Shown: piece after piece, positions 1 to 64,000 of the stretch
Position numbering within the stretch: the stretch's first letter is position 1
How the letters are laid out: the number at the start of each line of letters is the position of its first letter
Origin: Rhodobacter sp. NTK016B
Lineage (GTDB): Bacteria; Pseudomonadota; Alphaproteobacteria; Rhodobacterales; Rhodobacteraceae
Direction of reading: 5' to 3'
NCBI RefSeq assembly: GCF_017303295.1
Contig: NZ_JAFKOK010000007.1
Coordinates: 62,001 to 126,000 of the forward strand
Length of the DNA stretch: 64,000 nucleotides
Notes under the pieces: generated by a model
Told to the model about the DNA's origin: nothing
The model's input: the letters and a program-made list of their open reading frames with translations, nothing else
Databases searched by the model: none
Made by a program: the position numbers and the translations under genes

Positions 1-791
1 TCCGGTCGTCGCCCGACGATCCGGGCGGACGGCAGGCGAATTATCAGGGCCTTGCGGTGAACGCCGTGGCCGCGCAATCCGACAGCGATGGCAGTGCCGA
101 GAATATCGCGCTGGCGCCGCCCCCTGCGAGCCTGGCCGAGGAAGACCGCGCCGGGGAAGAAATGACCGCGCGGCGGGCCTCGTCCGGCGCATCGGCGCCG
201 ATCACCGCGCCCGATGCGGTCGGTGCAGCGGTTGCGGCGGCGATGAGCGACGCGGCGCCCGCCACCGTGCAGACCGCCGCTGCGCAGCCCGCCCCGCTGG
301 ATCTGGTGCCCGCCTCGGTGCCCGGCGTCTCACGCTCGCCTATGCCGCGTGCGCGCAACGCGCAGGCCGTGGCGCAGGCAGCAAGCCGCCCGGCGCAGCC
401 CGTGGCGCCCGCCGCACCGACGCAGGTGGCGTCGAACACGGACGGATCGGGGGATCAGCAGGCCGAGGCGCTGCTGCAAGAGCTGGTGACACGGCTCAGC
501 GCGCCCGATGTGACCGATATCGACCCCGATTCGCTGACCCCCGGCACACGGCTGGTGCAGCTCGGCATCTATCAGGACGAGGATTCGGCGCGCCGGGCCT
601 GGGATACGATCAACCAGCGCTTCCCTGCGTTCCTTGAAGATCGCGGGCGCGTGGTCGAGGCGGCAACCTCGGGCGGGCGGGTGTTCTACCGGCTGCGCGC
701 GGCGGGGTTCGCCGATGAGCCCGAGGCACGGCGGTTCTGCTCGATGCTGATCGCCGAGAATCTGGACTGCATTCCGACGCTGATCCGGTGA
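1..791 (+). CDS. SPOR-domain protein, 5' end outside window
   Basis: The reading frame is open from base 3, so the gene starts upstream of the window; the GTG at 57 is internal rather than a credible start. The visible part (about 262 residues) has a long low-complexity Ala/Pro/Gln-rich linker, typical of a periplasmic tether. It ends in a SPOR module of about 80 residues, starting near the motif TRLVQLGIYQDE and continuing through FYRLRAAGFADEPEARRFC to the C-terminus. SPOR domains bind denuded peptidoglycan at the septum, so a role in cell-wall or division processes is likely. It sits 7 bp upstream of nagZ in the order SPOR-nagZ-scpA-scpB seen in Rhodobacteraceae, which suggests one operon. 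The exact role of this protein is not known. Confidence 0.85.
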   Translation, partial: RSSPDDPGGRQANYQGLAVNAVAAQSDSDGSAENIALAPPPASLAEEDRAGEEMTARRASSGASAPITAPDAVGAAVAAAMSDAAPATVQTAAAQPAPLDLVPASVPGVSRSPMPRARNAQAVAQAASRPAQPVAPAAPTQVASNTDGSGDQQAEALLQELVTRLSAPDVTDIDPDSLTPGTRLVQLGIYQDEDSARRAWDTINQRFPAFLEDRGRVVEAATSGGRVFYRLRAAGFADEPEARRFCSMLIAENLDCIPTLIR

Positions 792-798
792 CCGGCTG

Positions 799-1779
799 AT
801 GCGTCGGGCGGTCATTCTGGGGTTGGCCGGCACGAGCGTCCTGCCGGACGAGGCGGCGCTTTTCGGCGCGGCAGACCCGTGGGGCTTCATTCTGTTTCGC
901 CGCAATATCGAGGACAGCGCGCAGCTTCGCGCGCTGACCGACCGCCTGCGCGAAATCGTCGGCTGGGACGCGCCCATCTTCGTCGATCAGGAGGGCGGCA
1001 CGGTGCAGCGCCTGCGCCCGCCGCTGGCGCGCGACTGGCCCGACGCCTCGGCACAAACGGGGGGCATCGCGGCGGTACGGCTCAGACATCGGCTGATGGC
1101 CGATGAATTGCGGCGCCACGGTGTTGACGGCAATTGCGCCCCGGTGATCGACGTGGCGGGGCCTGAGACGCATCCCTTCCTGCAGCGCCGGATCTGGGCC
1201 GGGACGCCCGTGGCGGTGTCCGAGACGGCGCGCGCGGCGGCCGAGGGGATGCTGGCGGGCGGCGTTTTGCCGGTCATCAAGCATCTGCCCGGCCATGGCG
1301 CGGCGAATGCCGACAGCCATGTGGACCTGCCGCGCTGCCATGCCTCGCTGGCCGATCTGGACGCGCGGGATTTCGTACCCGTGCGCGCGCTGGCCGATCT
1401 TCCGCTGGGGATGTCTGCGCATGTGGTTTACGAGGCGCTCGATCCGGATGCGCCGGGGACGCATTCGCCGGTCGTTCTGCGCCATCTGCGCGACGTTCTG
1501 GGATTTGACGGGTTGTTGCTGACCGACGATCTGAACATGAACGCCCTGGGCGGCACGATCCCCGAGCGGGCCGCGCGCGCGATTGCGGCGGGCTGCGATA
1601 TCGCGTTGCATTGTTCGGGCGATCTGGCCGAGATGGCGGGCGTCGTCGGGGCGGTCGGCCTGTTGGACGGGCAGGCGGCAAAGCGTGCCGAGCGGGCGCT
1701 CGCCGCGCGCCATGCGCCCGAGCCGATTGACATCGCAGCCGCCAATGCCGAATTTGAACGCCTGACCCGCACGGCCTGA
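799..1779 (+). CDS. nagZ: beta-N-acetylhexosaminidase NagZ (GH3)
   Basis: Cytoplasmic glycoside hydrolase family 3 enzyme that removes N-acetylglucosamine from anhydro-muropeptides during peptidoglycan recycling. The 326-residue length matches the family. The signature loop KHLPGHG is at residues 161-167, followed by D172-S173-H174, the NagZ-specific Asp/His dyad. The likely nucleophile is D243 in LLLTDDLNM. A substrate-binding DQEGG motif lies near residue 63. It starts 7 bp after the SPOR gene and is followed 37 bp later by scpA, so co-transcription is likely. NagZ is known in other bacteria to affect AmpC induction; nothing in this window shows a beta-lactamase. Confidence 0.95.
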   Translation: MRRAVILGLAGTSVLPDEAALFGAADPWGFILFRRNIEDSAQLRALTDRLREIVGWDAPIFVDQEGGTVQRLRPPLARDWPDASAQTGGIAAVRLRHRLMADELRRHGVDGNCAPVIDVAGPETHPFLQRRIWAGTPVAVSETARAAAEGMLAGGVLPVIKHLPGHGAANADSHVDLPRCHASLADLDARDFVPVRALADLPLGMSAHVVYEALDPDAPGTHSPVVLRHLRDVLGFDGLLLTDDLNMNALGGTIPERAARAIAAGCDIALHCSGDLAEMAGVVGAVGLLDGQAAKRAERALAARHAPEPIDIAAANAEFERLTRTA

Positions 1780-1816
1780 GCATCAGGGCCCGAACACCGG
1801 AAGGCACCACGCCAGC

Positions 1817-2632
1817 ATGACCGACGCCGCGCCGCAGACGGGCGATGCCATTGCCGCCCGGCTCGACGATGAGGCGCTCATCGTCGATGTCGATGGCTAT
1901 GAGGGGCCACTCGACCTGTTGCTGACGCTGTCGCGCCGCCAGAAGGTCGATCTGCGCAAGATCTCGGTGCTGCAACTGGCTGAGCAGTATCTGCGTTTCG
2001 TCGAGGCCGCGCGCGCGCTTCGGATCGAACTGGCCGCCGACTACCTCGTGATGGCCGCGTGGCTCGCCTTCCTTAAATCGCGTCTGCTGCTGCCGCCTGA
2101 TCCCACGGAAGAGGGCCCGAGTGCCGAGGATCTCGCCGCGCATCTGGCCTTCCAGCTGGAACGTCTGGAAGCGATGCGCGAAGCCTCGGGGCGGCTGATG
2201 GGGCGCGACCGGCTGGGGCGGGAATTCTTCGCGCGGGGTGCTCCTGAGACGCACGCAATCGAGAAACGCACCCAGCATACCGCGACCTTGCTGGAACTGG
2301 TTCAGGCCTATGCCCGGCTCAGGACGCGCGACGATTTCCGGCCCTATGCCTTTGACCGAACCGATATCTACCCGCTGGAAACCGCGCTGGAGCGCCTGCG
2401 TGGCATGATCGGCGAGGCGGTGAACTGGTCGGATCTGGCAGGCTTCCTGCCGCCGGGCTGGCGGCTGGCAGGATCGCGGCGGCGCTCAGCTCTGGCCTCG
2501 ACCTTTGCTGCGTCGCTGGAACTGGCCAAGCAGGGGCGGCTCGATATCCAGCAATCCGAGACCTTCGCGCCGATCCGGGTGCGCGTCCGGCAGGACGGGC
2601 GCCGCGACGACCGGACACAGGATCCGTCATGA
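1817..2632 (+). CDS. scpA: segregation and condensation protein ScpA
   Basis: Kleisin subunit of the bacterial SMC-ScpAB complex, which compacts and separates chromosomes. The 271-residue protein shows the ScpA N-terminal signature YEGPLDLLLTLSRRQKVDL near residues 33-51, followed by the helix that contacts the SMC neck (LAADYLVMAAWLAFLKSRLLLP). A charged linker leads to a C-terminal winged-helix region expected to bind the SMC head. Its stop overlaps the scpB start in an ATGA, indicating translational coupling with its partner. Confidence 0.95.
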   Translation: MTDAAPQTGDAIAARLDDEALIVDVDGYEGPLDLLLTLSRRQKVDLRKISVLQLAEQYLRFVEAARALRIELAADYLVMAAWLAFLKSRLLLPPDPTEEGPSAEDLAAHLAFQLERLEAMREASGRLMGRDRLGREFFARGAPETHAIEKRTQHTATLLELVQAYARLRTRDDFRPYAFDRTDIYPLETALERLRGMIGEAVNWSDLAGFLPPGWRLAGSRRRSALASTFAASLELAKQGRLDIQQSETFAPIRVRVRQDGRRDDRTQDPS

Positions 2633-3315
2633 CCGAAAACGACCCGACCGAAACCCAAGTCACGCCCGCCGAAAAGCGCGACCCCAACGACACGCCCGGC
2701 CTGTTCCCGGTGCCGCCCATCGCCGAGCAAGAGCGGATGATCGAGGCCGTGCTGTTCGCCTCGGCCGAGCCGGTAACCATGGCCGAACTGACCAAGCGCC
2801 TGCCCGAGGGCTGCGACGTGGCCGAAGCGCTGGTGCATCTGCGCAACCGCTATGCCGGGCGTGGCGTACATCTGGTGCGGGTGGGGGATGCCTGGGCCAT
2901 GCGCACGGCGGCGGATCTGGGCTGGCTGATGCGCACCGAGCAGGTCGAGCAGCGCAAGCTGAGCCGCGCCGCCATCGAAACCCTCGCCATCATCGCTTAT
3001 CATCAGCCCGTGACCCGTGCCGAGATCGAAGAGATCCGGGGCGTGTCGCTGTCGCGCGGCACGATCGACCTGTTGATGGAGATGGGCTGGATCCGCTTCG
3101 GTCGGCGGCGGATGACGCCGGGGCGGCCGCTGACCTTCGTGGTGACGGGCGATTTCCTCGACCATTTCGGGCTGGAAACGCCGCGCGATCTGCCGGGGCT
3201 GAAAGAACTGCGCGAGGCGGGGCTTCTGGACAGTCGCGGGATGCCCGGCGCGACGCTGTCGGATGACGACGACGAACCCGAAGATCCCGGCCAGACCGAG
3301 CTTTTCGAGGATTGA
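2629..3315 (+). CDS. scpB: segregation and condensation protein ScpB
   Basis: The dimeric winged-helix partner of ScpA in the SMC condensin complex. The protein has 228 residues. The conserved core runs from about residue 35 (EAVLFASAEPVTMAEL) through KLSRAAIETLAIIAYHQPVTR and the motif RGVSLSRGTIDLLMEMGWI. The C-terminal tail is acidic (DDDDEPEDPG). The start codon lies inside the scpA stop (ATGA overlap). The tatA gene often found next in relatives is absent; a small lipoprotein gene follows instead. Confidence 0.95.
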   Translation: MTENDPTETQVTPAEKRDPNDTPGLFPVPPIAEQERMIEAVLFASAEPVTMAELTKRLPEGCDVAEALVHLRNRYAGRGVHLVRVGDAWAMRTAADLGWLMRTEQVEQRKLSRAAIETLAIIAYHQPVTRAEIEEIRGVSLSRGTIDLLMEMGWIRFGRRRMTPGRPLTFVVTGDFLDHFGLETPRDLPGLKELREAGLLDSRGMPGATLSDDDDEPEDPGQTELFED

Positions 3316-3484
3316 TCGGGGCTATCGCCGCCCGCGACGCCGCGCAGCTGCGGCGAGCATCCGCCCGGCGCCAATCCGCCCATGCGGGCGCGTGTCGCGG
3401 CTTTGCGCTCGATAGTGTGATTGTTTCGTGGAACTTGTTGGATCAGCGCGCGTTTACGCCGTGTTCACGAATAGGAGACCATCT

Positions 3485-3757
3485 ATGAAATCCATGATCC
3501 TCGCCACCGCCGCGATCGCCAGCCTCAGCCTGGGTGCTTGCACCATGTCGAACAACGAACGTACGGCTCTGGGCGGTCTGGCCGGCGCTGCGGGCGGGCT
3601 CGTGCTTGCCGACGCGCTGAACGCGAACCCGAACTGGACCATCGTCGCGGCCCTCGGCGGCGCTGCCGCCGGTGCGCTGGTCGCGCGTAACCAGAATACC
3701 GGACAGTGCGCCTATTCGAACGGCGACGGTACCTACTACACCGGCGCCTGCGTCTGA
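3485..3757 (+). CDS. small glycine-zipper lipoprotein
   Basis: A 90-residue predicted lipoprotein. The ATG at 3485 is chosen because it is preceded by an AGGAG-type ribosome site and gives a clean signal peptide ending in the lipobox LGAC, with the lipidated cysteine at about residue 19. Upstream in-frame codons would bury this signal. After the cysteine comes a glycine-zipper stretch (GGLAGAAGG and GGAAAGALVARN) that probably inserts in or packs against a membrane. The C-terminus has two more cysteines (QCAYSNG and TGACV), which could form a disulfide. It resembles the 17-kDa-antigen/OsmB-like small envelope lipoproteins. No specific function can be assigned. Confidence 0.8.
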   Translation: MKSMILATAAIASLSLGACTMSNNERTALGGLAGAAGGLVLADALNANPNWTIVAALGGAAAGALVARNQNTGQCAYSNGDGTYYTGACV

Positions 3758-3795
3758 TCGCAGGGCGGTTTGTTTGGACCGGACCGCGTGTCCGG

Positions 3796-4905
3796 TCAGA
3801 ATAGGCTGAGTTGATCGCCCGCGCGCGGCGGCTTGCGGAATTGCCCGCAATCGAGGTCCGGCTGGATCTGGATATAGCCAAGCCGCGCGCGGGCTTTTCC
3901 TATCCGCTGGGCCAGCAGCTCGGCATAGGCGCCGCGCCCCCGGAACCGGGTGTGGAATTCCGGGTCGTAATCGCGACCGCCGCGCATTTCGCGCAAGAGT
4001 TTCATCACCTTGGCCGCGTGGTTCGGACGGTGCTCTTGCAGCCAGTCCTGAAACAGCGCGCTGACCTCGCCCGGCAGCCTCAGCAGCGCCCACCACGCCG
4101 AGCGTGCCCCGGCGTTGCGCGCGGCTTCAAGGATCGCTTCGGCTTCGTGATCGGTCAGTCCCGGGATGATCGGCCCCATCATCAGCCGCACGGGGATCCC
4201 CGCTTCGGCCAGCGCGCGGATGATGGCGAGCCTGCGCGCGGGGGTGGGCGCGCGGGGCTCCATCGCGCGGGCGAGGGCCGTGTCGAGCGTGGTCACCGTG
4301 ATCCCCACATCGACCAGATTGCGCCGCGCCATGTCCGACAGCAGGTCGATGTCGCGTTCGATCAGCGCGCCGCGCGTGGTGATCGTCACCGGATGGTTCC
4401 AGTCGCTGAGCACCTGCAGAATTGACCGGGCGATGCGGTGCTGTGCCTCGATAGGCTGCCACAGATCGGTATTCGTCCCCAGCGCCATCGGCTGCACGCG
4501 GTAGCCCTTGCGCCCGATCTCGCGCGCCAGAACCTCGGCGGCGTTGGGCCGGGCGATAAGCCGGGTTTCGAAATCCAGCCCCGGCGACAGGCCGAGATAG
4601 GCATGGGTCGGGCGGGCATAGCAATAGATGCAGCCATGTTCACAGCCGCGATAGGCGTTGACCGCCCGATCGAAGCCCAGATCCGGCGACTGGTTCCACG
4701 AAATCGCGCTGCGCGGCTCTTCAAGGCGAACCTCGCGCGCGATGTCGGGGGCGTCGTCGGGCAGGTCCCAGCCGTCATCCTCATAGTGGCGGCTCTGCGC
4801 ATCGAATCGCGGCGCGGGTTGCGCCAGCGTGCCCCGCGCCCGTGCGCGGCGGGTCGGATTCTTCATCAGATCGGTCTGCGACGCAGTTTTCGGCGATTGG
4901 GACAT
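3796..4905 (-). CDS. PA0069-family radical SAM protein
   Basis: A radical S-adenosylmethionine enzyme of the SPL-related PA0069/Rv2578c group, whose substrate is not established. The [4Fe-4S]-binding CxxxCxxC motif is at C88, C92 and C95 (sequence GCEHGCIYCYARPTHAY), counting from the chosen start. The order radical SAM barrel then C-terminal basic tail fits the family, and the length is 369 residues. The start is uncertain: the ATG at 4905 was chosen, but ATGs at 4914 and 4953 are in frame and none has a strong ribosome site. The gene is monocistronic, convergent with the lipoprotein gene and divergent from the corrinoid protein gene. Confidence 0.85.
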   Translation of the reverse strand: MSQSPKTASQTDLMKNPTRRARARGTLAQPAPRFDAQSRHYEDDGWDLPDDAPDIAREVRLEEPRSAISWNQSPDLGFDRAVNAYRGCEHGCIYCYARPTHAYLGLSPGLDFETRLIARPNAAEVLAREIGRKGYRVQPMALGTNTDLWQPIEAQHRIARSILQVLSDWNHPVTITTRGALIERDIDLLSDMARRNLVDVGITVTTLDTALARAMEPRAPTPARRLAIIRALAEAGIPVRLMMGPIIPGLTDHEAEAILEAARNAGARSAWWALLRLPGEVSALFQDWLQEHRPNHAAKVMKLLREMRGGRDYDPEFHTRFRGRGAYAELLAQRIGKARARLGYIQIQPDLDCGQFRKPPRAGDQLSLF

Positions 4906-5062
4906 GAAAATCATCTGAACATAACATGAACAATTTTCAAGTCTTTGCCGCAAAGCACCTCTTGTTGTCGCCTTTCAGACGGCGCATGTCGTGAATGGCG
5001 CAGTGACGAGTCATGTTCTGCCGCAATCAGTGAGGAAAGACCTCTATTCAGGGAAGCATGCC

Positions 5063-5767
5063 ATGGCCGAGGACGACGACATCATCCTGTCGGAACTCAG
5101 TGACGAAGACCTTGTCGCGCAGATGATGGACGACCTCTATGACGGCCTCAAGGACGAGATCGAAGAGGGCGTCAATATCCTTCTGGAACGCGGCTGGACG
5201 CCTTACGACGTGCTCACCAAGGCGCTCGTCGCCGGCATGACCATCGTCGGTCACGATTTCCGCGACGGTATCCTGTTCGTCCCCGAAGTGCTGCTGGCCG
5301 CCAACGCGATGAAGGCGGGCATGGCCATCCTGAAGCCGCTTCTGGCCGAGACCGGCGCGCCGCGCATGGGCAAGATGGTGATCGGCACCGTGAAGGGCGA
5401 CATCCACGACATCGGCAAGAACCTTGTCGGCATGATGATGGAAGGCGCGGGCTTCGAGGTTGTCGATATCGGCATCAACAACCCGGTCGAGAAATACATC
5501 GAAGCGCTGGAATCCGAAGGGGCCGATATCCTCGGCATGTCGGCGCTGCTGACTACGACGATGCCCTACATGAAAGTCGTGATCGACACGATGAAGGAAA
5601 AGGGCATGCGCGACGATTTCATCATCCTCGTGGGTGGGGCGCCGCTGAACGACGAATTCGGCCGGGCCATCGGCGCGGATGCCTATTGCCGCGATGCCGC
5701 CGTCGCGGTCGAAACGGCGAAGACGCTGGTCGCGCGCAAGCATAACCAGGGCTCGGCGCATCCCTGA
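5063..5767 (+). CDS. methyltransferase corrinoid protein (MttC/MtbC-like)
   Basis: A cobalamin-binding protein that shuttles methyl groups between a substrate methyltransferase and an acceptor methyltransferase. The 234-residue protein starts with MAEDDD; upstream in-frame starts add an atypical leader. It has an N-terminal helical cap (about residues 10-95) and a Rossmann-like B12 domain. That domain carries the His-on motif GDIHDIGKNLVG (DxHxxG, with the cobalt-ligating histidine), followed by GMSALLTTTM and VGGAPLN. No dedicated MttB/MtgB or MetH-type methyltransferase is adjacent, so its partner must be elsewhere. Relatives in Rhodobacteraceae are linked to trimethylamine, glycine betaine or methionine-related methyl transfer. 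Confidence 0.9.
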   Translation: MAEDDDIILSELSDEDLVAQMMDDLYDGLKDEIEEGVNILLERGWTPYDVLTKALVAGMTIVGHDFRDGILFVPEVLLAANAMKAGMAILKPLLAETGAPRMGKMVIGTVKGDIHDIGKNLVGMMMEGAGFEVVDIGINNPVEKYIEALESEGADILGMSALLTTTMPYMKVVIDTMKEKGMRDDFIILVGGAPLNDEFGRAIGADAYCRDAAVAVETAKTLVARKHNQGSAHP

Positions 5768-5791
5768 TTGCGACGCTGCCCGGCAAAGGTG

Positions 5792-5820
5792 AAAGGCCCT
5801 CGCTTCGGCGCGGGCCTTTT
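5792..5820 (+). terminator. intrinsic terminator after corrinoid gene
   Basis: Stem AAAGGCCC (5792-5799) pairs with GGGCCTTT (5812-5819), with a 12-base loop and a T-rich continuation. It lies 25 bp past the corrinoid-protein stop codon. Confidence 0.75.
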
Positions 5821-5959
5821 CCTTTGGCGCCGCGCCCCCTGCAGGAACGGCAGGCCGGGGCAGGGACGCCGCGTCCTTGGGCGGGAAGGCGCCGCGCCCC
5901 CTTTCGCCCGGCCCTGAGCCTGCCTATCCTCGGCGCGCAATGAGATACCGGAGAGTCCC

Positions 5960-7462
5960 ATGACCGATCTTTCTTCCGCCACCGAGATCCTCGCTTCCTG
6001 CGGGTTCGACGAGGCCGAGCTCAAGGGCGGCACGCTCGCCGTTACCAGCCCCATAGACGGCGCGGTGATCGCCGAGCTGACCGAGACGCCGGTCGGCGAC
6101 ATGCCCGCGATCATCGCGCGCGCAAGCACGGCCTTCGACGCGTGGCGCCGGGTGCCCGCTCCGCGCCGGGGCGAGCTGATCCGCCTGTTGGGTGAAGAAC
6201 TGCGCGCCTCGAAAGACGCGCTGGGGGCGCTGGTCACGCTGGAAGCCGGCAAGATCGTGTCCGAGGGCCTTGGCGAAGTGCAGGAGATGATCGACATCTG
6301 CGACTTCGCCGTGGGCCTGTCGCGGCAGCTTTACGGGCTGACCATCGCCTCGGAACGTCCCGGCCACGTGATGCGCGAAACGTGGCATCCGCTGGGGCCG
6401 GCGGCGGTGATTACCGCTTTCAACTTCCCCGTCGCGGTGTGGTCGTGGAACACGGCGCTGGCGCTGGTTTGCGGCGATCCGGTGATCTGGAAACCGTCCG
6501 AAAAAGCGCCGCTGACCGCGCTGGCCTGCGCAAAGATCTTCGCCCGCGCGCTTGAGCGGTTTGGCGACGCGCCCGAGGACCTGTTGCAGGTGGTGATCGG
6601 CGGCGCCGATCTGGGCGCGGCTCTGACCGCCTCGCCCGATGTGCCGATCGTCTCTGCTACCGGCTCGACGCGGATGGGGCGGATCGTCGGGCCCGAAGTG
6701 GCCAAGCGGTTCGGCCGCTCGATTCTGGAGCTTGGCGGCAACAATGCGATGATCGTTGCGCCCTCGGCCGATCTGGACATGGCGGTGCGTGCTATCGTGT
6801 TCTCGGCGGTGGGGACGGCGGGCCAGCGTTGCACCTCGCTGCGGCGGCTGATCGTGCATAACTCGGTGCGCGAGGCCTTGGTGGACCGTCTGGTCGCCGC
6901 CTATGCGACGCTGCCCATCGGCGATCCGCGCAAGGCGGGCACGCTGGTCGGCCCGCTCATCGACGCCGAGGCGCGCGAGCGGATGCAGGCCGCGCTGGAG
7001 CGGGCGCGCAAGGATGGTGGCACGGTGCATGGGGGCACGGACGCCACCGATGCGCCCGAAGGCGGGGCCTATATCGCGCCCGCCGTGGTCGAGATGCCGG
7101 GCCAGACCGATGTGGTGCGCGAGGAAACCTTTGCGCCAATCCTGTATGTCATGGGCTATGACGATCTCGACGACGCGATCACGCTGCAGAACGCGGTGCC
7201 GCAAGGGCTGTCGTCGTGCATCTTCACGCTGGATCTGCGCGAGGCGGAAGAGTTCCTGCAACGCTCGGATTGCGGCATATCCAATGTGAATATCGGCCCG
7301 TCGGGGGCCGAGATCGGTGGCGCGTTCGGTGGCGAGAAAGAGACCGGCGGCGGGCGCGAAAGCGGTTCGGATGCGTGGAAAGGCTATATGCGGCGCGCGA
7401 CCAACACGGTGAACTACTCGGCCGAGCTGCCGCTGGCGCAGGGCGTGAAGTTCGACGTCTGA
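5960..7462 (+). CDS. ALDH7-type aldehyde dehydrogenase (aminoadipate semialdehyde type)
   Basis: NAD(P)-dependent aldehyde dehydrogenase of 500 residues in the ALDH7 group. This group oxidises L-aminoadipate semialdehyde (piperideine-6-carboxylate) in lysine catabolism. The catalytic cysteine is C291 in TAGQRCTSLRR and the general base is E257 in ILELGGNN. The cofactor-binding motif ITAFNFPVAVWSWN is the ALDH7-type variant. ACCGGAGAG lies 5 bp upstream of the ATG. It stands alone between two terminators. The alternative is a related semialdehyde dehydrogenase; the substrate assignment rests on family similarity, not context. Confidence 0.85.
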   Translation: MTDLSSATEILASCGFDEAELKGGTLAVTSPIDGAVIAELTETPVGDMPAIIARASTAFDAWRRVPAPRRGELIRLLGEELRASKDALGALVTLEAGKIVSEGLGEVQEMIDICDFAVGLSRQLYGLTIASERPGHVMRETWHPLGPAAVITAFNFPVAVWSWNTALALVCGDPVIWKPSEKAPLTALACAKIFARALERFGDAPEDLLQVVIGGADLGAALTASPDVPIVSATGSTRMGRIVGPEVAKRFGRSILELGGNNAMIVAPSADLDMAVRAIVFSAVGTAGQRCTSLRRLIVHNSVREALVDRLVAAYATLPIGDPRKAGTLVGPLIDAEARERMQAALERARKDGGTVHGGTDATDAPEGGAYIAPAVVEMPGQTDVVREETFAPILYVMGYDDLDDAITLQNAVPQGLSSCIFTLDLREAEEFLQRSDCGISNVNIGPSGAEIGGAFGGEKETGGGRESGSDAWKGYMRRATNTVNYSAELPLAQGVKFDV

Positions 7463-7495
7463 GCGGCCTCAACAGCTTGATACGTCATGAAAAAA

Positions 7496-7517
7496 GGCGC
7501 CCCGAGGGGCGCCTTTT
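7496..7517. terminator. bidirectional terminator between aldehyde dehydrogenase and clpA
   Basis: Stem GGCGCCC (7496-7502) pairs with GGGCGCC (7507-7513) around a CGAG loop. It is flanked by an A-run before and TTTT after, so it can end transcription from both convergent genes. Confidence 0.85.
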
Positions 7518-7537
7518 GCATTGGCGAGGGCCAGAGG

Positions 7538-9856
<2,319 letters not shown>

Positions 9857-10193
9857 GGTCTTGCTCCTTCAGCTTGCGCGGCGTGTCAGCCGCAGGGGCG
9901 GATCGGTGGGTAGCGTTCCACCGGGTCCGGGCCACCACAAGGTGGGTCCATCTAATTAAACTTTGGTTTTCCCGGCGGCGCTTCAAGTGTTTTCTGCTAC
10001 AGAAATGCGTCACGATTCAGTTTGATGCCTTTTGAGGCGTCATAATCGCTCCGGTCAGCGCCTGAATGTGCGGCAGTTTCCGACCATATCGCCCCGGGGC
10101 GCCAAGCGGGCGCCGCAGGGCTGAACTTATTGTGCGTTGACCGAATGCTCTGCCATTTCCGCCACCAAGGTCGCGCAGCACGGCGACCAGCAG
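9857..10193. other. 337-bp gap between clpA start and gloB end
   Basis: No convincing gene was found. The stretch must hold the clpA promoter, since clpA is read leftwards from 9856. A GGCGCC-AAGCG-GGCGCC hairpin at 10098-10114 lies downstream of the leftward gloB gene and may help end its transcript, although it lacks a T-run. A tRNA-like segment near 10130-10170 does not fold into a cloverleaf and was rejected. Confidence 0.5.
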
Positions 10194-10946
10194 TTACGCG
10201 TTGTCTTTCTGCCGCCGGATCGCGGCCAGAACTTCGCGTGCAGAGGCACCGGGAACGCCAGCCGCCTCGGCCACCTTTGAGAGGTGACAGCGCAAATATG
10301 GGTTCAGAAGCCGCTCACTTTCAAGGGTGGTGCCGGTTGTGGGCAGTTTTTTCTCGGCCAGAACGGGCAATTCGGCCTGCCGCGCGGCGAGCGCATCAGC
10401 ATCGGGCGCGTATTTCGCGGCGAAGGTCAGATTCGCGGCGGCATAGTCGTGGCCCGACAGGATACGGGTCTGGTCGGGAAGCTGGTTGAAGCGCTCGATC
10501 GTGTCGAACATCTGGTCGGGCGTGCCCTCGAACAGCCGCCCGCAGCCATGGGTCATCAGGCTGTCGGCGCTGAACAGCGCGGCGCGGTCGGGATAGTGGA
10601 ACGCGACATGCCCGATCGTGTGGCCGGGCGCGTCGAGGACCTCGGCCCCGCCGGGCAGGGTGTCGCCGGGGGCGAAGGCGTGGTCGAGCGGTGGCAGGCG
10701 ATGGGCATCGGCCTGCGCCCCGTAGACCTTGGCGCCGGTTTTCTCGACCAGTTCGGGCACGGCGCCGATATGATCGTTGTGATGGTGGGTGATGTAAATT
10801 CGCACCAGCGACCAGCCGAGGCGGTCGAGCGCGGCAAGGATCGGCGCGGCTTCGGGGGCGTCGATCAGGGTGGTGTCACCCGAGGCCGCGTCGTGGACCA
10901 GATAGGCGTAATTGTCCTGAAGGCAGCGGACGATCTCGATTGTCAT
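10194..10946 (-). CDS. gloB: hydroxyacylglutathione hydrolase (glyoxalase II)
   Basis: Binuclear metal hydrolase that converts S-lactoylglutathione to D-lactate and glutathione, the second step of methylglyoxal detoxification. The 250-residue protein has the metallo-beta-lactamase motif THHHNDH with H54, H56, D58 and H59. It also has the downstream ligands in APGHTIGH, SADSL and SGHDY, and the C-terminal HAGH domain ending NPYLRCH. The fourth motif position is N57, where other members vary. It is divergent from the methyltransferase gene at 11053, an arrangement common in Rhodobacteraceae. Confidence 0.95.
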   Translation of the reverse strand: MTIEIVRCLQDNYAYLVHDAASGDTTLIDAPEAAPILAALDRLGWSLVRIYITHHHNDHIGAVPELVEKTGAKVYGAQADAHRLPPLDHAFAPGDTLPGGAEVLDAPGHTIGHVAFHYPDRAALFSADSLMTHGCGRLFEGTPDQMFDTIERFNQLPDQTRILSGHDYAAANLTFAAKYAPDADALAARQAELPVLAEKKLPTTGTTLESERLLNPYLRCHLSKVAEAAGVPGASAREVLAAIRRQKDNA

Positions 10947-11052
10947 GGGAACTCCTGCGTCAATCGCGGCTTTGCAAAGTGGATGCGATGGGGCAGGGTG
11001 CAGTCTCGCACGCGCCCGTCAAGGGCCAAACACAGCGCAGATACCGAGGGCT

Positions 11053-11829
11053 ATGCATCTCGACGTACACCAGTTGCGGGATTTCTACTATCGCAGTCAG
11101 CTCGGGCGCGCGGCTCAGAAAGGCGTGCGCGACCGGGTCGTGGCACGCTGGGGCGATGTCCGGGGGCTGAACGTCGCGGGCTATGGCTTTGCCGTGCCGC
11201 TTCTGCGCCCGTTTCTGGGCGTGGCCGAGCGGGTGATCGGGCTGATGCCCGCGCCGCAGGGGGTCATGCACTGGCCCGCCGAGGGGCCCAATCACTCCGT
11301 TCTGTGTGACGAGGCGCGCTGGCCGCTTGCCAATGACAGCATCGACCGGCTGGTCCTGATGCACGGGCTGGAAACCTGCGATACGCCGCTGGCGCTGCTG
11401 GACGAGATGCACCGCGTGCTTGCGCCGCAGGGCAGGGCGCTGATCGTGGTGCCCAGCCGGGGCGGGTTGTGGGCGCGCTCGGATCTGACGCCGTTCGGCT
11501 TCGGGCGGCCCTATTCGCGCGGACAGATCGAGCGGCTGATGCGCGAGGCGGATTTCGTCTGTTCGGCGCATACCTCGGCGCTGTTCTTCCCGCCGTCGTC
11601 ACGGCGTTTCTGGCTGCGTTCGGCGCGGGCGCTGGAGCGCGCAGGCGGGCGCTGGGGGCCGGACCGCTTGGGTGGCGTGCTGATGGTCGAGATCATGCGC
11701 CGCGACACAGCCGCTCCGCGGGGGCTGCGCATGGCCGAACGTCCCCCGCTCCGGGTGCTCGAAGGCATTCCGGTGAGCGGCGCGCAGCCCGCGTGGCGAC
11801 GGCCGCAGGACACTGACCCGGGGCGGTGA
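11053..11829 (+). CDS. SAM-dependent methyltransferase domain protein
   Basis: A 258-residue class I methyltransferase-like protein. The start MHLDVHQLRDFY is chosen because CGAGGG lies just before it and the frame upstream lacks conserved character. A weak GxG-type SAM site is seen at VAGYGFAVPLL. The motif LVLMHGLETCDTPLALLDEMHRVLAPQGRALIVVPSRGG (segments LVLMHGLE and HRVLAPQG) resembles motifs II-III of Methyltransf_11 proteins. The substrate is unknown. Its constant pairing with gloB in this family is genomic context only and does not establish a shared pathway. Confidence 0.75.
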   Translation: MHLDVHQLRDFYYRSQLGRAAQKGVRDRVVARWGDVRGLNVAGYGFAVPLLRPFLGVAERVIGLMPAPQGVMHWPAEGPNHSVLCDEARWPLANDSIDRLVLMHGLETCDTPLALLDEMHRVLAPQGRALIVVPSRGGLWARSDLTPFGFGRPYSRGQIERLMREADFVCSAHTSALFFPPSSRRFWLRSARALERAGGRWGPDRLGGVLMVEIMRRDTAAPRGLRMAERPPLRVLEGIPVSGAQPAWRRPQDTDPGR

Positions 11830-12191
11830 CGCAGGGTCGCGGCGGGGCCGGGGCAAGACCGAATCTGTTGCGAATCTTTAACGCGCGAAATCAATGTGCC
11901 GGAGGGTGATAATAAACATGGACAGTATGGATTAGGCGTTGACATGCGGGGCTTTCTGCGCCGCGGCGCCGTTCTTGCCCGGGAAAGGGTCCGGGCTGCG
12001 ACAATCTGACTTACCGCCCCCGCGCTAAGCGCTAACAAGGCGGCCATTCACGTCTCGTTGATGGTTGCTAGACCGGGAATGCTCTGCTACATCCGCACCG
12101 AATTTGAGGTGCCGCGCACTATCTTCGAGCACCCAGACCACGCCCCGGCCTAGCGCGAGGCCAAAGGGCGTACAAACTCGAAAGGGTGGAC
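11830..12191. other. 362-bp leader region upstream of atpH
   Basis: No gene is supported here. The region should contain the promoter and leader of the ATP synthase operon. A five-codon frame at about 11918 has a GGAGG-like site but is too short to call. A candidate sigma-70 promoter is listed separately at 12065-12093. Confidence 0.5.
12065..12093 (+). promoter_or_regulatory. candidate promoter for atp operon
   Basis: TTGCTA (12065-12070) and TACATC (12088-12093) are separated by 17 bp. They lie about 100 bp before the atpH start and form the best -35/-10 pair seen in this gap. Confidence 0.35.
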
Positions 12192-12752
12192 GTGTCCGAA
12201 CCTGCTTCGATTTCCACCGGCATCGCTGTGCGCTATGCCACCGCCGTCTTCGAACTGGCGAAAGAGAACTCGGCACTTGCCGGGCTCGAAACCGATCTCG
12301 ACACGCTCGAAGCCGCTCTGAATGACAGTGCCGACCTGCGCGCGGCCCTGTCGTCGCCGGTCTACAGCCGTGACGATCTGCGCAGCGCGATCACCGCGCT
12401 GGCGTCCAAGATGAACCTGTCGCAGATCATGGCAGGGACGCTGGGCATGATGGCCCAGAACCGCCGCCTGTTCGCGCTGCCGGCCCTGATTGCCGAGCTG
12501 CGCCGCATGGTCGCCGAGGAAAAAGGCGAAGTGACCGCCGATGTGACCTCGGCCAGCGTGCTGACCAAGGCGCAGGCGGATCAGCTGGCCGAGACGCTCA
12601 AAGCGCGCGTCGGCAAGAATGTGAAACTGAATGTCGCCGTCGATGAAAGCCTTATCGGTGGTCTGATTGTCAAAGTGGGCTCGAAGATGATCGACACGTC
12701 GATCAAGTCAAAGCTCGCGGCCCTCCAGAACAGCATGAAAGAGGTCGGATAA
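12192..12752 (+). CDS. atpH: F1F0 ATP synthase delta subunit
   Basis: Delta subunit linking the F1 head to the peripheral stalk of the ATP synthase. The GTG at 12192 ([12 protein letters not shown]) is preferred over the GTG at 12186, because GAAAGGG lies at ideal spacing and the protein then begins as in related alphaproteobacteria; it has 186 residues. The OSCP/delta fold is supported by [11 protein letters not shown] near the N-terminus and by [18 protein letters not shown] near the C-terminus. Its stop shares a base with the atpA start (TAATG). Confidence 0.93.
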
Positions 12753-14290
12753 TGGGTATCCAAGCAGCTGAGATCTCTGCGATCCTCAAGGAGCAGATCA
12801 AGAACTTCGGCCAGGAAGTCGAAGTGGCCGAAGTCGGCCGCGTTCTCTCGGTCGGCGACGGTATCGCCCGTGTCCATGGTCTGGACAACGTCCAGGCTGG
12901 TGAGATGGTGGAATTCCCCGGTGGGATCCGCGGCATGGCGCTGAACCTCGAAAGCGACAACGTCGGCGTCGTTATCTTCGGTTCGGACCGCGACATCAAA
13001 GAAGGCGACACCGTCAAGCGCACGCAGTCCATCGTGGACGTGCCCGCCGGTGAAGCCCTGCTCGGCCGCGTCGTCGACGCTCTGGGCAACCCGATCGACG
13101 GCAAAGGCCCGATCGACGCCTCCGAGCGCCGCATCGCCGACGTCAAGGCGCCGGGCATCATCCCCCGGAAATCGGTGCACGAGCCGATGGCCACCGGCCT
13201 GAAATCGGTCGACGCCATGATCCCGGTCGGCCGTGGCCAGCGCGAGCTGATCATTGGCGACCGTCAGACCGGCAAGACCGCGATCGCGCTCGACTCGATC
13301 CTGAACCAGAAGACCTATAACGATGCCGCCGGCGACGACGAGAGCAAGAAGCTCTACTGCGTCTATGTCGCTGTAGGTCAGAAGCGTTCGACCGTTGCCC
13401 AGCTGGTCAAGAAGCTGGAAGAAAACGGCGCGCTGGAATACTCGATCATCGTCGCCGCGACCGCTTCGGATCCCGCGCCGATGCAGTACCTCGCGCCCTA
13501 TACCGCGACCGCGATGGCGGAATTCTTCCGCGACAACGGCCGCCACGCGCTGATCATCTACGATGACCTTTCCAAGCAGGCCGTGGCTTATCGCCAGATG
13601 TCGCTGCTGCTGCGCCGTCCGCCGGGGCGTGAAGCCTATCCGGGCGACGTGTTCTATCTGCACTCGCGCCTGCTGGAGCGTTCGGCGAAGCTGAACGAAG
13701 ACAACGGCTCGGGCTCGCTGACGGCGCTGCCGATCATCGAAACGCAGGGTGGCGACGTGTCGGCCTTTATTCCGACCAACGTGATCTCGATCACCGACGG
13801 CCAGATCTTCCTGGAAACCGACCTGTTCTACCAAGGTGTCCGCCCGGCCGTGAACACCGGTCTGTCGGTGTCGCGTGTGGGCTCGTCGGCTCAGACCAAC
13901 GCGATGAAATCGGTCGCCGGTCCGGTCAAGCTCGAGCTTGCCCAGTACCGCGAAATGGCCGCCTTCGCGCAGTTCGGTTCGGACCTCGACGCCGCGACGC
14001 AAAAGCTGCTGAACCGGGGTGCCCGTCTGACCGAGCTGATGAAGCAGCCGCAATACTCGCCGCTGACCAACGCCGAGATCGTCTGCGTCATCTATGCCGG
14101 CACCAACGGCTATCTCGATCCGATCAAGGTGTCGGATGTGAGCCGTTTCGAGAAGGGTCTGCTGGCCCATCTGCGCGGTAACCATGCCGATCTTCTGGCC
14201 GATATCACCAACAACGACCGTAAGGTGAAGGGCGAGCTGGAAGACAAGATCAAGGCTGCGCTGGACGAATACGCGAAAGACTTCGCCTGA
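12752..14290 (+). CDS. atpA: F1F0 ATP synthase alpha subunit
   Basis: Non-catalytic nucleotide-binding subunit of F1, 512 residues as usual. The P-loop GDRQTGKT lies near residues 170-177. The alpha signature [20 protein letters not shown] and the C-terminal helical domain are also present. It is the second gene of atpHAGDC. F0 genes are not present, in line with the split F0/F1 operons of alphaproteobacteria. Confidence 0.98.
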
Positions 14291-14313
14291 GGGCGGGGGA
14301 GAGGACAAGGTAG

Positions 14314-16636
<2,323 letters not shown>

Positions 16637-16656
16637 TCCGACCATAGGAGGGCCTC

Positions 16657-17076
16657 ATGGCCGATACGATGCAGTTCGACCTCGTCTCGCCTGAGCGGAA
16701 GCTGATGTCCGCCCAGGCCTCCGAGGTCCGGATCCCCGGCGCGGACGGGGACATGACGGCGATGCCGGGGCATTCGGCGACGATCACGACGCTGCGTCCC
16801 GGTGTGCTGGCGGTAACGGCGGACGGTCAGACGACCGAATTCGCCGTGACCGGCGGCTTCGCCGAGATCACGCCCGAGGGCATCTCGGTGCTTGCCGAGC
16901 GTTCGCTGCCCAAGGGCGAAGTCACCCAGTCCGTCATGGACGAATGGGTCGCCGAAGCGCACAAGGCGCATCAGGAAGCCCATCACACGGTGGTCGACGA
17001 TGCGGCAAAGCTGCTGTCGGACATGGTGGCGATGGGGTCGCATATCGGGCTCGACCCGAACATGCCGAGCCTCTGA
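16657..17076 (+). CDS. atpC: F1F0 ATP synthase epsilon subunit
   Basis: Epsilon subunit of the central stalk, which regulates ATP hydrolysis. The 139 residues include the beta-sandwich domain ([24 protein letters not shown]) and a shorter C-terminal helical region. A GGAGGG-type site precedes the ATG. It is the last gene of the operon, followed 21 bp later by a strong terminator. Confidence 0.95.
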
Positions 17077-17097
17077 TCGCCGATCCGGAGAAATCGC

Positions 17098-17126
17098 AAG
17101 GGCCCCGCCGATAAAGCGGGGCCCTT
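17098..17126 (+). terminator. intrinsic terminator of atp operon
   Basis: An 11-bp GC-rich stem, AAGGGCCCCGC (17098-17108) with GCGGGGCCCTT (from 17116), encloses a short CGATAAA loop and is followed by TTTGCTTT. Confidence 0.9.
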
Positions 17127-17355
17127 TGCTTTGGCCCGACCGACTGTTCACGGCGAGCCGGGCAGGGGCGCGTTGCCCCCCTCGGCGCTTGCGCGCCTCA
17201 CCCCCCAGGATATTTGGAGAACAAAGATGGGCAAATTTGAATAAAATTGTCCGCGCTTCCCGGGGGGAAGGAGGCTGCTGTTTCACTTTGCCAGAAATAC
17301 TCACGCATCGCTTGCCACGCCGCGCAGGTAGCCGGGGGCAGAGCTGCGCAAAACA
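17127..17355. other. non-coding stretch between two terminators
   Basis: No gene is supported between the atpC terminator and the prs terminator. The segment contains CCCCCCAGGATATTTGG (about 17203) followed by AGAACAAAGATG. This resembles a short intergenic sequence that I associate with Rhodobacteraceae genomes, but no second copy occurs in this window. A CCCGGGGGG run lies near 17260. Confidence 0.35.
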
Positions 17356-17381
17356 AAAGGCGCCCGAAACGGGGCGCCTTT
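17356..17381 (-). terminator. intrinsic terminator of prs
   Basis: AAAGGCGCCC (17356-17365) pairs with GGGCGCCTTT (17372-17381) around a short loop, 26 bp after the leftward prs stop. Runs of A/T on both sides make it usable in either direction. Confidence 0.85.
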
Positions 17382-17406
17382 CGATCTTGCCTTGCAGGAC
17401 CGGGGC

Positions 17407-18423
17407 TCAGCGCGAATAGAGCCCTTCGTAGATCGGCGTCAGCGTTTCCATGTCGAAGAGCGACGAGACCGACGTGCCGTTCCAGGTATTCAGGATCGCC
17501 TGAGCGAACATCGGCGCCGTGGGGACGATGCGGATATTCGGCGTGGCCTTGACCGCGTCGGTGGCCTCGATCGAATCCGTGATCACCAGCGATTTCATCA
17601 CCGAGGTCTTGATCCGCTCGACCGCCGGGCCCGACAGGACGCCGTGGGTAATGTAGCTGTGCACTTCGGTGGCGCCGGCATCCATCAGTACTTCGGCCGC
17701 CTTGCACAGCGTGCCCGCGGTGTCGCAGATGTCGTCGACGATGATGCAGCTCTTGCCGGTCACGTCACCGATCACGGTCATCTCGGCGATCTCGCCCGGT
17801 TTCTCGCGGCGCTTGTCGACGATCGACAGCGGCGCGTTGATGCGTTTGGCGAGTTCGCGGGCGCGGGCCACGCCGCCGACATCGGGCGAGACCACCATCA
17901 CGTCCGACAGCCGCTCGCGGAAGGTGTGGAGCACGTCGAGTGCGAAGACCGGTGCGGCGTATAGGTTGTCGACGGGGATATCGAAAAAGCCCTGGATCTG
18001 GGTCGCGTGCAGATCCAGCGTCAGGACGCGGTCGATACCCGCTTCGGAAATCAGGTTCGAGACCAGCTTGGCCGAAATGGGCGTGCGCGCCTTGGTGCGG
18101 CGATCCTGCCGTGCATAACCGAAATAGGGGATGACGGCGGTGATGCGGGCGGCTGACGAGCGTTTGAGCGCGTCGGCGATGATCAGCAGCTCCATCAGGT
18201 TGTCATTGGCCGGGTTCGAGGTCGGCTGGATGATGAACATATCCTCGCCGCGCACATTCTCGTAAACCTCGACGAAGATCTCCTGATCGTTGAAGCGCTC
18301 GACGCGGGCTTCGACCAGATTAACGCTCATGCCGCGGTGCAGAGACATGCGCCTTGCGATGGCCTTGGCCAGCGGCTGGTTCGCATTGCCGGCAATCAGT
18401 TTCGGTTCGGTCATGGCGGGCAT
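17407..18423 (-). CDS. prs: ribose-phosphate pyrophosphokinase
   Basis: PRPP synthetase, which makes phosphoribosyl pyrophosphate from ribose 5-phosphate and ATP for nucleotide, histidine and tryptophan synthesis. The start at 18423 (MPAMTEPKL) has GAGG six bases upstream; an ATG at 18414 is the alternative. The 338 residues include [20 protein letters not shown], the Mg/ATP region [28 protein letters not shown] and the PRPP loop [12 protein letters not shown]. It is divergent from the DsbA-family gene. Confidence 0.96.
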
Positions 18424-18516
18424 CGGGACCTCGGTTGGGCGGGGAATCGCGCGGTTGACACCGCTTAGCACCCCGCTAGGGTCTTGCAAAGTCGCAGGCC
18501 CGGGGGATGTGCTCAT

Positions 18517-19128
18517 ATGCAACAGATTGATTACTACCTGACAATCATCTCTCCCTGGACCTATCTGGCGGGCACCCGGCCTGCCGAGATCGCCCGCAAA
18601 CACGGGGCGAAACTGCGCTACAAGCCGGTGGATCCGGGCGCACTGTTCCAGAGGACAGGCGGCCAGCCGTTGCCTGAGCGGCATGAAAGCCGCCGTGCGT
18701 ATCGCCTGCAGGAGCTCCGCCGCCAGTCGAAGAAAGCGGGCGTGCCGCTGACCTTGCAGCCGGCCTTCGCGCCGACCAATCCCGCACCCGCCGCCTATGC
18801 GATCATTGCCGCGCAGGAGGCCTGCGACAAAGGCGCGGAGGGCGATCTGGACGGGCTGGTTCAGGCGCTGCTGAAGGCCTGCTGGGTCGAGGATCGCAAC
18901 GTCGCCGAGGACGAGGTGATCACCGGCGCGCTGAAGGCTGCGGGCTTCGATCCGATGCTGTCGATGAGCGGGATGCTGATCGGTGCCGAGCTGTATGGCC
19001 GGTATCTGGAAGAGGCGGTCGCGGCAGGCGTGTTCGGCTTCCCGTTCTTCGTTGTCGACGGCAGCGAGCATTTCTGGGGACAGGACCGGCTGGACGATCT
19101 GGATCTGTATCTGTCGGGCGCGCTATAA
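18517..19128 (+). CDS. DsbA-family protein, 2-hydroxychromene-2-carboxylate isomerase-like
   Basis: A 203-residue member of the thioredoxin-fold DsbA/kappa-GST group. The N-terminal motif [15 protein letters not shown] has serine rather than a CxxC pair, as in glutathione-dependent isomerases such as 2-hydroxychromene-2-carboxylate isomerase. The C-terminal [21 protein letters not shown] is diagnostic of the family. GGGGGA precedes the ATG at 18517. Its stop overlaps the start of the next hydrolase gene, so they form an operon. The actual substrate is unknown; the isomerase name does not imply naphthalene degradation here. Confidence 0.85.
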
Positions 19129-19973
19129 TGAAGATGACGGACAGGCGGCTGGGGTCCGGTGACGGTTTGCCCGCGCTTTTCGCGCATTGCTTCTTGGGCC
19201 ATGGCGGAAGCTGGAAGGCACTGGTCGAGGCGTTGCCGGTGCCGCTGGACGTGATGGCGCCCGATCTGCCGGGCCATGGGCGCAGCCCGATGCCAGCCGA
19301 TCCCGGCGATTTTCATGCCGGTGTTGCACGGGCGCTGGGGGCCGTTATCCGCCGCCCGTCGCTGCTGGTCGGGCATTCCTTTGGCGCGGCCTCGCTTTTG
19401 CGCCATGCGTTGCACCACAAACAGGATGTGGCCGGTCTGGTTCTGATCGAGCCGGTCTTCTTTGCCGCCGCTGCCGGGTCCGACGCCTTTGCCCAATATC
19501 GGCGCGAGACCGAAGAGATGGAGGCCGCCCTGCAGCGGGGCCGCCCGGACCAGGCCGCACGGCTGTTTCTGGCGGGCAATCCCGGCTCGCCCGATTTCGA
19601 CGCGCTGCCCGCCCCGGCGCAGTCGGTCATGGCCGCGCAGATGCAGCTGGTCAAAGCCACGGATGCGGGGCTGTTCGAGGATAGTGGCAACCTGCTGGCG
19701 CCGGGGCTCATGGAGAGCTTCGACAGGCCCGTGCTGATCATCGTGGGCAGCGAGACCGCGCCGATCTTCCCGGCCATCCAGCGCGGGCTCATGGCGCGTC
19801 TGGCGCAGGCCGAGACGGCCGAGATCGCCGGGGCGGGCCATATGGCGCCGCTGTCCCATCCGGGCGCGGTGGCGGCGGCCATCCATGACTGGATGCAGCG
19901 TCACGGGCTGGCCCGCCCGGCACAGAAGGCTCTGGCACAGAAAGCCGGGGCCGGACTGCAGGACTTTGCCTGA
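19128..19973 (+). CDS. alpha/beta-fold hydrolase
   Basis: A 281-residue serine hydrolase of the alpha/beta fold. The nucleophile elbow GHSFGA places S84 as catalytic. The oxyanion/early motif AHCFLGHGGSW and the late histidine in AGAGHMAPLSHP are present. Overlap with the upstream isomerase-like gene (TAATG) indicates coupled translation. The substrate cannot be read from the sequence. Confidence 0.85.
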   Translation: MKMTDRRLGSGDGLPALFAHCFLGHGGSWKALVEALPVPLDVMAPDLPGHGRSPMPADPGDFHAGVARALGAVIRRPSLLVGHSFGAASLLRHALHHKQDVAGLVLIEPVFFAAAAGSDAFAQYRRETEEMEAALQRGRPDQAARLFLAGNPGSPDFDALPAPAQSVMAAQMQLVKATDAGLFEDSGNLLAPGLMESFDRPVLIIVGSETAPIFPAIQRGLMARLAQAETAEIAGAGHMAPLSHPGAVAAAIHDWMQRHGLARPAQKALAQKAGAGLQDFA

Positions 19974-19989
19974 AACGACCCTGAAATGA

Positions 19990-20029
19990 CTGAAAGCCCC
20001 TCGTACCATGGGGTACGAGGGGCTTTCAG
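19990..20029. terminator. 18-bp perfect hairpin terminator
   Basis: Arms 19990-20007 and 20012-20029 are perfect inverse complements (CTGAAAGCCCCTCGTACC in the left arm) around a 4-base loop. It sits between convergent genes, 17 bp after the hydrolase and 35 bp after the DUF6280-like gene. The GAAAG/CTTTC ends give only short T-runs. Confidence 0.7.
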
Positions 20030-20063
20030 GCTGGCCCGGCTGAAGCGCCGGACGGGCAGGGGA

Positions 20064-20387
20064 TCAGGCCGCTTCGGCGTCCTGAAGCGCGGCCATGCGG
20101 CGCTCGCTTTCCTCGCGCGACAGCGCGACCGAGGTGCGCACACCGGCGGCGACGAATTGCATCAGACCCGAAACGACACGTTCGTTGGGGTCGATACCTG
20201 CACAGCTCAGAACTTCGCGACCATCACGCGAACGCGCCCAGCGGGCGATCTGTTCGGGACCGTTGCCGTATTTCTTGTCGTCGGCGATCGCATCGTCCAG
20301 CGCGGCCAGCACCACGGCCGCGAACAGCTTGCGCGCGCGCTGGCCCTGCTCGTGGTTGTAAGCCGTGCCATCCACGGAGTCGAACAT
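20064..20387 (-). CDS. DUF6280-family conserved protein
   Basis: A 107-residue soluble protein strongly resembling a small family conserved in Rhodobacteraceae (I believe DUF6280). No catalytic motif is evident. The core DGTAYNHEQGQRARKLF, DDKKYGNGPEQIARWARS and GREVLSCAGIDPNERVV appears highly conserved. AAGGACGG lies upstream of the ATG at 20387. It is divergent from efp across a 214-bp region that holds a perfect 19-bp palindrome. Function unknown. Confidence 0.8.
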   Translation of the reverse strand: MFDSVDGTAYNHEQGQRARKLFAAVVLAALDDAIADDKKYGNGPEQIARWARSRDGREVLSCAGIDPNERVVSGLMQFVAAGVRTSVALSREESERRMAALQDAEAA

Positions 20388-20468
20388 GTTACCGTCCTTA
20401 TTCTTGGTCTTGCATTTTCTGGCGTCCGCCTCTTTACCGATAACGGCGTGCGATTCGCTACCGATCTT

Positions 20469-20487
20469 TTGCATGACCGTCATGCAA
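20469..20487. promoter_or_regulatory. 19-bp palindrome in DUF6280/efp promoter region
   Basis: TTGCATGAC (20469-20477), one central C, then GTCATGCAA (20479-20487) is a perfect inverted repeat. A further TTTTGCAT follows at once. It is a candidate operator for either divergent gene. Confidence 0.5.
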
Positions 20488-20530
20488 ATTTTGCATAACG
20501 GACTTATCATTGTGCCTTTGTTTGGTTTGC

Positions 20531-20559
20531 TTGCACGGCCGGACCCTGCAAGATATAGG
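20531..20559 (+). promoter_or_regulatory. candidate efp promoter
   Basis: TTGCAC (20531-20536) and TATAGG (20554-20559) are separated by exactly 17 bp and lie 42 bp before the efp start codon. Confidence 0.5.
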
Positions 20560-20601
20560 CAGGCACAAGACGATCTCAACGCTTTCTGAAGAGTTTTCTC
20601 C

Positions 20602-21165
20602 ATGCCCAAGATCAACGGCAACGAAATCAAGCCCGGCAACGTGCTGGAACACGACAACGGCCTGTGGGTTGCCGTGAAGGTCGGCCATGTGAAGCCCGGC
20701 AAGGGCGGCGCCTTTGCTCAGGTCGAGATGAAGAACCTGCGCGACGGTCGCAAGCTGAACGAGCGTTTCCGGTCGGAAGACAAGGTCGAGCGCGTGCGTC
20801 TGGAGCAGAAGGACCAGCAATTCCTGTTCGAAGCCGACGACATGCTGACCTTCATGGACAACGAGACCTTCGAGCAGATCGAACTGCCCGCGGACCTTCT
20901 GGGCGACCGCCGTCCGTTCTTGCAAGATGGCATGACCGTCACCATCGAATATTACGGCGACGAGGCGCTCAACGTGTCGCTGCCGCAGAAAGTCACCTGC
21001 AAGGTCGTCGAGACCGAGCCAGTGGTGAAGGGCCAGACCGCCGCCAACAGCTACAAGCCCGCCGTTCTGGATAACGGCGTGCGCATCATGGTGCCGCCGT
21101 TCATCGCGCAGGACGAGGATATCATCGTCCACACCGAGTCCTTCGAATATTCCGAGCGCGCCTGA
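20602..21165 (+). CDS. efp: translation elongation factor P
   Basis: EF-P relieves ribosome stalling at polyproline stretches. The 187 residues include the KOW-like domain I with the modification loop VKPGKGGAF, where K34 is the expected site of beta-lysylation. The OB domains II and III end in the EF-P signature [20 protein letters not shown] lysine at this position implies the EpmA/EpmB type of modification; those genes are not in the window. Confidence 0.96.
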
Positions 21166-21168
21166 ACC

Positions 21169-21627
21169 ATGCGTCGCACAGCCCGAGCCTTCGCCGTCGC
21201 GACGGGCTTTGGCCTGACCACGCTTTGTCACGCTGCCTTTTTGGGGGCCGTCCTTTCGGGGGCGGCCTTTGCACAACAGGGGGATGCCATGACGCCGCCA
21301 CCCCGGCCTGACGGGCAGTGGAGCGTGCGGCTGCTCGACGGTATCGCGGTCAGCGCCGACGACGACGTGACGCTTACCTTCGAAGAGGGGCGGGTCAGTG
21401 GCTCGACCGGGTGCAACCGCGTCTTCGGCGGCTACAGCCTGATGCCGGGCTTCGCCTTCGAGGGGCTGGGCATGACGCGGCGGGGATGCTTCGGGCGCAT
21501 GGCCGAGCTTGAGAGCGCTTTCAACCGCGCGGTCGAGAGTGTCAACGACTGGCGTATCGATGCCGAGGGGCGGCTTGAGCTTCTCAACGGCGAGCAGCCG
21601 CTTTTGCGCGCCGTGCGGCTGCCCTGA
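21169..21627 (+). CDS. META-domain (HslJ-like) exported protein
   Basis: A 152-residue protein with a signal peptide likely cleaved after AFA near residue 35. One META domain follows: LTFEEGRVSGSTGCNRVFGGY and GLGMTRRGCFGRMAELESAF, including the paired cysteines found in many members. In E. coli HslJ is linked to heat shock and novobiocin resistance. The start follows efp by 3 bp, so it may be translated from the efp transcript. The biological role here is unknown. Confidence 0.8.
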   Translation: MRRTARAFAVATGFGLTTLCHAAFLGAVLSGAAFAQQGDAMTPPPRPDGQWSVRLLDGIAVSADDDVTLTFEEGRVSGSTGCNRVFGGYSLMPGFAFEGLGMTRRGCFGRMAELESAFNRAVESVNDWRIDAEGRLELLNGEQPLLRAVRLP

Positions 21628-21644
21628 CATGGCCCGCCGTCGGG

Positions 21645-22256
21645 ATGCTTGACCGTTACCTGCGCCCGCTGATCGACCCGCCGCTCAACCGGGCGGGACG
21701 CGGCCTTGCGCGGATGGGCGTTCGCGCGAACACGGTCACCGCTCTTGGTCTCGTGCTGGGGCTGGGGGCCGCCGGGGCTTTGGCGCTGGGGGCCTATGGC
21801 TGGGCGCTGGCGCTGATCCTTGCCTCGCGGCTGGCGGACGGGCTGGACGGCGCCGTCGCGCGCGCGGGCTCGATCAGCGATATCGGCGGCTATCTGGATA
21901 TCGTGGCCGATTTCGTCTTCTACGCGGCGATCCCGCTGGCCTTCGTCTGGGCCGACCCGGCGGGCAATGGCTGGGCCGGAGCGGCGCTGCTGGCGGCTTT
22001 CTATGTCAACGGCGCGTCGTTTCTGGGTTACGCAATCCTTGCCGCCAAGCACCGGCTCGAGACCGAGGCGCGCGGACGCAAGTCGTGGTATCACGCGGGC
22101 GGGCTTCTGGAAGGCAGCGAGACCATCGCCTTCTTCGTGGCCTTCTGCCTGTGGCCCGGTGCCTTTCCTGCGCTGGCGCTGGTTTTCGCGGGGCTCTGCG
22201 TGCTGACGGCGGTAATCCGGGTGGCGATGGCGGCGGATCAGTTCCGCAAGGACTGA
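21645..22256 (+). CDS. CDP-alcohol phosphatidyltransferase family protein
   Basis: Integral membrane enzyme of 203 residues, with several hydrophobic segments. The active-site signature DGLDGAVAR followed by GGYLDIVAD matches D-x2-DG-x2-AR...G-x3-D-x3-D. The interval after AR is one residue shorter than the common eight, which should be checked. Such enzymes transfer a phosphatidyl group from CDP-diacylglycerol to an alcohol such as glycerol phosphate, serine or inositol. Which alcohol is used cannot be decided from sequence. It lies 17 bp after the META gene. Confidence 0.85.
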   Translation: MLDRYLRPLIDPPLNRAGRGLARMGVRANTVTALGLVLGLGAAGALALGAYGWALALILASRLADGLDGAVARAGSISDIGGYLDIVADFVFYAAIPLAFVWADPAGNGWAGAALLAAFYVNGASFLGYAILAAKHRLETEARGRKSWYHAGGLLEGSETIAFFVAFCLWPGAFPALALVFAGLCVLTAVIRVAMAADQFRKD

Positions 22257-22260
22257 GCGC

Positions 22261-23235
22261 TCAGCGGTCCGATTGCTGTAGTAACGGCCGCACGATGCCA
22301 AGCGTCCAGATCAGCGCGTAGGTGGCAAGCGCCGGGATCGCCACGCCGGTCGCGGTCAGAAGCCAGACATTGTCGATCCCGATAGAGAGCATGGTCAGGA
22401 TGACGATGTAATGCAGGAAATAGACGAACATCGAAATCATGCCCAGCGGCGCGCGCGGCGCGGGCAGGGGGGTGCGCATCATCGCCAGCAGCAGCGTGGC
22501 GCAGAAGGCAACGGCAAGGGGTGGCAATTCGGGTGGCGCGGCGGGGCTGAGTCCCGCGTAGTGCAGCGAGAACGCCGCTTCGATCAGCCGCAGCACGGCC
22601 AGCCCGGCAAGGATAAGCCAGAGCACCCGGGCGCGCGGTAGCCAGTCGAGCCCCTTCTGGCGGATCAGTCCCGCCAGCAGGTAGCCCATGGCGACGAACG
22701 GATATTCGACGAAGGCGCCGTTGCGATAGCTGTTCAGCGGCATGTCGATGCTGGTATAGAAATCCACCGACTGGATTGCGCTCCCGGTAAGCAGAAGCAC
22801 CACGGCGGACCCGGCCAGCCAGTATTGCGCCACTCTCTCGGACGAGGCGAGCCGCAGGACGGCCATGACCATCGCCACGGCGACGACAAGGGCCGCCATG
22901 TACCAAAGGTGAAGCGGCCCGAAGATCAGCTGATAGATCAGGTCGCGCATCGACATGTGGCTGTCGTCCAGCCAGATCGGCAGGTAGACGAGACACCAGA
23001 ACAGATAGGCGCAGCCCAGCACGGTCAGCCAGCGCGCGGTGCGGCCCTTGCGGTGGGTCGCGTGCAGCAGGAAGCCCGAGATCATCGCGAAGACCGGCAC
23101 GGCATTGCGCACCAGCCCCTGACCGAACAGGTAGGTGGGCACGTGGAAATGGCCGCTCAACAGGACCGCATGCGCCCAGACCACGCAGCTCGCGATCAGG
23201 AATTTCAGATAATCTATCGAGTGTATCCGTGTCAT
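22261..23235 (-). CDS. acyltransferase 3 family membrane protein
   Basis: A 324-residue polytopic membrane protein of the acyltransferase-3 family. The N-terminal signature HSIDYLKFLIASCVVWAHA contains the conserved histidine, followed by VRNAVPVFAMISGFLLH. About ten hydrophobic segments follow. Members O-acylate surface sugars or other extracytoplasmic substrates. The start at 23235 (MTRIHSIDYLKF) gives the standard N-terminus; longer frames add an unlikely soluble leader. The stop is 4 bp from the convergent CDP-alcohol transferase stop. Confidence 0.85.
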   Translation of the reverse strand: MTRIHSIDYLKFLIASCVVWAHAVLLSGHFHVPTYLFGQGLVRNAVPVFAMISGFLLHATHRKGRTARWLTVLGCAYLFWCLVYLPIWLDDSHMSMRDLIYQLIFGPLHLWYMAALVVAVAMVMAVLRLASSERVAQYWLAGSAVVLLLTGSAIQSVDFYTSIDMPLNSYRNGAFVEYPFVAMGYLLAGLIRQKGLDWLPRARVLWLILAGLAVLRLIEAAFSLHYAGLSPAAPPELPPLAVAFCATLLLAMMRTPLPAPRAPLGMISMFVYFLHYIVILTMLSIGIDNVWLLTATGVAIPALATYALIWTLGIVRPLLQQSDR

Positions 23236-23357
23236 ACGCCCGATTCTTGCGGCGAATTCGGGCGGAAATATGCTCGGGGCGCGGAAATTGCCGCGCGAAA
23301 TCGGACGAAATACCCAGCATTCTGGCGTTTTCGTGGGCGCCTGCTTCGGCCTGCCGA

Positions 23358-23401
23358 GCACAGGCGGCGGGGCTCAGCTGGCGGGGCACAGGCGGCGGGG
23401 C
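23358..23401. repeat. 16-bp direct repeat
   Basis: GCACAGGCGGCGGGGC occurs at 23358-23373 and again at 23386-23401. The second copy runs into the terminator of the leftward MetE-like gene. Confidence 0.6.
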
Positions 23402-23418
23402 CGTTTAGCGGCCCCGCC
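23394..23418 (-). terminator. terminator of MetE-like gene
   Basis: GGCGGGGCC (23394-23402) pairs with GGCCCCGCC (23410-23418) around GTTTAGC, ending 10 bp past the leftward stop codon. There is no marked T-run. Confidence 0.5.
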
Positions 23419-23427
23419 CTGTCGCGA

Positions 23428-24528
23428 TCAGGCTTCGCCCCAGATCGCCTCGGCGGTTTGCACCACCAGTTCCAGCTTGCGGCGCTGGTCGTCCTCGGTC
23501 AAGTCGTTGCCTTCCTCGGTCGAGGCAAAGCCGCATTGCGGTGCGATGCCCAGCTGGTCCATGTCGACGAATTTCGACGCCGCGTCGAACTGGCGCTTCA
23601 GATCGTCGATGCTTTCCAGCTGCGGGGTCTTGGTGGTGATGAAGCCGGGCAGCACCCGCTTCTTGCCCTTGGGCAGCAGGCCCAGAGGTTCCAGCCCCCC
23701 GGCGCGATCGGTGTCGTATTCCATGAAATACACATCGACGCTGGTCTGGTTGAAGATCGCGTCCGCCGCCGCGTCGTACCCGCCCGTCGCCACGAAGGTC
23801 GAGCGGAAATTGCCCCGGCACATATGCATCCCGATCAGCATATCGGCCGGACGGTCCTTGATCGCCTCTTCCAGCATCCACGCGTATTTCTTGATCAGGC
23901 GGTCGGGGTCCTGACCCATCTGGCGGCGGATCTCGCGCTGGTTTTCGTCCCCGAGATAGGCAAAGAAGATATCGTCCAGCTGCAGGTAACGGCAGCCCGC
24001 ATCATAGAAGGCCTGAACGGCTTTCTTGTAGGTCTTGGCGATGTCGGCCATGAACAGGTCCTGGTCGGCATAGGGCGCGTGCTTGTTGGTCGCGGGCGTC
24101 ACGCGGAAATGCACCGCCGAAGGCCCGGGGATCGAGATCTTCGGGCAGACCTTCGTGTTCTTCGCGACGAAGCGGAAATGCTCGAGCATCGGGTGATCGG
24201 CGGGGAAGTCGAGCGGGCCGTTCACTTCGGCGATCTGCTTGATCGTCGCGCCCTTGAAGCCCAGCGTGTCCTCGGCCAGTTCGACGATGTCGAGCCCGTC
24301 AAGCATCCCCATGAAGTCGAAATGCCAGAAGGCGCGGCGCGCCTCGCCATCGGTGACGACCTTGAGACCAACCTCTTCCTGCATCCGGATCAGGGCGGGG
24401 ATTTCCTGATCCTCGATCTCGCGCAGCGCGTCGCCGGTCAGCCCGGCCTTGCGGGCCTCGGCGATCTTGCGGGGGCGCAGAAGGCTGCCGACATGATCGG
24501 CGCGGAACGGGGGGGTAAGGTTCGTCAT
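23428..24528 (-). CDS. MetE-core methionine synthase-like protein
   Basis: A 366-residue protein matching only the C-terminal catalytic half of cobalamin-independent methionine synthase (full MetE is about 750 residues). The zinc ligands are preserved: H235 and C237 in GMHMCRGN, E270 in YFMEYD and C332 in PQCGFAS. The acidic motif YLQLDD is also present. Such core proteins probably methylate homocysteine or a related thiol, but lack the N-terminal half used for tetrahydrofolate polyglutamate binding, so the donor may differ. The gene is separate from its neighbours and divergent from the alpha/beta hydrolase gene. Confidence 0.85.
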   Translation of the reverse strand: MTNLTPPFRADHVGSLLRPRKIAEARKAGLTGDALREIEDQEIPALIRMQEEVGLKVVTDGEARRAFWHFDFMGMLDGLDIVELAEDTLGFKGATIKQIAEVNGPLDFPADHPMLEHFRFVAKNTKVCPKISIPGPSAVHFRVTPATNKHAPYADQDLFMADIAKTYKKAVQAFYDAGCRYLQLDDIFFAYLGDENQREIRRQMGQDPDRLIKKYAWMLEEAIKDRPADMLIGMHMCRGNFRSTFVATGGYDAAADAIFNQTSVDVYFMEYDTDRAGGLEPLGLLPKGKKRVLPGFITTKTPQLESIDDLKRQFDAASKFVDMDQLGIAPQCGFASTEEGNDLTEDDQRRKLELVVQTAEAIWGEA

Positions 24529-24833
24529 GGTTTGTCCTGCAGGGTCATGCGGCGCGGCGGCCGCGAATAAAGGGAGAGGTCCGCAACCGCGCCTGTCCGG
24601 CGCCATGCCCGGGGACCGTACGGGCCGGTCGGCAACGCGGCAGGGCGGGTGCCGCGCGGGCGGACCGGCTGTTGGGGCACACGGTTGGTCATGCGCATGG
24701 ACTTACCCCATGGGCAGGGCACATGGAAGGCACCGCCGGGGAGGGCGCGCGCCGTGGTCCCGGCAATCCTGTGGTTCAATTCGTCGCGAAAGATGGGCTA
24801 TCACCGGGCGACAACGAAAAAACGAGGATGCGG
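24529..24833. other. 305-bp divergent intergenic region
   Basis: It separates the leftward MetE-like gene from the rightward hydrolase gene and presumably carries both promoters. It is very GC-rich in its left half and more balanced after 24770. No repeat, riboswitch fold or small gene was convincing. Confidence 0.4.
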
Positions 24834-25718
24834 ATGAGCGGGCAGGACAACAGAACAGCGACGGAATGCCAGTGGGAGGTGGACGGGCTGCGTCTGACCG
24901 GGCTGGCCTGGGGCCCCGAAGACGGGCTGCCGGTGCTGGCGCTGCATGGCTGGATGGATCACGCCGCCAGCTTTCAGGAACTGGCCCCGCGACTGACCGG
25001 CTGCCGGGTGGTGGCGCTGGATCTCAGCGGGCAGGGGCTGAGCGCGCATCGGGCGGCCCATGCGACCTATAACATCTGGGACGACCTGCCGCAGATTGCC
25101 GGTCTGCTGGACCTGCTGGGCTGGCGCGATTGCGTGCTGATGGGCCATTCGCGCGGGGCCAATATCGCTGCGCTTTTCACAGCCGCCCAGCCCGAGCGGG
25201 TGCGCGCGCTGATCGCGCTCGATTCGCTGGTGCCGGTCCCGTCGGACGCCGGCATCGTCGCGACGCTGAGCGCTTTCGTGAACGATACCCGCGCGCAGCA
25301 GAAGCGCCCGCCAAGGACCTTTGCCACCCGCGCCGACTATATCGAGCGCCGCCGCGCACAGGGCAACGCCCCGCAGGTCTCCGAGGCCTTGGCCGACCGC
25401 GCGCTCGAACCGGGGCCCGATGGCTACCGGATGCGCGGCGACCGGCGTCTGTTCGCCAGCTCGGCGGTCAAGCTATCGCGCGCGGATGTCGAGGCGGTCC
25501 TGCGCGCGATCCGCTGCCCGGTGCTGAACATCTGGGCCGAGACCGGCATCGCCGCCACCCGTCGCGAAACGGCTGTCCTGCCGGAACTGGGCCCGCTGAT
25601 CGCGGATTACGAAAGCCTTGAGCTGCCGGGCGATCACCATTTCCATCTCGACCCCGCCGTTGCCGCGCAGATGGCCGGTGTGATCGGGGACTTCCTGTCG
25701 CGGCGTCTCGCGCAATAG
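24834..25718 (+). CDS. alpha/beta-fold hydrolase
   Basis: A 294-residue serine hydrolase. The ATG at 24834 has GAGG six bases upstream; an ATG at 24828 is the alternative. The motif LHGWMDHAASFQ supplies the oxyanion region. GHSRGAN carries the nucleophile S106, and the catalytic histidine probably lies in LPGDHHFHLDP. It is related to the MEST/serine-hydrolase-like group. The gene is followed by a 12-bp-arm inverted repeat. Substrate unknown. Confidence 0.85.
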   Translation: MSGQDNRTATECQWEVDGLRLTGLAWGPEDGLPVLALHGWMDHAASFQELAPRLTGCRVVALDLSGQGLSAHRAAHATYNIWDDLPQIAGLLDLLGWRDCVLMGHSRGANIAALFTAAQPERVRALIALDSLVPVPSDAGIVATLSAFVNDTRAQQKRPPRTFATRADYIERRRAQGNAPQVSEALADRALEPGPDGYRMRGDRRLFASSAVKLSRADVEAVLRAIRCPVLNIWAETGIAATRRETAVLPELGPLIADYESLELPGDHHFHLDPAVAAQMAGVIGDFLSRRLAQ

Positions 25719-25744
25719 GTTCCGGGTCTTCCGACTGGCATCCC

Positions 25745-25773
25745 CGCGATCGGTTCTGATCGAACCGATCGCG
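25745..25773. promoter_or_regulatory. 12-bp-arm inverted repeat before ABC operon
   Basis: CGCGATCGGTTC (25745-25756) pairs with GAACCGATCGCG (25762-25773) around TGATC. It lies 26 bp after the hydrolase stop and about 120 bp before the ABC operon start. With no T-run it could be either a weak terminator or an operator. Confidence 0.5.
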
Positions 25774-25832
25774 CAGGGCTCCACGCTGTCGCAAAGGTCG
25801 AATAATCAGAACTTATAAGACCAATACTATTC

Positions 25833-25850
25833 ATTCATTTGACATATAAT
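25833..25850 (+). promoter_or_regulatory. candidate promoter and LysR-type box of ABC operon
   Basis: ATTCATTTGACATAT (25833-25847) fits AT-N11-AT, a T-N11-A LysR-type motif. It differs at one base from the site at 32071-32085 (other strand). It overlaps a perfect -10 hexamer TATAAT (25845-25850), 40 bp before the operon start codon. Confidence 0.45.
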
Positions 25851-25890
25851 GCACCGCGCCCCTACGGTCCGCCCGTCTGGGAGGCACGAG

Positions 25891-26691
25891 ATGTTGGAAA
25901 CCACCGGTATCGACGCAACGGAAAACGCGGCTGAAGACGTCCTGCACGTCGATGCCGCCTCGGTCCGTTATGGCGCGACGACGATCCTCGATCAGGTCGA
26001 TCTGACCTTGGAAAAGGGTGAATTCGTCTGCGTGATCGGCCCCTCGGGCAGTGGCAAGACAACCTTCCTGCGCCTTCTCGCGGGGCTGGTCGCGCCGGTG
26101 CAGGGCCGCGTTCTGTTCCGCGGCACCGAGCACCGCGCGCCGTCGCGCGAAATCGCCATCGTGTTTCAGGATTACGCCAACGCGCTGCTGCCGTGGCGCG
26201 ATGCCGAGGGCAACGTGTCGCTGGCGCTGGAAGCCGCGGGCGTCCCCCGGTCCGAACGCAGCGACCGCATTCACACTCTGCTGCGCACCGTCGGGCTGGC
26301 CGGCAGCGAGAAGAAATTCCCCTCGGAAATGTCGGGCGGGATGCAGCAGCGCCTGCAGATCGCGCGCTGCCTTGCGCAAGACCCCGATGTGCTTTTGATG
26401 GACGAACCTTTCGGCGCGCTGGACGCGATGACGCGCCAGAAGCTGCAGGACGAGTTGCTGGGCATCGTGCGCGAAAGCAATGTCACCGCGTTCTTCGTCA
26501 CCCACGATCTGGAAGAGGCGATCTACCTGTCCGACCGCATCATCGCGCTCGAACCCAATCCGGGTCGGGTGAGCCAGATCTTCGACGTCGATCTGCCCAA
26601 GCCGCGCAACCAGCTGACCACGCGCGAGATGCCGGAATTTCTGCGTCTGCGCCGTGAGCTTTTCGACTTCATCGAGCGTTTCGAGCAATGA
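25891..26691 (+). CDS. ABC transporter ATP-binding protein (SsuB/TauB type)
   Basis: The energising subunit of a nitrate/sulfonate/taurine-class importer, 266 residues. Walker A GPSGSGKTT, Q-loop FQDYANALLPW, signature SGGMQQR, Walker B VLLMDEP and the switch histidine THD are all intact. GGGAGG lies at good spacing before the ATG at 25891. It overlaps the first permease gene by an ATGA. The full set is ATPase, two permeases and a binding protein, followed by a fumarylacetoacetate-hydrolase-family gene, which suggests that the cargo is a catabolic substrate. Confidence 0.92.
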   Translation: MLETTGIDATENAAEDVLHVDAASVRYGATTILDQVDLTLEKGEFVCVIGPSGSGKTTFLRLLAGLVAPVQGRVLFRGTEHRAPSREIAIVFQDYANALLPWRDAEGNVSLALEAAGVPRSERSDRIHTLLRTVGLAGSEKKFPSEMSGGMQQRLQIARCLAQDPDVLLMDEPFGALDAMTRQKLQDELLGIVRESNVTAFFVTHDLEEAIYLSDRIIALEPNPGRVSQIFDVDLPKPRNQLTTREMPEFLRLRRELFDFIERFEQ

Positions 26692-27440
26692 CAGCGCTCA
26701 AGGGTCTGGCCCTTCCCGCAGCCTTGCTGTTGGCGTGGCAACTGGCGGTCATGCTGACCGGGCTGCAAAGCGACACCATCGCCGCGCCGGACGCGATTTT
26801 CGCGGCCCTCGGGCGCGGACTGACCGAGCCCGCCTTCTGGGCCGATACCGGCGATACGCTGGCGGCAGGCGGCATGGGGCTGGCGCTGGGTTTCGTGCTG
26901 GGGACGATGTCGGGCGTTCTGTTCGGGCTGATCCCGCCGGTTGGCCGCGTGATGCGTGTGACGGTGGAATTGCTGCGCCCGCTGCCCGCCATCGCCATCC
27001 TGCCCATCGCGCTGCTGATCTTCGGCTTCGGCTATCGGCTCGAGGTCGCCATCGTGGCCTTCGGCACCTGTTTCCCCGTCCTCGTGCTGACCGAAGCGGC
27101 GGTGCGCCAGATCGAGCCCCGGCTGTCCGAGGTCGCGCGGGCGCTGGCGCTGAGCCCCGGAGCGCGGGTGCGCAAGATCGTCCTGCCCGCCGTGCTGCCG
27201 CGCCTTTTCGTGGCGCTGCGGCTGGCTGCCGGGATCGGGCTGATCATCGCCATCACCGTCGAGATTGCCGCCAACCCGATCGGGCTGGGCGCGCGGCTGA
27301 TGCAGGCGTCGAACTCGCTGCGGCCCGCCGATATGTACGCGACGTTGTTCTGGATCGGCGCCATCGGCTGGGCGCTGAACTGGGGGATGCTGCGGCTGCA
27401 GCTCTGGCTGTTCCCGGCCACGAAAGGAGCCGCGCAATGA
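26688..27440 (+). CDS. ABC transporter permease 1
   Basis: Membrane subunit of the SsuC/TauC type, 250 residues with about six membrane segments. The coupling (EAA) motif is ALALSPGARVRKIVLPAVLPRLFVAL, recognised from the EAA-x3-G-like pattern in EVARALALSPGARV. Start and stop both overlap neighbours by ATGA, so the operon is tightly coupled. It probably forms a heterodimer with the next permease. Confidence 0.9.
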   Translation: MTALKGLALPAALLLAWQLAVMLTGLQSDTIAAPDAIFAALGRGLTEPAFWADTGDTLAAGGMGLALGFVLGTMSGVLFGLIPPVGRVMRVTVELLRPLPAIAILPIALLIFGFGYRLEVAIVAFGTCFPVLVLTEAAVRQIEPRLSEVARALALSPGARVRKIVLPAVLPRLFVALRLAAGIGLIIAITVEIAANPIGLGARLMQASNSLRPADMYATLFWIGAIGWALNWGMLRLQLWLFPATKGAAQ

Positions 27441-28201
27441 GATATCTGCATCGCGGTCTGTGGTTTCTGGCCTCGCTGGCGCTGCTGGTCGGGCTGATCT
27501 GGGTCTGGCAGCTTCTGGCCGATGCGCGCATCCTGCCGCGCGCCTTCTTTCCCGGCCCCGACCGGACGTGGCGCGCGCTGAGCCGTGGCTTTGCCTCGGG
27601 CACGCTGGTGGCCGATACGCTGACCACCCTGCGCCGTCTCGCACTGGGCTGGGCGCTGGCCTCGCTGCTGGGGGTGGGGCTGGGCGCGCTGGTGGGCACG
27701 TCGAAATGGGCGCAGGCCTGGATCGCGCCGATCTTCGAGGTGCTGCGCCCGCTGCCTGCCTCGGCCATCGCGCCGGTTCTGCTGCTGTTTCTGGGCCTGA
27801 CCGACAGCATGATCCTGACGCTGATCGCCTTCGGCGCGCTCTGGCCGATGCTGCTGACCACGGTGCACGGCTTTTCCAACATCCATCCGCGCCGCAAAGA
27901 GGTCGCGCGTTCGCTGGGCATGGGGCGCGGCGCTTTCATCGCCAAGATCGCCCTGCCGGGCGCGCTGCCCGACATCATGGGCGGTCTGCGGCTGGGCCTG
28001 ACGGTGGCGCTGATCCTTGTCGTGGTGGGCGAGATGATCACCGTGCAGGGCGGGCTCGGGGCCCGGATCCTGCTGGCTGCGCGGGCCTTCAATGCCGCCG
28101 AGATCTTTGCCGGGGTCGCCCTTCTGGGCGTCATCGGTCTGGTGACCAATGCCCTGCTGGGGCTGGTCGAAACACGGGCATTGCGCTGGCAGCGACGCTG
28201 A
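27437..28201 (+). CDS. ABC transporter permease 2
   Basis: Second inner-membrane subunit, 254 residues. The EAA-type loop reads EVARSLGMGRGAFIAKIALPGALPDIM (key part EVARSLGMGRGAF). The paired permeases are unlike each other outside the core, consistent with a heterodimeric channel. The start at 27437 lies in the ATGA overlap with permease 1. Confidence 0.9.
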   Translation: MRYLHRGLWFLASLALLVGLIWVWQLLADARILPRAFFPGPDRTWRALSRGFASGTLVADTLTTLRRLALGWALASLLGVGLGALVGTSKWAQAWIAPIFEVLRPLPASAIAPVLLLFLGLTDSMILTLIAFGALWPMLLTTVHGFSNIHPRRKEVARSLGMGRGAFIAKIALPGALPDIMGGLRLGLTVALILVVVGEMITVQGGLGARILLAARAFNAAEIFAGVALLGVIGLVTNALLGLVETRALRWQRR

Positions 28202-28245
28202 GCGCGCTGCCCGCAGAAATGCTAACCATGTCGGGAGGACCTGGA

Positions 28246-29190
28246 ATGAACCGCAGAACCTTGATGATGGGCACCGCTGCCCTGATGATGACCGCCCTGC
28301 CGCTGCAGGCGCAAGAGCGCACCCAGGTGACGCTGCTTTACACCGCGACCACCGGTTTCATGACCGCCTGGGTCGCGGCGGATCAGGGCTTCTTTGCTGA
28401 TCACGGCGTCGATGTCGAACTGCAACTGGCGCAGAACGGCTCGATCATCGTCGCGGGCGTGGTCTCGGGCTCGGCGCAGGTCGGGCTGCCCACGCCGACG
28501 GTCGCGCTGCAGGCCATCGAGAACGGTCTGGACCTGCGCACCTTCGCATCGACCAACATCTTCCCCGAGACGTCGAATGCCGGCGTCGTGGTCGGGGCCG
28601 AGAGCGGGATCGAGGGCGCGGCGGATCTGGTCGGCAAGACCGTTGGCGTGCCGGGAATCGGCGGGCTTCTGGACGTGACCATGCGTCAGTGGCTGATCTC
28701 GCAGGGCGTTGATGTGGGCGATGTGAACATCGTCGAAATCGCGCTGCCGCAAACGGGCGACGCGATCCGTGCCGGGCAGGTCGATGCCGTGGCCAGCGTC
28801 GATCCGTTTTCGAGCCGCGCGGTCGATATGGGCGTGGGGCGCCTGATCGGCAACTATCTTGACGTCATCCCCGATGGCTCGGCTGCCGGGATCTTCGTCA
28901 CCACCGCCGACTGGGCCGAAGAACATCCCGAGGCGATCACCGGCATGCAGCTTGCGCTGGACGAGGCCGCCGATTTCATCCGCGAGCACGACGCCGAAGC
29001 GCGCGAGAGCATCACGCGCTACACGACGCTTCCCGCGCCGGTCGTGGCGCATGTGCCCTTCCCGAATCTGGGCGGTGCGCTTGAGCCGGAAACGAGCCTC
29101 GGCTTCTGGAACGAACTGGCGGTCGAACAGGGTCTGATCTACGAACCGGTTGACCTCGAGACGTTCGTGATCCCCTTCCCGACCGAATAA
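28246..29190 (+). CDS. ABC transporter substrate-binding protein (NMT1/SsuA type)
   Basis: Periplasmic binding protein of 314 residues, with a signal peptide ending ALPLQA near residue 22. The NMT1/SsuA-like fold is indicated by the WVAADQGFFADHGVDVEL motif near the mature N-terminus and by GSAQVGLPTPT. A CGGGAGGA site precedes the start. Family members bind nitrate, sulfonates, pyrimidines or aromatic acids such as phthalate, so the ligand is open. Confidence 0.9.
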   Translation: MNRRTLMMGTAALMMTALPLQAQERTQVTLLYTATTGFMTAWVAADQGFFADHGVDVELQLAQNGSIIVAGVVSGSAQVGLPTPTVALQAIENGLDLRTFASTNIFPETSNAGVVVGAESGIEGAADLVGKTVGVPGIGGLLDVTMRQWLISQGVDVGDVNIVEIALPQTGDAIRAGQVDAVASVDPFSSRAVDMGVGRLIGNYLDVIPDGSAAGIFVTTADWAEEHPEAITGMQLALDEAADFIREHDAEARESITRYTTLPAPVVAHVPFPNLGGALEPETSLGFWNELAVEQGLIYEPVDLETFVIPFPTE

Positions 29191-29213
29191 CCGGACGGGG
29201 CACGCGATATCCG

Positions 29214-29243
29214 GCGGCGGGGCCCGGTCCCGCCGCTTTCTTT
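29214..29243 (+). terminator. hairpin between binding protein and FAH gene
   Basis: GCGGCGGG (29214-29221) pairs with CCCGCCGC (29229-29236) and is followed by TTTCTTT. It may reduce read-through from the ABC genes into the next gene (partial terminator). Confidence 0.55.
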
Positions 29244-29258
29244 GACGGGAGACCAAGC

Positions 29259-30224
29259 ATGAAACTCGCAACCCTCGACAACGCGACGCCGGACGGGCGC
29301 CTGCATGTCGTCAGCCGCGACCTGTCGCGCTCTGCCCCGGCTCAGGCCGTGACGACGATGCAGGCCCTGATCGAAAGCTGGGACACCTACGCCCCGGCGC
29401 TTCAGGCCGAGTATGAGGCGCTCGACGCGGTGGGCGGCCAGCCCTTCAACCCCGCCAAGGCTCTCGCGCCGCTGCCGCGCGCGTGGCAATGGCTGGACGG
29501 GTCGGCCTATGAAAGCCACGGTACCCTGATGGCCAAGGTGTTTGGCATCGACAACCACGCCGACAAGGAACGGCCGCTGATGTATCAGGGCCTGTCGGAT
29601 CATTTCCTTGCCCCGAGCGCCGATGTCCCGCTGCCGACCGAGGATGACGGCATCGATTTCGAGGGCGAGTTCGGCGTGATCTGCGACGCGGTGCCGATGG
29701 GCACCGATGCGGCCACTGCGCGCGGGCATATCCGGCTGCTGGTACAGATCAACGACTGGTCGCTGCGCGCGGTCGCCCCCATCGAGATGCGCACGGGCTT
29801 CGGCTGGGTGCAGGCGAAACCGGCCTGCTCGATGGCCCCCGTGGCTGTCACGCCCGACGAACTGGGCGATGCATGGCGCGACGCGCGCATCGACCTGCCG
29901 CTGGTGGTCGACTGGAACGACGAGCGTTTCGGCGCGGCGGGCGGCTATGACATGGGCTTCGGATTCGATCAGCTTGTCGCCCACGCCGCGCGCACCCGCA
30001 AGCTGGTGGCGGGGACGGTGATCGGCTCGGGCACCGTGTCGAATGAGAATTACCGCGAGATCGGCTCGTCTTGCATCGCCGAGCGGCGCGGTATCGAGAT
30101 GCTGGACGAAGGGGCCGCGCGCACCGGGTTCATGCGTTTCGGCGACCGCGTGCGGATGGAATGCCGCATGGCCGATGGCACGCCCCTGTTCGGTGCCATC
30201 GACCAGCAGGTCGTCAAAGGCTGA
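29259..30224 (+). CDS. fumarylacetoacetate hydrolase family protein
   Basis: A 321-residue FAH-superfamily enzyme. These proteins hydrolyse, decarboxylate or hydrate beta-diketo and hydroxymuconic-type acids from aromatic ring cleavage. The divalent metal ligands are E135 and E137 in DFEGEFGV and D166 in INDWSLR. The conserved GSGTVSNEN motif near the C-terminus is also present. It follows the ABC genes on the same strand, and its last 11 bases overlap the 3' end of the convergent amidohydrolase gene. It may provide the last step of the catabolic route in this region (inference). Confidence 0.88.
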   Translation: MKLATLDNATPDGRLHVVSRDLSRSAPAQAVTTMQALIESWDTYAPALQAEYEALDAVGGQPFNPAKALAPLPRAWQWLDGSAYESHGTLMAKVFGIDNHADKERPLMYQGLSDHFLAPSADVPLPTEDDGIDFEGEFGVICDAVPMGTDAATARGHIRLLVQINDWSLRAVAPIEMRTGFGWVQAKPACSMAPVAVTPDELGDAWRDARIDLPLVVDWNDERFGAAGGYDMGFGFDQLVAHAARTRKLVAGTVIGSGTVSNENYREIGSSCIAERRGIEMLDEGAARTGFMRFGDRVRMECRMADGTPLFGAIDQQVVKG

Positions 30225-31248
30225 ACAGCGCCTCGGCATTGCCCCCCATGATCGCCGCGCGGTCATGGGCGGGCAGGGCCTCGGCCAGCGTGTCGGGGCG
30301 GCAATCCGCCATGTCGAACGGGTAATCCGTGCCGAACAGGATCCGTCCCGCCCCCATCCGCGCCACAAGGCTACGCAACTGCTCGGGGTCGAAAACGACG
30401 GTATCGACCCAGATCCGCGACAGGTAATCGGACGGCCGCTCACGGCACTGACGCGCCTCGGGCCGCACGCGCCATGTGTGATCGAGCCGCCCGATATAAG
30501 CCGGCAGATACCCGCCCCCATGCGCGCCGATCAGCTTCAGGCCGGGGAAGCGATCCAGTACGCCCGAGATGATCAGCGAAGACAGCGCGATGGTGGTTTC
30601 CAGCGGCTGACCGATCGTGTTTGACAGATAGAACGACGACAGCCGCGACCCTAGCGAGGTGCCGAGCGGATGGATGAAGACCGGCAATCCGGTTTCTTCG
30701 GCCGCGTGCCAGACCGGATCGAAATCCGGGTCCGACAATTCCCGCGCGCCGACCGAGGCCGAGATCTCGATGCCCTTGAGCCCCGTCGCCCTGGCCTGCC
30801 GGATCTGATCGGCGGCCAGGTCGGGATGCTGCATCGCCACCATGCCCATCCCCGCCAGTCGCTCGGGCGCCCGCGCGACCAGCGCGGCAACGGCGGCGTT
30901 GGTGGCGGCGACCAGATCATTGGCCAGCGCGGGATCGGCCCAATAGGCGTAGAGATGCGGCGAGGGCGAGACGACCTGCAGGTCGATGCCCATCAGGTCC
31001 AGATCGGCCAGCCGCTTGTCCAGTGACGCCATCCGCGCCCCGGCGGCAGGCAGCATCACCGCGCGGTTATGCGCCATCGAGGCGGCGCCGGTGCCCGCCG
31101 CCTGCGCCTGAAACTCGGCCAGCCGTTCGGGGCGTCCGTCGAGCAGGGCCTCGGCATCGGGGGCGCCGCAATGGCCGTGCATGTCGATCACGCGCGGAAC
31201 CGCGACGCGGGGCAGGGCGGTGTCGGGCAGCGGGTTGAGCGCGCTCAT
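30214..31248 (-). CDS. ACMSD-like amidohydrolase/decarboxylase
   Basis: A 344-residue TIM-barrel metal hydrolase of the amidohydrolase 2 family, which includes aminocarboxymuconate semialdehyde, resorcylate and isoorotate decarboxylases. The metal-binding motif is DMHGHCG near the N-terminus. Further ligands lie in VFIHPLGTS and in KLIGAHGGGYLPAYIGRLDH. The catalytic aspartate is in ILFGTDYPFD. Its start overlaps the cyclase stop in an ATGA, so the two are coupled. Decarboxylation of an aromatic or muconic-type acid is a reasonable inference. Confidence 0.85.
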   Translation of the reverse strand: MSALNPLPDTALPRVAVPRVIDMHGHCGAPDAEALLDGRPERLAEFQAQAAGTGAASMAHNRAVMLPAAGARMASLDKRLADLDLMGIDLQVVSPSPHLYAYWADPALANDLVAATNAAVAALVARAPERLAGMGMVAMQHPDLAADQIRQARATGLKGIEISASVGARELSDPDFDPVWHAAEETGLPVFIHPLGTSLGSRLSSFYLSNTIGQPLETTIALSSLIISGVLDRFPGLKLIGAHGGGYLPAYIGRLDHTWRVRPEARQCRERPSDYLSRIWVDTVVFDPEQLRSLVARMGAGRILFGTDYPFDMADCRPDTLAEALPAHDRAAIMGGNAEALFSL

Positions 31249-32018
31249 TCGTCGAAGATCGCGACGGCGCGCACCCAGCCGGCCGAGCCTTTCTCGACCT
31301 TCACTGGAAAGGCGCAGACGGTGTAGCCCGTGGCCGGCAGCGTTTCGAGATTGGACAGTTTTTCCATGTGGCAATAGGCGGCTTCGGCCCCGGCCTTGTG
31401 GCCTTCCCAGGCGAGCGCCTTGTTGCCGGTCTCGGCGATCTGGCGCTTTTGATGGACCAGCGGGGTGTCCCAGCTCCAGGCGTCGGTGCCGCAGACCCGC
31501 ATCCCGCGTTCGGTCATCCACAAGGTCGCCTCGCGTCCGATGCCGCAGCCCTTGGACAGGTAATCGTCATGGCCATAGCGCAACCCGGCCGAGGTATTTA
31601 CCAGCACGATATCGCCCGGTTGCAGGTCGTGGCCGATGCGTTTGAACTCGGCCTCGATTTCGGCGGCGGTGACCACATGGCCATCGGGCAGGGCGCGGAA
31701 ATCCAGCTTCACGCCCGGCCCCATGCACCAGTCCAGCGGCACCTCGTCGATGGTGATCGCTCGCTCGCCGTTATTCATCGTCGGGTGGTAATGCCACGGC
31801 GCGTCCAGATGCGTGCCGACATGCGTGGTGACTTCCAGCTCTTCCGAGGCCGGGCCCGCGCCGCCCAGCATTTCCGACGGCTCAATACCCAGCATCGCCG
31901 CGAAATCCGTCGCCCCGTGCGCGTGATCGAGATAACGGATCTTCGGGACCAGAGGCGGCGGGTCCGACTTGATGCCCGCCTTCAGCGTTACAGACAGATC
32001 GACAATACGACGCGGCAT
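31245..32018 (-). CDS. cyclase family protein (kynurenine formamidase-like)
   Basis: A 257-residue metal-dependent hydrolase of the cyclase/KynB family. The metal motif THVGTHLDAPWHYH matches HxGTHxDxPxH. The start at 32018 has GGGGGG seven bases upstream; ATG 32024 is too close to it. Family members hydrolyse N-formylkynurenine, isatin or related amide and lactam bonds. It is the first gene of a leftward two-gene unit, divergent from a LysR regulator gene that probably controls it. Confidence 0.87.
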   Translation of the reverse strand: MPRRIVDLSVTLKAGIKSDPPPLVPKIRYLDHAHGATDFAAMLGIEPSEMLGGAGPASEELEVTTHVGTHLDAPWHYHPTMNNGERAITIDEVPLDWCMGPGVKLDFRALPDGHVVTAAEIEAEFKRIGHDLQPGDIVLVNTSAGLRYGHDDYLSKGCGIGREATLWMTERGMRVCGTDAWSWDTPLVHQKRQIAETGNKALAWEGHKAGAEAAYCHMEKLSNLETLPATGYTVCAFPVKVEKGSAGWVRAVAIFDE

Positions 32019-32070
32019 GCTCATTCCCCCCGGCATCATTCTTTGCGGGGACCGTATTTTTCGGCTAGGC

Positions 32071-32085
32071 ATATGTCTAATGAAT
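32071..32085 (-). promoter_or_regulatory. LysR-type box between cyclase and LysR genes
   Basis: On the minus strand it reads ATTCATTAGACATAT, an AT-N11-AT (T-N11-A) motif. It is 14/15 identical to the site before the ABC operon (25833). It lies 53 bp from the cyclase start and 32 bp from the LysR start. Confidence 0.5.
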
Positions 32086-32117
32086 ACAGTCAATGACTTT
32101 CATAAGGCAGGTGCATA

Positions 32118-33059
32118 GTGCGTCTGAACCGTCTCGACATGAACCTGATCATCGCGCTTGAGGCGATCTTGCGGCTGCGCTCGGTCACGGCGGCTGCGGG
32201 TGAGCTGAACCTGACCCAGCCCGCCGTCAGTCAGGCGCTGCGCCGCCTGCGCGAGCATTTCGACGACCCCATCGTCAGCCTTGCCGGGCGGCGGATGCGC
32301 CCGACCGAGTTCGGCGAGCAATTGTTCGTCGCGGCCACGCAGCTTCTGAACGAGACACGCCATTTCTCGCAGATGCGCCCCGGCTTCGATCCGGCCTCGA
32401 CCGAGCGGAAGTTCTCGATCATCGCGTCGGATTTCGTTCTGAAGGTGCTCTTTGCGCCGCTTCTGCCGGTGCTGGCGCGCGAAGCGCCGGGCGTGACCCT
32501 GCAGATGGTGCCTATCGACGCGCCCTCGGACGCACGGTTCCAGCGTGGCGAGGTGGATTTCGCGGTGATCCCGGATCGCTTTCTGTATGACGGCCATCCC
32601 CACAGGTTGCTCTTCACCGACGATTTTGTCTGCGTCCTGAGCGAGGACCATCCCGACATCGCCGACAGCATGAGCGCCGAGACCTATCTGTCGCTGCGCC
32701 ATGTCATCACCGAGTTCGGCGGCACGTGGCGCGGCAGCCATTTCGAGCAATGGGCGCTCGATACCGCGATCGAGCTGAACGTCGCCTGCAGCGTGCCCAG
32801 CTTCGCGATGCTGGCCGATTGTCTGGTCGGCACGCCCTATGTGGCCACCATGCATCGCAGCCTGTGGAACAGCCTGCCGCCGGGAACGGGGTTGCGCGCG
32901 GTGCCGCATCCTTTGCCGGTCCCGCGGATTTCCGAGAACCTGCAATGGCACGAGATCCGGGAATTCGACAGCTCGGTCCGCTGGTTTCGCGACCTCGTGA
33001 TCCGCGTCGCGCGCGAGCAGTTTCCGGATACCGAAGCAGAGCCGGTCAGTGGGCCCTAG
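32118..33059 (+). CDS. LysR-family transcriptional regulator
   Basis: A 313-residue regulator of the NodD/NagR-like branch. The N-terminal winged helix-turn-helix is RSVTAAAGELNLTQPAVSQALRRLREHFDDP, with key helix TQPAVSQALRRL. The effector-binding domain follows from about residue 90. The GTG start at 32118 has AAGGCAGG upstream. It is divergent from the cyclase-amidohydrolase unit, the classic layout for LysR control. Its stop codon overlaps the stop of the convergent TolC-like gene in CTAG. Confidence 0.92.
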   Translation: MRLNRLDMNLIIALEAILRLRSVTAAAGELNLTQPAVSQALRRLREHFDDPIVSLAGRRMRPTEFGEQLFVAATQLLNETRHFSQMRPGFDPASTERKFSIIASDFVLKVLFAPLLPVLAREAPGVTLQMVPIDAPSDARFQRGEVDFAVIPDRFLYDGHPHRLLFTDDFVCVLSEDHPDIADSMSAETYLSLRHVITEFGGTWRGSHFEQWALDTAIELNVACSVPSFAMLADCLVGTPYVATMHRSLWNSLPPGTGLRAVPHPLPVPRISENLQWHEIREFDSSVRWFRDLVIRVAREQFPDTEAEPVSGP

Positions 33060-34516
33060 TTCGCGGCGCCCGCGATCTGCCCCGAGGCAAAGGCCAGAAG
33101 CGCTGCCGATGACCGCGCCGTGCGCTGCGCCTCGACGCGCGAGATCTGCGCGTCATAGAGCATCCGCAAAGCGGTATCGACCTCACCCACCGTGGCCAGC
33201 CCCCGTTCGGACATCGAACGCGCCGCGTCATAGGTCGTCTGCGCGGTCGACACCATCTCGCCCGCTGCGGCATTGGCGGCGAGCGAGGCGCGCAACGCCT
33301 CGTAGGCGGCGATAATCTCGCCTTCGGCCATGGCGCGCAGGTTCTCGGCCTCGGCCAGCGCGGCTTCGTGTCCCGCCTGCGCCTCGGCCAGTTGCAATTG
33401 CCGGGCATTGCCGTCCCAGATCGGGATCGAGACACCCAGATACAGGCCCGCGACCTGTTGCGACCGGTCGTAGCTGATGCCGCCCGCGCCGGTATCCAGC
33501 GCGCCCGACAACATCCGCCGTCCCAGCGTTGCCGAGGCGACGATGCGGGGCCGGAACGAAGCCTCGACCGCGTGCACATTCGCCTCGCTCGCGCGGGCAC
33601 GGGCGAAGGCGGCCTGCAGATCGGGGCGGCGTTGCAGCGCGTCATTGAGGAACGCATCGACCGCCTGAGGCGGACGTGACGGCAGGCGCAGGGTGCTGGA
33701 CAGATCCACGCGGATCGGCTGACGCGGCGACAGACCGCACAACGTGGCCAGCCGGACCGAGGCGGCGCTGGTTTCCGACCGTGCCCGCGTCAGGTCGAAC
33801 CGCGCCTGCGCCAGCACCTGCTCGGCCTGCGCCAGTTCGGTCACGGTGGCCAGCTGCTGGCCGCGCCGGGCGCGGGCCATCGAGGCGATCTCGTCAGCGG
33901 CGGCAAGGCGGCGGCGCTGGATATCCTCGCGCTGGATGGCGGCCTGAAGGTCGTAGAACGCCTGCGTCACATCGTGGATCAGCGTCTGATGCGCGCCGAT
34001 GAAATTGACGTTGCTGGCGAAAGACAACTCTTGCGCGCCCTCTCTGAGCGCCGAGCGCCGCCCGAAATCGAAAAGCAGCCATTGCACCGACAGGACCGCC
34101 GCATCGACCCCGGTGCCCGCCCGCACATCGCCGCCGGGCAGCACGCCCAGCGGGTCAGAGACCGGCGCGCTGTCCGAGGTATGGCGGCCCGCGAGGATCT
34201 CGGCGCTTAGCCGGGGCAGATAGGCCGCCTCCACCATTCCCACCGCCAGCGCCGCCTGCCGCGCGCGCAGCCACGCGGCGCGGGTGACGGGGTTGTTGGT
34301 CTGCGCGATGTCGATCAGCGTCGTCAGGTCATAGCGTTGTCCGGGCACCGGCGCGCGGCTGGCGGTGCCGCCGGGCACGCGGGCATCGGCGGCCAGCGTG
34401 AAGCCATTCATCCCCGCCATCGGCGCCGACGGATCGGCAGGCGCCAGCGCGGCGCTGTCGAGATTGGCGCAGGCAGCAAGCAGAACGAGCAGGGGAAGGG
34501 CGTTAGGCCGGGGCAT
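33056..34516 (-). CDS. TolC-type outer membrane efflux lipoprotein
   Basis: A 486-residue outer membrane efflux channel subunit. The lipobox LLAAC puts the lipidated cysteine at residue 16, as in OprM/NodT-type channels. Two OEP repeats with long helical and coiled-coil segments (AAADEIASMARARRGQQLATV; AEAQAGHEAALAEAENL) are separated by beta segments. It is the last gene of a four-gene operon with DUF1656, HlyD and FUSC proteins, and overlaps FUSC by 14 bases. It supplies the exit duct of that pump. Confidence 0.9.
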   Translation of the reverse strand: MPRPNALPLLVLLAACANLDSAALAPADPSAPMAGMNGFTLAADARVPGGTASRAPVPGQRYDLTTLIDIAQTNNPVTRAAWLRARQAALAVGMVEAAYLPRLSAEILAGRHTSDSAPVSDPLGVLPGGDVRAGTGVDAAVLSVQWLLFDFGRRSALREGAQELSFASNVNFIGAHQTLIHDVTQAFYDLQAAIQREDIQRRRLAAADEIASMARARRGQQLATVTELAQAEQVLAQARFDLTRARSETSAASVRLATLCGLSPRQPIRVDLSSTLRLPSRPPQAVDAFLNDALQRRPDLQAAFARARASEANVHAVEASFRPRIVASATLGRRMLSGALDTGAGGISYDRSQQVAGLYLGVSIPIWDGNARQLQLAEAQAGHEAALAEAENLRAMAEGEIIAAYEALRASLAANAAAGEMVSTAQTTYDAARSMSERGLATVGEVDTALRMLYDAQISRVEAQRTARSSAALLAFASGQIAGAAN

Positions 34517-36005
34517 GGCGGCTCCGATGCAGGAAGTCGTGATAGCGGGTTTCCGCAAGGGCGATGTCGGCCGAAAGATCGGCCTCGCGTTCGTACCGGG
34601 CCATGTCGGCCAGACGCCGGGCGCGGGCAAGGGGCGCGCGCAGCCGGGCCATTGCGCGACCGCTGTCGGGGGGCGGGGCTGTGGACAGAGCGGTATCCAT
34701 CTCGGCAATGGCGTCGCGCGCGTCGTCGCGGGCCGATTCCGGCCACAGCGCTGCGAACACGGCCCAGATCACCGCGCTGCCGAACAGGATGCCGATGATC
34801 CGGCTGGTCGCCGCCGAGATCCCCGAGGGCGGGCCGAAGCCGGACAGTACCACAAGGAAGTAACACAGCGCCAGTTGCCAGCCCGCATAGGCGATCCGCT
34901 CGCTGCCCAGCCCGATCCATGCGGCGATGAACGTAGGGGGCGCGAGCAGCAAGAGCAACCCGCCGATGTCATCCGCGCGCGGCATCAGCCAGAGCATAAC
35001 CGCCATGCCGATCGCGGCCCCGATCAGCGCGCCGGTAAAGCGCAGGACGATGCGGTGATGCGTCTCGCCCCGTGTCCCCAGCGCGACGTAGAAGCAGGTG
35101 ATCATCGCCGTGTGGATCTGGAACAGGCCGAAAGCGGTGTAGAATCCATAGGTGATCATCACCGCCGCCAGAACCTTGAGCGCGAACCTTACCGGGCGCG
35201 GATCGCTGAAGGCGCCGGGCAGCAGAAAGGGCTCGCGCTCGGGCGGTGGGGCGGCGCGGGTCGGGGCGGGGATCAGGCGGGCCTCGGCCAGCGCCAGCCG
35301 GTGATAGGCATCGTCCGCGCGCCGCAGAAGGCGGGCGGCCTCTTCGCCCCGCGCCTCGCCCAGCATCCGGGCGAATTTGCGGTATTCGTCGAGCGGATGC
35401 AGTCCTTCGTCCAGCAGCGCCTTCGCTTCTTCGCCATGCGGGTCCAGCAGCGCGTGATTGAGGGCCGCGATATGCTCTTCGGCGCGGGCGAGGGGGCGCG
35501 GCCCGGCCAGCGCCGACCAGAACGCCATCAGGCCCAGCGGCAGGACCAGCACCACCCAGATCCATTCGAAGGCGCGGTTGATGAGTTCGGGTTCGGGGAT
35601 CACATCGACCAGCGTCAGCATGAAAGCGAAGACGAAACCCGCTGTGCCCGCCAGCGGCCCCAGCTTGGACGCCTGCGACAGGAACATGCCGACAAAGGTA
35701 AATCCCCCCAGAGCGGCAAGGCGCAGCATCGGGTCTTCCAGCACGCCGCGCAGCAACAGCACCCCCAGCCCCACCGCCAGCGAGGCCGCCGCGATCAGCT
35801 TGATCGCGGTGAAGATCGTGTCGCCCGCATTGTCGCGAAACGCAAAGAAGATCAGGTAGCACGACAGCGCCGCCTCGGGCACTCGCAGGGCCATGGCCAG
35901 CGTCGTGGTGACCAGAACAAGCCCGGTGATGGTGAGCGCGTCGCGCATACGCCCCGGTTGCGGGGCCAGCTCGGCCAGCAGAGAGGGCGCGGCGAGCGGG
36001 GTCAT
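34503..36005 (-). CDS. FUSC-family inner membrane transporter (AaeB/MdtO-like)
   Basis: A 500-residue inner-membrane protein of the fusaric-acid-resistance/aromatic-acid exporter family. Two blocks of membrane segments (about 25-160 and 285-420) flank a cytoplasmic helical region. The second block contains the FUSC signature FYVALGTRGETHHRIVLRFTGALIGA (core RGETHHRIVLRFTGALIGA). With the HlyD adaptor, DUF1656 protein and TolC-like channel it should export small aromatic or heteroaromatic acids. Its placement in a catabolic region suggests relief from toxic substrates or intermediates. Confidence 0.9.
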   Translation of the reverse strand: MTPLAAPSLLAELAPQPGRMRDALTITGLVLVTTTLAMALRVPEAALSCYLIFFAFRDNAGDTIFTAIKLIAAASLAVGLGVLLLRGVLEDPMLRLAALGGFTFVGMFLSQASKLGPLAGTAGFVFAFMLTLVDVIPEPELINRAFEWIWVVLVLPLGLMAFWSALAGPRPLARAEEHIAALNHALLDPHGEEAKALLDEGLHPLDEYRKFARMLGEARGEEAARLLRRADDAYHRLALAEARLIPAPTRAAPPPEREPFLLPGAFSDPRPVRFALKVLAAVMITYGFYTAFGLFQIHTAMITCFYVALGTRGETHHRIVLRFTGALIGAAIGMAVMLWLMPRADDIGGLLLLLAPPTFIAAWIGLGSERIAYAGWQLALCYFLVVLSGFGPPSGISAATSRIIGILFGSAVIWAVFAALWPESARDDARDAIAEMDTALSTAPPPDSGRAMARLRAPLARARRLADMARYEREADLSADIALAETRYHDFLHRSRHAPA

Positions 36006-37042
36006 GGATGCCCGGCACTCTCGGTCTCAGGGCCAAGGATGCGCACCGAGGCCGACGCGCCCAGCCGCAACAGCCCTGCCGGCGCGTCGTCTAGCTCGAT
36101 TTCCACCGGGAAGCGCCGCGCGGCGCGCACCCAATCGAGCTTGTTGGCGACCAGCGGCAGGCCCAGAAGCTCGGCCTCGTCACTCGCGCGAACCCCCCAG
36201 CCGATGCCGGTCACATGCCCCTCAAGCGGTTGGTCGGGCGCGGCCAGCAGGAAGACGCGGACGCGGTCGCCCTCGGCGATCCGGCGCAGTTCGGTTTCGC
36301 GAAAAAGCGCGCTCACCCGCCATGCGCTGTCGTCGATCAGCGAAAAAAGCGGCGCGGCAGTGACGACGAATTCACCCTCGGTCAGTGTCAGCCCGGCGAT
36401 ATAGCCCGCGCGGGGCGCGAAGACTTCGGTGTTGCGGCGGTTGCGCTCGGCCAGCGCGACGGCGGCGCGGGCGCTGTCGACCTGCGCGCGGCGGGTATCG
36501 AGCGTGCCGACAAAGGCGTCGGTGCCGCTGGCATGGCTTTGCGCCTGTTCCAGCGTGACCTCGGCGTCGCGTACGGCGGTGCGGGCGCTGTCGACTTCCT
36601 GCGCGGTGACATAGCCCTGTTCCAGCAAGGGTTCGAGCCGCTCCAGCGTCTGCCGGGCCAGCGCCAGATTGGCCTCGGCCCGGTCGATCTGGCCCGAGGC
36701 GACATCGGCATTCGAGCGTTCGAGCGCGCGGTTGCCTTCACCCTGACGCAGTTCCGATTCGGCCGAGGCCAGCGCCGCCTGCGCTTGTGCGAGGGCGAGG
36801 TCATAGGCTTCGGGGTCGATGCGGAACAGAAGATCGCCCGCTTCGACATGCTGGTTGTTCTCGATTGCGACCTCGATCACCAGTCCCGGCACGATGGCCG
36901 AGATCTCGACCACGGGCGCGTCGATCGTCGCGGCATCGGTCGTCGGGTGGCTGTCGGATTGCGACCACGCCCAGCCGGCCAGAGCGATGGCGGCAAGCGC
37001 CAATACGGCCACGACGATCCGCAAGATTGCGCGCGTGTTCAT
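36002..37042 (-). CDS. HlyD-family periplasmic adaptor (AaeA/EmrA-like)
   Basis: Membrane fusion protein of 346 residues. One N-terminal membrane anchor (about residues 6-26) is followed by the biotinyl-lipoyl halves (VVEISAIVPGLVIEVAIENNQHVEAGDLLFRIDP, key part NQHVEAGDLLFRID; later APRAGYIAGL). A long alpha-helical hairpin rich in Ala/Glu/Arg separates them, and a beta-barrel domain closes the protein. It connects the FUSC pump with the outer membrane channel. ATGA overlaps with both neighbours show coupling. Confidence 0.92.
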   Translation of the reverse strand: MNTRAILRIVVAVLALAAIALAGWAWSQSDSHPTTDAATIDAPVVEISAIVPGLVIEVAIENNQHVEAGDLLFRIDPEAYDLALAQAQAALASAESELRQGEGNRALERSNADVASGQIDRAEANLALARQTLERLEPLLEQGYVTAQEVDSARTAVRDAEVTLEQAQSHASGTDAFVGTLDTRRAQVDSARAAVALAERNRRNTEVFAPRAGYIAGLTLTEGEFVVTAAPLFSLIDDSAWRVSALFRETELRRIAEGDRVRVFLLAAPDQPLEGHVTGIGWGVRASDEAELLGLPLVANKLDWVRAARRFPVEIELDDAPAGLLRLGASASVRILGPETESAGHP

Positions 37043-37257
37043 TGGTAGCCCCCGATCCACAGCACATAAAGCCCGACACCGGCAAGCACGGCGACCGAGA
37101 GGTGAAACACCGCCGGCGCGGGCAGATGCCGCGCAAGGCCGGTGACGATCAGCACTTCGCGCAGGATCAGGGCCAGAACAAGCCCCGCCAGAGCGGCGAA
37201 CAGCCAGACCGGGAAGGACGAGCCATAGATGACGATGACCGGGGATCTCGGGGTCAT
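37039..37257 (-). CDS. DUF1656 small membrane protein (AaeX-like)
   Basis: A 72-residue inner membrane protein with two hydrophobic segments, characteristic of DUF1656/AaeX. These proteins accompany FUSC-HlyD exporters and have no defined mechanism. The start at 37257 has GAGG just upstream. It is the first gene of the leftward operon DUF1656-HlyD-FUSC-TolC. The order matches E. coli aaeXAB, which is LysR-controlled there, with a TolC-type gene added. Confidence 0.88.
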   Translation of the reverse strand: MTPRSPVIVIYGSSFPVWLFAALAGLVLALILREVLIVTGLARHLPAPAVFHLSVAVLAGVGLYVLWIGGYQ

Positions 37258-37472
37258 GGGGCCTCGGGGGAATGGCGGGCACCGGGCCCGTGATGGGGCG
37301 ATTTTCGGCGCATCGCCGCGCGGCTGCAAGGCATTACGTTCCGGCAGGGGAATGCACGACGCGGCGTAGCGCGGGGGCAACGGGACCGGGGCCGGGCGCA
37401 GTTGCGGGACTTGCGTCATGGGGCGGGATAAGCGCGCCTGCATCGCTTTCGTCAATGCATGGAATTTAAACT

Positions 37473-37487
37473 ATCAATTAGACTGAT
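37473..37487 (+). promoter_or_regulatory. candidate LysR-type box before efflux operon
   Basis: ATCAATTAGACTGAT has AT-N11-AT form with ATCA/TGAT ends and shares 11 of 15 bases with the site at 32071-32085, including ATTAGAC. Confidence 0.35.
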
Positions 37488-37630
37488 GACATGTCGCCCC
37501 TTAGCGTGGCTCCGCGCGCAGGGGCCGTCAGGGCGGTCCCGGTTCAGCGTGCGCGGGGGAGGGACATGCCGCAGATTATCGGTGACCGGACCATGACGCG
37601 GGCCTCGGACGGGGCCTCGCGGCTGATCGC

Positions 37631-37654
37631 GGCGATCATTTTGGCGATCATTTT
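37631..37654 (+). repeat. tandem 12-bp repeat
   Basis: GGCGATCATTTT occurs twice without interruption, at 37631-37642 and 37643-37654. Confidence 0.7.
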
Positions 37655-37700
37655 AGGCGGTCGACAGGGCCGCGTCGCCCCAATCATTCACCATAAGAAC

Positions 37701-37727
37701 AAGCGGGCCGATGCGGACCCGCTTTTC
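37701..37727 (+). terminator. terminator-like hairpin upstream of TRAP gene
   Basis: AAGCGGG (37701-37707) pairs with CCCGCTT (37718-37724), with an extra CC/GG pairing inside, and is followed by TTT. It lies 79 bp before the TRAP start, where no gene ends, so attenuation or an RNA end is possible. Confidence 0.5.
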
Positions 37728-37802
37728 GCTGCCGGACGTCGCCTGATCGGGATGCGTAACGGCTGACGGGCGCGAGGATCGGCTCGGAGGGAGGAGCCTT
37801 GG

Positions 37803-39731
37803 ATGCAGAGCGAAACGAATAACCCCGAGCCTTTGGCACGGGCGATGGAGCAGATCACCGGCCTTGTGGCGGTGATCGCGGTGACGGGGATTCTGGCCGG
37901 GGCGGTCATCGTGGTCGGCGACGTGCTGGCGCGCTGGCTGTTCGGCACCGCCATCGTCGCCCTCAACGAAATCATGTCGAGCGTCTTTGCCGTCGCGGTG
38001 GCCGCGACGCTGCCTGCTGGGGCGGCACGCAGGGTCAATCTGCGCATCGACCTGCTGGGTGCGCAGACCGGGCCCCGGATGACTGCGTGGCTGACGCTGA
38101 TCGGCTCGCTGATGCTGGCGGGGTTCTTCGCTCTGCTGGCGTGGCGGCTGTCGGTGCTGGGGCTGCGCTATCATGTGCAGGGCCGCTCGACTTCGATCTG
38201 GAACTGGCCGCTGGCGCCCACCTATTTCGCGATGGCGGGGTTCATGGCGCTGGCGGGTCTGGTGCAATTGGTCAATGCCGCGCAGGATCTGCGCCGGGCG
38301 CTGAGCACCCGGCGTGGGGCAGGGACGCGCCCGGTCGTGATCGTGCTGGCCGTGGCCTTGGCGATCCTTGCAGGCGGCGGGCTGATCTGGGGCTGGACCG
38401 ATTTTACCGGGCTTTCCTCATGGGCCGGTGCCAATCCGGGGGCGGCGGTGGCTGCCGCGTTTGTCGTGCTGTGGCTCGGCGTGTTGCTGCAATTGCCGCT
38501 CGCCACAGTGACGGCGGCGATCGGGCTGGCGGGAACGATGCTGTATCTCGGCGGCGCGACGGCGGGGAATGTGTTTGCCGGGGACAGCGCCGATTTCCTG
38601 CGCGATCCGCAGGTGGCGACGCTGCCGCTGTTCCTGATCATGGGCGCCTTCGCGGTGGCTGCCGGTGTGTCGGATGACCTGTTCCGCGTGGCGCAGGCCT
38701 TTCTGGGCGGGGTGCGCGGCGGGCTGGCCTATGCCACCGTCGCGGGATGCGCGGGCTTCGGCGCGGTGAGCGGCAATTCGGTCGCGACCTCGGCCACGTT
38801 CGGGCGGCTGGCCTTGCCCGAGATGACGCGGCGCGGCTATGCACCCTCGCTCTCGACCGCGACGGTCGCGGCGGGGGGAACGCTGGGCGCGCTGGTGCCG
38901 CCCTCGGGGGTGATTATCCTGTTCGCGCTCTTGACCGAGGAATCCATCGCGGCCCTGTTCGTCGCGGCGATGATCCCGGCGCTCGTGGCGCTGCTTTTAT
39001 ACTTCGCGACGATCTGGCTGACGATCCGGCTGACCCCCGGTCTGGTCCCCCATGTCGAAACGGGTGCGCGCAGCGACCTGATCCCGGCGCTGATTGGCGC
39101 GTTTCCGGTGATCGTGCTGTTCGCCGTCGTGATCGGCGGGCTTTACGGCGGGGTGTTTACCGCGACCGAAAGCGCCGCGGTGGGCGCGGTGGGCGCGTTT
39201 CTGCTGGCGCTGGGGCGCGGTCGGCTGAACCGCCACGCCCTGCTGCGGGTGTTTTCCGAGACGACGGCCTCGACCGCGATGATCTACGCGCTGATCTTCG
39301 GCGCGCTGATCTTCTCGTTCTTCATCAATCTGGGCGGGACGCCGCAGATGGTCACCGATTGGATCGGCGGGCTCGACGCGCGACCGCTGGTCATTCTGGG
39401 CGTGCTCATCGTGTTTTACCTGCTGCTGGGCTCGGTCATGGACAGTTTCGCGGTGATGGTGATTACCGTGCCGGTGGTCACGCCGCTGGTGCTGGATCTG
39501 GGCTATGACATCCTGTTCTGGGGCGTGCTGATGCTGGTGGTGGTCGAAACCGGCATGATCACGCCGCCTTTCGGCATGAACCTGTTCGTTCTGAAAGCGC
39601 TGCAGAAGGATGTGAAACTGGCGACGGTGATGCGCGGCGTGGTGCCGTTCATTCTGGCCGATCTGGTGAAGATCGCGCTGCTGGTCGCGGTCCCGGCGTT
39701 GTCGCTGTGGTTGCCATCGACCATGAACTAA
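37803..39731 (+). CDS. TRAP transporter fused small and large permease (DctQM)
   Basis: A 642-residue natural fusion of the TRAP small (Q) and large (M) membrane subunits. Residues about 1-165 are the four-helix Q domain (ARWLFGTAIVALNEIMSS). The rest is the M domain, with VAGCAGFGAVSGNSVATSATFG, the GTLGALVPPSG motif and the C-terminal ETGMITPPFGMNLF. GGAGGGAGG precedes the ATG. The transporter imports an organic acid using the sodium gradient. Its binding protein is probably the convergent DctP gene at 39802-40821. Confidence 0.92.
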   Translation: MQSETNNPEPLARAMEQITGLVAVIAVTGILAGAVIVVGDVLARWLFGTAIVALNEIMSSVFAVAVAATLPAGAARRVNLRIDLLGAQTGPRMTAWLTLIGSLMLAGFFALLAWRLSVLGLRYHVQGRSTSIWNWPLAPTYFAMAGFMALAGLVQLVNAAQDLRRALSTRRGAGTRPVVIVLAVALAILAGGGLIWGWTDFTGLSSWAGANPGAAVAAAFVVLWLGVLLQLPLATVTAAIGLAGTMLYLGGATAGNVFAGDSADFLRDPQVATLPLFLIMGAFAVAAGVSDDLFRVAQAFLGGVRGGLAYATVAGCAGFGAVSGNSVATSATFGRLALPEMTRRGYAPSLSTATVAAGGTLGALVPPSGVIILFALLTEESIAALFVAAMIPALVALLLYFATIWLTIRLTPGLVPHVETGARSDLIPALIGAFPVIVLFAVVIGGLYGGVFTATESAAVGAVGAFLLALGRGRLNRHALLRVFSETTASTAMIYALIFGALIFSFFINLGGTPQMVTDWIGGLDARPLVILGVLIVFYLLLGSVMDSFAVMVITVPVVTPLVLDLGYDILFWGVLMLVVVETGMITPPFGMNLFVLKALQKDVKLATVMRGVVPFILADLVKIALLVAVPALSLWLPSTMN

Positions 39732-39756
39732 CACCAGGCCGGAGACCTGACACGAA

Positions 39757-39780
39757 AAAGGGCCCCGCGAGGGGCCCTTT
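39757..39780. terminator. bidirectional terminator between TRAP genes
   Basis: AAAGGGCCCC (39757-39766) pairs with GGGGCCCTTT (39771-39780) around GCGA. A and T runs outside fit termination of both convergent TRAP genes. Confidence 0.88.
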
Positions 39781-39801
39781 GCTGTTGCTCTGCCGAAGGG
39801 A

Positions 39802-40821
39802 TTACTCGGCCAGCGTTGCCGAGGCGTCGTCGAGCGCCTGACGGTAGATTTCAAGCGCCTCGGCGCCGCCGGGCGTGCGTTCGATATAGGACGCCTCGAT
39901 CGGGCCGCCGACGCGGTCGACCAACTCGGCCACCTGTTCCTCGGTCATCGTGTGGAAGCGCCGTTCGCCGTCGCTTTGGACGAAGGCCAGCGCCTCGGCT
40001 TCCCACGCGTCGATCGCCGCGCCGGTTTCGCGCGAGGTCTCGCAGGTCGAGTGCCGTTCCAGAATCTCCTGCGCCGCTTCGGGCAGGGCGTCGAACCGGT
40101 CGCGCATCATGAAGACCAGACCCAGACCGCCGCCCAGCGGGGCGATCAGGTGGTCGGTCGTAACCTCGTTCAGACGGAAGCCGGGGAAGGCGGTGAAGTT
40201 CATCACCAGCCCCTCGGCGGTGCCGCGCTGCAGGGCCTGATACATCTCGGGCACGTTGATCGACAGCGGTGTGCCGCCATAGGCCTGGATCAGCCCCGAG
40301 ACGACCGGGCTGCCGGTCATCACCTTCATGCCCGCCATATCCTCCATCGAGGTGGCGGGATGGTCCTGAAAATGCAGGCTGGCTTGCGGAAACTGCACGA
40401 AGAGCAGCGGCACGATATCGGCGGTTTCCTCGCCGAAACCACCGGCTTCGTAGAACAGGCAGGCCGCCAGCGCGCCCTGTTCGGCGCTCTGGACCATGAA
40501 GGGCAGGGTGGTGACCAGCGAGCGCGGGAAGCGGCCCGGATCAAAGGCGGTGATGCCGAACACCATCTGCACCACGTCGTCCTGCACACGGTCGAAGAAA
40601 TTCGTGTGGTTGACGATCATCGGCCCGTTGCGAAGCTGGATCTCCAGCACCGAGGGATCCTCGGCGTTGATCGCCTCGGCCCAGGGGGTCAGGATGCGGG
40701 TGACGAGCGGGTGCTGTTCCGGGTTCGCGGTGCCGAAGCTCAGCGTTTCCTGCGCGATGGCGGGTCCGGTTGCGAAAAGGGCCGCGCTGGACAAGAGCGC
40801 GGCGAGAGTGCGGCGGATCAT
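39802..40821 (-). CDS. TRAP transporter substrate-binding protein DctP
   Basis: Periplasmic binding protein of 339 residues with a signal peptide ending GPAIA at residue 23. The DctP-family fold is indicated by TANPEQHPLVTRILTPWAEAIN and the central HPATSMEDMAGMKVMTGSP. The family arginine that contacts the ligand carboxylate is usually in the motif L.G.K.R; here the corresponding MAGMKVM lacks that arginine, which hints at an atypical ligand. It is transcribed towards its presumed permease gene rather than in operon with it. A LysR gene lies just upstream on the same strand. Confidence 0.9.
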   Translation of the reverse strand: MIRRTLAALLSSAALFATGPAIAQETLSFGTANPEQHPLVTRILTPWAEAINAEDPSVLEIQLRNGPMIVNHTNFFDRVQDDVVQMVFGITAFDPGRFPRSLVTTLPFMVQSAEQGALAACLFYEAGGFGEETADIVPLLFVQFPQASLHFQDHPATSMEDMAGMKVMTGSPVVSGLIQAYGGTPLSINVPEMYQALQRGTAEGLVMNFTAFPGFRLNEVTTDHLIAPLGGGLGLVFMMRDRFDALPEAAQEILERHSTCETSRETGAAIDAWEAEALAFVQSDGERRFHTMTEEQVAELVDRVGGPIEASYIERTPGGAEALEIYRQALDDASATLAE

Positions 40822-40922
40822 GGGTTCCTCCCCTAATAACTTTGCAGACCCCGACGGGCGGGGGCCGTGAAAGACCGTAGCTGCGGCTCATGTTTTTGAA
40901 AATTTGATTGGTTCAATGGAAG

Positions 40923-40941
40923 GTATTGATGGAATTCATAC
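40923..40941. promoter_or_regulatory. LysR-type box upstream of DctP gene
   Basis: GTAT-N11-ATAC (40923-40926 and 40938-40941) is a dyad T-N11-A motif 102 bp upstream of the dctP start and overlapping the 3' end of the LysR gene. Confidence 0.4.
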
Positions 40942-41841
40942 CTCAGCGGCCACCGAGTCCAGCAATCGCGTCCGCAGCCAGACCAACGCCGGGTCGGTGT
41001 CTCGCATGCTGTGCCACTGGATCACCTGTTCAAGCGGCGCCAGCGTGAGAGGCGGCTCGACCACTGCCAGCCCGGGATCCTGTTCCGCCATCCGCCGGGC
41101 CAGCCGCTGCTGAACCAGCGCGATGCGGTTCGAGCCGCGCACCAGATCGCCCAGCGACGAAAAGGAAAAGGTCGTCACCGCCACGCTGACCGCGACCCCG
41201 GCGTCACGCAAGAGATGCGCGGCATAGCTCTGCCCGCCGACAGGCGGCTCCATCGCGACATGTTCGAGCGCGGCGAATGTGTCCAGATCGAGATGGCGCG
41301 CCGCCGGGTTGGCCGCGTCGAGAATGCAGACCATCGCGTCCTTGAGCAGCGTCTGCGACGGATGATCGGGCGAGGAATAGACGCGCGGTGCGATCAGCAG
41401 ATCGGTATCGCCGCGCTCAAGCTGCAGGCCGGGATAGGTGCGCTGCGGCTTGATCGTCAGCCGCATGGACGGGGCCTCGCGCGCGACCTGCTGCACGAAA
41501 GGCGGCACCACGGTGGCAAGGCTGTAATCGGACACCATCAGCGCCACGTTGCGGGTGCTGGTGGTCGGATCGAACGCGGGCGGCGTGGCAACGGCCGCCT
41601 CGATCCGCACCAGAATGTCGCGCACGGGGCCCGCCAGCGCCTCGGCGCGGGGTGTCAGTTCCATGCGCCGTCCGACCTGCACCAGAAGCGGATCCTCGAA
41701 ATACATCCGCAGCCGGTTCAGCGCGTTCGACATCGCCGACTGGGTGATCGACAGCTCTTCCGCCGCGCGGCTCACGCTTTGCAGGCGGATCAGCTTGTCG
41801 AGCGCCGCAAGCAGGTTGAGGTCGAGATTTTGAAAACGCAT
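40936..41841 (-). CDS. LysR-family transcriptional regulator
   Basis: A 301-residue regulator; the start at 41841 (MRFQNLDLNLLAALDKL) gives the normal LysR N-terminus. The winged helix-turn-helix is SVSRAAEELSITQSAMSNALNRL (key helix TQSAMSNALNRLR). The effector domain follows and is closest in character to the NodD/NahR group used for aromatic inducers. It is divergent from the six-gene catabolic operon at 41951 and lies upstream of dctP, so it probably controls both. Confidence 0.92.
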   Translation of the reverse strand: MRFQNLDLNLLAALDKLIRLQSVSRAAEELSITQSAMSNALNRLRMYFEDPLLVQVGRRMELTPRAEALAGPVRDILVRIEAAVATPPAFDPTTSTRNVALMVSDYSLATVVPPFVQQVAREAPSMRLTIKPQRTYPGLQLERGDTDLLIAPRVYSSPDHPSQTLLKDAMVCILDAANPAARHLDLDTFAALEHVAMEPPVGGQSYAAHLLRDAGVAVSVAVTTFSFSSLGDLVRGSNRIALVQQRLARRMAEQDPGLAVVEPPLTLAPLEQVIQWHSMRDTDPALVWLRTRLLDSVAAEV

Positions 41842-41874
41842 CGCCGGATTTCCAGTAATCAGGTGAATACCATA

Positions 41875-41900
41875 CATTGATACTTACAATTTCATCAATG
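41875..41900. promoter_or_regulatory. inverted repeat between LysR and catabolic operon
   Basis: CATTGAT (41875-41881) and ATCAATG (41894-41900) are perfect arms separated by 12 bp in the 109-bp divergent region. It is a candidate LysR operator. Confidence 0.5.
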
Positions 41901-41950
41901 TTATTTCCCTCGCTATTGTCGCCCCGAACGAACGGCTAAGGAGGGTGCGC

Positions 41951-43108
41951 GTGTTCCGCTATTTCCCCACGAATTACGTCTGGGACCTGTCGATCAACCT
42001 GTCGATCGAGATGGGGGGCCGTCTGGGCGAGATCGACGCGATGTGCGCGCCGCTGAAGGAAGCGGCGCTGACGCCCGAAGACGGCGGCACGTTGGCCTTC
42101 CGCAAGGTCTGGTCCGAAGGCGCCGACAACCTGATCGACCTTGCGCAGGACGATCTGGCCCGGGGCCGCAGCCTGTCGGCCTCGAACAAGCTGATGCGCG
42201 CGGCGAATTACCTGATCACCGCAGAACGCCTGCAGGCGCATGGCTCGGAGGGGCGCATGGCGCTTTACCGCAAGCATCTCGCGACCTTCTATCAGGCGCT
42301 GGGGCTGGGCGCGACCGGCGCGTACCGCGTCACGATCCCCTACGAGGGCAAGCATCTGTCGGGCATCTTCATGCCGGCCGAGGGCGTCACCGGCCCGCAG
42401 CCGGTGCTGGTGCAGGTCAACGGTTTCGACAGCACCAAGGAAATGCGCTTCATGGCGCAGCTGCCGGGGATGCTGGCCAAACGCGGGATTGCGTCGCTGG
42501 TGCTGGACCAGCCGGGAACGGGCGAGGCGCTGCGTCTGCAAGAGCTGACCGCGCGCCATGACAGCGAGCATTGGGCGACGCCTGTCTATGAATGGCTCGC
42601 TGCGCGCGCTGATGTTGACGAAAAGCGCATCGGCATGGAGGGGGTCAGCCTTGGCGGTTATTACGCGCCGCGCGCCGTGGCGTTCGAGCCGCGCTATGCC
42701 TGCGGTGTCAGCTGGGGCGCCAACCACGACTGGCGCGACGTGCAGAAACGCCGGCTTGAGCGTGAGGGCGAGTTCCCCGTGCCGCATTACTGGTCCCATG
42801 CCGCCTGGGTGTTCGGCGCCAAGGATACCGACGATTTCATGCAAAAGGCTGAAGGAATGCATCTGGACGGCGTTCTGGACCGCATCCGCGTGCCGTATCT
42901 CGTCATGCATGGCAAACACGACAGCCAGATCCCGCTGAAATGGGCCTATCGCAGCTATGAGCAGCTGGTGAACAGCCCGCGCCGCGAGCTTGTCATCTTC
43001 GACGAACGAACCGGCGGCGTGCAGCATTCCAGCATCGACAATTCGGGCCCCGCGCTCGACTGCATCTGCGATTTCGTGGCCGAGTCGCTCGGCGGCCGGA
43101 TCGCCTGA
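41951..43108 (+). CDS. alpha/beta hydrolase, dihydroxypseudooxynicotine hydrolase/FrsA-like
   Basis: A 385-residue serine hydrolase. The GTG at 41951 lies six bases after AAGGAGG; the GTG at 41945 is too close to it. An N-terminal helical cap domain (about 1-135) precedes the alpha/beta core. The nucleophile is S233 in EGVSLGGYY, the acid is in GKHDSQIP and the histidine in QHSSIDN. The architecture resembles 2,6-dihydroxypseudooxynicotine hydrolase, which cleaves a C-C bond next to a hydroxylated ring. Here it heads an operon with a ring-cleaving-type dioxygenase, so C-C hydrolysis of a ring-fission product is a plausible role (inference). Confidence 0.85.
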   Translation: MFRYFPTNYVWDLSINLSIEMGGRLGEIDAMCAPLKEAALTPEDGGTLAFRKVWSEGADNLIDLAQDDLARGRSLSASNKLMRAANYLITAERLQAHGSEGRMALYRKHLATFYQALGLGATGAYRVTIPYEGKHLSGIFMPAEGVTGPQPVLVQVNGFDSTKEMRFMAQLPGMLAKRGIASLVLDQPGTGEALRLQELTARHDSEHWATPVYEWLAARADVDEKRIGMEGVSLGGYYAPRAVAFEPRYACGVSWGANHDWRDVQKRRLEREGEFPVPHYWSHAAWVFGAKDTDDFMQKAEGMHLDGVLDRIRVPYLVMHGKHDSQIPLKWAYRSYEQLVNSPRRELVIFDERTGGVQHSSIDNSGPALDCICDFVAESLGGRIA

Positions 43109-43121
43109 GGAGGACGCAGAC

Positions 43122-44075
43122 ATGCAGATCATCGGACCCGATCTTCTGATCTTCGGCGTGGACGACGTGCCCGCCTGCCACGAATTCCTCACCGCCTATG
43201 GGCTCGAGACCACGGATTACACGCCCGAGAAGGGCGGCACCTTTCTGGCGCTCGACGGTACCGGGCTGGTGATCCGCGCGCGCAACGATCCCTCATTGCC
43301 GCCCGCGCTGAAAACCGGCAGCACCTTGCGTCTGCAGGTGCTGGGCGTGGTGGACGAGGACGCGCTGAACGCGGTCGAGGCCGAGCTGTCGCGTGACCGT
43401 CAGGTGCTTCGGCTGGCCGATGGCAGCCTGCGCACGCAGGACGATCAGGGCTTCGAGCTGGCCTTCCGGGTCACCACCCGCAAGCCGCTCGACCTGCCGG
43501 GCGAGAAGGTGAACGCGCCCTATGCGCCCGCCCGTGCGGCCAATGCGCTGGGCGTCACGCAGGATATGCCCGCCAAGCCTCGCACCCTGTCGCATCTCGT
43601 GCTGTTCGTGCCCGATATCGAGGGCGCGGTGGGTTTCTACCGCGACCGGCTGGGCTTTCGCATCACCGACACGCTGACCGGCGCGGGGCCGTTCCTACGT
43701 CCGCAGGCGAATGCCGATCATCACACGCATTTCTTCATTCGCACGCCCCCTTACATGCAGGGGATCGAGCATCTGGCCTTCCATCTGGGCGGCCCGACCG
43801 AGCTGATGCTCGCGGGCAGCCGGATGATGGAGCAGGGCTATGAAAGCTTCTGGGGGCCGGGTCGCCACAAATTTGGCTCGAACTGGTTCTGGTATTTCAA
43901 GAGCCCGCTGGCCTGCAATGTCGAGTTCGACGCCGACATGGACACCCATGACGACGACTGGGCGCCCCGCGAAGCCCCGATGGGCCCCGAGGCCAGTCAG
44001 GCCTTTTTGCTGCAATGGCGCGCGAAATGGGCGCCCGGCGGCGGACCTGGCGGTCCCGGCGGGCCGAAGGACTGA
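43122..44075 (+). CDS. VOC-family extradiol-type dioxygenase
   Basis: A 317-residue two-module vicinal oxygen chelate protein like type I extradiol (catechol 2,3-type) dioxygenases. The C-terminal module carries the metal triad H158 (LSHLVLF), H217 (GIEHLAFH) and E268 (NVEFDAD). The N-terminal module lacks these ligands, as is normal for the class. A Gly/Pro-rich tail ends the protein. AGGAGGA precedes the ATG, 13 bp after the hydrolase. It probably opens a dihydroxylated aromatic or pyridine ring using iron and oxygen. Confidence 0.87.
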   Translation: MQIIGPDLLIFGVDDVPACHEFLTAYGLETTDYTPEKGGTFLALDGTGLVIRARNDPSLPPALKTGSTLRLQVLGVVDEDALNAVEAELSRDRQVLRLADGSLRTQDDQGFELAFRVTTRKPLDLPGEKVNAPYAPARAANALGVTQDMPAKPRTLSHLVLFVPDIEGAVGFYRDRLGFRITDTLTGAGPFLRPQANADHHTHFFIRTPPYMQGIEHLAFHLGGPTELMLAGSRMMEQGYESFWGPGRHKFGSNWFWYFKSPLACNVEFDADMDTHDDDWAPREAPMGPEASQAFLLQWRAKWAPGGGPGGPGGPKD

Positions 44076-44101
44076 GCCGCGCCTGAGGGGAGGAGAGGCT
44101 C

Positions 44102-44473
44102 ATGTCCGAGGTCACGGATAGCGGCTTCCTATGCCGGCTGGACGATCTGGCTGAGGGCGAGGCGCGTGGTTTCGACGTGCCGGGCCTGCGCGCCAAGGTG
44201 ATCGTGGTGCGCCGGGGCGGCGGCGTTCACGGCTGGCGCGACCTGTGCCCGCATTACGCGGGCGGCACGCCGATGGCGTGGAAGCGCGACGCCTATCTGA
44301 ACGGCGCGCGCACCCATCTGGCCTGTCACGCGCATGGTGCGTGGTTCGAAATCGAGACGGGGGTCTGCGTGCAGGGGCCCTGTCTGGGCAAGCGGCTGAC
44401 CCGCGTGCCGCTGAGACTTGACGACAAGGGCGGGATCCATCTGGAGCGGCCGCCAAAGGGGAGAGAGATATGA
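44102..44473 (+). CDS. Rieske [2Fe-2S] ferredoxin
   Basis: A 123-residue soluble Rieske protein. The cluster ligands are C49 and H51 (CPH) and C75 and H78 (CHAH), with the usual surrounding GAWFE. It may donate electrons to an oxygenase; alone it has no catalytic domain. Its stop overlaps the FAD monooxygenase start (ATGA). A single-component flavin monooxygenase does not need a Rieske partner, so its true electron acceptor is uncertain. Confidence 0.88.
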   Translation: MSEVTDSGFLCRLDDLAEGEARGFDVPGLRAKVIVVRRGGGVHGWRDLCPHYAGGTPMAWKRDAYLNGARTHLACHAHGAWFEIETGVCVQGPCLGKRLTRVPLRLDDKGGIHLERPPKGREI

Positions 44474-45591
44474 CGGACAAACGGCGCATTCTGGTGGTCG
44501 GCGGCGGCTTCTCGGGCATGAGCGCGGCGATCCTGCTGGCTGAAGCCGGTAACGCGGTGGATCTGGTCGAAATCGACGCGGGCTGGCGCAGCTACGGGGC
44601 GGGGATCAGTCTGAACGGCGCGATCTTCCGGGTGTTTCACCGGCTCGGCATCCTTGAGCCGTTCAAGGACGTGGGCGCGATGACCGACGGGGTCGAAATG
44701 CGCAACCCCGCCGATGCAGTCGTGGCCCAACTGCCGACGCCTGCGCTGCAAGAGGGCGCGACCGGCAATGGCGGCGTGATGCGCCCGGTTCTGGGCAAGC
44801 TTCTGTCCGACAAGGTGCGTGCGACCGCGACCAATGTGCGTCTGGGGATCAGCGCCACGGGCTTCGACAACCGCGAAGACGGCGTGACCGTCAGCTTCAG
44901 CGACGGCACGACGGGCGAGTATGACCTCGTGATCGGCGCCGACGGGCTCTATTCCAGCACCCGCGCCGCGATCTTCCCCGACGCGCCCGCGCCGCGCTAT
45001 ATCGGTCAGGCCGTCTGGCGCGCCGTGCTGCCGCTGCCCGAAGGGGTGAACACCGTCACGATGTGGATCGGCTCGAAGCTGAAATACGGGGTGAACGCGG
45101 TCTCGGACGGGCAGGCCTATCTCTTCGTTACCGAGGATCGTCCGACCAATGAGCGCATCCCCGAAGAGGCGCAGCTTGGCATGCTGAAGGAACTGCTCGA
45201 GCGGTTCCCTGCCAAGACCGTGCAGGACATCGCAGCAGGCCTTAACGAACACAGCCACGTCATCTATCGCCCGCTCGAACAGATGCTGATGCCGCGCCCG
45301 TGGCACAAGGGGCGCGTGGTGCTTATCGGCGACGCGGTTCATGCCACGACCCCGCATATGGCGGCAGGCGCGATGATCGGCATGGAAGACGCCGTCGTGC
45401 TGGCCGACGAGCTGGCCTCGGGCGATATCGAAACCGCGCTTTCAGCGTTCCAGGACCGGCGGTGGGAACGCTGCCGCATGGTCGTCGAGAATTCGGGCCG
45501 TTTGGCCGAAATCGAGCAAGGCCACGGCACGCATGAAGAGCACACGCGCCTGATGGGTCAAACGCTGGGCGCGCTGGCCGCGCCGATCTGA
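44470..45591 (+). CDS. FAD-dependent aromatic monooxygenase (class A)
   Basis: A 373-residue flavoprotein hydroxylase of the PHBH/salicylate-hydroxylase type. The FAD/NAD motif VVGGGFSGMSAAILLAEAG is N-terminal, the DG motif is in VIGADGLYSSTR, and the GD motif LIGDAVHATTPHMAAGA is C-terminal. The protein should hydroxylate a phenolic or hydroxypyridine ring with NAD(P)H and O2, preparing it for the adjacent VOC dioxygenase. Closest functional analogues could include 2,6-dihydroxypyridine hydroxylase or salicylate hydroxylase; the substrate is not determined. Confidence 0.9.
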   Translation: MTDKRRILVVGGGFSGMSAAILLAEAGNAVDLVEIDAGWRSYGAGISLNGAIFRVFHRLGILEPFKDVGAMTDGVEMRNPADAVVAQLPTPALQEGATGNGGVMRPVLGKLLSDKVRATATNVRLGISATGFDNREDGVTVSFSDGTTGEYDLVIGADGLYSSTRAAIFPDAPAPRYIGQAVWRAVLPLPEGVNTVTMWIGSKLKYGVNAVSDGQAYLFVTEDRPTNERIPEEAQLGMLKELLERFPAKTVQDIAAGLNEHSHVIYRPLEQMLMPRPWHKGRVVLIGDAVHATTPHMAAGAMIGMEDAVVLADELASGDIETALSAFQDRRWERCRMVVENSGRLAEIEQGHGTHEEHTRLMGQTLGALAAPI

Positions 45592-45602
45592 GGAGCAGAG
45601 AC

Positions 45603-46172
45603 ATGGATTTTCCCGCGATCACCCGCGTTGTCACCGGCCATGATGCAGAAGGCCGCGCGGTGGTGTCCGAAGTCGGTCCGCTGCCCCATGTCGCGCAGAT
45701 CGAAGCCATTCCCGGCACTGTGTTTCATGAGATCTGGGCGACCGAGGGCGCGCCCGCCGCAGTCGGCAACACGCCCGACCCGACGCGCGGCCCCCTCATG
45801 CTGCCGCCACCCCGGAACGGGACGCGCATCCGCATCGTCGACATCCCCCCGGATACCGAGGATTTCCTGCAGCAGGGCGCAAGCCGGATGCAGGACGCGT
45901 TCACTCAGATCGGCGATGCCGCCGCTTCGACCGTGGCCGCGGACAGCCCGCATCCGCTGATGCACCGCACCGAGAGCGTCGATTATGGCGTTGTGCTGGC
46001 GGGGGAATGCACGCTGGTGCTGGATCGCGGCGAGGTCGTGCTGAAACCCGGCCATGTTGTCGTCCAGCGCGGCACCAATCACGCCTGGGCCAACCGCTCG
46101 GGCGCGATGTGCCGGATGCTCTTCGTGCTGGTCGATGGTGCGTATGATCCCGACATTCCGCCCGCGCCGTAA
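45603..46172 (+). CDS. cupin-domain protein
   Basis: A 189-residue protein with a C-terminal single cupin. Conserved positions include HRTESVDYGVVLAGE and the second motif GHVVVQRGTNHAWANRS, which offer His and Glu ligands for a metal. The N-terminal 75 residues are less conserved, with a PPPRNGTRIRIVDIPP stretch. It could be an isomerase, a ring-modifying enzyme or a dioxygenase of the same catabolic operon. It begins 11 bp after the monooxygenase. Confidence 0.82.
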   Translation: MDFPAITRVVTGHDAEGRAVVSEVGPLPHVAQIEAIPGTVFHEIWATEGAPAAVGNTPDPTRGPLMLPPPRNGTRIRIVDIPPDTEDFLQQGASRMQDAFTQIGDAAASTVAADSPHPLMHRTESVDYGVVLAGECTLVLDRGEVVLKPGHVVVQRGTNHAWANRSGAMCRMLFVLVDGAYDPDIPPAP

Positions 46173-46234
46173 CCGCGCGCCCGGCCTTCTCTTTCTGATC
46201 TGTCTTTCGTCTTAACACTCAAGGACCGCGCCCC

Positions 46235-47176
46235 ATGTCCGAAGCGTCCCAGTCCCAAGCGGCCAAATCCCCGGCGTCCATGCCCCGCCCGTCGAGCTTC
46301 ACCACCCTTGGCACCGGCGGCGGGCCGATGCAGAACCCGCTTGCCTCGCAGCCCGCGCATCTGGTTATGAACGGCGAGCGCCCGGTGCTGGTCGATTGCG
46401 GCGAGGGGGCGATGGGTCAGCTCAAACGCGCGGGCGTCGAGTTTCGCGACGTGCAGCAGATCTTCCTGACGCATCACCATTTCGACCATATCGGCAGTCT
46501 TTTCGCCTGCCTCGGGCTGAACATGATGACGATGCGCCCCACGCCGCTGACGATCTACGGCCCGCCGGGCACCAAGGCGATCCTCGACAACCTGATCGCC
46601 GCCTGTGACGTGCCGCAGGCGATCGGATTCGGCGTGAAGGGTCAGACCATGCCGCATCCGCGCGATTTCGTCCGGGTCGAGGAAATGACCGACGGGGCAC
46701 GGATCGAACTGGGCGAGATGGTCGTCACCGCCTGCGAGAACACCCATTACCGCCCGGAGCACGAACTGCTTGAGCCCGGCCCTGTCTCGCTGTCGCTGCG
46801 CTTCGATCTGCCGGGGCGCAGCCTGTTCTTCACCGGCGATACCGGCCCTTGCCTGGCGGTCGAGACGCTGGCGCAGGGCGTCGATTTGCTGGTCAGCGAA
46901 ATGATGGATCTCGACATGACGATGGGCCGCGTGCGCGCCAGCAACCCGCATATGCCCGACGCCGCCATCGAGAAGATCCGCACGCATCTTGCCCTGCACC
47001 ATCTCAGCCCCGAGGATGTCGGCGATCTGGCCAGCCGGGTTGGCGCGGGCCATGTCGTCGCCACGCATTTCGCCCCCGGCTGCGCCACGCCCGACACCGC
47101 CGACAGCTATGCCGCCCGCATCGCCGCGCGGTTCGGCGGTCAGGTCTCGATTGGCCGCGACCTGCAAAGCTACTGA
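46235..47176 (+). CDS. metallo-beta-lactamase-fold hydrolase (RNase Z-like)
   Basis: A 313-residue MBL-fold protein with the dinuclear metal motif H80-H81-H82-F83-D84-H85, a third ligand in CENTHY and others in FTGDTG and THFAPG. The scaffold is like RNase Z/arylsulfatase but it is encoded at the end of the catabolic operon, so hydrolysis of a small lactone or ester is more likely than RNA processing. It is separated from the cupin by 62 bp and could have its own promoter. Confidence 0.85.
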   Translation: MSEASQSQAAKSPASMPRPSSFTTLGTGGGPMQNPLASQPAHLVMNGERPVLVDCGEGAMGQLKRAGVEFRDVQQIFLTHHHFDHIGSLFACLGLNMMTMRPTPLTIYGPPGTKAILDNLIAACDVPQAIGFGVKGQTMPHPRDFVRVEEMTDGARIELGEMVVTACENTHYRPEHELLEPGPVSLSLRFDLPGRSLFFTGDTGPCLAVETLAQGVDLLVSEMMDLDMTMGRVRASNPHMPDAAIEKIRTHLALHHLSPEDVGDLASRVGAGHVVATHFAPGCATPDTADSYAARIAARFGGQVSIGRDLQSY

Positions 47177-47302
47177 CGCCTGCCGAGGCGCGCGCCGGAG
47201 AGAGACCGGCGCGTAACCCCGGTCCCGAGTGTCGAGCGCGCGCCATCATTGTGAAACCAAGCGGTATCGGTCACTTTGCTGGAATGTCTCGAATGGGAAA
47301 CG

Positions 47303-48199
47303 ATGGCGAGTCGACTGATATATGAAAGCGAACACGTCCGGATAAAGCACGATGTGCTGGACGGCGCGTCCAGCGTCATCGTGTTTTTCTCGAATTTCAA
47401 GGAAGCGGATTGGCAAGCCGTTGCCTCGCGCGAGGACAATATCCGGTTCCGCGGGCATTCGGCGGTTTTCGTGTTCTCCAAGTACAACCATTGGTGGCAG
47501 ATCCCCGAGCTTGACGAGATGTGCGCCTGTATCCGCGCGGCGACGGAAGGCTACGCGCAGCGGATCGCCTATGGCTCAAGCAAGGGCGGCTTCGGAGCGC
47601 TGCTGTTGGGGGCGGACATCGACAGCACGCGAATAGTCGCTATCGCCCCGCAAACCACGATATCGGATCCGGCGATCCCGCTTCGGTCTGTGTGGAAAGA
47701 AGAAATCGCCAAGCGGCCCATCCTTCGCGACAATGTCGCAGACAGCCTGAAAATCCTGCCCGAGGTTTTGTACGATCCGTACAAAGAAACCGATCTGCCT
47801 CATGTGAACCATCTGAAAGCGCGGGCCGAAATCGAAGAACTCCGATTTCCGCACGGCGGGCATAAATTGCTCAAGACGTTCAAGGAATGTGGCATTCTCG
47901 GCGATGTAATGGGCAGACTTTTCCGCGAGAAAACATCCGAATCCGAGCTTCTGGAGATCTTCGACCCAGTGAAACGGCGCTCGTCGAGCTACATGCTCAA
48001 TCTGGTTCAGTGGCTCGCGCTAACCGGCGCCTATGCCCAGGCGACGCTTGAATTCGAAGCGCTTGAGGCGCTCGATCCGTCTTCGGTGGCGTCGTTTCGT
48101 GAAGGGGCGGCGGTTCGTCTCCAAACGCGTGACGACCTTGCCCCGACTTTGGTCGCTTGGCTCGAGGGCGTCGTCATGCACCGCCAGACAAAGGTATAG
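47303..48199 (+). CDS. alpha/beta-hydrolase-like protein of low GC
   Basis: A 298-residue protein with a GxSxGG nucleophile elbow (GSSKGGFGAL, S93), a DPYKETDLPHVNH segment and a possible catalytic histidine in PHGGHKLL. The pattern resembles alpha/beta-fold proteins associated with surface polysaccharide or glycosyltransferase loci. The C-terminal third has a TPR-like helical look. The ATG at 47303 was chosen; a TTG at 47276 is an alternative. Sampled lines are close to 50 percent G+C, well below neighbouring genes, suggesting recent acquisition. Substrate unknown. Confidence 0.7.
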   Translation: MASRLIYESEHVRIKHDVLDGASSVIVFFSNFKEADWQAVASREDNIRFRGHSAVFVFSKYNHWWQIPELDEMCACIRAATEGYAQRIAYGSSKGGFGALLLGADIDSTRIVAIAPQTTISDPAIPLRSVWKEEIAKRPILRDNVADSLKILPEVLYDPYKETDLPHVNHLKARAEIEELRFPHGGHKLLKTFKECGILGDVMGRLFREKTSESELLEIFDPVKRRSSSYMLNLVQWLALTGAYAQATLEFEALEALDPSSVASFREGAAVRLQTRDDLAPTLVAWLEGVVMHRQTKV

Positions 48200-48477
48200 C
48201 TGGCACTGTCAAAGCCGGGGGGCGGCGCGGCGGAGAAAACGCAGGGGCTGCAACGATGTGAAACACATCGGCCCAAATCCAACAGCTCCTGCAAACCCTT
48301 GTTTTTCGAAGAAATGAAAGGGATGGTGATCCCGAGAGGAAGCGGGAAAGCACTACGGATCAATTCGTTGGTCTGTAAAACAAGTGCGATGGCCCTCAAG
48401 CAATATCAATGGCTTGCATATCGGCATGTAAAACCGATCGTCGGCAGTAGACGACGTCAAAGCCCGCAAGTGAACCC

Positions 48478-48651
48478 GTGCATGTCACTGCGCAGATAAG
48501 CCAAGAGCAGCACCGAGAAACCGTCAGCTCGACCAGAATACAGTTTCAGCCGGAGATCCGAGCCAGAGCATACCAGGTCGCACAGGGTGCGCCCAAGGGC
48601 GAACCGGATCGCCAGGTGTCCTTGGGCAACTCTCTGAAAAACGTTTATTAA
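48478..48651 (+). CDS. possible 57-residue small protein
   Basis: A GTG-started frame of 57 codons with a plausible protein-like composition (starts MHVTAQISQEQHRETV and ends VSLGNSLKNVY), rich in Gln, Arg and Ser. Its TAA stop overlaps the first base of a strong terminator at 48650, exactly where a gene end is expected. There is no strong ribosome site and no family match that I recognise. It could instead be the tail of a decayed gene, as the upstream frame is closed by TAG at 48448. Confidence 0.4.
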   Translation: MHVTAQISQEQHRETVSSTRIQFQPEIRARAYQVAQGAPKGEPDRQVSLGNSLKNVY

Positions 48652-48682
48652 GGCGCCGGGGCAGATGCTCCGGCGCCTTTTT
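48650..48682 (+). terminator. strong intrinsic terminator
   Basis: AAGGCGCCGG (48650-48659) pairs with CCGGCGCCTT (48670-48679) around a 10-base loop and runs into TTTTT. It is the clearest sign of a transcription unit inside this otherwise empty stretch. Confidence 0.85.
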
Positions 48683-49108
48683 GCGTATGGAAGGGGATGC
48701 GCGGTTCGTGGCATGAAGCCGCGGATCTGGCGAATGGCCGTTGCGCCCTCTCTTTATGAGCCTGAGCATGGCGCAGTGGGGCTGGCTTGCGACGGTGAGA
48801 CCCTGGATACGAGGTCGCTTGGAAGCGGTGGGAACTCCGATGAAGACCATGAAGCCGACGCAAGCTGTGCCAGACGAAAGGCGGCTTTGGAGAACGCGGC
48901 GAAGCTGAATCCTTAAGAGACGTTCGTCGGCTGAGGGTCGTTCGTGCTCCCCGACACAAAGGGCGGAAAGCGGACATCTATCTCGGCCTCGACGAAAGCA
49001 ACGCAAACGTATTTCGCAACCACGACTGCTGGTACACCCCAGCAAACAGAAAAGCCTTGTCTGCCACACACTGCGCAGCGTGAAGCCGGAGGCGTCCATG
49101 ATGACTTA

Positions 49109-49140
49109 GGCCGGCCCCTCGAACGGGCCGGCCATTTCTT
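49109..49140. terminator. terminator downstream of DUF347-type gene
   Basis: GGCCGGCCC (49109-49117) pairs with GGGCCGGCC (49125-49133), followed by ATTTCTT. The leftward gene ends 33 bp away. Confidence 0.7.
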
Positions 49141-49166
49141 TGCGGCACTTCAGTTCTCGCCCGGAC

Positions 49167-49955
49167 TTATGCTGCCACGCGCCGGCGGTTAACACTCATG
49201 ACACCGACGGTGCCGGCGATGATCACGAGGAAGACAAGGCTCGTCACCACGGTGCCCAGTCCCAACCCACCGAACTCGGCCGGTTGCGCCAGCAAGTCCC
49301 CGAATGACGCACCCAGCGGACGGGTGAAGATGTAGCACAGCCAGAAGGCCCAGATCCCGTCCAGTCCCAGCGCGAAGTATCCCAGCGCCAGCGAGGCGAT
49401 GATCAGCCCAAACAACACGCCCGTCCCGGCGAAGCCGACGCTGAAGGCTTCCGAAATCAGGTCACCCGCCGCCGTCCCCAGCGCGAAGGTGAACAGAATC
49501 GCCAGCCAGTAGAAGGCTTCGCGGCGGAAGGTGTAGACTTCGTGGATCGACAGCGTGCGCTCGGCGGCGAACCACAGGGCGAAGGTGCCGGCCAGCAGGG
49601 CCGAGAAACCGAGCGTCGAATACAGCAGCGGGATACCGAGCGCGTCGGTCATGTTGTCGGTGATCAGCGTGCCCACGACCGAGATCAGCACCACGTTCAG
49701 CCAGTAGACCATCGGGACATAGGCTTTCTGGCGGAACTGCCAGAGCATCGTCGCAACAAGGATCGCCGACATCATCACCGTCGTCGCGCCCAGTCCCAGC
49801 CCGAGGTTGACGGCAAGGAAGTCGGCGGCGGTCTCGCCCATGGTCACGGCAGTGAGCTTAATCAGCCAGAAGCCGGGCGTCACCTCGGGCACGCGGTTCA
49901 CGGCGCCGTCGAGCAAGGGACGTTCGGGGAAATCGGCAAGGGATGCGGTGGTCAT
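49167..49955 (-). CDS. DUF347/COG4705-type membrane protein
   Basis: A 262-residue inner membrane protein with about eight hydrophobic segments. Repeated sequence blocks carry polar motifs, such as KLTAVTMGETAADFLAVNLG, TDNMTDALG and GDLISEAFSVGF, then RPLGASFGDLLAQP. This repetition is typical of the COG4705/DUF347 family, whose function is unknown; transport of metal or organic ions has been suggested only by topology. It begins 4 bp after the periplasmic protein gene and is the last of a leftward unit. Its place in the envelope locus suggests control by the same two-component system. Confidence 0.8.
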   Translation of the reverse strand: MTTASLADFPERPLLDGAVNRVPEVTPGFWLIKLTAVTMGETAADFLAVNLGLGLGATTVMMSAILVATMLWQFRQKAYVPMVYWLNVVLISVVGTLITDNMTDALGIPLLYSTLGFSALLAGTFALWFAAERTLSIHEVYTFRREAFYWLAILFTFALGTAAGDLISEAFSVGFAGTGVLFGLIIASLALGYFALGLDGIWAFWLCYIFTRPLGASFGDLLAQPAEFGGLGLGTVVTSLVFLVIIAGTVGVMSVNRRRVAA

Positions 49956-49959
49956 GGTC

Positions 49960-50604
49960 TTATCCTCTCAGCTGAGCCAGAGCCTGCGCGGCGAAGGCAT
50001 CGGAATGGGCATCGTCATCGGCATTGCAGCGTTCCAGCGCGCGGGCCTGCAAATCGGCGACACCGCTCGGCGCGGCACGGCCGGCCAGCTCGGTGCGCAA
50101 CTGGCCGATCAGCGTCTCGCAGGGCAGCGCGCGGCCCGAGGCGTCGGTGACGGCGATGCCGGAAACCATCTGCACCACGCCCCCTTGGGCTCCGGGCGAA
50201 ACGGGATTGGCCAGCGCCTCCTGCAACGCCGTGAGCGTCGACGTGACGCGGGCGGCGTCCGGCGTCCGGGCCCGCAGTGCCGCGAAGGCGTCATCCGCCG
50301 CGCCGTCGATCGTGCCCCAGGCATTGGCATCCATGGCGCGCAGGGCGCTGGCATTCTGGTCCCAGAGCGCCTCGAGATCGGTGAGCCGGGTCTCGGCGGC
50401 GGTCAGGTCGCCGGTGGCGGCGATCCTCTGGGTGTCGGTGACGATGGTCTGATAGGCGCTCATGTCGCCCAACGGGGCGGCGCTGGCAGTGGCGGCAGCC
50501 GGGGCCGAGGCCGGCGCGATCCAGGCTTCGGCGAGCGCGAAGCCACCGGCCGGGACGGCAATCAGCGCCAGCGACAGCGCGAGGTTTCTGAGGGGCGATG
50601 TCAT
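49960..50604 (-). CDS. exported periplasmic protein of unknown function
   Basis: A 214-residue protein with an N-terminal signal or anchor helix (LALSLALIAVPAGGFALAEAW) and an alanine-rich helical body. Two cysteines (LPCETL and LERCNAD) may form a disulfide in the periplasm. No family is recognised. It is upstream of, and probably co-transcribed with, the DUF347-type gene. An inverted repeat shared with the PepSY promoter region lies about 90 bp before its start. Confidence 0.65.
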   Translation of the reverse strand: MTSPLRNLALSLALIAVPAGGFALAEAWIAPASAPAAATASAAPLGDMSAYQTIVTDTQRIAATGDLTAAETRLTDLEALWDQNASALRAMDANAWGTIDGAADDAFAALRARTPDAARVTSTLTALQEALANPVSPGAQGGVVQMVSGIAVTDASGRALPCETLIGQLRTELAGRAAPSGVADLQARALERCNADDDAHSDAFAAQALAQLRG

Positions 50605-50687
50605 CGGGTTCTTCCTGTTCCTACTGTCATCGGGGCCATTGCGGCCTCATGAGCAGGGGAATGACGGTCAGATCCCGGATCGGTCTG

Positions 50688-50719
50688 GCGGGGTTCTTAC
50701 AAGCGTGTAAGAACCCCGC
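50688..50719. terminator. 14-bp-stem hairpin containing TCTTAC-N6-GTAAGA
   Basis: Arms 50688-50701 and 50706-50719 are perfectly complementary (GCGGGGTTCTTACA in the left arm), with loop AGCG. It lies 8 bp after the leftward DedA-PAP2 stop and is flanked by TTTCTT on the plus strand. The inner part (50695-50712) matches a box at 54220-54237, so it may double as an operator. Confidence 0.6.
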
Positions 50720-50727
50720 TTTCTTGC

Positions 50728-52746
50728 TCAGCGGGTGACGAGGGTCACCGGCGTCAGGGTCACATCGCCGCGCGTGACCGGGGCATTCGCGGTCCCATTG
50801 GCGTCGAGCGCCTGCACAAGGGCGGCCTGAGACCCGTCAATCGCTTGCGGGGTTCCCGGCTCGGGCGTGGTATCGGAGCCCACGCTGGCCATGAACAGCC
50901 GCAAGCCGTCTGTGGTGACGAACTCGGTCCGCCAGAACCGGGCGTGGACCGCAGGTGCCGACGGCGCCGCAAGGGTCACCGAGGGTGTCATGCCGCGCCA
51001 GAAATGCGGGGCGATCTCGACCGTGGGGTCGGCATCGGCCTCGACGGCGGCGTTCAAGGCTCCGATCAAGGCGCGCGGTCCCTGCAACCCAGTCACGACC
51101 CAACCCTGCACCGAGAGGGCGCTTTCGATGCTGGCGGCGTCCGGGGCGAGAACGGCAATGCTTAATTGCCGGACCTCTGTTCCCAGGAGCGAGAGGGTCC
51201 GAAAGTCGATGCCCGGCCTAGACAGGACCTCCTCGACACTGATGATCTGTTGGTCCGCAAGCGTTTCTACGGGCGTATTGCGCGGCGGGGCGTATTGGCT
51301 GACCTCGAAGGCGGCGAGCAGGAGCAGCGCGACGACAAGCCCCTGTCCGACCCAGTTCCGCCAACCGAGGACCGGCCCGCGAGGCGCCGGCTGGCGGTCG
51401 ATCAGCCATTCGCTGACCGCGATCGCACTGACCAGCGCCAAGGCGCCGACCAGCCAGCCGCTGAAGACGTCACTGGCGTAATGCTCGATCAGGTAGATGC
51501 GGCTGCCGCCGATGGACAGCGCCACCAGCCCCGCGCCCAGAAGCGCGGTCTCGACCCGGATCTTGCCGGTACGCCAGAGCACGTAGAACATCATCCCGAA
51601 GGCCCCGATGGAGCTGCCGGCATGGCCCGAGGGGAAGGAGTTCGAACTCTCGGCAAAATAACCCAAAGGCGAGCGCGGACGCTGGAACACCAGCTTAAGC
51701 GCGGCAACCGCGGCGGCGCTGCTGGCAACCGAAACCGCCAATCCGATGGCCAAGGCGATCTGGCGGCGCAGAAGCAGCCAGACCAGCAGCGCAGCGCTCA
51801 GCGGGATCACGACATGCTTGCCGCCGATGGCCGAGAGCAAGGTCGCCACACGCAACGGTATCGGCGATTGCAGTGTATGAATCCATTGCGCGAGGCGGGC
51901 GTCGATCTGCAGGACGGGATCTCCGGCGACGAAATCGACCGCCGTATCCAGCCAGACCACGCCGATATAAACGAAGATCAGCGACAGCAGGGTCAGCGGC
52001 AGGCCGGTGAACTGGTGGCGATCAAGCCGCGCCTCGACCCAGCGGGTGGGGCGGGGATGGGCCGCGATCAGCCGGGCGACCGGAGGCATCGCCGCGAGGG
52101 CGCGCCCGACGACGCCGAGGATCACCAACGCCAGCGGCAAGAGCTTCAGCGCCGCGTAGAGCAGAAGCCACAACACCGCCAGAACCGCCGCCGCGAGCCC
52201 GGCGACCAGCGCGGAATGGCCCAGCGAGCCGCCCAGCCAGCTGGCCGCATCGCCCATGACATAGCCGAAGGCGACATGCCCCAGCGCATAGGGGACGCTG
52301 CCGATCACGTTCCAGATCAGGAACCGGCGACGCGCCATCCCCGACATCGCGGCGGCGAGCGGCACCAGACCCGCGACCGGCCCGAGGAACCGCCCCATCA
52401 CTAGTGCCAAGCCGCCGCGACGCTCGAACAGCGCCTGCGCGCGGCGGAAGACGGTGGAGCCTTCGATCTTCTGGCGTCCGGGGATGCGGTGCAGGGCCAG
52501 CCGTCCGGTCCAATAGCTAAGCTCGGATCCGAGGATCGAGCCGATGGCAACGAACCAGCACAGGTCGAAGAAATCCATCAGCCCCTGTTGGACCAGGAGC
52601 CCGCCCGCATCGACGACCAGCGTGCCGGGAATGACGACGCCGGTGAGGAAGAAGGCCTCGAGGGCCGAGGCGAGCCCGATCAGCCAATAGCCGAGGACTC
52701 CGAGCGCCTGAAGCGAGGGCAGGATCTGGTCAATCGAGGGGAACAT
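50728..52746 (-). CDS. DedA-PAP2-LssY three-domain membrane phosphatase
   Basis: A 672-residue fusion. Residues about 10-200 are a DedA/SNARE-associated domain (EAFFLTGVVIPGTLVVDAGG; GRFLGPVAGLVPLAAAMSGM). Residues about 290-450 are a PAP2 phosphatase with its three motifs: K351-QRP, PSGH ending at H375, and SR...H422...D426. The C-terminal 120 residues resemble the LssY domain. Such proteins probably move or dephosphorylate undecaprenyl-phosphate or lipid phosphates. Its start overlaps the flippase-like gene by 17 bases, supporting a joint lipid role. Confidence 0.88.
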   Translation of the reverse strand: MFPSIDQILPSLQALGVLGYWLIGLASALEAFFLTGVVIPGTLVVDAGGLLVQQGLMDFFDLCWFVAIGSILGSELSYWTGRLALHRIPGRQKIEGSTVFRRAQALFERRGGLALVMGRFLGPVAGLVPLAAAMSGMARRRFLIWNVIGSVPYALGHVAFGYVMGDAASWLGGSLGHSALVAGLAAAVLAVLWLLLYAALKLLPLALVILGVVGRALAAMPPVARLIAAHPRPTRWVEARLDRHQFTGLPLTLLSLIFVYIGVVWLDTAVDFVAGDPVLQIDARLAQWIHTLQSPIPLRVATLLSAIGGKHVVIPLSAALLVWLLLRRQIALAIGLAVSVASSAAAVAALKLVFQRPRSPLGYFAESSNSFPSGHAGSSIGAFGMMFYVLWRTGKIRVETALLGAGLVALSIGGSRIYLIEHYASDVFSGWLVGALALVSAIAVSEWLIDRQPAPRGPVLGWRNWVGQGLVVALLLLAAFEVSQYAPPRNTPVETLADQQIISVEEVLSRPGIDFRTLSLLGTEVRQLSIAVLAPDAASIESALSVQGWVVTGLQGPRALIGALNAAVEADADPTVEIAPHFWRGMTPSVTLAAPSAPAVHARFWRTEFVTTDGLRLFMASVGSDTTPEPGTPQAIDGSQAALVQALDANGTANAPVTRGDVTLTPVTLVTR

Positions 52747-54115
52747 CGGAGGTCTTTCCACGGCTGGCGGGTTGATCGAAGGCGCTGCGGAAGGGCAGCA
52801 GAAGCAGGGCGCCGAGACCGAGGAACAGGGCGTTCTCGACATCGAAGCCATCGACCAGCGCGAGGCCCGAGCCCCAAAGCAACAGGCCGACGCTGGTAAG
52901 GAAGGCCGCGCGCAACCGGCGCACCAGCCCGAAGGACAAAGCAATCAGCGCAAGGCCCGTCAGACCCGAGGTCAGCGCGCCGCCCTCGGACAGGATCATC
53001 CCCGCAAGATCGCCCTCGGCCAGCGCGGACGAGCGTAGCGCCGGGACCAGCGAGACCAGCCCCAGATAGAGGCCGAAGCCGCAGGCGACGGCGGCAACCA
53101 GCGCCGGGGCCAGCCCGTGCAGCGCAGAAAGAGCGGGCTGCATCGGCTCGGGCGCGCGGGGGAGCAGGCGGCGGGCGATGCGGTTGATCGCGCGGGCCTC
53201 GGTCAATGCGACGAGGACGAAGCCCAAGACGAAGGGCACGAGGTAATAGATCAGCCGGAACAGCAACAGCGCCGCCGCCGCATCGCTGACCGCGACCGAG
53301 GCGGGCATGACGCCCAGCACCACGGTCTCGAACACGCCGACGCCGCCGGGTACGTGGCTGAGCACGCCGATCATGATCGCGGCGGAATAGACCGCGAGGA
53401 AGGTCGCGAAATCGGGCTTGCCGGCTGGCAGCAAGATCCACAGCGCGAAGGAAGCCATGGCGATGTCGATCAGCGTGACGAAGACCTGGCCCGCCAGATC
53501 GCGCGGCGGGGGCATGTGCAGGGTGACGCGGAACAGGCGCAGGTTGCTCTGCCGGATCGAGGCCGCGAGGATCGCGCCGAGCGACAGCAGCAACAGCCCG
53601 CCGGCGACCATCCGCACGGTCTCGGGCGCATAGGGGAGGTAGGCGGCAATGGCATGCGGATGGATCGCCAAGGCAGCCAGCCCGACCAGGGTGAGCCCGG
53701 TGCCGAGCGCCACGGCGACATAGGCCGATACCGCCGCGACCTCGATCCCGGTGAGGCCCATCGCGGAATAGAGCCGGTAACGCACCGCACCGCCGGATAT
53801 GGCGCTGACGCCGATGGTGTTGCCGAAGGCAAAGGCGAGGAAGCCGCCAAGCGCGATCACCCCGCCCGGCAGGCGCCGCCGGATGAAGCGCATCCCATAC
53901 CAGTCGTAGCAGACCAGCGCCGCATAGCCGATTGCGGTCGCACCCAGAGCCAGCGCCAGCGTCGACAACGGCATGGCCTTGATCTGCGCCATGATGTCAG
54001 CGGGATTGACCGGGCGCAGCAGATGCACCAGCGCATAGATCCCCATCGCGAACAGCACGGCGGCCAGCACGATCGGGCCGTAGCGTTTGAGGGCGGAGAG
54101 GATCGGTCTTGGCAC
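52730..54115 (-). CDS. lysylphosphatidylglycerol synthetase TM-domain protein (MprF flippase-like)
   Basis: A 461-residue polytopic membrane protein similar to the N-terminal flippase domain of MprF (LPG_synthase_TM/UPF0104). Motifs seen include AISGGAVRYRLYSAMGL and SHVPGGVGVFETVVLG. The C-terminal aminoacyl transferase domain of MprF is missing, so it should move or bind lipids rather than make lysyl-lipid. The GTG at 54115 has AGGAA upstream and gives a good start. It is the first leftward gene, divergent from the PepSY-regulator operon. Confidence 0.85.
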   Translation of the reverse strand: MPRPILSALKRYGPIVLAAVLFAMGIYALVHLLRPVNPADIMAQIKAMPLSTLALALGATAIGYAALVCYDWYGMRFIRRRLPGGVIALGGFLAFAFGNTIGVSAISGGAVRYRLYSAMGLTGIEVAAVSAYVAVALGTGLTLVGLAALAIHPHAIAAYLPYAPETVRMVAGGLLLLSLGAILAASIRQSNLRLFRVTLHMPPPRDLAGQVFVTLIDIAMASFALWILLPAGKPDFATFLAVYSAAIMIGVLSHVPGGVGVFETVVLGVMPASVAVSDAAAALLLFRLIYYLVPFVLGFVLVALTEARAINRIARRLLPRAPEPMQPALSALHGLAPALVAAVACGFGLYLGLVSLVPALRSSALAEGDLAGMILSEGGALTSGLTGLALIALSFGLVRRLRAAFLTSVGLLLWGSGLALVDGFDVENALFLGLGALLLLPFRSAFDQPASRGKTSDVPLD

Positions 54116-54219
54116 GGGGCATTCCTGACGGCAGGCAAACGCGAGGCGAATGGGGCTTTCGGGGGCTCGATACCCCAGCCCGGGCGGATGGCAAAACCGT
54201 TTCCGCCCGGAAATCCGCT

Positions 54220-54237
54220 TCTTACGGATTTGTAAGA
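54220..54237. promoter_or_regulatory. TCTTAC-N6-GTAAGA box in divergent promoter
   Basis: Perfect 6-bp inverted arms at 54220-54225 and 54232-54237 lie 80 bp before the PepSY start and 105 bp before the flippase-like gene start. The same box recurs at 50695-50712. It is a candidate site for the OmpR-type regulator encoded at 54771. Confidence 0.5.
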
Positions 54238-54316
54238 CCCTCCCAAGACGATCCCGGAAGGCGGTCCCCATTTCTGTTTGGCAGGCAACGGGCCTGTATC
54301 CAGAAAGGAAAGACCG

Positions 54317-54691
54317 ATGACCAAGACCAAGATGATCCTGATTCCCGCCGCGCTGATCGCCTCGCTCCCGCTGGCCGCGATGGCCGCCGAACGTCTCAGC
54401 CCCGCCGAGGTCACCCAGTTCCAAAGCGCCGCCGTCAGCCTCGATCAGGCCGGCGCCACCGCGCTGCAGGACCACCCCGGCGCGCTGGCCTCGGTGACCT
54501 ATGGCGACGAGGACGGGCGCATGGGCTACGAAGTGGTCGTGATCAGCGCGGATGGCCAGCCCTGGACGGTGCTGGTGGATGCGCAGACCGGCGATGTCTT
54601 CGCCTCGGCCGCCTCTTCGGCTATGAATGATCACGAAGATCAGGCCCATGGGCAGGACGATCACGAGGATGGCGAGGAAGACGACGACTGA
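54317..54691 (+). CDS. PepSY-domain periplasmic protein
   Basis: A 124-residue exported protein, cleaved near AMA at residue 23. A PepSY domain follows (ERLSPAEVTQFQSAAV; YEVVVISADGQPWTVLVDAQTGDVF). A C-terminal tail rich in Asp, Glu and His (DHEDQAHGQDDHEDGEEDDD) could bind metal ions. Such proteins often accompany an OmpR-type two-component system and modulate its sensor. AAAGGAAAG precedes the ATG. The response regulator gene follows after 79 bp. Confidence 0.85.
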   Translation: MTKTKMILIPAALIASLPLAAMAAERLSPAEVTQFQSAAVSLDQAGATALQDHPGALASVTYGDEDGRMGYEVVVISADGQPWTVLVDAQTGDVFASAASSAMNDHEDQAHGQDDHEDGEEDDD

Positions 54692-54770
54692 TCTGACACC
54701 TGAACGATCCTCGAACAGCCTCGGCCCCCTCGCGGGCCGGGGCTCAATGCCGAAAGAGCGACGCTGAGAC

Positions 54771-55442
54771 ATGAAGATCCTGCTGGCCGAAGACGACCAC
54801 GATACCGCCGAGTACATCGTCAAGGGATTGACCGGCGAGGGCCATGTGGTCGATGCGCTCGACAGCGGGCGCGAGGCGCTGACGCAGGCGATGAGCGGCA
54901 GCTACGAGTTGGTGATCCTCGACCGGATGCTGCCGGGGCTGGACGGTCTGTCGATCCTCAAGGCCCTGCGCGCGGCCAAGATCGGCACGCCGGTGATCCT
55001 GCTGACGGCGATGGGCAGCGTCGATGACCGCGTGGCCGGGCTGCGGGCCGGGGCAGATGACTACATGGTCAAGCCCTTCGCCTTTGTCGAACTCCTCGCC
55101 CGCATTGACACCCTGCGCCGCCGGCCGGCGCTGAAGGATGAGGTGCTGGAACTGGTGGTCGGTGACCTGCGGCTGGACCTGCTGACCCGCGACGTCACCC
55201 GCGAGGGGCAGCGCATTGACCTGCAGCCGCGCGAATTCCTGCTGCTCAAGCATTTCATGGAGCGCCCCGGCCGTGTGCAGACCCGCACGGTCCTGCTGGA
55301 AGCGGTCTGGGGCCTGCATTTCGACCCCAAGACCAGCGTCGTCGAGACCCATATCAGCCGGTTGCGGACCAAGATCGACAAACCTTTCGAGCGCCAGCAC
55401 CTGCAGACCCTGCACGGCGTCGGCTACGTCCTGCAACCATGA
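54771..55442 (+). CDS. OmpR-family response regulator
   Basis: A 223-residue DNA-binding regulator. The receiver domain contains the acidic pair in LLAEDDHD, the phospho-acceptor D51 (VILDRMLPG), T79 and K101 (MVKPF). The C-terminal winged helix (LLEAVWGLHFDPKTSVVETHISRLRTKID; key helix TSVVETHISRLRTKI) binds DNA. Its stop overlaps the histidine kinase start by ATGA. It probably activates the envelope genes around it through TCTTAC-N6-GTAAGA boxes (inference). Confidence 0.95.
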   Translation: MKILLAEDDHDTAEYIVKGLTGEGHVVDALDSGREALTQAMSGSYELVILDRMLPGLDGLSILKALRAAKIGTPVILLTAMGSVDDRVAGLRAGADDYMVKPFAFVELLARIDTLRRRPALKDEVLELVVGDLRLDLLTRDVTREGQRIDLQPREFLLLKHFMERPGRVQTRTVLLEAVWGLHFDPKTSVVETHISRLRTKIDKPFERQHLQTLHGVGYVLQP

Positions 55443-56797
55443 GCGCGCCGATCTCCTGGTCCATGCGTTTCGCGCTGGCGCTGTCGGCGGTCTTCGCCAT
55501 CGGCGCACTGTCGGCGGGCGGGTTGTCCTATGTCTTTCTGTCGCATGAGATGGCCCAACGCCTCGCCGCCGATACGCGGGCCAGTGCCGAAAGCCTCGGC
55601 CGGATCGCCGCAGCGGGTGACCGCATCGATTTGATCGAGCAGATCGACGCCCATGTCGTCTCGAACACCGACCATGCGAGCCTTTATGCCTTCTTCGATG
55701 CGCAGACGGGCGAGCGGATCGGGTCGCTGATGCTAAGCGCGCCCTTCGAAGGCGCGCGACGGCTGATCGTGGGTGACGATCTGCCGTCGATGCCCGAGCC
55801 TGCCGACATGGCCGACGCCTATCAGGCCTATGGGGTCCGCACCGACCTCGGCTGGGTAATCGCCGCACGCGATGAGGCTTGGGTGGCCGAGAGCGGCGAG
55901 CTCCTGATCCAGACGACGGCATGGGCCCTGGCCCTCGCGCTGGCCTTGTCGGTCGCGCTGGCCTTCGTCGTGGCCCGGCGCAATGAACGGCGGATTGCCT
56001 CAATGGAAGCGGTGCTTGATCGCGTCGGCGCCGGCCGTCTGGACGAGCGGATCGCCGATCATGGCCGGGATGACCTCGCACGGCTGGGGCTGCAGATCGA
56101 CCGGATGCTCGGCCGGCTCGAAGCGGGTGTGGCGGCAATCACGCAGGTCTCCACCGACGTCGCCCATGACCTGCGCGCACCGCTGTCGCGGCTTAGGATC
56201 CGGCTGGAACCCTTGGCGCTGGATACCGATCTGCCGGAACGGGCCCGGCACGAAGCCGGCTCGGCGCTTGAGGAGATCGACGCAATCTCGGGGATCTTCG
56301 ACGCGATCTTGCGCCTGTCGCGACTGCAATCGGGTAGTGTCGAGCTGCGTCGGGATGTCGTCGATCTGACGCGCCTCGCGCGAGATGTGGTCGAGCTTCT
56401 GGAACCTGCTGCCGAGGATGCCGGGCACCGCCTGACCCTCGTCGAACCGAAGTCAATCGTGACCATGACCGGCGACGCCGAACTGCTGATGCAGGCGATG
56501 GTGAATCTCGTCGACAACGCCTTCCGCCATTGTCCCGCACCCGCCGAGATCACATTGGCCATCAGCGGCATCGAGGGTCGGGCACAGATCACCGTAAGCG
56601 ACAACGGTCCCGGCATTCCCGCGCCCGATCGACAGCGCGTGCTGGAGCGTTTCGTGCGCCTCGATACCAGCCGCAGCGTTGCCGGATCAGGATTGGGCCT
56701 AAGCCTCGTCGCCGCCATCGCCGAGCGGCACGGGATGGAGATCGCGCTGGAAGACAACGCCCCGGGCCTTCGGGTTTCGCTTTTCCAGTTCGCATAA
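55439..56797 (+). CDS. sensor histidine kinase
   Basis: A 452-residue membrane kinase that pairs with the preceding regulator. Two membrane segments (about 10-32 and 160-178) bound a periplasmic sensor of about 125 residues; a HAMP linker follows. The phosphorylated histidine is H243 in DVAHDLRAPLSRLR. The ATP-binding domain has the N box VNLVDNAFRH, G1 DNGPGIP and G2 GSGLGLSLV. The ligand is unknown; the PepSY partner and lipid-related neighbours point to an envelope or metal signal. Confidence 0.95.
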   Translation: MSAPISWSMRFALALSAVFAIGALSAGGLSYVFLSHEMAQRLAADTRASAESLGRIAAAGDRIDLIEQIDAHVVSNTDHASLYAFFDAQTGERIGSLMLSAPFEGARRLIVGDDLPSMPEPADMADAYQAYGVRTDLGWVIAARDEAWVAESGELLIQTTAWALALALALSVALAFVVARRNERRIASMEAVLDRVGAGRLDERIADHGRDDLARLGLQIDRMLGRLEAGVAAITQVSTDVAHDLRAPLSRLRIRLEPLALDTDLPERARHEAGSALEEIDAISGIFDAILRLSRLQSGSVELRRDVVDLTRLARDVVELLEPAAEDAGHRLTLVEPKSIVTMTGDAELLMQAMVNLVDNAFRHCPAPAEITLAISGIEGRAQITVSDNGPGIPAPDRQRVLERFVRLDTSRSVAGSGLGLSLVAAIAERHGMEIALEDNAPGLRVSLFQFA

Positions 56798-56977
56798 GCC
56801 ATAAGGATCTCAACGTCGCGAGTTGTTCGCGCCTTTTCTACCTAGGGTCCGCTTTGGGCCGGAAACTGCCGCGATTTTCCGCCTGCATAGCCCTGCGTGG
56901 CCATCTTCAGGTCGCGCCACGGGCATTCTTTCGTGTATGGCGCGGAAGCATTTGAGGCGGTCGAAACAGAATATACT

Positions 56978-58027
56978 GGCCCTGTTGCGCAAAGCCTCTG
57001 ATGTCCAAGGTTCTCCTTTCCCTGGACGGATTCATCCCATGGCTTCTGTGACGGGGATGCGGAGCGCGGTGTAGCCGTTCAGAACGGCGATACGGACCTG
57101 AAGCTCGGCGACCTGTCGGTCGAAGTCCCGTGCCATGAGGCGCTGCCCCAGCAGTTACACACAGTGCATCTTCGTTTCAACGCGGCTTCGGGGGTGGTAT
57201 CCGCTCCATCGCCGCCAGAGGGCACGACCGAGGTATTTCGATGCCCACAGGGCTTTGTTTGGTGCGACAGCGCCGGCGGTGACGGTCTTCCACGGTTTGG
57301 CGTTCTTGCCGGGCGGAATGACAGCGTGGGCGCCGCGGTCAGCGATGGCATCGTGGCATTTGCGGGTGTCGTAGGCACCGTCGGCGGTGACGCTGCCGAT
57401 CTTCTCCTGCGCCGGGATCTGTTTGAGCAGGTCGGGTAACACTGGCGCATCGCCGATCTGGCTCCCAGTGATCTCTACGGCCCGAACCTCCAGCGTTTCC
57501 TCATCAATCCTCAGGTGGATCTTGCGCCAGACCCGCCGTTTCGGGCCGCCATGCTTGCGGGCGTGCCACTAGCCTTCGCCCTCGACCTTGATGCCAGTGC
57601 TGTCGATCAGCAGGTGCAGCGGCCCCTTTGACCCGCGATATGGTAAGTTCACATCCAGGGTCTTCTGGCGGCGGGACAAGGTGCTGAAGTCAGGCACCGT
57701 CCAATCGAGGCCAACCAGCTGCAGCAGGCTCTCGACGAACCCGGTCATCTGCCTGAGCGCCATGCCGAATAGCACCTTCATCGAAAGGCACGTCTGAATG
57801 GCGGCATCGCTGTAGGTCTGCTGGCGGCCAAGCCTGCCTGACGGCGCGGCATACCAGCTCATCTCGGGGTCGAACCAGATCGTCAGCGAGCCTCGGCGCT
57901 TGAGCGTTTCGTTATAGGCTGGCCAGTTCCTGGTCCTGTAGGTCGGGGATGTGGGTCTGCTCATGCACGCCAGCTACCGCACTGGTTTCACGAGATGAAT
58001 CTCTCACAGGATTTGTGCAACAGAGCC
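56978..58027 (-). mobile_element. IS5-family insertion sequence with degraded transposase
   Basis: A 1,050-bp element bounded by imperfect inverted ends. The left end GGCCCTGTTGCGCAAA (56978-56993) and the right end, read inward as GGCTCTGTTGCACAAA (58012-58027), match at 14 of 16 positions. It encodes one leftward IS5-type DDE transposase with two nonsense codons. No direct target duplication is evident between the flanks (ACT and CTT). Confidence 0.88.
57032..57964 (-). pseudogene. IS5-family transposase with two nonsense codons
   Basis: The frame from ATG 57964 to TGA at 57032-57034 would encode 310 residues. It is interrupted by TAG at 57569-57571 (codon 132) and TAA at 57155-57157 (codon 270). 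Reading through both, the sequence matches IS5 transposases throughout, with catalytic D in LLIDSTG, D in TADGAYDT and E in RSRVETKMH. Each stop is a single-base change from the codons expected in related elements (GAG or AAG/AAA). The first stop falls before the second catalytic residue, so the product is inactive unless suppressed. Confidence 0.9.
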
Positions 58028-58091
58028 CTTCTGGACCTCAACAGAGCCCGCCATGGGCGGCAGCATTCGACTTGCACTGATGAGACGACGT

Positions 58092-59384
58092 TCAGCCGAG
58101 GACCATGATCGTCGGGAATGAGATCAACAGGACGATCACCACCATATCGGCGAATAGGAACGGAAGAATGCCCCGGAATACCCCGTTTAGCGTCGTCAGG
58201 TTCCCAACCACGCCCTTGATGACATATACGTTCATGCCGACCGGCGGCGTGATCATCCCGATCTCTAGCATTTTCACCAAGAAGACGCCGAAGAACACCA
58301 TGTCGATACCGTAGGCGTGCAGGATCGGCGTGAAGATCGGCAGTGTGATCAGCATCGCGCCGAAGGCGTCGAGGAACATCCCTAGGATTAGATAGATCAG
58401 CACTATGATCGCCATAAGCTGCCAATAGCTCAGCTCGAGCCCGTCGACGAGGGCAGAGATCTGACTGCCTAGGCCGGTGAGCGACAGAAGCCGGGTCAGC
58501 ATCGTCGCACCGACCCCGATCAGGAATATCGAGCCGCAGGTCGTGATTGTGTCTGCGAGGCTGCGGAGAAGGATCTCGCGTGTTAAAACCCGCTTGCCGG
58601 CAGCATAGATCAACGACAATAGCGCACCGACTGCTCCTGCCTCGGTCGCAGTGAAGATGCCACCGAATAGGCCTCCGAACACACCGGCGAGGATGAGCAA
58701 GATCGGCGCCGTCTCAAGTAGCGCGGGTTTTAACTGCGGGACGAAAGACGGGTCCAGCTGGCGCGGGACCGAGCCAGGGCGCAACCATGCGCCGATCAGG
58801 ATCACCAAGATATAGCTCGCGGCGGTAGCAAGCCCGATGCCGATCCCGGCAAGGAACAACCTGATGATCGAGACCTGCGCGAAGACGCCGTAGACGATCA
58901 TGATAATCGACGGCGGGATCAGAGCGCCGATCGTGCCTCCTGCCGCGATCGCGCCGCAGGCGAAGTTGCGATTGTAGCCCACCTTCACCATCTCAGGGAT
59001 GGCGATGCGGCCCATCGCGGCGGCGGTGGCAATCGACGAGCCGCACATCGCGGCGAAGCCTGTACAGGCCAGCGTCGACGAAATTGCCAAGCTGCCAGGC
59101 AAGCGGCCGAACAGCGCCTTGGCCAAGTTAAACAGACCAGTCGTAATGCCTGCGTGATAGGACACGTAGCCCATGAGCAAAAACATCGGCACCGAGGATA
59201 GTGTCCACGAGGCGGCGAATTCGAAGGGAGCGGATTTCAGCGTGCCCCATGCGGGTGCCCAGCCGAACGAAGTCCAGAGCCCGACAAAAGACACAAGCAC
59301 CAACGCGATGGCAACGGGCAGCCGCCAGGCAAGCAGCGCAAGCAACACAAGAATGGCGAGTGCCCCGATCCAGATCATCGACAT
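58092..59384 (-). CDS. TRAP transporter large permease DctM
   Basis: A 430-residue integral membrane protein with about twelve segments. Family motifs are CTGFAAMCGSSIATAAAMG, GAIAAGGTIGALIPPSIIM and the C-terminal EIGMITPPVGMNVYVIKG. It is the last gene of the leftward unit IclR-acyl-CoA synthetase-DctP-DctQ-DctM. The IS5 element lies 64 bp beyond its stop, so it may have removed original downstream genes. Confidence 0.94.
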   Translation of the reverse strand: MSMIWIGALAILVLLALLAWRLPVAIALVLVSFVGLWTSFGWAPAWGTLKSAPFEFAASWTLSSVPMFLLMGYVSYHAGITTGLFNLAKALFGRLPGSLAISSTLACTGFAAMCGSSIATAAAMGRIAIPEMVKVGYNRNFACGAIAAGGTIGALIPPSIIMIVYGVFAQVSIIRLFLAGIGIGLATAASYILVILIGAWLRPGSVPRQLDPSFVPQLKPALLETAPILLILAGVFGGLFGGIFTATEAGAVGALLSLIYAAGKRVLTREILLRSLADTITTCGSIFLIGVGATMLTRLLSLTGLGSQISALVDGLELSYWQLMAIIVLIYLILGMFLDAFGAMLITLPIFTPILHAYGIDMVFFGVFLVKMLEIGMITPPVGMNVYVIKGVVGNLTTLNGVFRGILPFLFADMVVIVLLISFPTIMVLG

Positions 59385-59387
59385 GGG

Positions 59388-59894
59388 TTAGTCTCCTTCG
59401 CCAACCGCGGCCATATCCTTCGTCGAGGGGCGGACAGCCGAGGGACCGAATATCGTACGCAAAAGGGTGGTCAGCGTGGCCAGCGCGAAGGCCACGGGCG
59501 GCAGGAAATATGCGGGCCAGCTGATCAGCGCATAGGTCGACGTCAGCACATAGGCGCCGTCGTGCATCTTGCCCCACGCGAATTCCCAAGTGGCAACGGT
59601 CAGCACAGCATAGACCAGCACACTGGTCAGCCCGTTCGACCAATTCATCGCGCTATTGACGCGGCGGCCCGCGATAGCGCTGAAAACATCCATCGCGATC
59701 ATGTCGCCACGCTGCTCGATCTGACCCAGCGGCAGATAGGCGATTCCAACGATCAGATAATAGGTGATGATCTCGACGCTGCCGGGAATATAGCTGCCAA
59801 ACAGCCGGAAGATGATCTCGCCCGAGACCAGAAACATCGCGGCGAGGACGGACAAACCCGCAAGCCAGGTCGAGGCCAGTTCAAGTGTACGCAC
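59388..59894 (-). CDS. TRAP transporter small permease DctQ
   Basis: A 168-residue four-helix membrane subunit. It shows the DctQ pattern GEIIFRLFGSYIPGSVEIITYYLIVGIAYLPLG (key part VEIITYYLIVGIAYLPLG), then QRGDMIAMDV. It pairs with the downstream DctM (3 bp away) and the upstream DctP (95 bp away). In contrast to the fused TRAP gene at 37803, this transporter keeps all three genes separate and in the same operon. Confidence 0.92.
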   Translation of the reverse strand: MRTLELASTWLAGLSVLAAMFLVSGEIIFRLFGSYIPGSVEIITYYLIVGIAYLPLGQIEQRGDMIAMDVFSAIAGRRVNSAMNWSNGLTSVLVYAVLTVATWEFAWGKMHDGAYVLTSTYALISWPAYFLPPVAFALATLTTLLRTIFGPSAVRPSTKDMAAVGEGD

Positions 59895-59989
59895 GACAGG
59901 GCCCCTTGTATTAAAAGGTGAATCGAAGCTGCGTGCGGGATTGCAATCCCAGCCCGCACGCAGCCATGGCTGGCATCAACACGTCGCGG

Positions 59990-61111
59990 TCACTGACCGA
60001 ACGTGGCGAAATCGATATTCGCCCAAAGCTGGTCGTAGATCGCGGTTCCGACTGTTTCGGCGTCATGGCCATGTTCGTCGAAATAGGCGGTCCATTTCTC
60101 GACCAGCGACAGGAAATAAGCGATCCGGTCTTCGGGATCGGCGATGCCGTAGCGCTCGCGCCCGATCTGCGCCACGGTTTCCAGCTCGCTTTCCAAAAAA
60201 GCCTCATGCGCGGCGAGCAACTCGGCCGAGGGGGTGACGACCTCCAGCCCGTATTCCGCACCCGCGTCAATTACCGCCTGCGCACCATCGGCTACGGCCA
60301 GCGGATGGTAACTCGCCTCTGCCACCGAGGCCACGCGCACGAATTCGCGGCGCTGCTCAGGCGTCAGCTCGGCCCATGTCTGGGCGCGCATTGGGAAAGG
60401 CATAGCCGCGTGGAACGTCCCGATCGGCAGATCGGTGACGTAGCGCACAACCTCGCCAAGCCGGTAGCCCACCAGCGAGCTGTCGGGATTCAGCGTTCCG
60501 TCGAGCAGACCATTCGAGATCGCCTCGTATTGGTCGTTCGAGGACATCTGCACCGGAACCGCGCCCATCGCCGTCGCCCATCGCGAGAAGGGCGAACCGC
60601 CCGAACGCAGGCGCAGGCCTGACAGGTCCTCAGGCGCAACGACGGGCGAGGTCGACAAAATATGGTAAGTCGGCGTCGCCACATGGCCGGTATAGACCAG
60701 CCCCAGATCGCCGAGCTCGGACAGGCATTCTGGGCAGTTGAGCATATATTCGGTGACGGCGGCGGCCATCACCTGACCGTTTTCGCCAAAGCCCGCCAAT
60801 TCGGACACAAAAACGGCGTTCGGGAAATCGGCCGGCGAGTAGAGCGTCAGTACGTGAGCCGCGTCGATAATGCCGCTTTGCAGGGAATCGATCGAGTTGG
60901 ACAAGTTCACCACTTCAACACCGATGTCGCGGGTCGTCAGCGCGCCGCCGGTCGCCTCGGGCAGATGCTCGTGCAGATAGCGATAGGGTTCGTAGGTTTC
61001 GGCGCTCGGCGGCACGCCCGGACCCATGCGCAATTCGCGCGCCCCGACGGCCGTGATGCCGATCCCCAGCGCCAGCGGCGCGATCAGGGCAATTCTGGTG
61101 ACAGTGTTCAT
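59990..61111 (-). CDS. TRAP transporter substrate-binding protein DctP
   Basis: A 373-residue periplasmic receptor; the ATG at 61111 has GAGGGAGGAAG upstream. A signal peptide covers about residues 1-24. DctP features include the LSGLRLRSGGSPFSRW motif, whose second arginine is in place to bind a carboxylate, and YEAISNGLLDGTLNP. Two cysteines in LNCPECLSE are unusual for this family. Linkage to an acyl-CoA synthetase and CoA-transferase suggests an aromatic or aliphatic acid as ligand. Confidence 0.9.
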   Translation of the reverse strand: MNTVTRIALIAPLALGIGITAVGARELRMGPGVPPSAETYEPYRYLHEHLPEATGGALTTRDIGVEVVNLSNSIDSLQSGIIDAAHVLTLYSPADFPNAVFVSELAGFGENGQVMAAAVTEYMLNCPECLSELGDLGLVYTGHVATPTYHILSTSPVVAPEDLSGLRLRSGGSPFSRWATAMGAVPVQMSSNDQYEAISNGLLDGTLNPDSSLVGYRLGEVVRYVTDLPIGTFHAAMPFPMRAQTWAELTPEQRREFVRVASVAEASYHPLAVADGAQAVIDAGAEYGLEVVTPSAELLAAHEAFLESELETVAQIGRERYGIADPEDRIAYFLSLVEKWTAYFDEHGHDAETVGTAIYDQLWANIDFATFGQ

Positions 61112-61186
61112 ATTATCTTCCTCCCTCGACAAATGAGACCATGAAACTCTGCGCGTCCCCCCTCCTCCGGGGTCCGTACACTCGGA

Positions 61187-62767
61187 TCAAACCGGCTGTT
61201 GTTCTGCTAGCGCCTTAGTGCGCAGCGTGACCTTGTCGACCTTGCCTGACCCCAACGTGGGCAGGCTGCGCTCGACGAGGAAGCGCTTGGGCACTTTGTA
61301 GTTGGCCATCCGTTCGCGGCACCACGCGCGCAGCTCCTCCGGGCTGGGCGGGGTCGCGGTTTCGGATTCGGGCAGCACATAAGCCAGCCCGACCTCGGAA
61401 TAGAGCGCGTGCGGCAGCGCGATCACCGCGGCGAGGCCGACCTTTGGGTGCTGTTCCAGCACTGCCTCAATCTCACGCGGGTAGATGTTGTATCCGCCCG
61501 ACTTGAACATCTCGGACTTGCGGGTGCGGAACTGCAGATATCCGCGTTCGACCACCTCGGCCACGTCGCCGGTGCGAAAAAAGCCATCCTCGGTAAAGGC
61601 CGCGGCAGTCGCTTCGGGGCGGTTGAAATACTCAAGCATGCAGCGCGAGCGTTCGATCTGGATTTCGCCCAGCTCGCCCGGACCCGCGAGCGTGCCGCTC
61701 TCAGTCACGACCCGCACCTCTCCCTCGTTAAGCGACAACCCCATCGTGCGCGCGAGCAACGCCACGCTGTCCTGACCATCCGCATGGCTGAAGGTCAGGC
61801 CGCCGCAGGCCTCGGTCAGGCCGTAGGTTGGGCTGAAGCGCATGCCAAGATCGGCGATCTTTTGCAGCAAGTCTTCGGACATTGCCGCGCCGGAATACAG
61901 CAGCCATTCGACCGACGCATAATCCGTCGGATCGAATTCGGCCCGCGACAGCAGCATCTGATACAGCATCGGCGGCCCCTGCAGAGCGGTGATGCGTTCT
62001 TCGCGGATCGTGTCGCCATAAGTCTCGATGTCGAAGCGCGGCGCAAAATAAGTCGTGCCGCCGCCAACGAGACCATAGCCGAGCACCCAGCCCAGGCCAC
62101 CAACATGATTGAGCGGGTAGAAATCGAAAACGCGGGGATAATCAGGCGCAGGCCAGTTGCGGTTGTAAGCGCGGCCACGCTCCATCAGCCCGTGATTTGG
62201 CAGCACCGCCCCCTTGGGGTTGCCGGTCGACCCCGAAGTGTAGACGATCGCTGCCGGATCGAAGCGGCGATCACGACCTGTTTCCATCTTGAACGGCGCG
62301 CGGGGCTCGGCTGCAAGATCGCTCAGTTTCAGACCCAGATCGCCTTCACCTTCCAGGCAGACCGCGTGTTTCAGACAGGGGTTTTCGGTCAACAATTGCC
62401 GAAGGTCAGGGTGATAATCGCGTCCCTCGAACTCGGCGATGTAGAACAGGATTGAGGGCTGGGCATCTTCGATCGTGTACTGGAATTCACGCAAGCGGTA
62501 TTGCGGGTTCAGACAGATCCAGATTGCACCGACCATGTTCATGGCGATGAACAGCATCGCAGATTCAGCGCGCGGCGTGGTCAGGACCGCCACCCGATCG
62601 CCCCTTTTTACTCCCAGATCGCGCAGGATAGCTGCGTGGCGCAGAGCTTCAGCCGCCAAATCAGAATACGTGTAGCAGACGCTTGCAGACTTAAAGGCGA
62701 TCCGGTCGGGCGCCGTGCCTGACAGATCAAGAACGCATTCTGCGTAGCTGTTCGTCTCGGAAATCAA
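61187..62767 (-). CDS. acyl-CoA synthetase (AMP-forming)
   Basis: A 526-residue ANL-superfamily ligase that activates a carboxylic acid with ATP and CoA. Core motifs: the P-loop-like YTSGSTGNPKGAV, the adenylate motif SPTYGLTEACGG, the hinge FFRTGDVAE and the catalytic lysine near GSGKVDKVTL. The best start is TTG at 62767, five bases after GGGGAGG; no ATG or GTG in frame lies between it and the upstream gene. The closest group is medium/long-chain or aryl acid ligases; the substrate is presumably the acid imported by the adjacent TRAP system. Confidence 0.9.
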   Translation of the reverse strand: MISETNSYAECVLDLSGTAPDRIAFKSASVCYTYSDLAAEALRHAAILRDLGVKRGDRVAVLTTPRAESAMLFIAMNMVGAIWICLNPQYRLREFQYTIEDAQPSILFYIAEFEGRDYHPDLRQLLTENPCLKHAVCLEGEGDLGLKLSDLAAEPRAPFKMETGRDRRFDPAAIVYTSGSTGNPKGAVLPNHGLMERGRAYNRNWPAPDYPRVFDFYPLNHVGGLGWVLGYGLVGGGTTYFAPRFDIETYGDTIREERITALQGPPMLYQMLLSRAEFDPTDYASVEWLLYSGAAMSEDLLQKIADLGMRFSPTYGLTEACGGLTFSHADGQDSVALLARTMGLSLNEGEVRVVTESGTLAGPGELGEIQIERSRCMLEYFNRPEATAAAFTEDGFFRTGDVAEVVERGYLQFRTRKSEMFKSGGYNIYPREIEAVLEQHPKVGLAAVIALPHALYSEVGLAYVLPESETATPPSPEELRAWCRERMANYKVPKRFLVERSLPTLGSGKVDKVTLRTKALAEQQPV

Positions 62768-62841
62768 ATCATCCTCCCCAGGATCATTTCCAATGCTTGG
62801 CCGGCGTTGCGGGCTCTCCGGCGCGCTCCCCCGCGTGCGGA

Positions 62842-63597
62842 TTACACCCGGGCGTTTGCCTCCATCAGAATCGAAATGTCGTTGGCCGCCGCGTGAAGCG
62901 GCGCGACGTAGGTGTCCGCCACGTCCTTGGTCAGGCGCTCGGACGGCGCCGAAATTGTCAGCGACGCAGCAAAGTGCCGCCCTACGAACACCGGAACCGA
63001 AACAGCCGATAGGCCAAACCGCCATTCATCGCGGGCATAGACCTTGCCAGTGGCGCGAATGCTCTCGAGCCGGGCGTAGAGCGCTTCGGGAGTCGCCAGC
63101 GAAAAGGGCGTAGCCTGGACCAGGTTGCCCGCGAATTCGGCGATCACCTCTTCAGGCTGGTAGGCCAACTGCACCTGCCCCGCCGAAGAACAGGTAGGGG
63201 CTGTGCGCAGCATTGGCTGCGAGAACAGCAGGTTCGGGTGATTGCGCGAGGTTTCGACGCTGCGGATGATCAAGGGAGCGTTGTCCTGCCAGATCGACAG
63301 CGAACAGAATTCATGCGTGCTCGCGTTGAGGCGTTGCAGGAACGGCATGCCGATATTGCCGATCTCCAGCCGATCGATGACGAAACGGCCGATCCCGTAA
63401 AGCCGCGGTGTAGCGGAATACTGCCCACGCGGACCTTCCTGATGGACATAGTTCAACGCCATCAGACTCTGCAGCAGACGGTGAACGTTGCTCTGCGTCA
63501 GGCCCGTTTCCTGAGCGAGGTCCTTGACCCCCCGCGGCTTGGGCGATGCGGCGATCGTCTCCAGCAATTGCAGGCCTTTCGTAAGTGTCTTGTCCAT
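62842..63597 (-). CDS. IclR-family transcriptional regulator
   Basis: A 251-residue regulator. An N-terminal winged helix-turn-helix (GVKDLAQETGLTQSNVHRLLQSL) is followed by the IclR ligand domain (RSVETSRNHPNLLFSQPMLRTAPTCSSAGQ; key segment APTCSSAGQ). It is the first leftward gene of the unit and is divergent from the CoA-transferase gene. A TGGAATTCAATTCCA palindrome in the intergenic region closely fits the known IclR operator consensus TGGAAATNATTTCCA, so it likely controls both directions. Confidence 0.93.
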   Translation of the reverse strand: MDKTLTKGLQLLETIAASPKPRGVKDLAQETGLTQSNVHRLLQSLMALNYVHQEGPRGQYSATPRLYGIGRFVIDRLEIGNIGMPFLQRLNASTHEFCSLSIWQDNAPLIIRSVETSRNHPNLLFSQPMLRTAPTCSSAGQVQLAYQPEEVIAEFAGNLVQATPFSLATPEALYARLESIRATGKVYARDEWRFGLSAVSVPVFVGRHFAASLTISAPSERLTKDVADTYVAPLHAAANDISILMEANARV

Positions 63598-63657
63598 GAT
63601 TCTCGATCTTCTTGACTGAATGCGTAGCGCACCTTACCACCGTAGTCTACCATTATT

Positions 63658-63684
63658 TGGAATTCAATTCCATATTTTGGAATT
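63658..63684. promoter_or_regulatory. IclR-type operator with extra half-site
   Basis: TGGAATTCAATTCCA (63658-63672) is a perfect palindrome with 7-bp arms. A second TGGAATT half-site follows at 63678-63684, two helical turns from the first. Both lie between the divergent IclR and CoA-transferase genes. Confidence 0.7.
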
Positions 63685-63748
63685 TATGATTTTTGTCCGA
63701 CCTCGACCTCGGGCAAAGACCAAGGCAATGGGTTTGGGAGGACCTTGC

Positions 63749-64000
63749 ATGTTCGCGCTCAGCAATCTCGTCGTTGTCGATGCCTCGGAAACCATTGCCG
63801 GTCAGTATTGTGGCCGGCTTCTTGCGATGTTCGGCGCCGATGTGCGGCTTATCGAACCCGAGGGCGGTTCTGCCCTGCGCTGCGCGCATCCACGCAGCGA
63901 AGTCTGGGGCGACTCATGGTTGTTCTTCCACCTCAATCTGGACAAAACGCCCGAGGTGCTGGACTGGCGCACGCAAGACGGCTGGGAGGCATTCTGCACC
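63749..64000 (+). CDS. class III (CaiB/BaiF) CoA-transferase, 3' end outside window
   Basis: The ATG at 63749, preceded by GGGAGGA, opens 84 codons up to the window edge without a stop. The N-terminus (VVDASETIAGQYCGRLLAMFGADV, key part AGQYCGRLLAMFGADVRLIE) matches the family III CoA-transferase nucleotide-fold signature, followed by the typical HLNLDKT loop. It would move CoA between acids or activate the substrate of the divergent acyl-CoA synthetase pathway. It is truncated only by the window, not by mutation as far as visible. Confidence 0.88.
   Translation, partial: MFALSNLVVVDASETIAGQYCGRLLAMFGADVRLIEPEGGSALRCAHPRSEVWGDSWLFFHLNLDKTPEVLDWRTQDGWEAFCT

Follow-up and report, generated by a model that had tools for sequence, protein, structure and literature searches.

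Does the six-gene operon at positions 41951–47176 of the window (the whole 64,000-nucleotide stretch of Rhodobacter sp. NTK016B analysed here) belong to a known degradation pathway, and which compounds might it act on? The preliminary description read its chemistry as hydroxylation of a ring, ring opening and hydrolysis, and held that no named pathway fits. We find that the proposed chemistry stands, whereas the second part does not, since the clusters for flavonoid degradation known as fde and ifc match the locus (Table 1).

Table 1. Features of the operon and its surroundings in the window (for FdeB and FdeF–J, names follow the functions that we presume for these proteins).
Feature	Position	Strand	Basis
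SsuABC/TauABC-like ABC transporter (ATPase, two permeases, NMT1-type binding protein)	25849..29190	+	
FAH-family hydrolase, displaced from core	29259..30224	+	PF01557
Amidohydrolase 2 (ACMSD-like)	30214..31248	-	PF04909; ACMSD 5e-49
Cyclase-family hydrolase	31245..32018	-	PF04199
Second LysR, divergent from cyclase	32118..33059	+	Pfam; P. zhoushanensis LysR at same place
TRAP permease, DctQM fusion	37803..39731	+	PF06808/PF04290
TRAP substrate-binding protein DctP	39802..40821	-	PF03480
Divergent LysR regulator (FdeR position)	40936..41877	-	Pfam
FdeB-type alpha/beta C-C hydrolase (DHPON-hydrolase-like)	41951..43108	+	2jbw top PDB match, 3e-19
FdeC/IfcB-type extradiol VOC dioxygenase	43122..44075	+	Glyoxalase Pfam; H158/H217/E268
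FdeD-type Rieske [2Fe-2S] protein	44102..44473	+	PF00355; CxH...CxxH
FdeE-type FAD aromatic hydroxylase	44470..45591	+	PF01494
Cupin, resembling cupin of fde-type operons	45603..46172	+	PF07883
MBL-fold hydrolase (probably an arylsulfatase) lacking a signal peptide	46235..47176	+	8gyg match

An open-reading-frame check of the window confirmed all six frames on the plus strand, with the divergent LysR gene on the minus strand as described before, and Pfam agrees with each family then named (FAD hydroxylase, Rieske, VOC, alpha/beta hydrolase, cupin and MBL). The core frames are not due to chance, because they have the third-position GC bias typical of genes, their pN/pS against two relatives is 0.06–0.41, and the VOC, hydrolase and FAD genes occur together in 79 of 89 compared loci (in 73 of the 89 together with the Rieske gene). 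The hydrolase may start at 41951 or at a GTG at 41945, both being possible. We observed that the H-H-E triad of the VOC enzyme is indeed intact: H158, H217 and E268 align with the ligand positions of BphC, whose residues we take to bind iron, and are invariant in the window and eight relatives. The likeness of the hydrolase to 2,6-dihydroxypseudooxynicotine (DHPON) hydrolase was also borne out, as that enzyme (2jbw) is its best solved relative, and S233 in GVSLGG pairs with GRSLGG in the alignment. The FAD hydroxylase contains GxGxxG and GDAxHxxxPxxxxG and lacks the F motif, as published for FdeE (GxGxxG, a GD motif, F motif absent); the GxGxxG/GD set is common to many FAD hydroxylases.

To place the core, we compared it with an operon of fde-type layout in Burkholderia anthina from the sorghum rhizosphere. 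Five core genes are 53–73% identical to it (hydrolase 64%, VOC 59%, Rieske 53%, FAD 54%, cupin 73%), and the LysR proteins share 43% identity. According to the published accounts, the fde cluster for naringenin encodes an FAD hydroxylase, a free-standing Rieske partner and a VOC-type dioxygenase, and the ifc cluster for isoflavones encodes an FAD hydroxylase, a VOC-type dioxygenase, a DHPON-hydrolase-like enzyme and cupins. The window combines the FAD hydroxylase, Rieske protein, VOC enzyme and DHPON-like hydrolase with a divergent LysR, a cupin in the operon, and cyclase and FAH genes at 29–32 kb. The assignment of the core to the fde/ifc-type operons for flavonoid A-ring cleavage is well supported by this gene content and by identities, all measured against the B. 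anthina operon. The combination of Rieske protein, cupin and MBL enzyme had been said to match no pathway, yet of the three the MBL enzyme alone lies outside the published clusters. Besides the MBL enzyme, only the TRAP transporter goes beyond the pathway as far as the published accounts describe it. An FdeA-type transporter, an MFS transporter and an epimerase had no match at positions 30001–57000 of the window; we did not take them as defining since many relatives lack one or more of them. None of the 80 relative loci listed is from Herbaspirillum or Variovorax. In Variovorax, disruption of the hydrolase homolog is described as leaving daidzein degradation unaffected.

In the window, the genes for FAH and cyclase are separated from the core, 10 kb upstream of it, whereas in Pararhodobacter zhoushanensis they adjoin it. 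The window FAH is 83% identical to that of P. zhoushanensis and 75% to the in-operon FAH of Pararhodobacter CCB-MM2; the cyclase (84%) and the amidohydrolase (77%) likewise have counterparts in P. zhoushanensis, the latter in its cluster. Three components of the ABC transporter (ATPase, one permease and binding protein) are 80–85% identical to genes behind the core in that species; the remaining permease was compared only with the first one (34%). The TRAP genes dctP and dctQM also neighbour the core in some relatives, among them L031, L032, L034 and L037, and L032 and L034 contain both FAH and MBL genes.

The best solved relative of the MBL-fold protein is the arylsulfatase 8gyg (2.8e-65, 40% identity over 291 amino acids, the full length), which scores 224 bits compared to 58 for RNase Z and falls, with weak support, inside the tree of cluster MBLs. 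The HxHxDH motif and further residues are invariant (H80, H82, D84, H85, H171, D202 and H278), of which H171, D202 and H278 presumably act as metal ligands. The predicted structure has a pLDDT of 86, and a search of viral contigs with this protein returned two short weak matches only. These similarities suggest that the MBL protein is probably an arylsulfatase; a sulfatase role for it in the operon is an inference.

Among 390 genomes of the order, the VOC gene was found in eight and the MBL gene in seven. Both are present in six, always at most 7 kb apart (Fisher p 4e-11 by genome, 5e-6 by genus). Across the compared loci, the MBL gene is absent from 71 of 89 and from 6 of the 16 with TRAP, and MBL relatives occur with no fde genes nearby in G533, G310, Sphingomonas aliaeris, Novosphingobium PP1Y and RL4. 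Signal peptides, judged by N-terminal letters and hydropathy and not by a dedicated program, were found on the MBL protein in none of ten TRAP clusters and in all seven MFS clusters, so that all 17 retrieved MBL clusters that have one of these transporters fit; an inner start was taken for L031, L032, L039, L103 and L108, where the open frame extends further upstream, and the start of L143 is incomplete. The Ramlibacter copy (L077) has a signal peptide, with TRAP and MFS both absent at the thresholds used. All four sphingomonad MBL genes are preceded by a TonB receptor, and a signal peptide is clear in three of the four proteins. With the TRAP threshold at 50% identity or higher, none of the 89 loci contains TRAP together with MFS; with a looser one, L042, L050 and L059 carry MFS as well as a TRAP-like permease (25–49%). 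The signal-peptide label changes once on the MBL tree (G000 paralog, G533 copy, 8gyg and L077 excluded) and twice when sphingomonads are added (G000 paralog, G533 copy, L077 and L144 excluded); one clade is not rejected on the extended tree (p-AU 0.38), and the PP1Y and RL4 copies are in neither tree. Since the label changes only once or twice, the match with the transporter is not independent proof. On the extended tree the TRAP label was set from the signal-peptide label, and its pair test is thus true by construction.

Seagrasses are described as often accumulating sulfated flavonoids at high concentrations: those on the eelgrass surface are reported as 7-sulfates, and surfgrasses contain many 7-sulfates as well as 6-, 3'- and 4'-sulfates. 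A 7-sulfate would mask the 7-OH that the pathway needs; we propose that desulfation precedes hydroxylation. TRAP would import an anionic flavonoid, probably a 7-O-sulfate, and the cytoplasmic MBL enzyme would strip the sulfate and free the 7-OH. By homology to steps published for Herbaspirillum and Variovorax, the FAD enzyme and the Rieske protein would hydroxylate C8, and the VOC enzyme would open the 7,8-catechol. The alpha/beta hydrolase might then cut C4a-C5, freeing oxaloacetate from 5-hydroxyflavonoids and leaving a pyranone or lactone, which the cupin, cyclase and FAH enzymes would open and shorten; of these last steps, the published work demonstrates that of the cupin alone, in Variovorax. 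We see roughly even chances that the locus is an fde/ifc-type flavonoid operon, carried by a relative of Pararhodobacter, to which desulfation before ring attack has been added. Its holder may feed on the sulfated flavonoids of seagrasses.

The locus could also be an ordinary fde-type operon whose MBL enzyme is a lactonase or pyranone hydrolase of the lower pathway, with sulfate not involved. MBL-fold lactonases are common, the MBL gene follows the cupin, FAH is missing from the core operon in the window, and the pathway product is described as a lactone or pyranone. However, FAH and cyclase are found upstream, FAH and MBL occur together in L032 and L034, and the closest solved enzyme is an arylsulfatase; the one lactonase model that matched reached 19 bits, with its cut-off at 325. 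Furthermore, MBL copies in MFS and TonB clusters have signal peptides, and a periplasmic MBL enzyme would probably not process the intermediates of a cytosolic flavin hydroxylase. We thus consider this explanation somewhat unlikely, if the most serious of the alternatives.

The doubt is greater for an fde-like operon that serves mainly another TRAP-imported phenolic with a phloroglucinol- or resorcinol-type ring (a chromone, a phlorotannin unit or an aromatic acid). TRAP systems usually carry carboxylates, and the enzymes tested in the fde and ifc literature are described as coming from plant-associated bacteria; on the other hand, the gene set is that of the flavonoid pathway, the cupin is 73% identical to that of the rhizosphere Burkholderia, and TRAP (at the 50% threshold) and MFS replace each other. 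An undescribed heteroaromatic or pyridine pathway of the nicotine type, as first proposed from the DHPON-like hydrolase, is highly improbable: it was already disfavoured by synteny, and the partner genes match fde. We rejected the nicotine-type pathway because this type of hydrolase is also found in the isoflavone cluster of Variovorax. Riboflavin/lumichrome degradation, which combines an extradiol enzyme, a cupin and a Rieske component, was rejected because its Rieske component is described as a multi-subunit dioxygenase and its genes form a different set.

With desulfation as the preferred reading, coastal bacteria would have recast a soil flavonoid pathway for seagrass flavonoid sulfates by placing an MBL arylsulfatase in the operon, located according to the transporter, in the cytoplasm where TRAP is present and in the periplasm where MFS or TonB is. 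We put this forward tentatively, as possible rather than probable. If true, it would provide the first natural substrate class for MBL-fold arylsulfatases, of which the SulfAtlas paper of 2016 describes family S4 as active on an artificial substrate only. It would also name a marine sink for sulfated flavonoids, explain how these antifouling compounds are mineralised in the sea, and show a soil pathway refitted by exchanging the transporter and the deconjugating enzyme. If the core alone holds, the locus adds one more example to a pathway that is already known and widespread.

The fde operon of Herbaspirillum seropedicae SmR1 is described as sharing LysR control, FdeE with its Rieske partner FdeD, and the dioxygenase FdeC with the window; the likeness in layout and the identities refer to B. 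anthina, not to the tested H. seropedicae enzymes. Compared to H. seropedicae, the window (30–57 kb) lacks the FdeA-type transporter, MFS and epimerase, has TRAP and MBL added, and has FAH and cyclase moved upstream. The Variovorax ifc cluster shares the FAD hydroxylase, VOC dioxygenase, DHPON-like hydrolase and cupins, whereas its published description, as far as consulted, mentions neither MBL nor TRAP; its FAD enzyme is 36% identical to FdeE, and that of the window seems to be of the other, FdeE kind. With the MBL-fold arylsulfatases (SulfAtlas S4; PDB 8gyg, which may belong to S4) the window protein shares HxHxDH and the full-length identity to 8gyg, and it differs from them in that it sits in a flavonoid operon and is predicted to be cytoplasmic.

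The six same-strand genes and divergent LysR gene of the preliminary description held up: the operon frames are unbroken, their codon-position composition is that of coding sequence, and pN/pS values of 0.06-0.41 (seven genes including LysR, compared with two relatives) indicate purifying selection. The host genome measures 4.84 Mb. Among the matches listed, the closest named relative of the extradiol dioxygenase (VOC) is from Pararhodobacter marinus (94%), where the 307-aa protein is also conserved (67%). An additional frame between VOC and Rieske at the P. marinus locus (L031:10958-12214), 26% identical to the FAD hydroxylase, is absent from the window.

Features of the window in and around the operon
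Feature	Position	Strand	Remark
FAH	29259-30224		upstream of core
Cyclase	31245-32018		upstream of core
Outer-membrane efflux protein, FUSC, HlyD	33059-37282	-	AaeB-like aromatic-acid efflux pump
LysR	40936-41877		divergent from operon
Six-gene operon	41951-47176	+	alpha/beta hydrolase, VOC, Rieske, FAD hydroxylase, cupin, MBL fold (family matches)
307-aa protein	47276-48199		3' of MBL gene; no Pfam/NCBIfam match at E 0.001
Three frames resembling another TRAP system	58092-61132	-	judged by eye

The earlier view that this combination fits no nameable pathway was not borne out, as five genes (53-73% identity) and LysR (43%) match an fde-type operon of B. anthina. These sequence identities refer to B. 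anthina; likeness to the fde operon of Herbaspirillum seropedicae and the ifc cluster of Variovorax is judged by published descriptions. In the parts of these papers available to us, C8 of the A-ring is hydroxylated by FdeE with the Rieske protein FdeD, ring opening involves FdeC, the A-ring is putatively lost as oxaloacetate and a 3-oxo-delta-lactone follows, and the Variovorax cupin IfcD consumes 2-hydroxy-5-(4-hydroxyphenyl)-4H-pyran-4-one (PMC8552027, PMC11069340, PMC10755750, PMC11303751, PMC9422121, PMC10799723; ifc in PMC11069340). The core is probably this known flavonoid pathway.

A genome scan found at least 458 VOC relatives; 80 of these, eight plasmid loci and the window gave 89 compared loci, some cut at contig ends. 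VOC, hydrolase and FAD enzyme occur together in 79 of these and with Rieske in 73; cupin is present in 46, FAH in 67 and cyclase in 70. The FAD hydroxylases are of two kinds, and the window enzyme, which belongs to the larger, seems by elimination FdeE-like and not IfcA-like. The second kind (L028, L080, L085, L088, L091, L093, L095, L096, L098, L099, L102, L103 and L108) is 33-42% identical to the B. anthina enzyme, consistent with the 36% given for IfcA and FdeE in the part of PMC11069340 available.

The upstream region with FAH and cyclase also encodes a second LysR, an amidohydrolase resembling ACMSD and a transporter resembling SsuABC. In P. zhoushanensis, LysR, cyclase (84%), amidohydrolase (77%), FAH (83%) and the ABC genes, three of the four with 80-85% identity, lie immediately 3' of hydrolase-VOC-Rieske-FAD; no MBL, cupin or TRAP was seen at this locus. 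Pararhodobacter CCB-MM2 and a MAG differ in having FAH and epimerase within the core operon and the cyclase before TRAP. The efflux genes sit between both flavonoid modules of the window, and the candidate second TRAP frames lie past short frames at 57-58 kb. A second cyclase (65%) is found elsewhere in the same genome (G000:C11:126019-126795, locus L115).

With thresholds of at least 50% identity to the window's TRAP permease and at least 40% to the MFS transporter of B. anthina, 16 loci carry TRAP, 52 MFS, 21 neither and none both; three loci (L042, L050, L059) carry both once any TRAP-like permease of at least 25% counts. MBL is present in 10/16 TRAP loci, none with a signal peptide, in 7/52 MFS loci, all with one, and in one of the 21 remaining loci, also with one. 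Four sphingomonad MBLs lie downstream of a TonB receptor and have a signal peptide (clear in three). Since the switch needs only one change on the MBL tree, or two in a second tree, its match to the transporter is a pattern rather than a statistic. It argues against a lower-pathway role of MBL, because a periplasmic MBL reaches its substrate ahead of the cytosolic hydroxylase.

Among 390 genomes of the order (E up to 1e-85 for VOC, 1e-50 for MBL), eight have VOC, seven MBL and six both, always on the same contig and at most 7 kb apart (Fisher p 4e-11). Per genus, 4 of 139 share both, two have VOC only and one MBL only (p 5e-6); relatedness makes both p values too small. At these thresholds both genes are absent from one other genome assigned to the window's genus, so the cluster is accessory. 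Among 385 genomes of the class, MBL occurs in two, the window's genome and G310, the latter lacking VOC at 1e-40; G051 has VOC (58%) and no MBL.

What MBL, a putative arylsulfatase, would act on is suggested by marine plants: in the parts of the sources available, apigenin-, luteolin- and diosmetin-7-sulfate are named from eelgrass surfaces (PMC6389981), and surfgrasses have many 7- and 7,3'-sulfates plus 6-, 3'- and 4'-sulfates (PMC11840769). A 7-sulfate would block the hydroxyl required for 8-hydroxylation and 7,8-catechol cleavage and would thus be removed first; being anionic, a flavonoid sulfate would require a carrier. The literature searched contained no mention of a link between flavonoid sulfates and such operons. 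Against the sulfate reading, MBL is missing from 6/16 TRAP loci (L033 and L102 among them lie on short contigs) and has relatives beyond fde clusters, adjoining genes for a 2Fe-2S protein and a class IV aminotransferase in genome G533 and glutathione S-transferases in G310. Eight plasmid records carry MBL at 40% or more, and seven neighbourhoods were inspected. The core genes accompany it in Alloyangia pacifica; FAD (40%), hydrolase (52%), cyclase and FAH in Novosphingobium pentaromativorans and N. resinovorum, with VOC only distant (33-36%, partial length) and Rieske not annotated; and cupin and FAH in Croceicoccus marinus. The inspected stretches of Sphingomonas aliaeris, Novosphingobium PP1Y and RL4 have no fde enzyme genes. 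For three of four inspected homologs below 34%, fde genes are not among the annotated neighbours; the fourth, from Variovorax SRS16 (31.5%), has further genes with an aromatic-degradation annotation nearby. In C. marinus (L141) and S. aliaeris (L143), MBL is 3' of a TonB receptor; glucuronate and GH2/GH3 genes are nearby in the former and GH2/GH1 in the latter, as if flavonoid conjugates were the targets. Granted the core identity, a sulfatase step by MBL is somewhat favoured; that core and sulfatase step both hold we consider about evenly balanced.

A DHPON-hydrolase-like protein is common to the window and the Variovorax cluster, as far as the available part of PMC11069340 describes it. Its dispensability there for daidzein degradation, perhaps because 5-deoxyflavonoids yield no oxaloacetate, counts against the proposed pathway. 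The B. anthina operon runs LysR, transporter, hydrolase, EthD, VOC, Rieske, FAD, MFS, cyclase, cupin, FAH, epimerase. The whole cluster of the window is best read as a known pathway in a new version.
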